DNA of 64,000 nt from Lichenostomus cassidix (lineage: Eukaryota > Chordata > Aves > Passeriformes > Meliphagidae): contig CM039179.1 in the NCBI GenBank assembly GCA_008360975.2, positions 62,782,666-62,846,665 of the forward strand. The letters are read 5' to 3'. The translations under genes were made by a program, and so were the position numbers. The notes under the pieces are model-generated. The model worked only from the letters and a program-made list of their open reading frames with translations. It was not told the DNA's origin and did not search any database. Of the stretch, positions 1 to 64,000 are shown in pieces. The first letter of the stretch is position 1, and each line of letters begins with the position of its first letter.

Positions 1-1231
1 AGAATATGAAAGCTTTGCTACAACTAAACAGTGAATGTTTTGCTGAAATGCAAACATTTTTGTTGTAAGTTTTAAAAACTTGTTTATCAGGTTCCAAAAA
101 GAGGAGAAAAGTAATTATTCATTAGATTGTCATTTGAAAATGTAATCACAGCACAGTAAACAGCCTCCTAAGGAGGCTGATCCAGATTCCATTGAAATCA
201 AAAGAAAAGGCTGCAGTTGGATCTGGTTCTAAGAGCTGAGAAATCTAAGCTGCAGACCTGGCTTCTGTGCCAAAGAAAGAGAGGGAAGGGGAAAGAGAGA
301 GATATCACAAGCACCATAAACAAAATGAATAAAACAGGATCTTAAAATGTATGGTACCATCCAAGTTGCTTGCAAAATCACTCTCTTTGGCAAAAAAGCT
401 GGGAAGGCCACGGTCTAGATTTCACAGGATATTACGGACAGGGTAGTAATATCAGATATATAATAATAATAAAAATACAGTGTTGTAAAATACTACATAC
501 TTTTTTTCTCTTTTGGAAACATACCAGAAAGTTTTCACCTTTAAACTAAACACATGCTCACAGTTTATGGAAAGAAATATTCATTTTTATGGCCTGATCA
601 TGTGAAGAGCCGAGAACCGTTCACTTGCATTATTTCTGAAGTTAGAAGGCACACAGCACATGCAGAGTCAAACTTCTTAATACACTGTTAGATTCAAGTG
701 ACAAAGCAGTCAGTGGAGCTATGGCAGTGTTTCTCCATTGCCAGCCTGTAAAACTAATTAATTCTAAAGGCTGTGGATGAACAGACAACAGACTAGATGA
801 TGATCCACTTGTGTTGGCAGGTAGCTGCAACACTGGAGTTGCTGCACAGGTCCATGATATCAGGAGCACCAGAGTTCCTTGACTGTTAGGCACTAACTTC
901 CAACAGCTGCTTCCATAAAGTTCTCTAAATAGAATGACACCAAAGTCACAATCATAGCTGGTTTCTAACAGTCATTCTTCAGAAGTCTAGGAAGAAAATG
1001 CTTCCCATGACACTGAATGATCTCTTCTGAATGCTGTAAAGATGGTATATATTCACACGTAAAGAAGATGATTGCAGAGAGAAATCTTCCACTCTTGCTG
1101 CAGATTCTTCAGTTGATTGCCAGTCCTTTTTTTGGTTCTATGGTTACATTTTAAAGCCAAAGCTTTGAACTTCCATGTGTGTACATCGTAAAAGTGGTTG
1201 ACAGAGCAACTTCCTCACTCTAACATTTCAG
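1..1231 (+). other. RNASEH2B: RNASEH2B intron (upstream part not in window)
   Basis: This stretch precedes the first recognisable RNASEH2B exon and ends in an acceptor (TAACATTTCAG) at 1221-1231. It is therefore intronic, and its 5' end lies outside the window. I see no exon, transposon or RNA gene in it. It is ordinary AT-rich intron sequence. Confidence 0.75.
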
Positions 1232-1312
1232 AAAAGGAAATTGTCAGATGTCCCTGTGGAACCAGAAGAAGACTATACTAAATTTAACAGCGACAATCTG
1301 AAAACCAAAAAG
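1232..1312 (+). CDS. RNASEH2B: RNASEH2B, penultimate coding exon (partial gene)
   Basis: This exon of 81 nt (27 codons, phase 0 on both sides) encodes part of the C-terminal tail of ribonuclease H2 subunit B. It reads KRKLSDVPVEPEEDYTKFNS followed by DNLKTKK. The acidic EPEEDYTKFN stretch is the recognisable signature of the family. It has a TTTCAG acceptor and an AAAAAG/GTAAGC donor. RNase H2 is a nuclear heterotrimer (A catalytic, B and C structural) that cleaves RNA in RNA:DNA hybrids and removes single ribonucleotides from DNA. The B tail is flexible and rich in Lys and acidic residues, as here. The rest of the gene lies upstream of the window. Identification rests on the sequence of this exon and the next one together. 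Confidence 0.92.
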
Positions 1313-3265
1313 GTAAGCAAGCCTTGCATTCATACATGTTTTGCTAAAGCATAGATTAATATCCAGTATTAGCACAGAGTGCTTAACTTTCTCCTTCAAA
1401 ACATATCACAAAAACTAATACAAAATTATATGATATCTGTAGTTATATCTTCTTGAACTTTTCTTTCAGGTTTAATGTGACTTTGACAGTTTTAATTTCC
1501 TACTCTGAACTGTTCTGTGCTGTTACTGCTGGGCTGTATTTGACCAGTGAATGTCCCAGTGAGCTTTGCAGACTCAGACACACTAGTTAAGACACTCAGC
1601 TAATGTTTGCAAAGCTCTTTGAGATCTTTAGATGAGAAATCCTATGGCTTAGTGATAGCAACTGTTAAATTTCAGTTACTTGAAAAAGAAACGAAGATGG
1701 CAGCATTTACTTAAATTCCAAGGGATACTAGTATGGACAGGCTTTATTTTTACCTAGAAATATTGCTTGTGCACTTACTTATGTCAACTTAATGAAGTTA
1801 AATCAACACAGAACTTACTGATTGCCAGCTCCAACGCATGTTTGGAGGCCAATCCAAATCTGAGTCCAGCGGTGCCTGCCACTGTACTATTCCTGGGAGA
1901 GCAACAGAGATGTGAAAAGAAATAGATCCTTTCTGTGTGTGCCAAAGTTGTGAGGCTTGTACTGGCTTATTTCTCTGAACATTGAAAGAAAATGAATCTT
2001 CTTCCAATCCATGGGGAACCAAAAAGGCCTGCTGTGCTGGTCTTGTGACCTTCAGTCTAATGCTGACTACTCGTTATCCTTTGCAAAGAGAAGCAGCTGG
2101 TGACAGATGCATTCCTTCCTCCCCCCAAACCCCCAGATTTTTTTTGTACTAAGTGCACATTCTAGTTTTGAAGTAAGAGGATTGCTCCCTAAGTGAAGGT
2201 GATAAATAGTTTAAAATATGCATGTTTCTCTCCTTTCCCCCATTATATATCTATGGCTTTTGAACTTAGCATTAAGATAGAAATAAACTGAGGAGAGATT
2301 ATTCATTTTAACATTAAATATGATTTACTTTTGAAATAATGGAGCACACTGATGAGAGAATCTGGGAAAGAAAAGATAGCCCTTGGACTCTGTACAGTAT
2401 ACTACTATTTTTTAAATACTTTGGCCGTGGTTTTGTTTGTAGAGTTACACAGACCATCATACTGTTTTTGCCTATATCCATCCTATCCATAACTATCTAG
2501 CTGATCCCAAGTATTGTAATTGTGAAGTCCTGCAGACTGAGGAGTATCATAAAGAAAGGTCAATACAACGTTTTCTTAATAGGGAAAGCAGCTAGAGATG
2601 TAAAACATAACACTTTAAAATATAAGAAAGAAAATAGGTCAGCTCTATAAAATGTGGCTCATAAAATGTGTTTGAGGTGTAGAAGTCTGGAAAGTTGTCC
2701 CAGTGGCTTCAAAAGTGCTTTGCAAATTTTAGTTACCTTCTTCATTCCTAGTTTTTCCATCTCTTTTCCATTTATTTCACTGTGCATAGAGTCTTTGATA
2801 GTAAATCAGTGTGAATTATTCATCATCTGTGATGCAAGTCTGTAATTCAGCCTGCTGACAGCATAATCATGAGATTGAATCAGAGGGTACAGAATGCATC
2901 TGTTACATTGCATGCATTATTCCTCTTAATGTACACTCAGGGATTATCCCAAAGTAAACGTTTGATTTGGGATGCCTCATTGTGCGGAAAGGAAAGATGC
3001 TTCACCTCTTTGTTCTTGTAGTTGGTTTTCTATCTTTGAGGTTAAGTAATTAATGATAATTATTCTTCAATTTGAATAATCTCAAATTTGTTTTTTAAGG
3101 TTTTTCTCCTACAATTCAAAGCCTACGTATCATTATCTTTACTGCTGTATATTAAAAAAGCAATTCAACTTATTACTTGACTCTTCTGTATTTAGGAGTT
3201 TGTAGCATATGTTCCCCCCTGTGGAGATGCTGCTTAACTGTTTCTGTTTATCATTTCACTCACAG
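1313..3265 (+). other. RNASEH2B: RNASEH2B last intron
   Basis: This intron of 1,953 bp runs from a GTAAGC donor to a CACTCACAG acceptor and joins two phase-0 exons. The sequence is AT-rich. I see no transposon, RNA gene or extra exon in it. The short open frames inside, such as 1798-2022 on the minus strand, have no recognisable content. Confidence 0.85.
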
Positions 3266-3373
3266 GCAAACATCAAGATGTCTGCAGCACAGAAGGCTCT
3301 CGCCAAAGTTGATAAGAGTGGAATGAAATCCATTTCTGCTTTTTTCAGTTCCAAACCTAAAGCATCAAAATAA
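3266..3373 (+). CDS. RNASEH2B: RNASEH2B, last coding exon with PIP-box
   Basis: This exon has 35 codons plus TAA and follows a CACTCACAG acceptor in phase 0. It encodes the extreme C-terminus of RNase H2 subunit B. The segment SAAQKALAKVDKSGMKSI is the conserved tail of the family. It includes MKSISAFF (M20 to F27 of the exon), a PCNA-interacting (PIP-box) type motif with the hydrophobic residue and the paired aromatics in place. In the human protein the equivalent motif lets RNase H2 bind the PCNA clamp at replication and repair sites. The protein ends SSKPKASK, a short basic tail that differs from the human end. No stop or frameshift interrupts either exon, so the gene looks functional here. 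Confidence 0.93.
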   Translation, partial: ANIKMSAAQKALAKVDKSGMKSISAFFSSKPKASK

Positions 3374-4020
3374 AGACTTGTTCTTTAAGAATTTTATACA
3401 GTGGTTATTTTTATGTTAAGCTAAAGATGTCTCCTTGAGTTTTTTGTTAGTATAGTGTATGCAGGGCATGTCTGGGTATGTGATGGGGTGTGATGGAGAG
3501 GTCTGTGAGCTGGCAGGGCACAGAGCTGTTGGGCCTTAATGGGATCAGGGAGTACCATGATATCAGGTATTCCAGCCTGGATTGGGAAGATTGCCCAGCT
3601 GCATTAACATGATGCTGTGAGCTGAGAAGCAGGGCTTTGCAGGATACCATACTGTGCTGCGGCTCCGTCTAGAGCATTCCCAGTCAAGGCCACTGCAGAG
3701 TTTTCTCCATTGCACTTCATTCTGGGCTGAAAACATGCCCTTCTTTGATGATTTTTTTTTTTAGTTCATAAGGAGCCTTATTTTTTGAGACTTTCTGAAG
3801 ATTTTTTTACCCAGTATTACACGACAGTAGGATGGCATCATTGTGTTTTTATTTTGACCCAAGTATCAGTCCTGATGTAAGTGTTGCCATTGGTGGCATT
3901 TTATCGAGACAAAAATACTGTCTGTATTGGGATTTGGGTTATTTTTAATATGCTGGAAATAAATGGCAATGAATGTCAATGTACATGTAATGCAATAAAG
4001 TGCTTTGTGTAACAAACTTG
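3374..4020 (+). other. RNASEH2B: RNASEH2B 3'UTR with poly(A) signal
   Basis: This is the 3' untranslated region after the RNASEH2B stop. A canonical AATAAA at 3994-3999 is followed within 20 bases by a GT-rich element (TGCTTTGTGT and TTGTGCTTGC), which is the classical arrangement of a cleavage site near 4010-4020. A second AATAAA lies upstream at about 3958. Another overlaps the stop codon itself at 3369-3374. The exact cleavage site is inferred, not seen. Confidence 0.75.
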
Positions 4021-6870
4021 TGCTTGCCGTATTTGCTGTATGTTTCGAGAATTAGGTTGGCTTTCAGCACATTTTTAAGCAGTTTTGGTATTTTCCTGTG
4101 TATAAATTTCAATCCTTAAAGAGTTACGGCGTCTCTTTGGCTTTTGTGATAAATCTCTTAGCACATAGCAATATAGGGGTATTTTTATGTTTAGTTCCAA
4201 GATCAAGAGGTCCTTAGGAAAATAATCAGGGAAACATTGATTTAAAGGCAAGAATGGGTGGGGCTTTTTTTAAGAAGCCTGTTTGGAGCTGGATTCAAAA
4301 GCTTAAGTATGAGTGTCTTAGATAAGGTTTAGTTTTATGAAGTTTTGCACCAGGTAGGACTGTTACTTAAAATGCACTGCCCGCTCTTTTCTGTGTTCTT
4401 TCGTCATTACAGAGTGTTCCTGTATATTTATAGAAATAGCTGATGTTGCAGCTTCCCTGATTCACAGAATTGAAAACGAGATAGTCACAAGGATTATTTT
4501 TACAGATCTAGTCAGTTCTGCACAATACTCAGTGTCACCCACCAGTTGTTGTACTGAGTCATTACTGTGGCTCAGCTACAATGTGTGTTTTTGAAAGACA
4601 CTCTTAAAACACATCAGTCTTTGCTACTTCAGCTCAGTAGAGAATCTGCTTGCATCCCTTGATAATGTGAATTTCAGACAAATTAGGAATTCCCCCTTTT
4701 TGAGTAGCTTTGACATTTTTCCACTTCAGGCTTACTTGCTGCCATTTACAACCCTTGGATTACAATGGTGTCTGTTAAGTTAAAAAGCTTCGTGGCACTC
4801 TCTTCCAACCAGAAATGAAAGAGAAGCCTCGCTGTGTGTTCTGTGCAGTTTTGTAGGGGTTGTTGGGTTTTGTATGCCTTTCAGACTGGTGTTTTTTACA
4901 AAGTTTTGGATGTAGTTTGTAAATGCAGAGGATCAGCATAGCTGGAGTCCCAGACAGAGGAAAATACTTGAAAATCTGTAGAATTATTATCTCTGGTAAT
5001 AACTAGTATTTGGGGAGCTGAGAATGAGCAATTCTGGTTGTGAACTGGAAGGGTTAAATTTTGGAAAACATTCAACCTCCCAAATTCATGTGAGTAGAAG
5101 GGGTGCAGAAGTGATGGTAGCTTTTGAAAAATGCCACTCAAAAATGCAGGATAATGCTATGGGGGAAAAGGAAAAAGAACAGGCACATTCTGTCATGTTA
5201 ACGGAGAAGTCTTGTGCACTAAGCAACACGTTTGGGAGTGTTTTGGTAGAAGAAAGGAGTTGTGTGTCTATTAATGGAAAGCCAGTTCTGAGGACTGGAA
5301 GATACTGAGAAGTAGACAAGCATGGGATGAGTGTTGGCTGGAAAACCAAGAATGGGAGAGAATTATGTTAGAAACAGGAACTATGAGGCAGAACAGATAC
5401 ATGGTAGAAGCTCTTGTGGATATTTAAATATGCTAGTTGCAGAGGTTTGGGTTTTAACAGTTCAAAGGTTTTGTGATACAAATTTTGCAAATGTGCCTTT
5501 TCATTGACTGAACTGTTCAAGAACCGTCTATGAAAAAGTCCCAGTTTCTCTGGTCAGAATTTGGGACACACAGAGAACAAATCTGTTAGAGATGAGAGAC
5601 CTTTGTGCTGACTTCTGATCTGGGGTACCAATTGCTATTTTTTCTTGCTCTGTACATGACTTTTACATCTGCTGTTGTGCTCAAGGACGAAGTCTAGAGT
5701 TCTTCCTCTGTGCAGGGATGCATTGTGCTTTAGTGCCACATCTCAACTTCAGCTGTCAGCTATGCTGTAACTTACCACAATAGTAATTTTAGTAGTGACT
5801 GTGCTTTTGGTTGAGCAGGAATTCGTGCATGACAAAAAATAAATAAGCCATTTCCAAAAGCCATTAGAGCTTTCACGTGAAAACAAAAACTCTTTTCCCT
5901 TTAGGAAAGCATGAAATACATTTAGTAACTTTGAAACTTCCTCAACATGTAGCTGTAAGAAGTTACGAAGAGCATATGGTGCCAAGTGCATAAAACAATA
6001 TTTCCTACCACAATAAGGTTTTAAATATAGTTGCTCTGCCTGGCTGGCAGTAGCAGTAGGTCATTATGAAGTGCTGCTTTGCTATTTCTTCCTTGGTTAG
6101 CATAGTATGGAACAATATGCCAGCACTAGTATAGAAATGTGGTCTTACTTTATTTGTTTTTCTGGGTTAACATGACGTCTACATGTTCATGTAAATATCT
6201 GATAAGTTGTGATGCTGTTATAATTGTTTATTTGGGATTAAACAGCTCTCACATTTTCTCTTTTTTAGACTTTGCATAGCAAAAGGATTGACATCAGTGG
6301 GCATGGAAAACATACGGAAATACAAGCACTGACTTAGGGATATGTAAGGGTTGAGCTGGCACATCATTTTCAGCCTTGAGTAATAAACTTAGTTCTATTT
6401 GTAGAAGTGACAATTGGTCAGTTGAATATTTTCAGTGGAAAAGGTGGCATAGTTGGCAGGATTCGCATTCAGATCTGAAATCTGGCAGGGTTCAGTGTGC
6501 TTGTTTTCAGGTGCTCAGTTGCATCTGACGTGATGCTTATTGGAGGAAAATTAAAAGCATGGATGCTTATTTGAATAGAGTAATATTTTTGACTAGGGTT
6601 TTCTCTTTCCTTTGTAGATGCCTGAGAAAAGACGTGCAAAGAAGAAATGAAAGGAGCATAAGGAGACTCACTAATATTATTTTAACTTGCCATAATCACA
6701 AAACTGCTTTTAAAGGCTTTTTTTACACACTTTCTGAAAAATAAATGCTTGACATTGGACATGCCCTGTTCCAAGAAAAAGCAAATCTCAGCAGATTAAC
6801 ATTGTTAAATATGCGGTGTGTTAAACATACACTGCTTCAAATTTTATAGCTTGCACACGATTGGTCTATC
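4021..6870. other. intergenic, nothing recognised
   Basis: This is AT-rich sequence downstream of RNASEH2B. I found no exon with convincing homology, no transposon and no RNA gene. The open frames in it, for example 5024-5308 on the + strand, overlap frames on the other strand and have no recognisable domain. Confidence 0.6.
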
Positions 6871-6981
6871 GGGCCCTTCCAGGAAAGCACTTACAAGCAT
6901 GCCTAATGTTAAGCACATGAGCAGTGATCCTAAAGTCAGCCGTGTTGTTCGTGTGGGTAAGTGCTTTGCTGGATCGGCGCC
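6871..6981. mobile_element. palindromic MITE-like repeat, copy 1
   Basis: The ends form terminal inverted repeats. The left end reads GGGCCC...TCCAGGAAAGCACTTAC and the right end is the reverse complement, GTAAGTGCTTTGCTGGATC...GGCGCC. The inner sequence (AAGCAT...TTAAGCACATGAG) also has the TTAAGCAC theme of a self-complementary repeat family that is common in bird, turtle and crocodile genomes. It is a non-coding, non-autonomous DNA-transposon-like element, and it is old because the arms differ by several substitutions. I cannot give a firm family name. Confidence 0.6.
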
Positions 6982-7009
6982 TGAAGTCCTGTTAGGTGCT
7001 GAGCATCCT

Positions 7010-7167
7010 GATCCATATCCAGCAAAGCACTTACTTCCATGCTTATCTTGAAGTGGAGGAGCCAGTCTAATATTTGTGCATTAGTGTTCACCATAAAATC
7101 TCTCTTGGCACAATGGCTCATATGCTTAAAATTAAGCACCTGCCTAAGTATTTTGCAAGGTCAGACC
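7010..7167. mobile_element. palindromic MITE-like repeat, copy 2
   Basis: This is a second degraded copy of the same family, about 30 bp after the first. It starts GATCCATATCCAGCAAAGCA and ends with CATATGCTTAAAATTAAGCA, CCTGCCTAAGTATTTTGCAA and GGTC, which is the opposite end of the palindrome. The middle has been replaced or has diverged. Its left arm at 7017-7034 is a perfect 18-nt reverse complement of the right arm of copy 1 (6957-6974), so the two neighbouring ends can pair. Confidence 0.55.
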
Positions 7168-10100
7168 AACTGCATCCTTGACCAAGTCTTAAATTCTTGA
7201 TTTTCTATAATTTTTTTTTTTTGGTACTCATTTTTTTAATAGGATGTATGCTTTTAGTGACCATAATTACAAGTAGTAGAAGCTGTATAGCAAAATATGT
7301 TGTATGCAATTTCCTTCTTTCTTTTTCAAAATCTATCCAAATTCAGATAAGTGGCCTTTTTAGACTAGAAGTCCAATATAAAATCCAGATATAAAATCAA
7401 CCAAAATGAAAAAACAAAATTAACTCTTTTTAGGACATTTACATTTTTCAAAATCATTTCACTGAGTTTGATTTACATGATTTTGTCCAACGCTGACCTG
7501 TTATACAGAAGTTGTCATCTTGCTTGGGTTGTGTGGACAGTGTGACACAAGTGTGACGCTTTGGGTCGGTTGTGTGTTCACAAGGGCAAATGGAAAAGCT
7601 GTATTTTTTATTTCTTTTATTCTAAGGGATTGAAAACTTACAAATATGTATAAATTAACATGTGCATCTTGTGTTAAGAACTAAACCAAAACCTATGTAA
7701 TCCTTCAGGCAAAAAAAAAAAAAAGGCCTAATTATCCTTTTTTTTTATTAATGTGATGCTTTCTGTGGAGTGAGCTTCAACCAAGATGTCAGCCTGAGTC
7801 TACATAAACTACGCAGAAAGTGGATGCTAATGAGCTCCTGAAGTGATTTGTGTCTGATGCAGTCTGATGTTCTTAACTTAAATACCTGTTTATCAAACTA
7901 CCATTAATATGTAACTCTTTGCTAACTTTTTAAATTAATAATTGACAGGATTTTGAACAGAATGAATGTTTACTTCTGTAAATTCCAACTGTGACCCTAG
8001 TTCACAGATACCTACAGCAAATGACCAAAATATTCAGTAAAGCTTGAATGTATTTGAAGTGTTTCAGGTGAAAAGTAAAGAAATATTTTACATCAACTCT
8101 GGCAAATTTTGCCTACTTCAGGTAAAGAAGAGCTCCAAGAAGAGTTTATTAAGCCCTTGCTGAAAACTAAATTCTAAGACAGAGACAGTAGCTTAACTTT
8201 CTTTTCAGCTGATTCTGTTCAGCTGTTTCAGAATATGAAAAACCCGAACTGTTAACTATCTAGAAATCATAAATGAAAGGAAATGCAATCTGAATGCCTA
8301 TTTTAGGAATTTGCACTGAATTATTTTTGTTAGTCTGATTAAGCAAAGTGCACTTTCCCTTTTTAAAGTAAAAATATTTATTTTAACATCATTTTTAGGA
8401 ATATTGCAAGAATATTATATGGGTCCAAAGTGAAATTTCTATTTTTCTAGCTTGCATTAAAAAATGCTTGATTTATGAATTAAGATTATATATTTCAGTA
8501 TGTGGTTCCATATTTTTGTAAGATTTTATTTTTAATTCATGTACAAGAAAGAAATAAATGCCTTTGGAATAATTTGTTGATTATTTCTTCACTAGTATCA
8601 CAGAGAAACACAAAGAAAAATGTGGTGTAGTCAGGCTACTGATGCTGTTACCCTCCACAGGGTACTCAGTAATTCTTGGACTGAGTTGAAGGAAATAATG
8701 AATCCTGATATAAATTCAAATATAAAAGTTGATTAAGACAGAGGCAGCGATGCAATTAGGCTAATCCTTGAGGATCTTACTGTACAGTTGTTCTAAAGAG
8801 AACTCACCTCTGTGTAAGTACAGTTGTTGGCCTATGTACTCTGGATGTTTTAATTTTCATGAACATGGTGGTGAATCTCTGAGTGATGGTGGGATGAGGA
8901 GAGTGGAGGTGAAGAGAATGATGTGATATTTGTGTAACTTTTTACATATTTCATATTCTTTGCCATCACATACATAATATATAGGTGCTCCATCACAGAC
9001 TTACACAGAACTGATAATTATTTTCCATGTTTTTTATAGCAGTTAATCAAGCACAGTGGAAAAGCTGTTCCTCTGCCAAAACATTATCCTGATATCACCA
9101 GGATACTATAAGTGCTGACATGAGGCTTCAAGGCTGTTAGCAGAGTTACAGCCATTTCATTTATAAAATCCAGACAACAAGGGGCAAAGCAAAAGTGATG
9201 GTATTTTTTTTGGCTGTCAAATTGGTTTATTGGTATTAATGAAAACCAAACAAGAAAAGAAGGTTTGTACCATTTTTATGCCCATCACTCACCAGCACTT
9301 ATCTAGTAAAAAGAAGTACCAGTGCTAAGGAAAAAGCAATAGGGCAGCATCTACTTAAATATGAAATAGCATTTACACTTCTTAGTTCAATGAAGTCATC
9401 TCGCCAGGCGTTGCAAAGACTAAGGAAAACAGCACATTGCTTTACATGCTCAAAGAACTTCTATAGTTCAAGTGTCCAAGCTGAGCTCTCCAGTACCCTC
9501 TCTGTGCACAACTGTTGTCTTTTAGGGTCTGTCACATTGCAAATTGCCCTAATTTTTCCAAGGCTCCCTTTTAAAATGCGTTGTGTACCCTGAGATAGCT
9601 GCAAAGCAAGCAGTGCTGTGTCAGGTAAAACAATGCCCCAGGGAGGCTCATCAGTTTTTAAAATGGGAAGCCAATAGGAAGGTGAAAAGTTCTGCTTTAA
9701 AATTTATTTTGGCTTATGGTCATTGTTTTGTTCACCCTTTTCAACCTGCGGGTCTCATTCTTTTTCAGAAGATGCTGATTTAGTATAGCCCCACCTGCCC
9801 TTGACTTCAGGCCAATCAATCACACTGTTTCAGAGCAGGAATCCACATTCATGAAGATAGCCAAAATCAAAGATCTCTGCAACCCTGGCTGTGAATGGAA
9901 TAATTTCCACTTCCTCTTGAATTCCTTGTGCAGCTGGCATTGCTACAGTTTCTTCAAGAACAGTTCAAATTTGATGCAGTGGGGGTGAAAGTGAAAAAAA
10001 CCCCAACCTGATGTACTTTCTGATCTTGTAGTCAGTCCTATGTTGGAGAAGCTGATGAGAATGGTTAGAGAGACCACAGGGAGGATGGAAATGAAGAAGG

Positions 10101-10859
10101 TGGCAGCAAAGCCACCACAAATGAAGAAGACAGTGTTGGAAATGAGGAAAAAGAAGGCAGGTTTTTATTGTACTCTACCAGACCTACAGTGCTGAATTGG
10201 TTCTTATCCGAAATTCAGCCTGCTTGTACCCAACCCATCTTTATCTCACATGATGAGCTGGAACTCAGGGAGGTTTAATTTCTGCTGAAATTGTCTACGT
10301 TTATTGCATCAGTCCCTCTATGGCCTTGCCAGGGATCTGGTGCCACCTGAGTAGGCACACTGGACACAGAGATTGGGTTGCTGTATCAACTGTGGGATTT
10401 GCTGCTGTGCCTTTCCTCCAGATGTAGATGCAGCAGCATTGAGCTCATTCCTGCTTTTTCTTCTGTATGAGGTAGACACCCAAGTATCATGCCCTTTGCG
10501 GAGCTCACATCATCTCCAGACAGCAGCAGATGGCATCCTGTGCCTTGTGTGGTGTCCACAACTCCTTACATGTGTTTCACCCTTCTCCTGGCTTCACTTC
10601 CCTCCCCCAGCATTGTGTCCCATCACAGCATCTCTTGGTGGTGCAATGACTGGACCACGCCCTTTCTCCCATTCCAAGACATCCAGGGATCACCAGTAGC
10701 AGTACACCTTCATCAGCTATCAGTCCTGCAGAGACACATTCCCCAAAGAGAACTGTGACTGTCTTCCTGAGGAGTCGCATGGAAAAGACAAGGAGCAACA
10801 AGTGTAAGCTGCATTGGGAGAGCTTTCGTCTTGACATAGATAGAAATTGTTTACATTAG
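7168..10859. other. intergenic, nothing recognised
   Basis: This is AT-rich DNA with short A and T runs (for example near 7711 and 7738). I found no coding exon, transposon or structural RNA. Short open frames such as 9390-9593 have no recognisable domain. Confidence 0.55.
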
Positions 10860-11041
10860 GAACAATCATTCACTGGAACATCCTTTCGTGAGTTGTAGTA
10901 GAGTCCCCATCACTGGAAGTTTTCAAGATGCAGTTGGACAGGGTGCTAGATAATCTCATCTAGGTTCTTTTTCCTTGAATAGTTGGACCAGACAGTATTT
11001 TGAAGTCCCTTCCAATGCAGGCTGTTCTGTAATTCTGTGAA
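10860..11041 (+). mobile_element. CR1 LINE, truncated 3' end
   Basis: This is the 3' tail of a chicken repeat 1 (CR1) LINE in + orientation. The recognisable blocks are CACTGGAAGTTTTCAAGATG, CAGTTGGACAGGGTGCTAGA, TAATCTCATCTAGG, TTGGACCAGACAG, TCCCTTCCAATGCAGGCTGT and the terminal TCTGTAATTCTGTGA octamer region. Only about 180 bp remain, which is the usual 5' truncation of CR1. There is no coding content. Confidence 0.85.
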
Positions 11042-11346
11042 ATCTGTAATGGATATGCCACCAAAGAATTGCAGAGAGAGTGCTGTGTACTTTTTCCCCA
11101 GCCTGTTGGTTAGAGAGTGCAGCTTGGCAGAGAGGTGACCTTTAGGTAGGATTATTTGCTGTGGTTTTTATTTCCAGAGCAAGTTGTCCCTGCATGCGTA
11201 TATCTGACTTGAGGAGACTGACATTTCCCTTCCAGGACTACGGCTTAGGGACAAGCAGCATGGGCCAAATGATGTACAGAGATCAGAGCATTTTGTTGGT
11301 TTGGTTTTGGGTTTTATTACAGGAAGACATGAGTGAAAAAAAAGGC

Positions 11347-11512
11347 TCAAAGGCTGCCCAGGAAGGTCGTGGAGTCTCCCTCTCTGGAGAAATTCAGAAC
11401 CCACATGGATGCATGCCTGTGTAACTTGCTCCAAGTGACCCTGCCTGGGCAGGCGGGTTGGACTAGATAGATGATCTCCAGAGGGCACTTCCAACCCCAA
11501 CAGTTATGTCAC
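11347..11512 (+). mobile_element. CR1 LINE, second truncated 3' end
   Basis: This is another CR1 tail in the same orientation, about 300 bp after the previous one and from a different subfamily. Its blocks are GGCTGCCCAGGAAGG, GTGGAGTCTCCCTCTCTGGA, GTGACCCTGCCTGGGCAGG, TTGGACTAGATAGATGATCT and CCAACCCCAACAGTTATG. A 4-bp duplication (TAGATAGA) lies in the middle. The open frames 11161-11424 (+) and 11168-11500 (-) fall over this element and are not genes. Confidence 0.85.
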
Positions 11513-14500
11513 TTTGTTAAGATGGGAAATAAAGGAGTAGAGGTACGAAGGACATGGAGAAGAGAGAGCTTAGATAGCACAGGGAAGCAAAGAGAGCCAT
11601 GATCCAGCACTTTTCCATGCTCTCATTTTGTCTTGAAGTTGTGCTTTAAATGTTCTTTGCTTGTGCCAGTGGTATGTGTCAACCTCTAGGTAGCAGGCAA
11701 CTACTAAAAAGCAGTAACTTATTAGAATGGACATGCTACTCCATGATAAGAAGAAAATGTTACTGGACCTTTTTAAGAGAAAACCACCATAGAAATGAGT
11801 TTGCCATTAGCACTTACAAGGATCAGAAAGATTCTTGGAGCAGTTTTCCAAGGCCTTTTTCAGCAGTTCTTCATAGAAGACTGTTTATTTTTACAGTGTA
11901 CAAAAACTTTGAAGCCACTGAGAGATGAGGTATCTCGTTATCATCAGTGGACTTTCAGAATAACCACAAACAGTGACATTCTCAGATGTCCTCATACTTG
12001 TGCCTATGTGTCATGTTCTCTGTGTGTGTGAGTATTTTCATCTCTGCCAAAGTGTAACCATACAAATCCTATTGGGCAGAAAGGGAGTTGTGTATCTGAA
12101 TTCTGTCCTGAGGTTTGGAAGCACTGAGTTTGAACTAACAACGGGTATAAACAGTGTGTCTTTAGGTTGGCGGAACCTAAGCCATTATGCTCACAATGCC
12201 TGGTCTCCATGAGTGAAGGAAGGGAAGTAACAGAGCTTCAATGGGTAAACACCTGGAATCAGGAATCAGCCGTTGACAACTATGGAACCCACTCTGAGGA
12301 CTGAGACCTGCTAGGAACAGCTGGGATCCATCTCACAAAGCAGAGAGTTTTCCCAGGTGGATAGTTGTGATGGATTGATACAAGCCCAGGAACAAAGCAG
12401 GAAAGATGAAGACAGAGGTTACTGTCTATGTGAAGTAGCTGTTTAGATGTATGGAGCTTCTCTATGGAAAAGATGGGCTTGCTTTCTTCCTCCTTTTTGA
12501 GGTGGAGAACATAACCACCCCCTGTACCCGAAGTTGTCACTTTTCAGCTTTTTGAGGGAAAGTGAATAGTCTTTCATTCAAAATCTGGATCCTACTCAAG
12601 ATTTTGCAATTCAGTATCCAAGAACCACTTTCTCCCTGCTGGCCACAGTATTGTGGATGGTGAGGGTGGTTCATCAGTACTACACTGGGCCCACACCATG
12701 CCTTTTTCTCACATTCATTGCTTCCTGGGATGGCCTGTGTTCTTTACACCTGGGTTTGGCAGCGCTGCAGGGATTGCTTGTGGCCCACTGTCCTGACACT
12801 GTCATTAACTTATTTTTCTCCTTCAACACCCTATCAGTGGCAAGCATTCATAGAAAACATTTTGGACATTTTGCCAAGTTGTTGTAAAATACATATTTGC
12901 AGAGGGCCAAAAGGCCATATGTCCCTCCACCCCAGCCTTGCTTGACAGAAGCCCAGCTGATGCTGATACTAATTCTCCTTCTGCACATACAGGGAGCTCT
13001 ATCATTTGTGTCTGTTGGTTCATTTTTCCCACCTAATCTGTGGGACACTAATTTTTCCCTCTTGTTGGCAAAGCCATGTGGTATTAATCTACAGGCATTA
13101 GAGCAGCACTTGTTTGTCCAGTGACCTTCAATCTCTTCAAGGAGTGCTTCCAGGTCTCATATGGTTTATCTTCTGCATGAAAACAGAGAAAGAAATAAAT
13201 GAGACAGGAAGGAGAACGAGGAGCGGTGTGTCTTAATGAACATGAGATGTCTTCCCTTGGGACCCAGGAAAAGAATTAAAACTAGAGCCTGTGACCAGGG
13301 TTGGTGAGTAGGCAGGAAGAGGCAGAAGACAGAAGAAGAAGGGTTCATGTCCTGAAGCAAATGACATCAGCACTGCTTCCCAGCACAAGAGTGGCAGTAG
13401 GCACAGCTGCCCACTGAGCCTCCTTGGACTGTGGAGATGGGATGGGGTCTCATGTTCAGCAGAAGTGTCCAGGTGCCAACAAGTGTTTCTGCTCTGCAGC
13501 TCTAGAAGCAGATCCAGAATATCTGCAGCCAGCTGGACCCAAATAGCTGTGGGCTTTAATCGCCAGTCACATAGGTAAAGGTGACCTGAATGGCCAGAGT
13601 AAGAGCTTAAAAGCCCAGACTGGCATCTGAAAAGTATGGGTCTAGTTCTTGGCTTGCTCCAAAACTCCACTGAGACCTGAGATGATATACATACCTTTTT
13701 TGCCTTATGGAGGGGAGGAAGAATAGAAATTTCTACTTTACCCCCATCTCAGTTGTTTTGTGGTGCCTTGTATTTTAATATGAGCTCAAGGCAACAGCCA
13801 TTTTCTCAGCCACCTTCATGCAGCTCTTGGCTTACAGAAGTCTTGATCGTCAGTTATTCCTCTCTAAATCTCAATTGGAAGAATTTTGTTTTGTTCAGGG
13901 CTATAGGATTTGCCCATCTAAAACATCCATGAAACAAATAAATTCTCCTTGAAGAGTCCTAAATGCTTTTGATCTTGTTTAGAAATCCATTTAACTGAAA
14001 TCTTGGTTTTTGATGTACACTGCTGTGCTACTTAACAGACCTTTTTCTAAAATGTGTGTTTACTGGTGAGTATTTGATTGAAACATTTTAAAAATACTTC
14101 AGTTTTTAAGATGCTCTCTTCCTTGGGCCCCAGATTTCTATTGCTTTCAACTGGGCACGAGTACAGCCCTTTGCCTGAGCTCACTGGCTGCTGCCTTTGG
14201 ACTGCTGTTGGTCTATTACACCCGAGAGAGTAGTATGAAGCTAATGACCAAGGGCAGAGGAGAGTTGCACAAAAGGCTGCTGAATAAAGCCTGCAACAAA
14301 CCAAAAATAGCTGGGGGGAGGTGGGAGGAGGAGGAGAGAATGCAGGTTGTGCTGCACGAGGCTCCAGATGGGCCCTGTGTGCTGCATTACAACGACAGAG
14401 GCATGGGGGATGAGCGGAAGCTTCCCATCCCTAGAGGATCTATGGCACCAACTGCAGCACAAGTTCCTTGCCAGGTGAAGGATCCCCCAGCTCCTGGTCC

Positions 14501-17500
14501 CAAGGAGACCACCTAGCAAACTCAGCTAGAGGACTGATGTTCAATAAACTGGGAACCAGCATGGCTCTTTGCTCCTCCAGCACTTGTCTTGGTAGGTAAT
14601 CAGACCAATTCCTAAGTAAGCAGTACAAATAATAAACATGCAGTAGCATCGTGGTTTAAGCAGGAGTTGAAGATAGTGTTGAAAGCATTTATTTGTGTTT
14701 TAAAAGGCTACTGGAAACCTCCTTTTCAAGGATGAGTTAAGTAGCCTTATTGTCATGTCGCTTCTGCATTTTGAAGTTAAACAGCTCCGTGATCTATGAA
14801 CTCAAATCACACAGTTAATTACCCCACATTCCCCCTTCTTTCTCCCCTCCCTCTCCCACTTTGCTCTTGAAATACATTATATTTCTTTGACAGTCCACTG
14901 AGAACAATGTCTGCTTTTGTGACAGCAACATTGCCAGTGGTGTAAAAATCTATGCGTCTGTCAGGTTTCCCCATGTGAAACATAATTGCTTAATTTCCAT
15001 TTGAAAGTACATCCCTGACATTAGAACAACGTAGACACACCAAGGATAACAATGATTTCCTGACACCTACAATGGGGCATAATGTGGTAATAAATATGTG
15101 TGCAAAATGAATGCTCCGCACACAGAGGGAGCAGGTCTGAATTTACAGCTGCAGATGAAGTGTTCCTCAGGAAAAAAAAATAATATAAAGAAAGAAACCA
15201 ACAGATTAGCATCAGTGTAAGTCTATGTCAACCAGATGGCTTGCTATGGAAAAAGAGCTTCCCTGCTTTATTCCAGTAACCCTGGCTAGCAAGCTGAATG
15301 TCTGAGATGAGAAGAGAAAAATGATCTCATTCAGTTGTTTTTTTCATCCTTGCATATATACAGCTTGAGTTAGAGCAGAGTAAAAGCTCTGAAAAGAACA
15401 CAGAAGTTGTCCCCTAATAGTGGCGTGTGATAGAGCAGTAAAGCTCCCGGACATGGGTTCAAGCTTGCCAAAAGCACAGTGGAGAGCACTGCCAGTTGGG
15501 AGGAGGGAAGCCCTGGGGGAACTGCCACTGGATCTAGCCAGGCATATACTCTGCACCTTGAAATGATGATGTGCTTCTTCCTCTGACTTCTCCCTGCCTC
15601 AGATGGTCCCTAAAATGTTTGGAGCAGAGGTCATTTCCCCAAGGCCCCAGTTCTAAGAATCCTTAGATGTCAGTGTGATGCCAGTCATGGCCTGGCATGT
15701 TGGTCCTACCCTGCCAAGACTGGAATTGGCACTGGAGCACATTGGCAGTTCATGTGGAGGCAGCTACACCAGGCTGCTGCCTGGTCCAGGCCACCTCATC
15801 TCATTTTAGGCATTTAACTGAGCACTTACTTAGAAGTTTCCTCCAGGGTCACTGGGGACAGAAACGTGTCTTCATTTGAGTGTTGACAAGGGGTCTGGTG
15901 GTGCCTCTTTCTACAGACTGTGGGAAAAAGTGCTAGTGTAATAAGACTCTCAACTTGGCCTGAAGTGAAATGGGATGAGTCCAGGCTCAGATGGCTCCCT
16001 TCAGGGTGATGAGCGCTGTCCTTTGCCAGAGCAGGTCAAGACATCCTCACCACCAGACTATCTGAATCACACATGGCTTCTCCCCAGAGACACTGCAGTT
16101 TGACAGCTAAGGAAGGGACCTGTAGCTGACAGTCTGAAGAAGTCCAAGTGCACTTATCTTTACAGGCATTTGAGACCCAATACGAGATTTACAGTGTTGG
16201 CTTGCTGCTGAAGTATCATTACACAAAAGCTCTGATACAATGGTTCCTAGGACAGACATCATCTTTGGACAATGTACTTCATGCAGCAGGCAATTTTGCT
16301 TGGAGTTTCTGGGTTCCAGTGAGAACTAAGCGCATTTTAGTGACACTGTGATGAGGGTTATCCTACAGAGAGGTTGTAAAAATAATTGGGGTGATTTGAC
16401 CTCTCTTATCTACAACAAATGATGAGTTGTGACTGCACCAAGAAACAGGAGATGAGAATCTTCCTTCTCTTTGGAGAAGTTGTGACATCATTTGTTAAGA
16501 CCTCTTTCAAAGCCAGGGCACCACACACAGGGCAAGAGTTGAACAGTTCCTTTTCATTTCTCTTTGTTTAAATTCTGTTCCCAATGGAAATTTCTCACTG
16601 TAAGAAGTGAGGAGGATGTTTGACTTTGATTTGGTCTATGGCAGAATTAATGTGCATGGAATATCCAGTCCTCGATTCTATACTTGTCTTTGGCAGTGAA
16701 TGAATGTCTGTCATTGTAAATGTCTACAAAATTACTGTTTTAATGACCTGTTTGCTTCAATTAAGGCCTGGCTATTATCTTTCCAAGAGGCAGAGGGTTG
16801 GGGAGGGGGAGACAGAGCAGGAGAAAAAAGCTGATCACTAGGACGTGTGAGTAGAACATTTAAGGGGCCAGCTGAAACTGAGAGTGGATTTGGAAAGGCT
16901 GTGTGATGAATCTGTGACATTGCAATATTTCAATCATCACATTTCACATTCTGGTTCATGCATCATTTGCTATGAAAGTTTTGAGATTTTAATCAGTGTT
17001 TCAAGAGTAAATTGATACGGCCTAATCATTTAGAATCTCTGGCACAAGACCAAAGTGTATTATGTTAAGTGTATGTTATGTATTATAAAAGCTGCTTGCT
17101 GAAAATTAATTGAGTATTCCCGTGCTAGATAATGTTTCTCCATTCCCAAGAGCCCATCCCTTTGCGTGCGAGTATTTTCCCAAGTGCAATGCAGATGCCA
17201 GAGGAAAGGTGAATATATAACATATGTAAAAGACTGGCTCAGTTAGACATAGCATAGTATCAAGACTGCAAACCTCCCTGGCTGGATTGTGGGGCTGTTT
17301 ATTTGTCTGCATGATGTGTAGGAGGAAAACTTCCGGGTACAAAATGACAGAAAAATGTATTTTCCATAGAAGCAAAATATAAGAAAGCCTGTAAAAAATT
17401 TGAAATGTGTTTGCATTTCTTCTGATGACTTATGTGGACTTGGCAGAACAAGCAGCCCAAGTAAATGACACAGTTAGCAGCCAGTGGGTCTAGGTAACAA

Positions 17501-20500
17501 ATGTGCCATCACACTGTATATTGAAAGGCTCACTAAATTCCCATGTTGCACTCATCTTGTATTTTATACCTGTGGCAATGCTGATAAAAGGAATGAGTTT
17601 GGAGATGAGGAGTTGGGCACACCTTTGATTTGCTGAAAGCAAACAGTGGGGGGCCACCAGCATTATTTATCCCCTGTGCTGACATTGCTGATGCAAACCA
17701 TTTCCATCTGCTGAAGTTGGTTTCTGAGGGGAATTTGGGCCCCTTTTGAAAAGTGGGGTTATATTTGGGACTTTCCCTGTCTACCTTATACAGTGGAAAT
17801 AGGTTCAAATACCCCTTCTGCCTCATGCACAGTTCTGCACAGGGACTCCCAAGATGTATCTTGCCACCATCAGAGTTCTCCCCAGCACCCTGATCAAAGC
17901 TGTCCTAACTCATTTATGGTTTTTGGTCATTCTCAATGTCAGGCCAAAGAAGATGAGTGTTTGCTGTCTGGAGTTGGATCTCACTTCCTTCAGCTCCAGT
18001 CTCAAGTCCTCCTCATTACACATTTACTTCCTTTACCACCTTTCAGAAAGTGGAACAACATCATCATCCAGAGTGTCCATTCTCATCTTCTCATAAAATG
18101 TCAGTGCAAGTTCATTAGCCTGAACTGTGTAGACCAAAGGTTTGAAGCCCATTTGTATACATCCCAATGAGAAGAAAGACAGCATTTGCCTTGATAGCTT
18201 TGGCTAGGACACCTAGCCTCCCCTTTGGCTGTCTGTCTTTGCTTCTTTCACTTTTTTAAAGCCCCAAGGCAATGGAAAGAAAGCATTTATTAGGGGTCAC
18301 TTCAAATGCTTCAGTCAGACAGAATTGTTTCATTCTGCTGAATATTGGGAATTTTTTTTTTGCTGTTTCAGTTTAATGGATGGTCTCCTCCCCAAGTGGA
18401 AAATCGATTATTCTCAGTGGCCTTAACTTAGGCATACTCATTAGCAGTGTTTTTAAGTTCAGATATGGTCCATAAGATGCAGGAGGGAGATAGCTGGAAG
18501 GAGGTCATCCAGCTCTCCTGAGGAAAGAACATCTCAAAGGACTCAAGCAACTCCTTTCTGCTCAGAAGGTTTATAATCCCTTGCCTCCACCCACATCCTG
18601 GTTTGTATCACAGAAATGCCAAAAGTACATTTGCTGGGTGCACACACAGCATCTCTCATTGACTGAGCAGGGAAGTCCCACATCTGGCTTCTCCCTCAGG
18701 GCCCTGTTGCACTCCAGTCATACATCTGCAGTTCCACTCTGCTGTACTCTCTGACCCCTCTTTCTTTCAAAGGACAGCCTCCTCTGTGAGGAGCTTGCTT
18801 ATCACCTGGTGGCCACAAAACAGCAGAGGGGTGCCCTATCAGCAGGTCCCCCACTCCCAAGTGAGTCCTCCTGCAATTCAGAGCTGCAGCCTTTGCCCTG
18901 TTGCCTGGCCCTCTGACACGCTGTCTTTGATAACTGGAGAAGGTACTTGGGTGTCCTGCGGGAGAGGCTTCATGCTTATGATCACAGGTGATTTAACATG
19001 GCAAGGAAATGCAGCTTAGCCACCAACTCATTATAATTAGCACAAATAATCCAAACTTAATCATCTATCATCCAAGCTTAATCATCTAGACTCTGTTTAT
19101 AGTGGCACCCCCTGGTAGGACAGTGAACAGGAAATAAAAATGGAGTATCCAAGATTGTAAAATACTGCTAAGGTTCAAAACCGATATCCTCCTTCAATTC
19201 TTGGGATGAGAGCTCTTCCCTTTAGGAATCTTTGAATGATTTAGTGACTATGAAATCCTCATCTACTCCCATTGTGTCATTGAGATGCAGACAACATTTC
19301 TCCAAGAATAGGAGGCCAAGCTGGTTTTTTCCATATATTGTGGAAGAGCTTGAAATACTTCTTTGGAATATCCTTCAGAGGTATCGGAGTCTTAACACCA
19401 TATGCCTGTGCTTCTTTTAACACATAAATGGAATGGCACAACCAGGTATAAAAGCTAACAAAGAGCTCTGGGCTGCTAGAGGTGAACATCTCCTTCCTTA
19501 GAGCCCATAAGCCCCACCACGATTACTCCATTCCTCTCTAAACTCATCTCTGCATCCCCTAGAAGTGTGAAGAGATGAGAAGGCATCAGGACTTTGTCAA
19601 CTTTCTGGAACTCCTACAATGAAGGAGCTAAATTGTTTCAAGGAGCAACCAAACTACCATGAGCTGTTTATAGAGTCTGACCTTAGAAATACCTGCAGCA
19701 GGAAAGGAAGAAGTCATTGGCAAAATATTTGCATGGGTCTGTGCAGACATCAAGGAGTGACAGAACTCATAACCATGAGATGCATGTGCCAGGACCAGAA
19801 ATCACAGCTCTACTCAATTCTGTAGATTCATAACTTGCAACTTTTTTCTTCAGTTTTTGAAGATCCCTCAAAGTTTTTCTAAGGGTAAAATACATTGTTT
19901 TATAGTGAATTTAAGTCCGCTAACAAGAGGCATTCCTGGTCTCAAAGAATTCAGGTAGAAAATCTCTGTTGTATCTGTAAGTAATGACTCCTCGGTGCTT
20001 ATTGTTCTGGACTTTATAGGACAACACAATCTCAGTTTCTTAGCCAAGGTATGACATGGGTCACCCACTACTGGACCTCTGGCTCATCATGCTTAACTTT
20101 TTGCTCTGCCTCACTTGTATGAAGTCAAGGATAGCGAGCCAAAGTCCATGGTCAATGTTATTTTGAACTTTCTGTATCATGCAAGGGACTTGAATTACAG
20201 CTCCAGATCCAGGTTGTAGACACCTGCCCTCATGCTATATGTTTTGTACTAAAATAGTGTCTCGGTGAATGTCATATTAGCTAACTGAAATTTGGGGGTT
20301 CTTGCCTCTTTTGAAGGGCAGCCACTGTGTCATGACATTATACCTCATCTTTAACATTATATTGGCAGCCAAGGAGAAAGGCTCTAGACTGTATTTGATT
20401 TTTTAAATATAGGTAATAAAACTTCATCTTTTTTAATTTTGGGACTCAAGAGCAAAAGCACAGAACACTTCTGTTTACCTTTATTACACAGTATTGGCAT

Positions 20501-20805
20501 TCCTAAAGTCTGGATTGAAAACTCATCAACTTTTTTCATTGAAGTGCCTAATATCAGGCCTTCTGCAATTTATTGTTCCTTATTTTCCATGTATTATGAC
20601 AAAACACTAATCCTAGAATGTCAGTTGCCATTGCTAATTGGAAAGCCACTCTCCATTGTTCCTCTTTTTTAATTCTCTATTCAGCCAACTGGCTTTAGCT
20701 GCTGGCAGATAACAAGTGAGAACAAAAGGAGGTGTTAAAAAAGTGCCAGAAAAATCTCCAAGCAGTCCTCAGTGTGAACAGATCCTGCTTGTCAGCCACC
20801 CCAGG
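11513..20805. other. intergenic, nothing recognised
   Basis: This is 9.3 kb without a supported gene. It has a pyrimidine-rich run near 14820-14865. Open frames up to 145 codons occur, for example 13233-13670 on the minus strand. None shows a recognisable domain or a pair of splice sites around a conserved block, and I treat them as chance. Confidence 0.5.
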
Positions 20806-21203
20806 AGAAAACTCTGGTAAGGCTGATGAGACCCTTTCTTCAGTGCTGTGTCCAGCTCTGGGACCCCCAATATGAGAAGGACGTGGACCTGCTGGAGCAA
20901 GTCCAGAGAAGGGCCATGAACATGATCAGAGGGCTGGAGCACGTCTCCTATGAAGACAGGCTGAGAGAGCAGGGGCTATTCAGCCTGGAGAACAGAAGAC
21001 CTTCAGGCAGCATTCCAGTACCTGAAGAGGGCTTTACAAGAAAGCTGGAAGATGATTTTTTACAAGTGTATATAGTGACATGAAAAGGGGAAATGACTTT
21101 AAACTGAAAGGGGTTTAGTTTAGATTAGATTTTAGGAATAAATTCTTTACTGTGAGGATAGTGAGGTGCTGTCAGGGATTGCCCAGAGAAGCTGTGGATG
21201 CCC
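20806..21203 (+). mobile_element. CR1 LINE, 5' part of an interrupted copy
   Basis: This is a CR1 fragment in + orientation that runs from the end of the reverse-transcriptase region into the 3' part. Its blocks include TGTGTCCAGCTCTGGGACC, TGGACCTGCTGGAGCAAGTC, GATCAGAGGGCTGGAGCACG, GACAGGCTGAGAGAGCAGGG, TTTACTGTGAGGATAGTGAG and GCCCAGAGAAGCTGTGGATG. The copy stops abruptly after GATGCCC at 21203, where an LTR has been inserted. It resumes at 22147. Confidence 0.88.
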
Positions 21204-22146
21204 TGTTGTCCCATCCCGCTGTAAAAAAGGGGAGTTGGGAAGGATTCTTTTTAATAGATTTCTCAGACAAAAAAAAAAAAAGCGCAAACGCGGCAATATT
21301 ATTTCTAAGAACTCTTTATTGATAAAGAAGGATAAGTGTGCGTACCAAAGTGGGATAAAAAAGGGAACAAAGTGGGGAAATGAGAGACAGAGAGTGAAAG
21401 AGAATACCGGACAGATCGTTCCCGATGTACCCTGGGCGCCCCGTTGGCGAGAGCTCAGCAGATGGAGCTGCGAGGAATCTGCGCAGCTCCCGTGGTGGGT
21501 TGGACGCGATTTCCAAACAGCAGCAGCTGCGTGTCGCTTCCTTGGGCGAAGAACAGGAACAGACTGCCGTGGCTACGGGCGCACTCGAGAAGCAGCTGCA
21601 GGCGGTCAGGGTCGGGGCGCGGCGGCTCCGGGCTGGGTGCAGGCAGGGTGCAGGCGGCGGCGGCTCCGTCGGGGAAACAGCGAGCACGAGGTTGTCGCGG
21701 CGACGGACAACCTCGGGGAAGCGGCGAAGCAGGGCAGGACAGGTGCTGACAAGACAGCCAGGAAAGGAGCAGCACAGCAGGAAAGAAAATGCAAGGGGGG
21801 GAGGGGGGGGCAGGGCGCAGAGCTGACCCTCCAGGCGAACCCCCGCTCCAAGAAACCCAAAGAAAACGGCGCCAGGGTTGTGTCGCAGTTAACTGCTTTT
21901 CTGTGCTTGACCCTCCTATAGCGTGATTTCCTGCACATTTTTTCCCGAGCTTCCGGGGATCTGCTCCACCGGCAACGGTGGATTGCTTGCAGACCAGCAG
22001 TGGAAGCTTTCGCTCCCCTGATCGACTGCCAGGCGATCCTCCCAGGGGACAGTGCTCCCAGCACGTGTATAGCCCCTGAAGTAAGTTTTTCACCTCATGT
22101 ATAATATATGTTAAGGCATAAATAAAAATCAGATTGGTGTCTCTCA
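21204..22146 (-). mobile_element. solo LTR of an endogenous retrovirus, inserted in a CR1
   Basis: This 943-bp block lies exactly between the two halves of a CR1. On the minus strand it starts TGAGAGACACC and ends GGGACAACA, the TG...CA ends of retroviral LTRs. A poly(A) signal AATAAA (minus strand, 21315-21320) sits about 110 bp before the 3' end, as expected for R-U5. The centre is very rich in G+C and CpG. No gag, pol or env sequence is present, so it is a solo LTR, the product of recombination between two LTRs. The target-site duplication is unclear: only a short CC or CCT match is visible. The long open frames here (21166-21921 +, 21455-22147 -) result from the GC content. Confidence 0.72.
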
Positions 22147-22303
22147 CCTATCCCTGGAAGTGTTCGAGGCCAGGTTGAATGGGGCCCTGGGCAGCCTGGT
22201 CTGGTGGAAGGTGTCCCTGCCCATGGCAGGGGAGTTGGAACTAAATGATCTTTAAGGTTCCTTCTAACTCCTTACCATTCAGTGACTCTATGATGATTCT
22301 ATG
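22147..22303 (+). mobile_element. CR1 LINE, 3' part of the interrupted copy
   Basis: This is the continuation of the CR1 that stopped at 21203. It resumes with TATCCCTGGAAGTGTTCGAG, then GGCCAGGTTGAATGGGG, AGGTGTCCCTGCCCATGGCA, TTGGAACTAAATGATC and the terminal GACTCTATGATGATTCTATG. Joined across the LTR, the two halves follow the normal CR1 order without loss. This shows that the LTR is the later arrival. Confidence 0.88.
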
Positions 22304-23929
22304 TGTGTGCTGTCCTGTGGGATTTACTCATTCTCTGTGGTAGGGCTGGTGCATTGCACCCAGCTCTGTCCAACAGAGCTGCTACTTTGCTTTTGATTTC
22401 GTCATCTGCCGTATCACGAATACTACAAGTCACATACCAAAAGCAGAAAAGCCAAAAACCTCAGAGCAGAAGTGGGCTAGAAAGTTCCTTATGGAAGATG
22501 GGTAGGACAGGTGAAGTGGACCATGACCAGTTATATCAAATGCATGTGAGGTGGCTTGAACAGCCATATCGGATCAAAGAAGTAGAGTGCAAAGCCCTGG
22601 GAATTATTCTCTTCTGTTTTGTGACCATCACCTGGAAGACCAGAGCTGAGGGGAGGGAGCAATATTGTAGAAGCACAAGGTGTCCACATTCTTAGAACCA
22701 TTTTTTCCTTTGAACTGTCTGACTCTTCTACCTTCAATTCCCCATCTAGCCAATAGCAATTTTATGATGTCTCTAGGAGAATCCTGTCAAAAACACTCTT
22801 GAAAACTCAGTGATGAAGGTGACTTGTGACTTTGAAGTGAGATTGCTGTGAGGCAAATGGCTAATAGACACGCATGTGATGCCTTGTTCTGCACAGTGTG
22901 AATGACATTCATGGTCACCCATCATCAATCCATAATGGTGTGAACTCTGTGGTGACCAGACCAGATTAGTACTGTATTTAATGGAGTATGATTTTATTCA
23001 CGGTGTTCAGCATAAATAAAGCCAAATCAGATTATAAAACTGCTTCAGCTTTTGGGTCCCACATGGTACAAAATTGGAAATCTGGTGTTTAGCATGGCTT
23101 GCTTGTGGTGGGAACTTAGTAGTCATGCCCTTTATGGTTGGGTTTAGCACTAACATAAATCCCCACTGCCAAATCCCATTGCTGCTGTGCAGGCTTACCA
23201 GCCAGGAGCAGAGCCTTCCACTGGCATTGGCAATCAGGAATCTCTGCCCTAGGAACGGACAGGGCCCAGGTACAAACCCAGGTCAGCAAAGACACAACTC
23301 CCACCTCTTCTCCAGTCTCTAAAGATGAGGTAAATCATTAAGGATGTGGGGACTCCAGTAGCATAGCCAAAGGGACAGATTTTAAAAGGGCTTAGTTCCC
23401 TCTCTCCCTGGTTAGTCAGAAAGAGTGGAGAACATAAATGCTGTAGAAAAAAAAATTGCCCCTCAGGGAGCTATTTGCTATAGCATCCAGATGAGGTATG
23501 ACCTGGCTTTACTAGGCTCATCTGGATCATCCTCAGCCCACCTCCCCTTGTGTGAAATAAAGTCTCAGGACCATTTCAAAACAGGCCTCTGACAAACTCC
23601 CTGCTGGCAGTCCTGCTTGTGGTAAGCAGCTGCTCATCATCAGAGTGCTCCACAATAGTGACCACTTTGTTGCCCAGGCTTCCTGCAACATCTGCCTCCT
23701 GAAGGGTTTAGAGGAGGAAGAAAGCAGGGGTGACAATACATAGTGCCCTGAGGAGCCAGGAAAATGCAGACTCAAAAGCAGGAGGGAAGAAAGGCTTTTA
23801 AGGGCCAAGTTTTCTTACATTTTCTTTTCCTTTAATGAGTACAGGCTTGCTTGGATCCTCACATCCACACAAAGGCATGTGTGTAGTTGCCAAGTTGGGC
23901 TTGTGTATGCAGCTATCACAGAGCTATGG
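22304..23929. other. intergenic, nothing recognised
   Basis: I see no gene, transposon or structural RNA here. Short open frames such as 22303-22695 start inside the CR1 end and have no recognisable domain. Confidence 0.55.
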
Positions 23930-24190
23930 AGTAATGGATCCAAAAAGGGATTAGACAGATTCAGAGAGGGTAAGTCCATGGTGGCTGTTAAACTTGGTGG
24001 TCTGGACACAACCCCAGGCCTAGAAAGCCTTTAAGTTGCTGATTGCTGAAAGTGAGGACAGGATGCCAACCAGAGCCTGAGTCTCTGCATTTCCCATTCT
24101 TAAAGATCTTCCCTAAGGATTTTCTACTGCCTGCTAGAATGCTGACCTAGACAAACTTTGATCTGACCCTGTTCTGCCAACTTCACGTCG
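23930..24190 (+). mobile_element. old CR1-type LINE 3' end
   Basis: This is a more diverged CR1-family tail in + orientation. Its blocks are GGGATTAGACAGATTCAGAG, GGTAAGTCCATGGTGGCTGT, TGGTGGTCTGGACACAACC, GATGCTGACC-like TAGAATGCTGACCTAGACAA and TTTGATCTGACCCTGTTCTG. These match the 3' region of the amniote CR1 group whose ends read 'ctagatggacc...tctgacccagtatgg'. The divergence marks it as much older than the copy at 20.8 kb. Confidence 0.65.
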
Positions 24191-26784
24191 TTATTCCCAA
24201 ATGTAACATGGGCACGAAAAGTGGGGAATGAGTTTAGCTGTCCTCCTCAATCCCAGCAACATCCCCAGCATGCTCAGTGCATGTATGGGATATGTGTTCC
24301 TCACATGTGCTGGCTAAAGGCTGATGGCTGCACGCATTGAGGAGGAATTCATAAATCTGTTACTGTTTTCACAGTCCTGAGGTTCAAAACACTGTCTTTG
24401 CCAGAAACAATAGCCTTTTAATCTCTCTAGATGTGAAGTGGGATCCTGCTGACTTGCTTTCTGCCATGAGTGCTCCTGCTCTGTCAGAATTTCACTCTAA
24501 GGTGAGGTCCTATCCCTGCATGCAGTGATATATGAGCCAACAAACAGGCAAAGTGTTTGCATCTGGACCATGGTTCATGGGACACTTCATGGTACATTGT
24601 TGACATTTGTTTGATTTACTGCAGGGTAGGAGTCAATGCCCCACCCATGGACATTTCAAAGACAGGTCACTAAACATGTGATGCAGTGAAATCCCCTCCT
24701 CTCAGGGACAGAGATGTGTTAGTCACAGATTTTGTCTGGCTCCCACTGGCAGAAGGTAGGCTGTACATGGCCCAATATGGTACACCTGTCTGCAAGTATA
24801 GGCTGCTGCATGTGAAGGTGAGTGGCAGTCCATATTCCACATTCTGGGGCTGGAAAAGGGCTCAAAACCAGCCATTTGAGTCATGTTTCTAAATCTAAAT
24901 TATCCGTTAAACTTCCCTCTCCTACACCCCGCAGAAAATTTCTATTTGTGCTCCTGACCCACTGCCAAGCTCTTTGCCTGCTCCTTTGTCCTTCTGCATG
25001 TCTTTCCACTGGTTTAGCTGGAGTGTTTCAAGACATGTTCCCCTATTCCTGCCTCTGAGTGCTTGCTGGCTCTCTTCTGCCCTTCCACTGACACTCTCAA
25101 AAATATCAAAGTAACTGCAACACAGAAACTTTAGCACTTATGTAAGTTGATATCCTATTCACACAGGTTTTGTGTTGTGTCCTCCAGTTTCAGGTTCTTG
25201 GTCACTATCTGTTTTGGGCCAGAGCAATATTTGCCCCTTTTTACAGGTATGGTTTCCGCAGCATAGTGAGGCACAGATCTAATTCTGTCTGCTACATCAA
25301 TTTTCCTCTACGCTTACTTTCAAAAGACATCCTGCTATCTCATTTTCATATCATCCAGTGTGTTCACTGAGCGCCAACAGCAAAGGGGAAAAGAAGGCAT
25401 AACTGGGCACTGGGATATAAATTGAATTTCTTGAAGGATTTTCTTTGGGCCTTAAATGGAGAATGGCTGAATTACTTGACTCTTCAAAATAAATTGAGCT
25501 TGCTACCTTTTCCCAGAATTCAGACCAATATTGTTTTAGCTGCTTTAGATTGGGCCAGCAGGCCTCCTGTAAGAACCTTTCTGTTCAGCCTGGCTGCAGA
25601 CAGGCTTTGATTTCATTCTCAGTTGCATGCAGCTACTTCCCTGAAAAGCCCTTTTCCTTTCATTTCCTCTTTAGTTTCTCTTCTTTAATCTGTTTTAAAA
25701 TTTTTCATTTGCCAAAGAGAAAATGTGGAAGTTAGGATAAGGAAGCCTACACCAACATGGGGACCAAGAATTATTGAAAGGAAATTAAAAAACTGAAATG
25801 ACAGTGCACCATCATTACTGCTGGGTACATTTTGATGGCCAGGGCAGTGGTACCCAAAGCAATAGTTCATTGTTCTAGGTCCGTTTGTGCTGTAATTGGT
25901 TGTGGGTGCAAACAGCTTCCTGTGCACTATGCTCTTTTATATAGCATAGCATAAAAGCACCTGATAGTGTCAGCCCCAACACTCCAAGGAGCCAATATAC
26001 CGCTGCTTGTTACTTATGATAAGGATCTACCTGCACTGGAAGAGATATCAAAAAACCCATTTACTTTGAGAAAGGATACCAAAAAGCTGAATGGAAGATA
26101 GGATTTCTAGATATTAAAGAGCTGTACAAAAGAATTCAAGCAGAATTCAATAAGTAGAATTCAATAACCCCTCAATAAGTAGTTCCTAATGTACAGCACA
26201 TGGGTTGACAGCTAAACCACATGGAGTTCTTCTGCCGCCCTCCCTGTACATGTAGCACTCTGCCGAGGTATGTCGTGTTGCAGGACTGGGGCTCAGCAAA
26301 GCCTTCTGTAACGCATATTTCATTTAAGTGTCCAAATTTCACACATGAACCAGAAAAAATGAGCCAGTAAAAAAGAGAGTGTGAGGGTCCATATTTGTGG
26401 ATTCTGGTCTGATTTGCTGTGTTTCTACCAGGAAATCTCTTTCACTAATGCCAGCTCAGCAACCATTCAGCCTCTGCTTTTTTCTGGCTCATACATCATC
26501 ATCAGAAATAAAAAATCCTGCAACTGGAACTTAACAATTCCACTGTGAAGCATGAATCAGAAAGGAATCCAGAGTTCTCTCCTACAGTTCCATTAGCTCT
26601 GCAGGGCTAGTAAAAATTATTTGTTGCTAGCAATTTTTTAAGCAAAAGAGAACTTCGCAGAGCTTCTCAGAAAGGTATCTGCTCTAGGCATTTAAGGCTT
26701 CGTATGCACACTTATTTTGCTGTTTGTTATAGCATTTACATTAGTTATTGATAGTGTCAAATATGTGAAGGTGTTACATGCCAG
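24191..26784. other. intergenic, nothing recognised
   Basis: No supported gene or transposon. Near 26124-26182 the motif GAATTCAATAAGTA is repeated two to three times imperfectly. Near 25930-25962 there is a small imperfect inverted repeat (GCTCTTTTAT / ATAAAAGC). Neither has an evident role. Confidence 0.5.
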
Positions 26785-27730
26785 TGTTGGAGGTTGGGGA
26801 ATTTTCCCCCATTTTGTTGCTAGGGAACCATAATGACCAGGTACTTCAGAGAGACAAAAGAAATTGCAAGGCTCAGGGGAGCAGGGCACCTGGCTACACT
26901 CTTCCTAAACTTTGAGGGTTTCTCTGGGGACAGGAGAAATATGACAAGGAACTGGGCTAAGAAAAAAAGGGAGTTGGGGGCAGCCCTTAGCTTTCTTGAG
27001 CTCTGGGCTTGGGTGGGCTGCTGTTTTTTCCTGTGAGGGAGTTTGCTGTGACCAGGGGAGCCCAGCTCTGTACTACGTCTTCCTTGTTGGGTGAGCTTTT
27101 GTTTGTGGGAGCTGTCATTGAAGTGAGACCTTGTTAACACCAAATTTGACTGGGAGGGACTCTTTTGCCATCCACTCGGGTGCTTCAAGGGAGAGGCCCG
27201 GGACCCTGGCCCTCTTCCCCCTCCCAGTGAGGGCGCCTCCTCGTCTGGGTGCTGCAGCTGTTATGGAGAAGCCCTGCTGGTGCTCCCTAGCTCTGTCATT
27301 TTTCTGCCTCTGCCTCGGCTCGCTGCTCTGAGGTTCCTGCTGCACCCCCGCCCTGCCATCCAGCCCATCCGCCATCACCGCCTGAGGGAGGCTCGCCCGG
27401 CCTCGCGCCACAGCGCCCCCTGCCGGCGCGGGAGTCATCGCACTGCCCTGCCTGCTGGGAGCCAACAGCGCCCCTGCTGGCTGTGACCGGAACTGCACCA
27501 AAGGGAAAGTGCCCGGCAGCCCAGGGCAGCTGCCACCGAGTTTTCTGGTTTGTTTGTTGTTGCTACTGTTATTGTTGCTTGTTTGCCTCGTTATAGACAC
27601 TAGTAAAAAACTGTTATTCCTTTCCCTATCTCTTTGCCTGAAAGCTCCTTGATTTCAAAGTTATAATAATTTGGAGGCAGGGGGTCATATTCTCCTTTCT
27701 AAGGGAGGTTTCCACCTTCCTTAACAGACG
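26785..27730 (+). mobile_element. ERVL-like avian solo LTR
   Basis: This is an LTR of about 945 bp in + orientation. It starts TGTTGGAGGTTGGGGAATTT at 26785. It carries a CpG-rich middle (27220-27490), then a TTGTTTGTTGTTGCTACTGT block, a degraded poly(A)-signal region (AGTAAAAAACTGTTATTCC), CTTTGCCTGAAAGCTCCTTG, ATTTCAAAGTTATAATAATT and a GGGAGGTTTCCACC...CTTAACAGA end. That order matches a common bird ERVL-type LTR, as I remember the family. No internal retroviral region follows, so it is solo. The 3' boundary is uncertain by about 10 bp and I could not define a target-site duplication. Confidence 0.72.
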
Positions 27731-29190
27731 CGCCTTTCAAACCAAGGCAGTCAAGCACCGCAAGCAGCATTTCGTGACTTTATTTAATGAGTATTTCTGT
27801 CTGTTCTTGTGGGAGCATGTGCCAGTAATGCACAAAGCAAGTGAAAAAGACTCCATGATGCTCAGTTCTTAAAGTACAGTACAAAAGCATTTTTTCCTCC
27901 TTTCCATAACAACAAGTAAATTACTTTATCTCACAAACTGGGCACTGTTTCTTCTGCAGATAAACCCAGAATTGTTTTGGGTTGTGTGATGTGAAGTGAT
28001 GTGAAGTGATGCCCAGTGTGATTAGGGTGTGAGAACCAGATGAGAGCTCAGCTTTACACAGGGAGCGGAGTGGAGCATCTTCAATGCAGTGTGTCACTGC
28101 TATGACAACTGCAGACCAGACTTTAGGCTCCTGAGGGAAAAGTCCCTCTAACATCAACAGAAATTTTGCCTGGGTGTGGAATGCAGAGTTGGACTCTTTA
28201 TTTGTTCACTAAGGGAGGAAGTAATGCCACAGTAAGAAAGCTGTTCTTGTAAGTTATTTATTGCTAAGTTTAGGGTTGGTTAGGATTTGTGCCAGGTACT
28301 AAATCAATGCAGGTCATGGAAATTTTATTTTTAAGCATTGCTCTTTTGGATGCCCCAAAAAATTGCTTCAGCTGTGAATTATTCTGAAAGACCATGACCA
28401 ATAAAAATGTGCGAATCATAAATCAGAGACAACACGTTCCTGCTGGAGACCCTGAGAATATAAAAATAGGAAGCCAGAATCAGGACTACTAGGAAATATA
28501 TTCCTTTTTCTTCTGCAGATATGGGTAAATGTAAATTCAAAGTCCTTGTTTTCAAGGGCGTTGCCTCAATTATTCCACAAAATCTTCAGATGCCTGCAAA
28601 GATCTCATGTTTATGTGCCCAAGCAACTTCTCTGCATCCTCTATATATATTTTGCCTTCTTCTGTGTGACTCTGTTCTGTGCTTTCCCTTTGCTGGACAT
28701 CCACAGAAAGCCCATATTTGTCAACATATTTATCCCACATTTAGCACTTCTGTAATGCACCAATCTTGCAGAACTCCTAAGCAGCACTAGACAGGACAAG
28801 TCTAAGATGCTTAAGGAATATCTAGATCCTGTGTAGCTCAAATTTCTCCAGGTAGAAGCCTGAGCAGAAAGAGGAGAGCCTGCCAGCAAAAAAGTCCAAA
28901 CACAGAAGCCAATGGATGTTACACCGTTTCCAAGTTATTACCTCAGTACACCCTGTTGCTCTGAGAGGCCTTGAGCCCACGGAAACCTCTCCAGTCAGGG
29001 GAGCACGCTACTGCTGAGAGGTCTGGATCTGTCTGCCAACAATTGGCTCTTGTGTGAGTAAAGCAATTGCTAGGATTTTTACAAGGTGAGGGTTAGGAGA
29101 ATCTTACTCCTCCATTTAAGCACCTGGATTTTAGGTGGTGGGTGGAAATATTAAGTAATGTGAAAATAATTGTGTTCATATGGTATGTGT
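27731..29190. other. intergenic, nothing recognised
   Basis: No supported gene. A 10-bp unit (GTGATGTGAA) is repeated in tandem near 27989-28010. If the guanylate cyclase relic extends further 3' than recognised, its last exon and UTR would fall around here on the minus strand, but I see no clear match. Confidence 0.45.
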
Positions 29191-29454
29191 GGGTGGGTGG
29201 CAGTGTTCACACCTTCACTTCCAGCTTCCCTTGATGTCTCTCTTAGACGTGCTGGATTATCCCCCTGAATCACCTACCTTTTTCCACTGACTCATGTTGA
29301 TTTGACTGATCTTAGGGACATCCTCAAAATGAAATCTCCAAAGTAGACTGCTGTAGCTAAGTCCAAAATTACCCGTTTTGTATGATTGTTCTAACCATAA
29401 GTACTAGGGAAGAAAATACTCAGGTTGGCTCCATCTGCACTTCTTTTTCCCTAC

Positions 29455-29609
29455 CTAAAAGCTGCTGGGCTGAGGTGGGTGCTCCTGGAAGACTGTGACT
29501 CTCTCCAGTAAGCTGCGTTGACAGTGTCTCCACACCAGTAGCCCCTTGACATTTTCTCATCATTAGCCCCAGCCAGCACTGGTCCAGAGCAGATCCCAAC
29601 TCTGATCAG
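29455..29609 (-). pseudogene. GUCY1B2: GUCY1B2 relic: cyclase-domain exon (GPVLAG...DTVN)
   Basis: On the minus strand this 155-nt block reads through 51 codons without a stop. It contains LIRVG, SGPVLAG, EKM, GDTVNAA, RES and HLSPAA in the order of the soluble guanylate cyclase catalytic domain (family: IRVGIHTGPVLAG, GDKMPRYCLFGDTVNTASR, HLSPTA). Both splice sites survive: acceptor CATAACAG at 29610-29617 and donor TTTTAG/GTAGGG at 29455. However, the near-invariant MPRYCLFGD has become MSRGYWCGD and IHTG has become ICSG. In the living enzyme this segment forms part of the GTP-binding site. The exon is open by chance, while its neighbours are broken. Confidence 0.85.
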
Positions 29610-30510
29610 CTGTTATGAATCAAAAAGGAAGTGTGATTCATCATATCAGCTTCTAATTGTCACTATCTAGAATACTTTGTAGTTCTTCTTGAGCAACCAT
29701 GTCCCACAGAAACTCGAAAAGGCTGGTCCCCACTTAGCGTTCTAGGGCCTAAATAACATTGTTCTCCTTTGTAGGAACCTGTGCACTTCCTTGGAGAAAC
29801 AAAGCTATAGCCTTGGGCTAATGATAAGGAGAGTAGTATTTGTAAGGAGAAGACAATTGAGACTGTGGCAGCTTAGTTGTTTTCCTGTCATCTTGTGACT
29901 GTCACAAAGGTGACAGCAATTGGCAGAAGAGACGAAGGGATTACAGCCCCACTGCACCCATGAAAATCATCACTCTGAACATGCCTCCACTGGGCTATTT
30001 TCTCTTCCTCACAACCCAGCATGCTAAAGTCAGCCTTCTGTGTTTATGCAATTAGTGTTATGCTTTTGTAGCTGGCTAATGGAGATCTGTAAAATTGCGT
30101 ATTTTCAATGAGCAGTTTAACATGTCCTTGTGTAAGAAGCTCTTGCAAGCAAGGAGCAAGTGCAAAATAAATCATTTTGTGTCTGTGCACAAGTTGCTAA
30201 ATGACTTTCTGGTTCTCCCTAAGCACAAATACCAATTAAGACAGCGTTTGTTTCTGAGTACTCGTTTCTCTAAATTGTCAGTGAACAGACTACTTGGCTA
30301 TGGTTAAATGCATGTTTTAGTGCATTATTTGATTCTGGACTGCAAAGTTGTTCCTGCTGCAAAATTAGTCCCACATCCTGAATTCAGTATAGCATTCCAC
30401 ATGAATATCAACCTGAAGTGCAGGCATGTTGACATTCACTGGAAGCTGAAGTCCTTATCAAATATCTACTGGTATATAGCACCTGTTTGAGAGCAAGGAT
30501 CGAGTCCTAC

Positions 30511-30651
30511 CTCCCTGATTGGGCTCTTCAGCCATGAGGTTCATGATCTCTTGAAGGCAACTCCCATGCCAAATGCAAGATTGGCTGTTCTTTGTGTATA
30601 GCTAGTGATGGGGACTGTGATGCCTCCAGCCATCATCTCCTATTGCTTCAT
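30511..30651 (-). pseudogene. GUCY1B2: GUCY1B2 relic: cyclase-domain exon (VETIGDAYM...)
   Basis: Read on the minus strand, this block starts after a good acceptor (TCTCCTGCTGTCCAG) and ends at a GGGAG/GTAGGA donor. It needs three frames to follow the family: EAIGD, then MMAGGITVP and QRTANLAFGMG, then QEIMNLMAEEPNQ. In intact beta-2 these correspond to VETIGDAYMVVGGVPVP, QRVANFALGM and KEVMNPVTGEPIQ. A small deletion removes the AY of the GDAYM metal and base-binding loop. A further one-base shift near 30550 leads into a stop at 30541-30543. The exon cannot encode a working cyclase segment. Confidence 0.85.
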
Positions 30652-31192
30652 CTGGACAGCAGGAGATTCTACAGCCAAGTAATGCCCAATCCCTATGACT
30701 CATTGAAGTGAATGGTAAAGCTCCCATTGGGGTGAGATGGACTCAGACAATATCCCAGTCTTAGGATGTGCTAAATACTTGTGTTTCCATTGAAGGCATG
30801 GGTGTCAGCCACTGAAAGGATAGGTAATTATACTTAGCATGGATAAGCAATTTTTTTAATCTAATTTCAAAAATTTCCCAAAGACAAGGTTTTAATTTGG
30901 TGGTTTTGTGGGTTTTTTTTTTTTTATCGATGAGTGAACAGGAAGTTCAAGACATCTCTAAACTCTTATCCCAAAGCATTGGAAAGAGTGAAAGAGTATT
31001 TACAAGAACTGATGTTTGAAGTTCTGAAGGAACTCTGTACACCTCATACTTTCAGCCAGTTTCACTTGCTGTGATGATATCAGGTTCTGTTGGGTCAGAC
31101 AGAAGAAAGCTCATCATAAACCCAACCCAAACAAACAAAATACACACACAAAAACATCACCCACCAAAGAAAACCATAATGGAAACATTTAC

Positions 31193-31338
31193 TTTATAAA
31201 TTCGATGGACATTGCCAAATCAATCAAACTTGGAATACATTAAATTCATCATATCCACCATTTGGAAGTGCTCCCAGACAGAACAGATATTTGTGATTGT
31301 CATAACATCACTGAAGAGTACTGTGCAGGAGTCAAATT
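31193..31338 (-). pseudogene. GUCY1B2: GUCY1B2 relic: first cyclase-domain exon (FSDV)
   Basis: This is the clearest relic. Minus-strand translation gives EFDSCTVLFSDVMTITNIC, then MMNLMYSKFD, a TGA stop (31220-31222, at the Arg of FDRLT) and VHRIYK. Family sequence is EFETCTILFSDVVTFTNIC...NMLNSMYSKFDRLT...VYK. The metal-binding Asp of FSDV is still present. The exon enters in phase 1: the G that ends the previous exon (32313) plus AA makes the Glu codon, exactly as a working gene would splice. It leaves in phase 0 at a TATAAA/GTAAAT donor. The acceptor is CTTCCTCATGAG. Confidence 0.92.
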
Positions 31339-32312
31339 CTCATGAGGAAGAAGTCAGCTCTTAAATGTACATTTCTCCATAAAGGCTTCTATTCTTATTT
31401 GACTAAGTCAGTAATAGACTTTGACAACAGATTCCTGTTACTTGCCAAAATTCTATTAATTGGTTTGATAGCTGAAGGAAAGTTTTCTGTAAGGATAGGA
31501 AAGATTCCCATCTTTCCCTGTTTGGTAGCTGAATTACACTCGTTGAAGTGTGGATATCTCCCTTCAAAGTTTCTTTCAACATCCCAGCCTGAGTATTCTA
31601 ATATCCTCAGCCATATTGGACACAGTTTGGGTCACTTATATTTTGCATCTGTTTATAGACCAGGTTTGCCTGAAGAAGTGTAAGTGCCCAGAGCCCCAGA
31701 GGGGACTTCATGCCAAAGGCATAAATTTGCAGCATTAGCTCCAAGTTCACTGTCACCATTTTATGCAGACACACTGAAGCTCAGAATTCTAACACAAATA
31801 AACACGTGCACAGTGGGCAGTAAATTATTGTGTGCTAAGCAAGAAGCAGTCAGACACCTCTACCTGGAGTGGCTAAAAAGGGCTTGCTTAGCAGCTGTTG
31901 TAAGGGTCTTTGCTGAATTGGTATATTCCAGGTTGAAGATCAAGCAATACATGTGCCAGAAATGCCCTCCTTTCCCTCTATGAGCTGTCTACTTCTACAT
32001 CTACTTCTTCACAACAGGATTCTCTTCTAAAAAGCTTTGTATCAGTGGTACTCAGGCATGAATTTACGATGCAACTCTTCTCACTGGAGTTCCCAGGCAA
32101 GGCCTGTTCTTCATGTGCAGCCATCTGTTCCCCATCATCATAGCTGCAAGTGTCCCTGATGATGCTTGTATGCTCTGGGTGTTGTAATTCATCATGTGGA
32201 GAAAAAGAATACCTTGGAACTGCTCTGGTAAATGCACTGTTACAAAGGGAGCTGCGAAGTTTAAGACATCAGGAGAACCATAAGGAGAGGACAAGGAAGG
32301 AACCTCCAATAC

Positions 32313-32642
32313 CTCCATCCACCTTTTTCCCTTCCTTAAGCTGATTCCTTAAGCTTCCTTAACCTAATGTGTTTTGGCAGCATGGCATACAACAACTTCT
32401 CTGTCTTTTTGGCCTCCAAATTCTTGGACCTCTTCCATTTTTCCTCTCCAGATGGTTTGAAAGCTCTGTCTCTGCCAGGTGCCACTGGTTCATCAGAAGA
32501 TTTCTTGTTGCATCATGAGGTGCAGTGTCAGGGAGTTTCACCTTCAGCTCCTCTAGTTACACCAAACTGCAGAGCTTGAGGGAGAACAAGTGCATCATAC
32601 TTGGATGGACTCCACCCAAATCATTCCGGATTATCCTTGAGA
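32313..32642 (-). pseudogene. GUCY1B2: GUCY1B2 relic: linker/coiled-coil exon (PHDATR...LLYAMLPKH)
   Basis: This is a minus-strand exon of about 330 nt. It follows the soluble guanylate cyclase HNOBA/coiled-coil region through several frames. The pieces in order are MIWVESIQ, then LEELKVKLPDTAPHDATRNL and LAETELSNHLERK, then AKKTEKLLYAMLPKH (LLYAMLPKH codons at 32369-32398), then NQLKEGKKVDG. Family sequence is MIWMESL, DIAPHDTTRDLILLNQQRLAEMELS, KKKTETLLYAMLPEHVANQLKEG. There is an in-frame TAA at 32557-32559 and at least three frameshifts, including a small insertion or duplication after the LPKH codons. The donor GGATGGAG/GTATTG survives at 32313. The 5' edge is approximate. Confidence 0.92.
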
Positions 32643-33970
32643 TAAAAGCATGGGTCAATGACACTATTAGCACACACGTTTTTCTCCTCTACACCTTCCC
32701 AATCCATGGATTAGTGTGGGATAGAAACAAAACAATCTAGCAATGCTTAATATTATTTAGACTCATCTATAAGTACTCATCCCACGACTCTTTCGAAGGA
32801 AATCTGCAATACCAGCCAGTATAAACAAATGAGGAAAGCCTCCTGAACAGGCTGAGGTACAGCTGTGTCTTCTGCTCATCACGCTCTCCCACAGAGAGAG
32901 CTGTACCTCATTCATTGGAGATGCTATACTCTCTGTTTTTTTCATGTCTTAGAAGTAGACGATCAAATCCCTTATGGATCTGGCTGATGCACCTGGCCAC
33001 AGAATAGGAGAAGACCATATCTAGCCATCTAGAAAGAGCTCTGTACACCCAAAAGGCTTTCTAGGAAACAAATCCTATCCTTGCCACAACCCTTTATCTC
33101 TAGTCCCTGCCCTGTGACACAATAAATGCAAGACTTGTTTCGTGGAGGAGAATCAAAAACACTTGGAAGGTTTTCCAGATGTTTTAATAAACAGCTGTCA
33201 TTTTCATGCAGACACAGACAAGATGTTTCAAAAGAAGAACAAAGGTGGAGCTAACATAACTTGTAATGATGTATTAATGAAAAGATTTTTTAATGTGTTC
33301 ATTGGCAACTTCTCTTTGTTCCCACTGAAGTCAGAACTAAAGTTTTTACTGGGAGCTGCCATGACAATGTAAAGAAACAATGAGAAAACCTCATATCATA
33401 TCGGAAAATTACATGTAGGATCTCAGGTGCTTGGAAATGGAGGGATGCTAACAGGAAAAAAAAAATCTCCAGAAAAGCTGATATTCTGTATACCATTTGA
33501 GTTTTTATAAAACATATATTCACAAAATCTTCAGTTGCCCAATTTTTTTGTTTGTTAGGTTTGTGTTGTTTGCTTTTGTTGTGGGATTTTTTTTTTATCT
33601 TCTCCTCTTTCTGATTTCTTCCACAAAGACACAAGCAAAAAGATACTTCTGAGCTTCAGCATGGACTGTGTTTCTCCCTGTCTTAAATTAAATTTTTCCT
33701 TTTGCTTTGACAACAAAGTTGACAATACATTTCTTTTCCTGCTAAAAATGGGGAAAGCAACTGGTAGATGGATGACAGCAAAATATTTATCTAAACAGGC
33801 CCCTGAATTTCATATGCCTGATGTGAACTCTTTAATATTCATATATGCTTGCTTGATACACAGCTGAGGGAATGAAATTTATGAATAAGGATTAAAAAGC
33901 TCTCTTTCATAAGGAATATAATGACACAGTGTGTTTGCAGATATGTGTGAATGGGGAACTAGGAAAGACG

Positions 33971-34078
33971 AGAGGAGAGGGGAGGAGAGGAGAGGAGAGG
34001 AGAGGAGAGGAGAGGAGAGGAGAGGAGAGGAGAGGAGAGGAGAGGAGAGGAGAGGAGAGGAGAGGAGAGGAGAGGAGA
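33971..34078. repeat. (GGAGA)n pentanucleotide microsatellite
   Basis: About 108 bp of nearly perfect GGAGA repeats, roughly 21 units with one early interruption (GAGGGGAGG). The + strand is pure purine and the - strand pure pyrimidine. It lies in the span between the 32.3 kb and 35.3 kb relic exons. It gives the spurious LLSSP-repeat open frame on the minus strand and the GEERR-repeat frame on the + strand. Confidence 0.97.
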
Positions 34079-35289
34079 CTGAATGATGTGCAACCCTATT
34101 TCTTGTTCCCGCTTTGGAAGAAGGGCCTGCTGCTACTATTGTCTTGAGGAAAGATCTCAGAAGACGAATGTTTATATCAGCACAGTTCATGCCACATTGA
34201 GCCAGTTAAGGTAGGGACATCATCCCACAATATAAGGACAATGGTCACTCTAAGTTCCCTCTGTAGTTAAGGGATAAAGACAGGCAATTGAAAAGCTCTG
34301 AACTCTGACCCTCTGAAGAGGATATTCTGGAAGATCTTCCTTTCCCCACTGACTGTAGAGGTGTCCTCAGCCAACCAAACCCTTAAATTCTGTGCTTCAA
34401 TCTCTAACAGATTTGTGACTCCACAGACACCAGAGTTCTGTCAGAGTCAGCCCCTTCCCTTGGGAAACACTAATGATGAAGATGACAGAGCCCCAGTCTC
34501 CCAGCCCTGAAATACATCTCATTTTAGGAATGCTGTCTAAGCTGATTTTCATTCCCCAGGTACATTATTGCAAGCAGCAAGCTGACAATGGGGTGTTCTT
34601 CAGTTTCCAAGACCAGGTTAGAAAGAGTCTGCATCAATTTCATCACAGGCTAGAGTAATTTTTGCCATGTAAGGAGCCAGCCCAGACCTTTTTCTCTGAA
34701 ATAAAGGTTCAGTTTCCTGTTAACCCAAATATACTGGCCTACTGCTTCATCAAACACATACAGGAAGCAAATGCATAGCAGTCTTCTGTCTTCAGCCCAA
34801 AGCTTCTCTGGATAAACAGGATTAAAAATGAGTTACAAGTTCTCTGTAAAAGAACATAATAAGACAAAATAGAGACACTAAGACCATGGAGAGGATTTTG
34901 AGAGGCATGAATGGTGCCAAAACAACCCCCAAATAAACCCAACAAACCTTTCTGAAGGTCTTAGATATCTTTCTGGTTTTTGTAACTTCAGAAACCTTCT
35001 TTATCTGTAATAAACTGGTCCCAGAGCATCAGCTGATTAATAGAAAAATGTTTTTATTTTCCACAAAGCAAAATATCTTAACAAAACTGTTTTTTAAAAA
35101 CTTGTCAAATTTCTTTTATGGGATGATTTTAATGGGAAAATAGAAAATAGTGGCTTATGGTGGTTGTAGTAAGTCCAGAAATCAAGTTTTGTGAAAATGG
35201 TGACAGAAAGAGATCCAGCACATAATAATGTGAACATGTTTTTATTGCTATACAAAACTTCTTTGTGTAACACGGGAGACTGCCTCCCT

Positions 35290-35571
35290 CCAGTGACTCA
35301 TGAGGTGACTCTTTCTTCATTACAAATATTCCCATGAACACAGAAAAGTAAGAGTTGCAGTTCACGGGGCTTGGTAGAAATGGCAGTGTTTTCACTACCA
35401 CAGCCTGTTGAAATTCTGTGGCCGAACAGCAGAATAGTTTGAAAAGAAGGAAAAGAAGCCAAAGACATTCTCCCAAAAACACTGAACTGTAGCACATCTG
35501 GGAATGTATTCAAATACATATTGTACATGAATCCTGGCATGTTCTAGATCAATGGTCCTTGAAACTGGGAC
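35290..35571 (-). pseudogene. GUCY1B2: possible GUCY1B2 relic: HNOBA-domain exon
   Basis: This is a weaker match in the expected position between the two stronger exons. On the minus strand, EYIP (35500-35511), YSAVRPQNFN (35407-35436) and FVMKKE (35309-35326) appear in the order of the family segments KYVP, FSIIHPQVTFN and FVLKTRKE, in two frames with stops between them. Spacing to the last motif is about 20 codons too long. It could be the HNOBA exon after decay, or a chance match. Confidence 0.4.
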
Positions 35572-36973
35572 CTTTCCTTTAGCCAGTGTCCATGTGTGTC
35601 TGTGTGTATATAAACACTAGTGGTGATAGTAGACAGCCATCAGCGGTGCATATCTGAAATCTGAGAGTCACCATTCTGACAAAGAATAAACAGTTTCTTC
35701 CTCTTCATCATCATTCAAGACATCAATGTCCCATCTGACAACAGCTATCAAAGATGTTTTGCATTTTTTCACTTGAGACACTTCTCTGGAAAGCTAACGG
35801 GACCATTCTGATCTCCTCCTCTAGTTGTATAAGCAATCACAGCAATTATATAACTGCTGAAAAACCAATCGCCTGTCAGGACAAATGTACACAAAATAAT
35901 AGAAAGAAACAAAGGGAGATGCAGAATACATATTTTTCCTGAAAAGATAACCCAATGCACCACAAACATGAGTTAAGCAAAAAATCTGTGACAACCAGAA
36001 GAAAATAAACTCACTGCATATCATGGTCTGGCTGCATTTAGACAAGAAAACTTCTCCCACCAAATCCAAGCTCTGCAATCCTTGCATAAATCAATGACAT
36101 CACCTTTGGTGACTCACTGCTTACAATATTTATATCCAGCAGGCTGTCTCCCTCGTGGGAAAGTGTCTGTACTGCTGAGACCCATAACTCATTCTGATCC
36201 TTGTACGGGAGATAAAGAGGATGTTCTCTCACCTTGCCTTAATTTCACACACTCTGCACGATATCCCAGCAGGCTTTCTTTTCTCAATTTCATGACAATG
36301 TTGAACAGATCTTTGTCTCCTGTGAAGCATCAGCTTGTGCTGTCTAGGGAACAGCATAGAGAAGAACATATGTGAGTGTGCACATGTTCCTGTGTACAAC
36401 ATGAATCATAGTAGACTGTTTTAACATGATGCACTTAGATAACATGAAGGCTGAATGATAAGCACTTACTAAACATGAGATGGCAGTGGTGCATGCAAGA
36501 TTCATTTTGCTTCAGTCTGTGACAGGATGATGATGCATTCTTTCATTACATGCTCATACACTTTTTCTCAAATACTCTCTTGCACATTTTTGTTATGTTT
36601 TCCCATTATCTGAGCTGGTCACCCCAGGCTCCCTTTATAGTCTATAAGAAGAAACAGACATTTCTGCAGTGCAGTTCATCTCATTTGAAAATAGATATCC
36701 AAAATATGTCAGCTGAATCACACTTGAGACGTACCCTTCAGACATTTACACCTGTATAAAATACAGTCACTTGCCTTGATTTAGCTCACAGACAACTGTG
36801 TGAATGGCAAGATAAAAGACAATCCAACTCATTCATCCCATCCCTCTTTAAACTTCAAGGCTATAGTGCATTTTATTGCTGAAATATTTCTGGTACTCGA
36901 AAAGAAAGCCAAACTGGCAGAGAAAATTGTAAGCAATTTTCCTCATTTCTGTAAATCGAATGTACCTCATTAC

Positions 36974-37154
36974 CTTTATGAAAGGCTCCATTTTCTGAAT
37001 TTGTGTCTTTTCTTGTTTTTCTCTTTGGGCTGTTAAACTTCTGCAGCACAAGAAATACTACATGCTTCTCTTCCTCTTTGCACTCTTCTTCTTGATTAAA
37101 AATTTCCACTGGCATTCACTGTTGAAGAACTCTGGCAACAGACTCTAGATGTCC
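36974..37154 (-). pseudogene. GUCY1B2: GUCY1B2 relic: exon joining HNOB to the linker
   Basis: The minus strand reads GHLESVAR, then EFFNS, then VEIFNQEEECKEEEKHVVFL and VLQKFNSP. This follows the beta-2 sequence GIIEAVAKDFF, SILDMNEEVERTGKKEHVVFLVVQK. The HVVFLV block is typical of beta-2 rather than beta-1. Two frame breaks (after VAR and after FFNS) are needed to follow the family, and a TGA then precedes the next frame. A donor AAAG/GTAATG is present at 36974. The upstream edge is uncertain. HNOB is the haem and nitric-oxide sensor domain of the enzyme. I did not find its more N-terminal exons with confidence. Confidence 0.8.
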
Positions 37155-37805
37155 TCATTTAAAAGCAGTCATAGCTTCATATTATGTCCTAATGATTAAA
37201 GCAAATTATTCTATGTCAAATCCCATCATTTACAAAAGTTTATTGATGAAACATCTCTTTTCCCTCTGGTTTAACCTACATTTTAGCTCTTACCTAGCAC
37301 ATCAACAGGAAAGTTAAGTATAAAGTGTGCCATATAAGGTAAAAACTATAGCAAGATTTAATAATGATTTATATTCCTACAGCTTTGTAAAACCCAAAGA
37401 ATATTAGTCAAGACATAATGATTCCAGATTTACACCAGAAGAACCAAATTCAACATCTGGATCATAATTTAATCTGGAGTAAAAACTTCAAATAGTGAAG
37501 CTTCTGTGTGCATGTGCTGGGGAGGGGTGGGGGGTGTGTGTGCAAGATTATGTGTGTCTTTCTGAAATGGAAATACCAGGCAGTTTTATTACTCCATTTA
37601 TAAAATCCAGGAAAGCAAGTTGTGTCTCACACACCTAGAATCTATAAACAAAACAATACAGTGTTCATCTGACTCATTAAATGTTTCTGCAATTATTTTC
37701 TGCCTATGGTATTTGTAGAGTAATTGTCATTGCATACACCAGCTGCATAAGCACTACTATTTCGATATGATCAAGTTAAAGTTTTAGGACTAAGAGAAGC
37801 AACTG

Positions 37806-37940
37806 TTAATAATATAATAATATTATAATATAATAATATAATAATATAATAATATAATAATATAATATAATAATATAATATAATAATATAATATAATAAT
37901 ATAAATTATAATATAATATAATATAATATAATAATAATAA
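37806..37940. repeat. (TAATA)n / ATAATA-rich low-complexity array
   Basis: About 135 bp composed only of A and T in mixed 5-bp and 8-bp units (TAATA, ATAATATA). It is an unstable AT microsatellite. It sits just upstream (in the minus-strand sense) of the 37.0 kb relic exon. Confidence 0.95.
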
Positions 37941-37965
37941 CTGGTTATAATAATAACCAGTTATT
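37936..37965. repeat. perfect 13-bp inverted repeat at the end of the AT array
   Basis: AATAACTGGTTAT (37936-37948) and ATAACCAGTTATT (37953-37965) are exact reverse complements with a 4-base loop AATA. It could extrude a hairpin or cruciform at the boundary of the AT array. No terminator or regulatory role is implied in a vertebrate intron or intergenic region. Confidence 0.9.
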
Positions 37966-38288
37966 CCATTCCTGGAGGAGCTGTATACATCTGGTCAGAT
38001 GAATAACTGCAGACTCCCCTTGATCCATTGACTAGATAGAGCTACACCATCCTGGAGCTTAGACTTCTAACTTACATGTGGATATTGACATACAGATGTC
38101 TGAACTTCCTAACAACCTATCATCTCAATATGACAGCAGGGTCTGCCAGGAGGCACTGGGATAGATGTGCTCTCTAAGCCACAGAGAAGGAGCAAAATGT
38201 GTTTTCTTACTGGAATGTGTTACTTGGATCAGTGACATCATCATACGGAGCACAAGTCGTGAAGGTATTTTTGATTCCTGGCTGGGTT

Positions 38289-41200
38289 CTGAGGAATACA
38301 GAGCACAGTGATTCAGGTAAGATTCAGGCAAAATCATCCAATCTAGTTCCCTCTGAAAATGATCCTGCCGGTGATAGGGCTGAATTGCCTGGCTGACCTG
38401 GGAGCCAGAAAGCAGGGCCCAGCATTCTCTAAATGTCTTGATTTTATAAAAGCAATTTCCAAGGAAAAATAAAGAAATTGGATCAATCCCTGTTAAGAGG
38501 TCTTTGGAATGGTAGGCTGAGGGGAATGCAGTGGGCATGCAAGGGTTCCTCCATCCTTTGTCCAGGAGGTAGGATTCCTCAAACAGAAACACAAGTGGAA
38601 AAAATAGCCATGTGAGGAAAGAAAATGTAGTCCTTTAGCCTTATCTCTTTAGATTGTCTTATGTCTTTTATCCTATGTATTTTCAACTCAGGGCAGATCT
38701 TTCTTCTCCTCCCCTGTAGATAAAGATCAGCCGATGCCATAGATTAAAAGCTACACAGAATCATCAATCATTCCTCAGAGCACGTGTGTAGCCTGTGTCC
38801 CTCTGCATTTTCTGCATCTGAGCAACTTCCAGAGGGCCCAGACAGGACCTTGGTGCTGGTGTGTCAGATGCTACAAAAACCTGAGTAAGAAAGACTCTTT
38901 GGCCCAGTGGGAGCAGGGAAAGGCTGAGAATGAAAGAGATAGCATGAGTTTAGAGGAGTGGTTAACACTAAGATGTCAAAAATAGGGTTTGGATTCCCAG
39001 TTTGAAATAAATAAACAAATGTCACTCTTACCTTCCTAGTGAAAGTCCTGATAGAGATAGGTCTTGTCATGATTATTTTCTACCTCATTAATATCAATGG
39101 CAGAAAGCAGCCAGGAGTAGATCCAAACACCTTCTCAGTGCAGCTGCTGGCATTGATTTAATTTTTAATTCTTCCCTGATGACCCTGTAAGCATCAACAA
39201 AGCAGCATGAAAACTACAGAGGGAGAGACAGAGGTCTATTTAGGCTACCTACAGTGTGCTTAAATATATGACTCCTTTCCACCTACAATCAAGAGCTCTG
39301 GATTTGAGCAGCTGTGGGCAGCAGTCAGGCTGAACTGCTCCAAGATATCACACATGTTGCAAAGAGAAGATCTGCAATTCATTTCACCTAGCTTTGGATT
39401 CATGCATGTAGCCAGAGCTAATTGTCTGGAGCCCTTTATGGATTGTGGGAGAAAGGCATTTTGAGAAGGTGATTCATCCTGCCCATGCTACCCCCAGATG
39501 AATATCCTGCATGAATGGCTCTCAGCCTCTGGTGACTGCGCAGGGAGCTGAGCCATGGCTTGTGCTGGATGTGTAAGTCCTTAGCTGGTAAGAGTCATTC
39601 CAGGCAGAGTCACACAGATTGAGGAGGAGCCCATGTGCCCTGGCAAGAAGAGTTCACATGCCTGCATTTTTTAAATATCTAATAGAAAATGCTTTTATCA
39701 GTCACTTTCTCTGCATGCTCTTGTATTTTGGCTGCACCTATCTTTAAATTTTTCTTCATGTTCTCCTGATATCAATGCAAAAAGGCACTACCAGAAAAAT
39801 ACAATTATAAGGGGGGAAGAGGCAGAGAAGGAAAAATAAAACACACTGTGTGCAAAACCATTTCAGAGGCTGAGAGCAGAGAATCAGAGCACAGACAGAA
39901 CAGCCTGAGTGTTTCTGGCGAGTTTGCAGGCACAACACAAGTAAACATCTGAAAGACAAAACTACTATCAGCTCAGCATAGAATGCAAGCTGCCAGATCC
40001 AGAAAAAAATGAGTGTGAGGCCCAACTAAAGCATGTGTATGCATGCTGAAAAGAGCCAGAAAATCTCTACAAATGTCACCATCCACTCTGGTTTGATATA
40101 CGGGCCTCAGAGGCCAAGAACTCGACTCTCAGGTCTTTTTTTGTGCAAACTGTGACATCTCAGACTCACATCAAGAGCTTTCTATATGTTTTGGCTCAAT
40201 ATCTACACCCAGTTATGTTGGTGGAAGGAACTTCAGATTCACACCAACCTAACAGAGTTTATTTTACCATCTGTCTGTGTTTAGTCTTCCTATTAATAAT
40301 TAAGTCAAGCAATGCAGATTGGGATGGAAATTCCTTCCTGAGGAATGAACCTGTATGCTGTGGAAACCACCTAGCAGGGACTGAAACTCTTATTTCAAAA
40401 ATTACTAGTGAGAAGCCTCACTACTCATTTTTACCTAAGTATCATCATCATTAGGCTGTCCATTGCCATGGGCCTGTTATTTAAGATTTCTGCTGAACAA
40501 GAACGTGCCCCAAAAGTACTGGGCTCAGTTAATAACATGCTATGAACTCACTGAGGATTTTTTTGAGCTATAAATGTACTTTCTGTGGTCTGTTAATGAA
40601 ATCATACTTCCTGTCAATGAATCAGGGCTGTGGAGAGGCAAGTCTCATGAGTTTCCCAGTGGAGTATTTCCCAGCCCATGCCACAGCACAGGGTGAGTTG
40701 CACAGAGTCCTCTTCCCTGGCTCGGGAAGTTCTTCCAGTCAAGGCCATCTCCCTCAAAGGATTGTTGGCATTTGGTGTGGCACTGGTTCACAGCTTTCCT
40801 CCACCCAGGAGAGGGTGGAGGGTCACCACTGAGCCAAGTGGGTCTCTGTCAGCTGTTTGCTGCCTTCTGACACAGGTTGTCCAAATGAACAAGTCTGTTT
40901 TATGACAGTCAACACATGAAATCCCAGAGAGGAGAGGTAAACCTGGCAATAGGTAAAGGCATTATTAATCTCATGTGCAAATGAATCTGTCACCACTGAT
41001 GTGAGATGTCTGCCTCTTCGGGGTTCTTTCCTGATTTACATTGAGCACAAGCCATGCAACTTCTATGGGGATATGACTCAGCACTGAATTTTGGCACAGG
41101 CTGCTCAGAATTAATTATAATTGTGAAGTGCAGGGCTGTTGGGGCCTCAATTCTATTGATAATTCTTCTCACCATGTAATCAGATATTAACCCCCTTTGA

Positions 41201-44200
41201 CTCCATTTTAAAAATCCTCATTTGGACCAGTGTTTCTCTTCTGGAGGATAAAATACTTCAGTTTTTTTCACATCTCTCTTTGTCAAAAGTCTCTATAATA
41301 AGAGATTTCAGACAGGAATTGGTAAATCCATACTAAAGGAAGGGAAGGCAGTAACATATTGTACCTCATGGAATAAAATGGGAAAAACAGAGCTCATAAA
41401 ATACTGGGTAAAGCATGATGGCAAGCCCCTAAAAAAACCAACAGTGTCCTTATTTTTTAATAGTTCCGCTCATTTTGACCCCCACTCCTAAACCCTTCAC
41501 ATCGATAATTCAAGTTTCCACAAAAAAACCAGTAAATTTTGAAACAGGAGTGTGACTAAAGTTGCAAGAAAATAAACTCTGGTCAATTTGAATCCTTTTA
41601 GAAACAATATAGCCAAACTATTGACAGCATCAAAAGAGGAAATTAATGATCTCATACAAGATTTGAGCAGAAGGCAACTGGTTTTTTTTTGGAAAACCAC
41701 TCAACAATTGGCATTTTTATCTGACTTCCAAAGCTTGCTGTTGAATTTTTGTTCTCTCACTGCATATTTTCATGTTAAGCAGTGATTCTGGAAGAAGCTC
41801 ATCAGGGTTAGACTTTCTGCTTGCAGCTTCTGCTCTCTGCTCTTTGCAGCAACTGAGTTGCTCCTGCTTGTTACTGTTCTGGCACAGCAGATGTGAGTTT
41901 CTTCTTCATGTCTTTTTTTTTTTTTTTCCAATAGTACATCAGTTTTGAATGCCTCTTGCAAGAGCCCTCAGACAAACATGTGTGAAGAGCAGCAGCATTT
42001 CTCAAATTCAGACAGCCTTCATAAAAATTCTGTTTTTGTGAGAACTTTGAGGAGCATTGTCAACAAATTCTTGGGTCTCAGATAAAATGGGAAGATCAGT
42101 AACAACCATAGCCCTTCAGGAAGTGAGCAGCGAGGGCTGCAGAAATCTGACAGAGGTGTGGGACAGTTCTTTCTCTCAGAATTACACCACTCAAGCCTTA
42201 AAGTTTGTAGGCTTAGAGGCAGACAGACTGGCCTAATTCTGGACTTCTCGTGAGTCTAATTTAATTCCTAGAAGTGGAGCTGTGTTTGCTCAAGCTTGGC
42301 TCCAGACCAGCTTTTCCAGAAGCAGTCAGGCACCAGTGCATTTGTCAGAGTCACTTTACTCCCACTGATGCTAGTTACGAGCCTTTCGAAAATCCCACTA
42401 AGGGTGACTGCAAATCTTGCCCCAGGTGTACTCACTTGGGTTTATTCAACTGTAATTACAGGTCAGCTCTGCTTGCACTGGAGCCCTTCCACCAACTCCT
42501 TGCTTTCCTGGCACAGCAATGACCTATATTGCTGATTTGAGGGCAGTAAAATTAATTGTGTATATTGGAAACTGAGAAGTGAAGGGTAAGGATGCTATGA
42601 TTCAGTTCTCTCAGTGAAGTGATACTAAAGCTAGCTCTAATTTAGGAACAGTGTGTTTATTCCTGCTCAAACCCCTTCTCCCCTTGCTGTTCCACATATA
42701 AATACCTGAAGGTGATGGCACTGTGTTGAGCAGCTAAAAAAGGACACAGTGTGGCATCAAACACCACCAAGCACAGACTGAGAGCCTGCATGTGAGCAGT
42801 GCCAGTGCTTATGGGACTTATTAATTCAGGGAATCTTATTAGTCTGAATGTTTTGAGACCACAGAGCCATCTAAATCTGCCATTGCTGTCTTATAATCAT
42901 AAGCCATGCAAAGACCTATTCCTGTTTTATTTTCCTGTAAATTAGTATTTTGGCATTAAAAAAAAAATTCTAGAAGTTTAGCATGCATGCCCTAAATATA
43001 AACACACCCCTTGAAGACACAGCAGCAGCTGATGAGGGAGCAGGTTAGATTTTTGACTAACCAAACTGCTTGGATTAGCAGATTCTGGAATAACAGCATT
43101 ATAGATCCCAAGAAGCTGGACACCTCGTCTATTGATTCTCCTGAGCCTTCGAAGAAACTCCAGAATGAGGTAAGAATCCTTAGCTCAGGCCTATCTCAAG
43201 ATTGAACTTCTGAATCTTAAATTCCTCTACTTATTATTTTAAATCCATCTTTGTATCTTCTGTACCTTAGAGTGCATTATTACTGGTGATGACATTACTT
43301 TGTCCATTTGTTTCCAGACACAGTCAAAGGCAAGTGGTCACCATTTCAGACATGATTTACTGAGGTCTCCATGTCCCCTATGATGTCATGGCTATTTATA
43401 TCCTAAGGAAATCATCTCTCTGGAAAAGTAAACTCATTTAAAGAAATAATGTTGATTGGAAACTGCCAAACAACTGCCTGGGAAATAAGTGAATTATAAG
43501 TGAATAACAAATACACACACTCACTGTCTCTTGATGAAGCAGGACAAAACTTCCCTTTTACTTTCATCCTCAGTTCTCTTGTTCACAGAAATAGGAAGGC
43601 TGTGGAATAGCTAGTAATGAACTGCCACCGTGTGGCCAAGGCACAGTTTTAGCTATATTTCTAGAAATCTTCAAGAGCTGATGCTCTAAGTGACAGTCCC
43701 CAGCACCTACTAGTGAAAGTTTCATGTTCATTCACACATTTTATTTGGGTGTCACATGCAGTGCTTCCCTATCAGTGCCCATAAACTTCTTGGTAAAGCC
43801 TTGCTCCCTTCTCAATCTCACTTTAATAAAAGGGTGGAACACATCACTTTTAATTCCATAAATTCTTTTTATATTTTCTCTAATAGGTTACCTCATCTTC
43901 TGTGAGGAGTCAAGGTATCATAATCACTGAGCCATTCAGGTGGTGATGCCTGGTCTTGCCTTGTAAAAGGTGGACAATATTTTAATATGACAAGCCTATT
44001 AGTAGCAAACTTGTCACCATGCACTTAATTTCTGCTAATCAAATAACAGGCTTTAGCTTCTGCTTCTCAGTCTGGTCTGAAGCAACTGGGCTCGTTTGTC
44101 ATTATTTGCCCTCAAAATTCCTTCAGAACATGTTTTTCTACCTGTTAAACTCACAAGAGATAGAGTCATTCCTCTGATTTTATGCAGCTTGGTTTCTCTT

Positions 44201-47200
44201 TACCATGGGCTTAATCCAGAGCTACAGGCCCAAAAGGTGGCAAAAGCCTCCTAAACACAGCCTGCTGTGACAGGTCAGCTTCATGCTGCTTTCATCTCCT
44301 TGTGGACCTGCTCCACCATGAAATCACAGCAGGCACTCTCCCAAATTTACCCAAGCAGAACAACAAACTGACCCGACAGCTGTGAAAAATTTCAAGACAC
44401 CCACTAGGTGCTAATCTAATATTTTTAATACACCCCCTCAAAGCCAGAGCAGCAGATAACCATGTATTTTTGCTATGCATTACCTTGGAGGACTTCCTGC
44501 ATTACTCAAGGCGATGCTGACACCTTCTGCCTTCATTGTAACTTTACAGCACTGCAAGATTCAAACCAGAGCATACATCTTGTCCAGCTGCCAACTTTCC
44601 ATTAGCTGCCTATATTTCTTCTGTTTCTGCCAAAGACCCTTACAATTTCACCTCACATACATGCATTGTAATTACACTGAGTTGCTCAACACAAAAGGAC
44701 AAAATTATTTTTAATCCTCCAGGACATGTTTTCTTCAGCAGACTTCACCTCTCTTCAGTTGCTGGATTCTTGTACACCATGTCTTTAGTTTCTCAAAGAC
44801 AGCTGAGAATGTGGTGTTACAGAAATTTGCAGCCAGGGCTCCTTCAGAGCTAGTACTCAGCAACGACACAAGCTAGAGGGACCTGACAAACTCCAGTACT
44901 TCAACTGAGCTGGATTTGAAACAACAAAATAAGAGATGCTTTCCTAAAGATATTGCCTATTATTCCAATGCACGCTGGGAAAGACCTTTGGGATCAGTGC
45001 TGCAGGGAACACTCACACACAACAGCCTTGATCGATAGAGCTCCTGGTTGATGTGCTTCATTAGCACGGCCTGGGGGCACAACCAAAAGAGCTCACTAAC
45101 AATCTCTGCAAAAGATCTAGGTCAGACCGAGCTCTGCTGGTCAGGAACAATTCTTCTGTGTGATTGGCATTGTCAGAACACCTCTAGTAGGTGCTTGATT
45201 TCTAGGTTGCAGTACCTGAAAGTAACTGCACGTTGCAGCAAGGTCATTTAGAGGACATACCCATGGCAGAGAGAATCCCTTTAGTGTCAATGCAGAGAGC
45301 TCTGCCTACAAAGCCATGAGGGAATGATTCAGGGCAGATGGGTAGCACCTTTGTAGGGCAACCAGCTTCTCCTAGAAACTCTGTGGAAAGCTGCCTAGGG
45401 TGAGCAAGGGTTAGGTGGGGGCAGGGCTCTGTCTTGGGCTAATACAGAGGGGGCTGCAGTAGACACCAAATCTTTCTCTGAGGAGGCAGCTGACATTCAG
45501 AATGGAAATGCTCCCCTCTCACCCACTCCCTTTCTGCTCAACTGCCTGCTCTAGCACAGCTAGCACAAGACCCTTGAGCCCACAGCTCCCACGTCCCCAG
45601 AGAGTGCCCTAAGATGCAGGGACAACTCTCCATAGCTCTGTTGGAGCTGAGCCATGTTCAGTGAGGAGCATAAAAGGGCTAATATCTTAGAAGAACAAGG
45701 AAGGTGCCTGCATTTATGGGATAGATGATAGAACATGTTCTCAGAGAAAAACTGGTTTATTTTGCTTGCTTAATTAGCATTTCCTAAGGTGATGACTGCC
45801 TTGAAATGACCTTTAGAAAAAGGGGGAAAAATTAATCACAGAATACAATTTGAAATTACAAATCTGCTTTCCCCCCTTTGCCTCTTATTCGTAAAAGCAA
45901 GCCAAATTTCACACTGACACTTGTGTGCTGGACAGCAGGGGGACCCTCACCCTCTGCCACAGCCAGATGACCAGACCCCTGTTCTACAGGGACAGAAAAG
46001 AGGTCACAGGGAAGGTCACACATACTGAAGCAGTCTAGGTCTGCACATCAAAATGCATTCTTAAAACAGTAGCAAAGAGATCAGCCACTCCAATGCATAA
46101 AACCTTGGCACTATGAACGTGAAACACAGCCCAGGGCAGAAAAACATTGGAATTATTTTCTTCTTTCTTTTTCGTCAGTATTTAATTATGCACATGCCTA
46201 ATTCTGTTATAGTAACTCGAACAAGATGGTGATATTTTCTGTCAGCACCCATCCATGTTGCAGGTTCTAGTAGCAAAAAGATGCCCACACACTCAGTAAA
46301 AATGTTCCTCAGCAACTTCAGTATGAGATTGTGTTTGGAGAGGAGTTTCAGGGTGACACAGTTGCCAAAAATGTACAGTTTTGAGCACTGTTCCCCTTCT
46401 CTCACACATACACAGAACTGCAGCCTTGAGGCATGCCAGAACCCAGGGGTGTGTTGGGAGCATGCTATGCTCTGGCTATCCCACCTGGCTGAGTGGCATT
46501 CAATGATCACATTCACAGGCAGAACAGTTTTAAAGGCATTCAGCTCAGGGCTAGGGCAGTCAGTACAGGACTGGGCAGGTACAAAGGCAGCAACACAGTA
46601 TAAAGAATACAGACTATTGTGAAAAGCACCAACAGCAGGGAGACAAATACTAGACCTTAATTTAAACTCTTATAGAATATGTATCAATTATGTTGTTTTA
46701 ACTGGTCATTTTCAAGAGGGCGCAAACTAGGCCAAGTGCAGCAAAAGTACCTCCAGAATTAAAGTGCTACAGGAACAATTCTTCTCTCCCTTTCACAAAC
46801 ATCACTTGAGAAAGAATCAAAAAGCTTTAATCAAACAGGAGATGCCAGCTCTGAATGGAGGAACACATGTTTTTTCGGCACTTTTCTGTCTTATGACAGA
46901 AAGTGGCCTAGGTCATTAAGTTTGGAGAGATACTTGCAGCCCATGGCAGAAATGCCGTGTGCATAACTCAGTCCCAAAGACTGGGAACACAAATCAGCAA
47001 GAATTGCCAACTGCCAAATGTCCTGGGTGGGGGCACGAGGTTTATGGAAATTTTGATATATCAGATGGGCTGTATTGATGGCCAGTGCCTTAGGAAATTC
47101 ATCCAAGCCTGTGGACACAAAACCTACTGATCATAGAAACAAGAAAACACTAGCAAATCACCAGCTGGTCATACCAGTGCTGCCATGATCCATCTGTCAT

Positions 47201-47512
47201 AGTTCAGCGCCAACTGAACGATGCCAGATGAAAAAAAATCAGACTAAACAAAAGCTTGATCCCAAACACCTTAGCAAATTCCTAAGACAAAGTATGGGCT
47301 GGGTAAAACAGGCAGAACATGGGTCTTAATAATTCCAAGTATCACATGGAATATGTATCACCTCTAAGATAAAGAGGAGCACTTCCAGACTGCATTCATC
47401 ATTGTCTTTAATGATGAAGTAGCAGAATTCCAAATATTGGGTATAATCAAAGGTGATGTGGTGGCATTGTCTGAAAGTTGTCTTCTGTCCCTGAGAGCAA
47501 CCTTCTCTCCAA
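38289..47512. other. intergenic, nothing firmly recognised
   Basis: This is 9.2 kb between the cyclase relic and C13orf42. I looked for the N-terminal haem-domain exons of GUCY1B2 on the minus strand and found no convincing block. One + strand open frame (43011-43205) with a donor-like GAG/GTAAGA at 43170 is described in the findings. There is an A run at 42959-42967 and a T run at 41912-41928. Confidence 0.5.
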
Positions 47513-47518
47513 TTTATT
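47513..47518 (-). promoter_or_regulatory. C13orf42: candidate poly(A) signal for C13orf42
   Basis: AATAAA on the minus strand, 794 nt downstream of the C13orf42 stop codon. It is the first canonical hexamer I noticed after the stop. Whether it is used cannot be judged from sequence alone. Confidence 0.35.
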
Positions 47519-48311
47519 CACAAAATGCTCTCCATGACATTAAGCTTTTCTAATGTACACTGGGGTGTCCAGATTAATCTGCTGGGTGTTAAAATAGATG
47601 AAAACTAGCAGGTGGTATAACCATATGAAAAAGGTTGCATATATTTTTGCATGCAGTGAATCCTTTGATGTATCCAACAACAGAACCATTTCCAATAGCA
47701 AGCAGAGTAAAAAACGCACTGGAGCACACTATTCTTCCAAACACAAATTTCTGATGCTGATTCCTTCACTGCAGTTCTTTTCTGCTTGTACCACAGACTG
47801 AGAGTCTCAGTGCTGCTGTATACTCTCAGAACATAGAGTCAATGATGGCACATTCTAATTTTCACAAGCAACAGAAGGAGAAAATTCTGCTTCACTGCTC
47901 TGACATTGGAAACACTGCTGCAAAAGCTCCAATATATTTGCTGAATTCCTTGAACTGCTTTGCAGTACTGGAGTAAGAAGAAAAATTACTGCACCAGGCA
48001 ATCTCTGAATCATTGCTTTCTGTAACAGCACTAGAAAAAAGGCTTGTCAAGCTGGAGTTCCCCCCAAGATGAATGACAAAGCAGTATTGTTAGGCACAGA
48101 AAATTTGATGAGTTAAACCCTCTTCTGAGTCCGACATTGGAATAGACATGGCTTAAAATAAGTGCCCCGTGAAGAACTTTCAGTGACTGTACAGTTCACT
48201 TTTAGAGTGTAAGTGATGGATCAGTAGTTAAAAAAGAAAAAAAATCATGGCAGGTCTTACATGCCCTATTTCGTATGTTTTCTCTTCAAGTGAAGAGGGA
48301 GCATTCTTCTT

Positions 48312-52777
<4,466 letters not shown>

Positions 52778-53191
52778 CTTTGAAGACTCTTTGGAAGGAA
52801 GTGGAAGAAATGACTTTTTTCCAGTTTTGGATGATGTTGTGGATGCTGGAGAATTTGCAGCCATATGCATGGATTTCAACTTATTGATGTTGTCAAGATA
52901 TTTTTTCCTCAAGGCTAACAGATCCTGTAGGTACTTCAAGCAGTCCTGAGTCTTAGAGTACATCCAGTCTCTGTCTTCCTCTTTTGGCTGAAAGCAAGAG
53001 TCGATGCTGCTTGTACTTCTGCACTTTTTTAGTGGTTCACTAACTTTTTCCTGCTCAGCTCCAAGGACATACATAGAAGTGCTGCGGATCAGTCTCACTG
53101 CAGAACCTGTACCATCACAGTACGGAATGTCATCCGTCACATTTCTTCGCTGGAAGTTGGGGTGAAATATAGAATGGATTTTTTTTAACAT
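52778..53191 (-). CDS. C13orf42: C13orf42 homologue, first coding exon
   Basis: This exon has 138 codons from the ATG at 53189-53191 to a phase-0 donor (TCAAAG/GTAATA). It starts MLKKIHSIFHPNFQRRNVTD and continues with AVRLIRSTSMYVLG, LKKCRSTSSIDSCF and DRDWMYSKTQDCLKYLQDLL, ALRKKYL. The middle LIRSTSMYVLG and CRSTSSIDS blocks contain Arg-x-x-Ser patterns that could be kinase sites. The DWMYSKTQDCLKYLQDLLAL block is predicted helical or coiled-coil. No signal peptide or membrane span is visible. I chose this start because it is the first ATG and the homologous human protein, as I recall, also begins with a KKIHSIF-type sequence. The predicted whole protein has 267 residues and its function is unknown. 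Confidence 0.8.
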
Positions 53192-53539
53192 AGTGTGGCA
53201 CTTCCTCCCCTCTATACTTCTTCTCTTCCAGCTCCTTAATTAACACTAGATCTGGTAATCAGCAGCTGTTACCTTTGCCTTCAGCGGACAAAAAAAATTG
53301 CCACTTACTGTAATGAGGAGAAAAAAGAAGCCTATGGCTGCACCGCTTGTTTTCAGTCTAACACATTGTGAGAAGCATCATGGTAATGCAGAAACGTCTT
53401 TTCTATTTCATTTGTGTCAGTGAAAGAGCTTTGTCCTTTCCTCGGTTTAAAATATAGTTGAGGAGGTCAAATATCATGCTTTGACCTTTTTTTTGGCATC
53501 TGGTCCCCTTAGAAAACATCAGCATGGAGGCAGGAATTC

Positions 53540-53720
53540 CCTCTCCCACTTTTCCTGCGCGCTCCTGGGCTCCCCTGAGCGCCGAGCGGCCGGGCGCTGG
53601 CCGTGGTGCTGATCCTCTCCCGCCCGCCGCCGAGCATCCGAGCTTGCCGGGATCAGCCTCCACAGAGGCCAAAGTCTGCGCGGGGAAGTAGAGTTTCTGT
53701 CGAGTGGAGCTCAGCTGCTG
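53540..53720. promoter_or_regulatory. small CpG-rich patch, candidate C13orf42 promoter
   Basis: A local GC-rich, CpG-dense segment (core 53556-53652, with repeated GCGC, CCGCC and GCCG) lies 350-530 bp upstream of the C13orf42 start codon. The rest of this flank is AT-rich, so it stands out. In vertebrates such patches often mark promoters, and the direction towards C13orf42 is an inference. The 132-codon frame on the minus strand at 53403-53801 is probably a by-product of the GC content or an untranslated first exon. Confidence 0.45.
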
Positions 53721-53872
53721 AAAGAAGTCGCTCTGGGTTTCACCCGGCAGTAACCGGGAGATGGCTACAGCTACCTGATACCACAGCGCTGCCAGGAACA
53801 AAGTGGATTCAGATGTCAGGCTCTATTACACTCCATACAAAGATGCCCTGTGTAAGGGATGCTGTAAAATAA

Positions 53873-56800
53873 AACACTCTCCCAAAGTACTCCTCTGGCA
53901 AAATATTGCAGGCAGAAACCTAAGAATTTGTATCTTTCCATATTAGTTCTCCACCTAGATTGATGCAAGAACATTTAATACAGCAGGTTTGATGACTGGC
54001 TTTTGGATCAAAGTACTGAGAACCTTCAACTATTATTGGCATATGTGAGCATTGCTAGTATTTGTGACTATGTGACAACATGATATGTGCTTTCGAAATA
54101 AGTAGATAGTGAATTTATTCTGTTCTATTAACTGAGACAATCAGCAACTATTTAAAAGCAAGCAGAAATGTGCAGATTTGCCATGTTCAAAGGAGTTTTC
54201 ATAAGTGACGATGCCCAAGCATTGACTGCATGAGAAAAGTATTTATTTTGAAATCAAATTGATATCACTCTGTAAACATCACTGAAAAAATTTCTTCTAA
54301 TGCCTTTGGAAGTCCTAATTGAAGGATTAAACATCCTAAGATCTGGAGGATGTCAACAGAAAAAATAGGTTGTAATATAAATTTGCTCCTCTTTCTTTAG
54401 GAACTCTGATAAACTGGATGAGAAACATACATCACAACCATCTTAAAATGTGCACTATTCCCCCTTTATTTATGGCTGAAGTTCAAATGTCCTTATAACA
54501 TAACTGAGAGCTGAAGCAAACTAATTTTTGCCACTTTTCCTGCATTCTAATGTTAACAATTCCCATTGCAGCTAAAAGCAGCCTAGAGATTGCTCTGAAA
54601 TACATTCAACTGCTTGATATCTAGTACTTGTATGGAGTTATTCCATTATCGATTCTCTCCAAAGGTCTGCTCAATCCCCCTGCTAGGTAATGGGATCAGT
54701 TGATTTTATGCTAGCACAGATCATTAGAACTATGAAAAAAAATATGAGCTTTCTCCCCAGAATTACCTGTCTGAGATGGATAAAGTTTCAGATCATCAAT
54801 ACTAACATAGAATAACAATAATTCCATCTACATATTGATTTCATTTTCAGAGTACAAGGTTGTAAGGGGGTTTTAATGTACTGTCCTGAGTGGGTGATCT
54901 AAATATCTGTCATAGCCATTCCAGACAACTTGTTTATCAAGTTAAGGAAATGAGATTTTTTCCAGAATTCCAGGATAATTAACTTAGATTTCCTACATGT
55001 GATACTGGTCTTTGCTTATAGACATGATACAATACCAGTGAGTCTCAGAGAGGCATTCTAAGTGACCTCTTAGTCAGAAAACCTGTAAATCAAGAAAATC
55101 AGTGGGAACTCAAGAAACTATTGATAAAGGCTTGAATCAGTAAGGTCATTGGGAACTCCACTGAGAAACTGCTTACAGTATCAGACATTGTCTTTCAATA
55201 ACAGATTGATTTATAAGCTCACCTGGCTTTATAAAGGGCTACAGGGTAAAAAAAAAACCAGAACCAAACAATCAACCAAAAAAAAAAAAAAAAACCAACC
55301 CCCTCCCCAGGTTCTGTTAATGAAACCACAGAAAAAGGTACATCTGTGAAGACTAAATCTGATGATATACACTGGGATTTGAAAAACATTTTATATGGGC
55401 CATAGATTTTCCTAGCCTGCATCAACTAAATATTGAAAACAGAAACTGACATCTCGCTAATTCAAAAAAAAAGCCTTTAAGCTCTAAAGAGGGTTCTTAA
55501 TTTCAAACATGTTCATTCCAATTTTTTTTTAAAGCTTGCTGGGTCACATTCATTCTGTGCTAACATATTTGTCATTCCTATTGTTCATGGTGTTGTTAAA
55601 ATAAGGAAGTATTAATAAATGCATGAAAAAATACAGTAACTGCATTATATAATAGATTTTAATTTGAAGTCATAAAGGGTCATTTAGAATTATTTTATTC
55701 TATGCTTTGGTTATGGAAGTGAGCCAATCTTTGTCTCCTGTTGTAAAAATTAATACTAATTTGTTTTCTTCAGAGAGTCTACTATAACTTAAATAGCTCC
55801 ATGGATTTTAATATTTTAAGGGTGAAATAATGGATATACTCTACTTTGTTTTGATTTTTGTTTTCTAAGAAGAGAAACGCCCTTAGAAATGTCTTTTAAA
55901 ACTGTTTTCCTATAAGTCATTTGCATTGAAACTTGTTTCCAGAGTAGTGCTTCACTTATTTATAGTCAAACTCTGTTTCCCTCTGTGTAACTGTAAGTGT
56001 CCCTATTTAAGTAAATAATGGGGCAATTATAATTCAGCCACCAGCACAGATCACAGGTCTCTTCCCCAGAGTTGCTGCTGTGGACTGAATGTGCTACTGT
56101 TACCTAAGACAGCTGGTAATTAAAAGTGAGAGTCTTACTCAAGAATGATTTCCTTCTGCACAGACACTCATAAAATGGCAAATACAGCTGAAGCAGAAAA
56201 TGTGATCTGCTAATTCAAAGTTCCAAATTCATGGACAGCTATTAAATCATAAATAAAGACCTCCCAAAGAAGGAGCTTGTGAGAAGCAGATCAAATAGAC
56301 CACTCTAATCAAATAGACCACACTAAATATTTAACAGCATCTAAGATTACTGACTTTGACAAGGCCGTGCTCACACCTTGCTTGTTCATTTCACTACTTG
56401 AATCTGACTTCATTTACTCAATGTTTTTTGTTTAAAGTCACTGTTTTTCTATTACTGCTTTCAATGTTTCTGTTTTCTTTATAGTTACAAGAGTGATCTA
56501 AGTTCCATTTAACAACATCCAATCACTCCCAAAACTGATTTTTTTATCTAGCCCTGGCATTGTCAGCTTCTGTTCCATCATGACTGGATAGGAAAATCAA
56601 GTTAGAAAATCCGACATATGTGCTTTGTTTAACTAAATTAACTACACAGTTGAACAAAGCCCCATGAAATCAAATTTATATATAAAGATCCTTTAATATT
56701 TTTAACAAGAAATTATTAGTCAAAATGGATTTTTATCTCTAGAATAACATGACAACATGCATACAAATCTATCTACTTGATAGTTACAATTCATCATGAC

Positions 56801-58239
56801 TGATACAAAGGAATGTCAAATCATCCTTGAAACAAAGTTCTGATTTCAAAGACGAAAACCTTTGACAAACTGTAGATGACAATATATTCATTTTCTATCA
56901 TGAAGTTTTATCAACCTGTTGTATCATATCAGTTAGGATAATACATTTTTTTATATTTTGAAAATTTAAATGAAAACACTTCCTTTGCTTTTAAAGCAAA
57001 AACATCTACACATAAGATACGTTAATGGATAGTAAAGTTATTGAGACGTGTTATTTTAGATTGTTCAGAAATTAGAGTGCAGTCTCTTCTGAATTCTGCC
57101 ATTTCTATACAGATTGCGTAGAAAGTAAATTGTTTGGGCAGAGCTAATTGGAAGCATCCAAAACAGAGGAAAACAGAGAAAACAATTCATTACAGCAAGA
57201 ATCAACACTTTGCTCCCTGGACCCTGGCAATTTTATATATTGCCTTGAAGTTCTACAAAGATACACACACATAGACAGAGATACACAATCTCAAATATTT
57301 AAGGGACAGACAACAAATGCAGGAATGCTGAGACAACAGCTCAACACTAAAAAAATTTAGCATCCCCACCTGCATATGGTAGTTGTTATGACACCTAGCG
57401 TTTTGAAGACCACACATGAAAATGTGAGCTGGTGGTGCAGTCCCAAATCCTAAATCAGATGTTGATTGTCAGTGCTTTTGAAGGGTGGCAAGAAGCATCC
57501 ACTATTTGAGGTGCAACACCCCAGGTTCCCAGCTTTCAGTGGCCAAAAGGGAAGATGGAAGAAGAACTCACCTTGTTATAAAGCAAAGAAGAATACTCAA
57601 GAATGGGTGTTTCTTCTCTTTCACAGAGGTACCAGTCTGGAGGAGTTCTGCATTCCCAAAACTGCAATCAGGAACTGCTTTGATATTCTTCCTCGTTCGG
57701 GAATTTCTCAAAGTATAGGAAAGGAGATCAATTCTCATACCATGCATTTCAAACACCTACGATTGCTTCTTTGAGACATTAAACTGAAGAAATCAGTTTC
57801 TAAAGAATGAAGATACGGATTTTTATTTGAGTTGATTCAGATGAAAATGCAATGAAATCTCTCTGTGTTGCCCACTTGTCAATCTTGTTTTTTAAGAGTA
57901 CATGTTTGAGCAGCATCAGACAACACTGACCAGTCAAAGTCAGAACACTGAGTGTCCTACCAGAGGATGAATAGATTTTTTTTAAAATGTGGAACATCAT
58001 CTTTCCATCTAACCTAAATTTTATTCTAAGTATTACCATTTGACTTAGCACATGTATATTCTCCATAAATTTTCACCACATGAAAAATTTCATTCATTGG
58101 ACAGGTTTTTTTGTAGCATAAGCACAGCCTGTGACCTACAAAAGCAGTGACTGCATTCCTACCAGGCATGAGAAAATAATTTATGTACAGAGAAATGCAT
58201 GGGAAATTACTACACAAATGAGATATCAGCCCTTTAAAA
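53873..58239. other. intergenic, nothing recognised
   Basis: AT-rich sequence. It has A runs at 55244-55256 and 55278-55293 with an AACCAACCCC-type low-complexity segment. I found no exon, transposon or RNA gene. Confidence 0.5.
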
Positions 58240-58290
58240 AATTATTATTATTATTATTATTATTATCATTATTATTATTATTATTATTAT
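58240..58290. repeat. (ATT)n trinucleotide microsatellite
   Basis: About 17 ATT units with one ATC interruption near 58266. Simple repeat without coding meaning. Confidence 0.97.
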
Positions 58291-61200
58291 CACTGTTGGG
58301 AAAAGTTTTGTGTAGACTCTGTGACAAAGCAGTAAGATGAACAGTAGTGAAACACACTCTGCTTTAGACCTGTGTCTACAGCTGTTGTTTGGCAGCCTTT
58401 TCAGAGGGTGAGAGGTTACCACACTTATCCCCTGCTGTATTTAGCCTCCTCCTTCTTTTTGTTTCCTCAAACAACCCTGCTATCATTAAAAACTCCATCT
58501 CTGTGACAAGCTTGACAAGGGAAGTTTGTCTTGTCTTCTGTCTCACGGGGTCAAGGGACAACCAGTTGGCCTTGCTTGTTTTGTTGTAAGAATTCATGTC
58601 CTTTTAGTGGAAAGTCTGTAAGGACCTTTCAAAGCTTTGTTAGTCTTTGTTGAATTAGATATTATCTCGCCTCTTGAGTCCTTTGTTCCCAAGATGGCTG
58701 AAGAATTACTGTGATTTCTAGCTTGTTGCCTGTCACATCCATCACCCATTGATAAAGTCTTTGGCAGGCAAATGTGATAAATAGCCAAGATTCCTTCATG
58801 AGAGCTCAATGAGGAATGGATGTTGTAAGCAGTGGTTCTTCAAATCGGCTTATAGAAAGCAAACATTTAAATGACTTGTCTGTCTTGATCTTTAACTGGA
58901 TCATCTGTTTCTCATTCCAGTTAAATTCTAATACACTATTATTCTTCCCACAAAGGATGTCCATAGGAGGATTTATGAAAGGGGACAGTGTATCTTTTGG
59001 TAAGTCACAGGCCTGCCAGACCATATCAGTCATTCCCCAGGCTAGGCTCACTCAGGATACCTACAGACTTTTTCACAGGCACTCTTGGATCTCTGCTTTC
59101 CATTCTTATCTCTTTCCTGCTCTGCTAACCCAGTGAAACAGGGCAGAGCTAATTTAAGTGGAGAAGAAAGAAGGAGCAGTTTGGCTGGGATATCTGGCAA
59201 AGAGGCTCAGTACAAGTGAAGTATCATTTGAGCATCAGGGAGGATGGAAAGACAGAGAAAGAAATGTATCTTGAGCACTTACCAATAGAGGGGTTTTTGC
59301 ATGTTAACTTTTTTTCTGCTCACATCACAATGTCTCTGGGGAAAAATATATCTGTATATAGCCTAAAGCACAGTGGTCCTGCCCTATCCCTGCCCCTGCT
59401 GCCACAGCATAATTAATAAAAGTGGACATTATCTTTACTATAAGTTTCTGGAACACATCTAGTACATCACCTTCAGCACCTGCAAAAGCATTTTCCACGT
59501 GAAGCAACTTTGGCCATCCTAAGGAATACAAGAAGCCAGTCAAGGCCCTTTCAGCAGGTAGCAGCCACATCTGCAATGACACCATGCAAGAACTGAATCC
59601 TACAGCACCATCACTACCATGGGTGTACATCACCAGCTGTCTGCTCCAACAACTGCTGACACCACTCCATGCACTGTCAGAATGGCAAAGGTTTTACTGA
59701 TAATAAGTAGCTCCCTGAAGAGAAGCAGCCCAAAATAGGCAGGATGATTATTAAGCAGGATTGGTAGGAGCAGTTTTTTTCGCCTCTCTCTGAGTGGTCA
59801 GCAAAGAACCAGGAGAAATCCGATTCTGTGCTGTTCTTGCTTGAATGTCAGTTTTAACATAAAATGTGGTTGCTGGTAAACATGAAATCTTTCTCCTTGC
59901 ATAATTTGATCTTCTGCCTCTCTTCATTTCCCACCTACCCACCCTTCCACTGCCCTTGTAACACAGCCCTGCCAGTCTGTATTCAGTAAGACACGTTTAA
60001 AGGATTGAGGGAAGAGAAGAAGAGGTGGCTACACAGCCAGGTGGCTACCACTTTCACGCTAAACTTCAAAGATCATTTCTCTCATACTCACTGTGAACAG
60101 TCAAATCATACACACAGGTGTGTCTATTTGCAGGGGCAAACAGAGGTCATTTAGAGGCTCTGATGAATTTTCAATCAATTAACACCATCTTCCATAGCAG
60201 CTGAGCTATGATGTGGGATCTAAATATGAGGTGAAAAATGTCATACTAAAGCAAAAGCTGCACAGAACCTGTGAAGATGCCCACTGCCAACCTGTTGGAC
60301 ACAGGGTAGCTGATTCTTGGGTATCTAGATTCAAAAAGTCTGTATAAAACCCCTTGGCAACTTGCAAAAGTAGATACTTGGGTTGTCCCTGGTGTAGACA
60401 TTGTTTGCTCTGGGTTCACATTTGAGATGGCTCACCAATAATACTGAAGAAAGTAAGACAAAAATAACTAAACTGTTACCTACTAATGTTCTTAAAAACA
60501 ACCTGGGAAATCTTAGCAAAATTACCTGGGTGAGATTTCAGCCAGGTCAGAAAAGCACTGAGATATTGGCACAGATGGGCATGAATGGTGAAATGGGTGT
60601 GCAGCTTGGCAAGGTGTTTGCAGCAATCTGCAAAGCCAATGACACATTCCAGGCTCAGCTACTCATTAAATTCACAAACCTTGCAAGTCAGCTTCATCTG
60701 TGCTTAAAGAAACATGGAGATTTTTTTATGCCTGTGCCCTGAAATGTGGCAGGAGGTGTGCCTTTGACCCAAGGTGGGGAGAATATGGAGCTGCTAACTG
60801 TGTTTTTCTCTGAGACCTTCAGGTCAGGCAGGAGGGAGTGAAACTAGGTTAACTGAAACAGAAGGAAATATTTATGTGAACTCTGGTGAACTGGAGCAGC
60901 TGAGTCTTACAGGCCTGTAATCTGAGCATCAGTGCAAAATGAAAGGGACAGTCAGACTGGCAAGGACTGAGGCAGCCAGCATTCTTCTTGTGACTTTTTT
61001 CTAAAACCATTATTCAGAAAAGGTATCTCCAGGAAACTGTGGTAGTTACAGAAATGCACAGGCCAAAGTTGCAGATCAAATAGTGGCCAGAGCTGGCAGC
61101 AAGCAAAGGTCACTGCATTTCTGAGTCAAAATACACTCAGCAAGGACTTCATGGAGGGGATAAGCAGATACAACAGGAACATCCAGAAGAATTTGCTGCA

Positions 61201-64000
61201 GTGGAAATTAACTGCAATCTATCATTTATAATTCTCCCTGCATAAAAAGAAATCCAATTCTCTGAAAACATGAGGCAGCAAAAACTGAGTTGATATTTCA
61301 ATTTAATTCACTTCACTTCACCTTATTGACTTCAACAGTATGCAGAACACTATCTTTTATCACTCAAGTGTCACTGTTCTTCATTTTTTGTATAGTGAAT
61401 ATGGTTATGGTTATTGACATGCTTATGAAATATGCACTTAGATTTCTTCACAGTTTGCCTGGATGTGTGCCTGTAGATATCAAAAATTGTTCTGTGGTGG
61501 CTGGGTGTGGTTTTGGGAGGGATATTGAGGTGGTTTCAGGGGGAAAGAGGTAGGCTAATCTTGCAAAAATAACCTTCACAAGGTCACAAATCTCTTTCTT
61601 GACAAAGTTCACTGCTGTTGTGGAGCCGATAATGTCATTACATTTTCCAATAAGTGCTCTATTTGTTCCATTTCATTGGCATATCCTTGCAGAAGTGATT
61701 ATGTTGTTCTTCTCACTCTACATAAGAGTAAAGGGCTTTTTTTTTTCTGAAAAGGGAAATGGGAAAATAGAAGTCACTGTGCAGAGACCAGGTTTTGCTT
61801 TGTGCTATGCCTGAGCCTGTGGCTCACAACTCATGCAGTACCTCAACCACTGCCAGAACATCTGCAGAATGTCCTGTCTGACTTCCAGTAAAAGAGAACA
61901 CCCACTCCAGAAAACTGTGTTCCCTTTTTGTGTGAATTAAACTGCTTGTCCCAAAGCTCGGAGATGCTGGGGGTTGCCTGGCTTTCTTCATTGCCTGTCT
62001 CTTCTCCTCAGTCAGCTGTGGTATGGAACAAGGAGGATGCTCACAGGGACCTCAGCAATGCTCATTCCTGTGATCTGCTCCTTTTGCACCTTTTAGTTTT
62101 GCCACTAGATGGAAGCCTTGACCTCCAGAGCTACTGCGTTGGACTCCTGACCATACAATTGCACACACGAGCTTCTTAGTGAGATAGATTTTTACCTGCT
62201 CTAAGTCAGATATTGAAATAACAATATTCGCTGGGCTCAGACATTTCGGTAGCTCACTTGCTCTTATACAGAAGGTAAAAAACTGTATAAACCTCCCAGA
62301 TGTTGTGGTATTCTTGGACAAAACTGGAGAGATTACTACAGTTGTATCTTTACAGATGACGTGAAGCCAGATAGGATTGGCCATGGATAAACAAAGGGAA
62401 GAGAACGAAATTGCTGCTTCCCTTTAGTCTCAACACAGAGGGTAATCCCTGGTGGTTTATAGCTGGGCTTGCACTGAGGTCTCCAGAGCAGCCCTGAGTT
62501 CCCAGGACAGAACATGAACAGGAACTACATACTCCAATTTTCCCACAACATTTCTGGCTGCAAGCGCCACATAAATGAAGAGCAAGCTTTCAGTTGTTGC
62601 TCTAAGAAATTACTTGCCAAATGTTTCTTATGAATGAATATTTTTTATATCCTATTTCCGAGCAGCTCAGTGTGAATTTTTATGTTACAGATTCAAGGTG
62701 CTTAGGATGCATGGCTCTCTTGGGAACATTCTCTGACTGAGGCAGTAGTTCTCAGTGATGGGATATGAACTGCTGAATACTCAAAATTATGAACTCAGAA
62801 TTTGCTTTTGCGGAAAACTCGTGTTGGCTCTTAGCTAACATCAATGAGATCAATGGGAGATATTCCTGCTCTGTAATGCCAAGTCAGAAGCTGAGAATTC
62901 CACTGCTTTCAGAGACAGCAAATTCATTTCAATACTTAGACAAAGCAAACAGAAAACACAGTTTATAGAAATTTGCTTAGAGAGTCAGAAGACTGTGAAA
63001 AGAATTTCTGATGCTCATCCATCATCAGTCCTTACTTTTATAAGCCTACAGAAGCTCCTTGTTTCTTTATCTTCAATTATTTTTTTAATAAAAATGCAGA
63101 TATCTGTTGTAATCTTGTTGTATATCTTTGATTGTTCCCACACATGCTACCAGAGCTCTAATTTCTGTAGTGGTGCTTAACTCAGAACAGGTTAGGTTAT
63201 TAGATGCTGTGCATGGCCACCAGTGGCCTGTGAGGCTACAACTGTGCAGGGACATCAGATAGTCTGAGGGCAACAGACACAGCATGGATTACATCTATCA
63301 AAATAACATTTTTTTTCCCCACAGAATATCTGGATTTGCCTTGAATGCCAGCTGGAAGGACTGTGCCCTTGCCCAAACTGTGATGTGCGCTGTTTATTGG
63401 AGCTCTAGATAATACAAGCCAAGACTGCCAAAAAAGCACAATAGCCAGAGTGGACAAACACAAACTGGTCAGGATTGCATGGGGACATGGGTCTGTTCCA
63501 TCCAGCAGTCCAGGCACAGCTCTTAAAGGCTTGGCTCTGAGCTGGGATAGACAAGCTAATTCCAGGGGTTTATACACATTCACTGGAGTCAAGCATTTGG
63601 TACTCACTAGTAGAGAGCAGTACAGGTTAGGAGAAAAAACCCTGTGGGTTTGTTTTCATTATAAAACACCAGGGAATTTCAAATTGCCATTTGTAAATGA
63701 ATTGTGTGTAGCACAGACAGCAGAACCAACACTCTCATGAGCCTTACAAGCAGCTCTTTTCTCTTAACCTCCACTTGGGATGAGAATTGTGCTGTCATTA
63801 CTCTGAATGTCATTAATGCCTTCTGTTTGTTTAAGTCAATCTTTTTCATAGTCCTGCTTGGTTTTATTGGTTTTCTGTTTTGTGGATTGGGGCAGAAGAG
63901 GGGAGAAGTACCACCTCTGTGAAGCAATTTCATTTTAATAAGCAATATTGTTTCTTACTACAAGAAGAAGAAGGCCTTATGTGTAAGAGCTAGTCCACAC
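58291..64000. other. intergenic, nothing recognised
   Basis: No supported gene. In mammals the next gene in this direction is FAM124A on the + strand. I looked for its start and conserved blocks and saw none, so it probably begins beyond the window. Open frames such as 60401-60742 (+, 113 codons) and 63236-63607 (-, 123 codons) have no recognisable domain. Confidence 0.45.

Follow-up and report, generated by a model that had tools for sequence, protein, structure and literature searches.

The window (the whole 64,000-nucleotide stretch of Lichenostomus cassidix DNA analysed here, on contig C1) carries exons of RNASEH2B on its plus strand and, on the minus strand between 41.3 and 29.4 kb, no fewer than eight remnants of soluble guanylate cyclase beta-2 exons, in collinear order and with the introns retained (Table 1). 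GUCY1B2 encodes the beta-2 subunit of the haem-containing soluble guanylate cyclase. RNASEH2B and the remnant (psiGUCY1B2) are tail-to-tail neighbours. Direct alignment of RNASEH2B within the window gave no clear signal (195 on the plus strand of positions 1-27500, 112-142 elsewhere); a genome search decided the matter with seven collinear matches (E 7e-8 to 0.14). A FAM124A-like exon 1 lies on C1 ∼17 kb past the window's other end; it was recognized from no more than 15 matching residues, and Pfam assigned no family to the open frame containing it. The gene flanking this side of the pseudogene is probably FAM124A. The 199-residue open frame within the window, also without a Pfam match, is presumably an exon of C13orf42. 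The mammalian GUCY1B2 locus is described with RNASEH2B and FAM124A as its neighbours (PMC3879169), and the remnant occupies the same position, on the FAM124A side by way of the 15-residue match.

Table 1. Features of the window, with residue numbers of the matching protein (rat beta-2 for psiGUCY1B2)
Feature	Position	Strand	Remarks
RNASEH2B exon	1229..1321 (C1:62783894-62783986)	+	residues 247-277; 61% identity, E 0.007
RNASEH2B last exon found	3263..3364 (C1:62785928-62786029)	+	residues 274-307; 71% identity, E 1.3e-4
Possible psiGUCY1B2 C-terminal exon	28441..28559	-	seen in alignments only; non-significant
psiGUCY1B2 exon H, GDTVN block	29454..29606	-	residues 561-612; z 29.4
psiGUCY1B2 exon G	30502..30636	-	residues 520-565; z 17.2; acceptor ∼15 bases upstream
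psiGUCY1B2 exon F	31190..31339	-	residues 463-512; E 2e-14, z 31.3; stop TGA 31220-31222
psiGUCY1B2 exon E	32311..32654	-	residues 349-462; z 6.9, 34.7, 11.5; stop TAA 32557-32559; six frame changes
psiGUCY1B2 exon D	33648..33863	-	residues 283-354; z 9.4, 4.0; stop TGA 33810-33812; absent from earlier note
psiGUCY1B2 exon C	34740..34826	-	residues 254-283; z 12.0; absent from earlier note
psiGUCY1B2 exon B, HVVFLV block	36990..37154	-	residues 145-204; z 6.6 for residues 155-190
Possible haem-domain exon trace, weak	38231..38320	-	residues 27-57; upper boundary approximate
psiGUCY1B2 exon A	41256..41332	-	residues 2-26, haem domain start; z 15.3; absent from earlier note
Open frame, 199 residues, putative C13orf42 exon	52640..53239	-	label tentative

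The remnants gave an alignment score of 757 against beta-2, compared with 138-178 in 13 null runs using rat beta-2, 268 for human beta-1 (268 and 269 for the two beta-1 sequences used) and 195 for alpha-1. Receptor cyclases also scored less, so that no other cyclase is a better source, and the identification as GUCY1B2 proposed in the earlier note is upheld. The rat beta-2 reference used may contain residue errors; by eye it agrees with two primers for the mouse gene given in PMC4480006, and it also fits soluble guanylate cyclase structures. When beta-2 was cut into 22 overlapping segments that were tested singly on the window, 11 exceeded all 20 nulls. Pfam, applied to five single pieces, identified Guanylate_cyc in 31223-31339(-) at 2.7e-6 and, below the curated cut-off, Guanylate_cyc in 29454-29612(-) at 2e-4 and HNOBA in 32362-32556(-) at 0.006; the other two pieces matched no family.

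All five minus-strand blocks reported previously were found where they had been placed, in the correct order. Exon A has an AG acceptor before it, a feature shared with the intact C12 gene described below. The trace at 38231 was equalled by one of 163 nulls (rat) and none of 163 (C12) when the search was restricted to 41255-37200, and it did not beat the nulls in the wider segment scan (z 1.2); after the restricted test it is merely suggestive. Folding of 38225-38335 added nothing. A test for the C-terminal exon on 29440-28000 placed the best match at 28582, where it was equalled by 8 (rat) and 20 (C12) of 171 nulls. The exon count excludes weak matches aligned at 40.2-38.6, 36.5 and 28.6-27.2 kb. 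In the window, rat residues from about 25 to 155 (the bulk of the haem domain), from about 187 to 250 (the linker) and past 612 gave no signal above the nulls.

Across the eight exons of the alignment the reading frame changes 18 times and is broken by three stops. This bears out the several frameshifts and the two stops, in exons E and F, that had been claimed, and adds the stop in exon D. The splice sites flanking the surviving exons are canonical for most, as had been noted, and the donor after 33648 is apparently destroyed (alignment read by eye). With its stops, frame changes and missing haem domain, the copy has no open frame encoding the H-NOX, HNOBA and cyclase parts, and it does not qualify as a functional soluble guanylate cyclase. 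A processed retrocopy is ruled out by the introns, the exons spanning ∼12 kb. The window feature is an ancient non-processed pseudogene of GUCY1B2 that, with its introns and RNASEH2B flank, decayed in place, as the earlier note had it. The extent of decay suggests that the gene died some 65-125 million years ago, under assumed rates.

Contig C12 of the same genome carries a beta-2-type gene that is intact (score 2174) and distinct from GUCY1B1 (beta-1; score 2362), which lies at C6:29.75-29.77 Mb. Its ATG exon was not located; the 14 coding exons that follow give an open frame of 742 codons plus stop with all three cyclase domains (HNOB 5e-54, HNOBA 4e-47, Guanylate_cyc 1e-72 in Pfam). Since the gene contains introns, it is not a retrocopy. 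It sits between DOCK10 and CUL3 (CUL3 exon 1 matched at 22 of 22), with a FAM124 gene beyond (Pfam 1e-102) that we infer from its place to be FAM124B. A FAM124-like scrap (L037 2063-2122, E 0.097) was judged to be chance, a full FAM124 exon lying ∼10 kb further on. No third beta-2 copy was seen among the 80 best-candidate cyclase matches, most of them without a gene assignment, or among the stronger of 15 HNOBA matches; the weaker HNOBA matches lay on C23, C68, C1:85.3 Mb and C5.

By eye, the splice positions of the pseudogene exons match those of the C12 gene. At fourfold sites the two were identical at 23 of 78, close to the chance level of 0.24; thus they are not recent copies of one another. 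Where rat beta-2 and the C12 gene agree, the pseudogene retains only 188 of 300 residues; at the 116 sites where they differ, it follows rat at 36 and C12 at 13. In the tree the pseudogene formed a clade with rat beta-2 (UFBoot 96/97), apart from the C12 gene. AU tests by themselves did not reject the alternative placements (p 0.052-0.096), and a gap as large as the one observed arose in 1 of 60 and in none of 60 parametric null simulations. The diagnostic sites, tree and simulations place the duplication before the bird-mammal split, with the AU tests alone non-significant. Duplicated neighbours at both sites, as expected of a 2R pair, were found for one neighbour pair only (FAM124, thin on the C1 side). 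Judged by position and sequence, the window remnant is the GUCY1B2 orthologue, and it and the C12 gene look like ancient sisters.

We consider reciprocal loss between two ancient beta-2 sisters, with 2R as their most likely origin, to be a likely history, rodents retaining the RNASEH2B-side gene and this genome the DOCK10-CUL3-side gene. The starting point would be a single beta-2 gene of early vertebrates, duplicated most probably along with the whole genome in 2R; one descendant lies by RNASEH2B and FAM124A, and the second is flanked by DOCK10 and CUL3, with FAM124B nearby. Rodents would have retained the first as Gucy1b2; in Lichenostomus cassidix the first would have been left to decay and the second preserved intact. 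The second sister may be missing from mammals and may have taken over the function here. The type of sensor was probably swapped, not simply lost. With less assurance, though still on the favourable side, we extend this to mammals as the keepers of the RNASEH2B-side gene and to this genome, perhaps birds generally, as the keeper of the other, so that avian 'GUCY1B2' would be a hidden paralogue.

A different course, with GUCY1B2 duplicating into the DOCK10-CUL3 site within birds or sauropsids before its original copy was lost, would fit the exon boundaries common to both copies and the single intact copy of the two, and its placement survives the AU tests (p 0.096 and 0.052). However, the near-chance fourfold sites, the grouping of the pseudogene with rat by diagnostic residues, tree and simulations, the introns of the C12 copy and the FAM124 genes near both sites, which a single-gene move leaves unexplained, make this improbable. 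The near-saturated fourfold sites and the simulations also dispose of the window copy as a recent duplicate of the C12 gene; of the earlier proviso that an intact copy elsewhere might make this one a duplicate, the intact copy exists and the late duplication does not hold. Simple loss of the only beta-2 subunit, as in human, was the original reading. It accords with the dead RNASEH2B-side gene and with a human GUCY1B2 termed a pseudogene (PMC7555810, PMC3879169), but the intact C12 gene refutes its strong form and leaves it very improbable; loss of the nitric-oxide receptor subunit as such is not supported. Repeated loss survives in a narrower sense, as human and gorilla losses (PMC7555810) plus a separate bird case, and not as loss of beta-2 function. 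That errors of assembly or sequencing disguise an intact gene is barely conceivable: only one assembly was available, but the lesions, including the lost donor, are too many, only 188 of the 300 residues shared by rat and C12 are retained, and most of the haem domain is gone from a window that contains no N. Co-loss with TRPC2 was considered and set aside as unproven.

If reciprocal loss is correct, what looked like decay in one species becomes reciprocal loss of ohnologues that is open to testing. Gene names would conceal a paralogue swap if birds have the other sister, and the swap would be a natural experiment on the interchangeability of two beta-2 cyclases as gas sensors. Assigning to birds the olfactory or low-oxygen role known from rodents would then rest on a gene swap. 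On the opposing side, GUCY1B2 stands among regulated genes in a chicken RNA-seq table (PMC4596860) and is called highly conserved in vertebrates (PMC3879169); in birds either beta-2 gene could be meant.

MOXD2, an unrelated, olfaction-linked enzyme, offers a parallel loss in birds: 38 of the 57 birds examined no longer have it, all passerines among them have it inactive, and the part of PMC4830563 consulted mentions no intact ancient sister taking over. GUCY1B1 shares the three-domain architecture, and the remnants score far lower against it than against beta-2. The human GUCY1B2 pseudogene resembles the window copy in gene and in neighbourhood, RNASEH2B-GUCY1B2-FAM124A, in agreement with the earlier note (PMC3879169, PMC7555810). 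According to PMC7555810, gorilla has also lost GUCY1B2, rabbit shows no orthology for it, and chimpanzee and bonobo keep it, so the human loss must be much younger. Unlike the human case, the window copy is without most of its haem domain, and a second beta-2-type gene is intact in its genome. Rodent Gucy1b2, the nearest sequence among the references used and the inferred orthologue, is intact and expressed in rodents whereas it is dead here; in mouse it marks some of the olfactory neurons that are Trpc2+ (PMC4480006), and with TRPC2 it is reported to mediate calcium responses to low oxygen, its own role as an oxygen receptor being unclear (PMC12755159, citing Bleymehl 2016).

The five minus-strand blocks that the earlier note had read as a dead GUCY1B2 are real and collinear. 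Searched singly against Pfam, the pieces at 31.3 and 29.5 kb matched the cyclase domain (2.7e-6 and 2e-4, respectively) and that at 32.5 kb the HNOBA domain (0.006); two of the five gave no Pfam match. A tblastn search with beta-2 added pieces at 41.33, 34.83 and 33.89 kb. A purpose-written protein-to-DNA aligner, permitting frame changes, stops and GT-AG introns, gave beta-2 a score of 757 on the minus strand between 43 and 27 kb, versus 138-178 for 13 controls (four shuffled versions of the protein and one reversed, the plus strand, the sequence reversed, and six stretches elsewhere). The same locus scored 268 with human beta-1, 269 with Manduca beta-1 and 195 with human alpha-1. When each segment was tested alone, 11 of 22 beta-2 segments exceeded all 20 nulls. 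The locus holds a decayed gene, and its naming as GUCY1B2 was correct.

On contig C1 (115.3 Mb, in a 1.10-Gb assembly of 514 contigs), RNASEH2B enters the window (C1:62782666-62846665) on the plus strand, with two of its seven collinear matches inside. A FAM124A-like first exon, matching the reference over 15 residues, lies at C1:62863905-62863949; no Pfam family matched the open frame around it. Since these flanks match the cattle neighbourhood, where a 660-kb deletion takes RNASEH2B, GUCY1B2 and part of FAM124A (PMC3879169), the decayed gene occupies the GUCY1B2 position. Elsewhere in the window, long overlapping open frames run on both strands at 21142-22147 (259 aa plus, 230 aa minus), perhaps a CpG island. 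Two further frames matched no Pfam family: one at 20778-21083 (plus), like the end of a CR1-type reverse transcriptase, and one of 199 aa at 52640-53239 (minus), presumably resembling a C13orf42 exon.

Coordinates of the GUCY1B2 pseudogene, the intact beta-2-type gene and their neighbours (window positions unless a contig is named)
Feature	Position	Strand	Basis
Pseudogene exon A	41332-41256	minus	alignment
Pseudogene exon B	37154-36990	minus	alignment
Pseudogene exon C	34826-34740	minus	alignment
Pseudogene exon D	33863-33648	minus	alignment
Pseudogene exon E	32654-32311	minus	alignment
Pseudogene exon F	31339-31190	minus	alignment
Pseudogene exon G	30636-30502	minus	alignment
Pseudogene exon H	29606-29454	minus	alignment
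RNASEH2B match	1229-1321	plus	genome search
RNASEH2B match	3263-3364	plus	genome search
Beta-2-type soluble guanylate cyclase	C12:16411730-16425323	minus	loci L023-L025, intact frame
DOCK10 exons	C12 16.382-16.385 Mb
CUL3 exon 1	C12 16447148		22/22 residues
CUL3 3' exons	C12 16.500-16.501 Mb		match to CUL3 reference
FAM124 gene	C12 16.512 Mb		FAM124A match, E 3e-65; Pfam FAM124 1e-102

Eight pseudogene exons could be recognised by alignment, with three stops in 421 aligned codons and 18 frame changes, some possibly compensating pairs. Judged by eye, surviving acceptors are mostly AG and donors mostly GT, and the GT after exon D appears gone. Exon A starts directly after its acceptor, without an ATG, an arrangement shared with the intact gene on contig C12. 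In segment tests against nulls, rat residues ~25-155, which include the haem ligand, were unrecognisable in the window save for a weak trace at 38.23 kb, above background only in a restricted search. The window contains no N bases. Between the exons lie a (CCTCT)n pentamer run (~33970-34075) and an AT-rich (TTATA)-like run (~37800-37960).

An HNOBA search of the same genome gave 15 matches, including a gene pair on contig C6 that the scores assign to alpha-1 and beta-1, an alpha-type gene at C1:73 Mb and a fourth, unexpected gene on C12, placed between DOCK10 and CUL3. This gene scores 2174 with beta-2, 954 with human beta-1 and 641 with alpha-1. The reconstruction comprises 14 coding exons downstream of an ATG exon that could not be placed. 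Of its 13 internal donors, 12 are GT and one is GC; all 14 acceptors are AG, and the frame stays open for 742 codons before a stop, with full HNOB, HNOBA and cyclase domains. Within these domains stand LDALH, the context of the haem ligand, and the motif YYSDR. FAM124 genes lie near both beta-2 genes, that on C12 being taken as FAM124B from its place. On contig C68, mirror-image sets of three cyclase-domain exons each (1008531-1011678, plus; 1059184-1062831, minus) score the same pair by pair, as would be expected after a recent inverted duplication or if the assembly carries the region twice.

Over the 416 codons common to all three, the pseudogene shares 224 residues with rat beta-2 and 201 with the C12 gene, and rat and C12 share 300. 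At the 116 sites where rat and C12 differ, the pseudogene agrees with rat at 36 and with C12 at 13 (one-sided binomial 0.0007), seven of eight exons leaning to rat and one being tied. Maximum likelihood joined pseudogene and rat with support of 96 (407 columns) and 97 (full alignment). Other placements keep AU p values of ~0.096 and ~0.052; the observed likelihood gap was reached in 1/60 and 0/60 simulations under two alternative trees, and in 48/60 under the favoured tree of pseudogene with rat. Fourfold sites of pseudogene and C12 gene agree at 23 of 78, near the chance expectation of 0.24, which points to an old split between them.

The pseudogene retains 188 of the 300 residues where rat equals C12, which in neutral simulation fits ~0.20-0.25 substitutions per site. 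With bird substitution rates taken as 2-3e-9 per site per year, decay would have begun roughly 65-125 million years ago. That divergence predicts 5.6-6.8 stops per 416 codons, more than the three observed; therefore the estimate may be overstated, or constraint may have been lost gradually. Exons too decayed to align bias the age the other way, towards an older loss.

The earlier note had seen here the loss of the beta-2 nitric-oxide receptor subunit. The intact C12 gene, central to the verdict though outside the window, replaces this with what we infer to be reciprocal loss of two ancient beta-2 sisters. The sisters would have arisen in 2R, the C12 type would be absent from mammals, the exchange may have spread among birds, and the C12 gene is probably functional. 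The gucy1b2 literature on birds or paralogs, as far as its excerpts go, yielded no avian pseudogene or second avian gene, which does not show that none has been published; GUCY1B2 is listed as a regulated gene in a chicken fat RNA-seq table (PMC4596860). Among mammals, one study describes a human pseudogene, loss in gorilla and no orthology in rabbit (PMC7555810); the cattle paper regards GUCY1B2 as highly conserved across vertebrates and as apparently a pseudogene in humans (PMC3879169).
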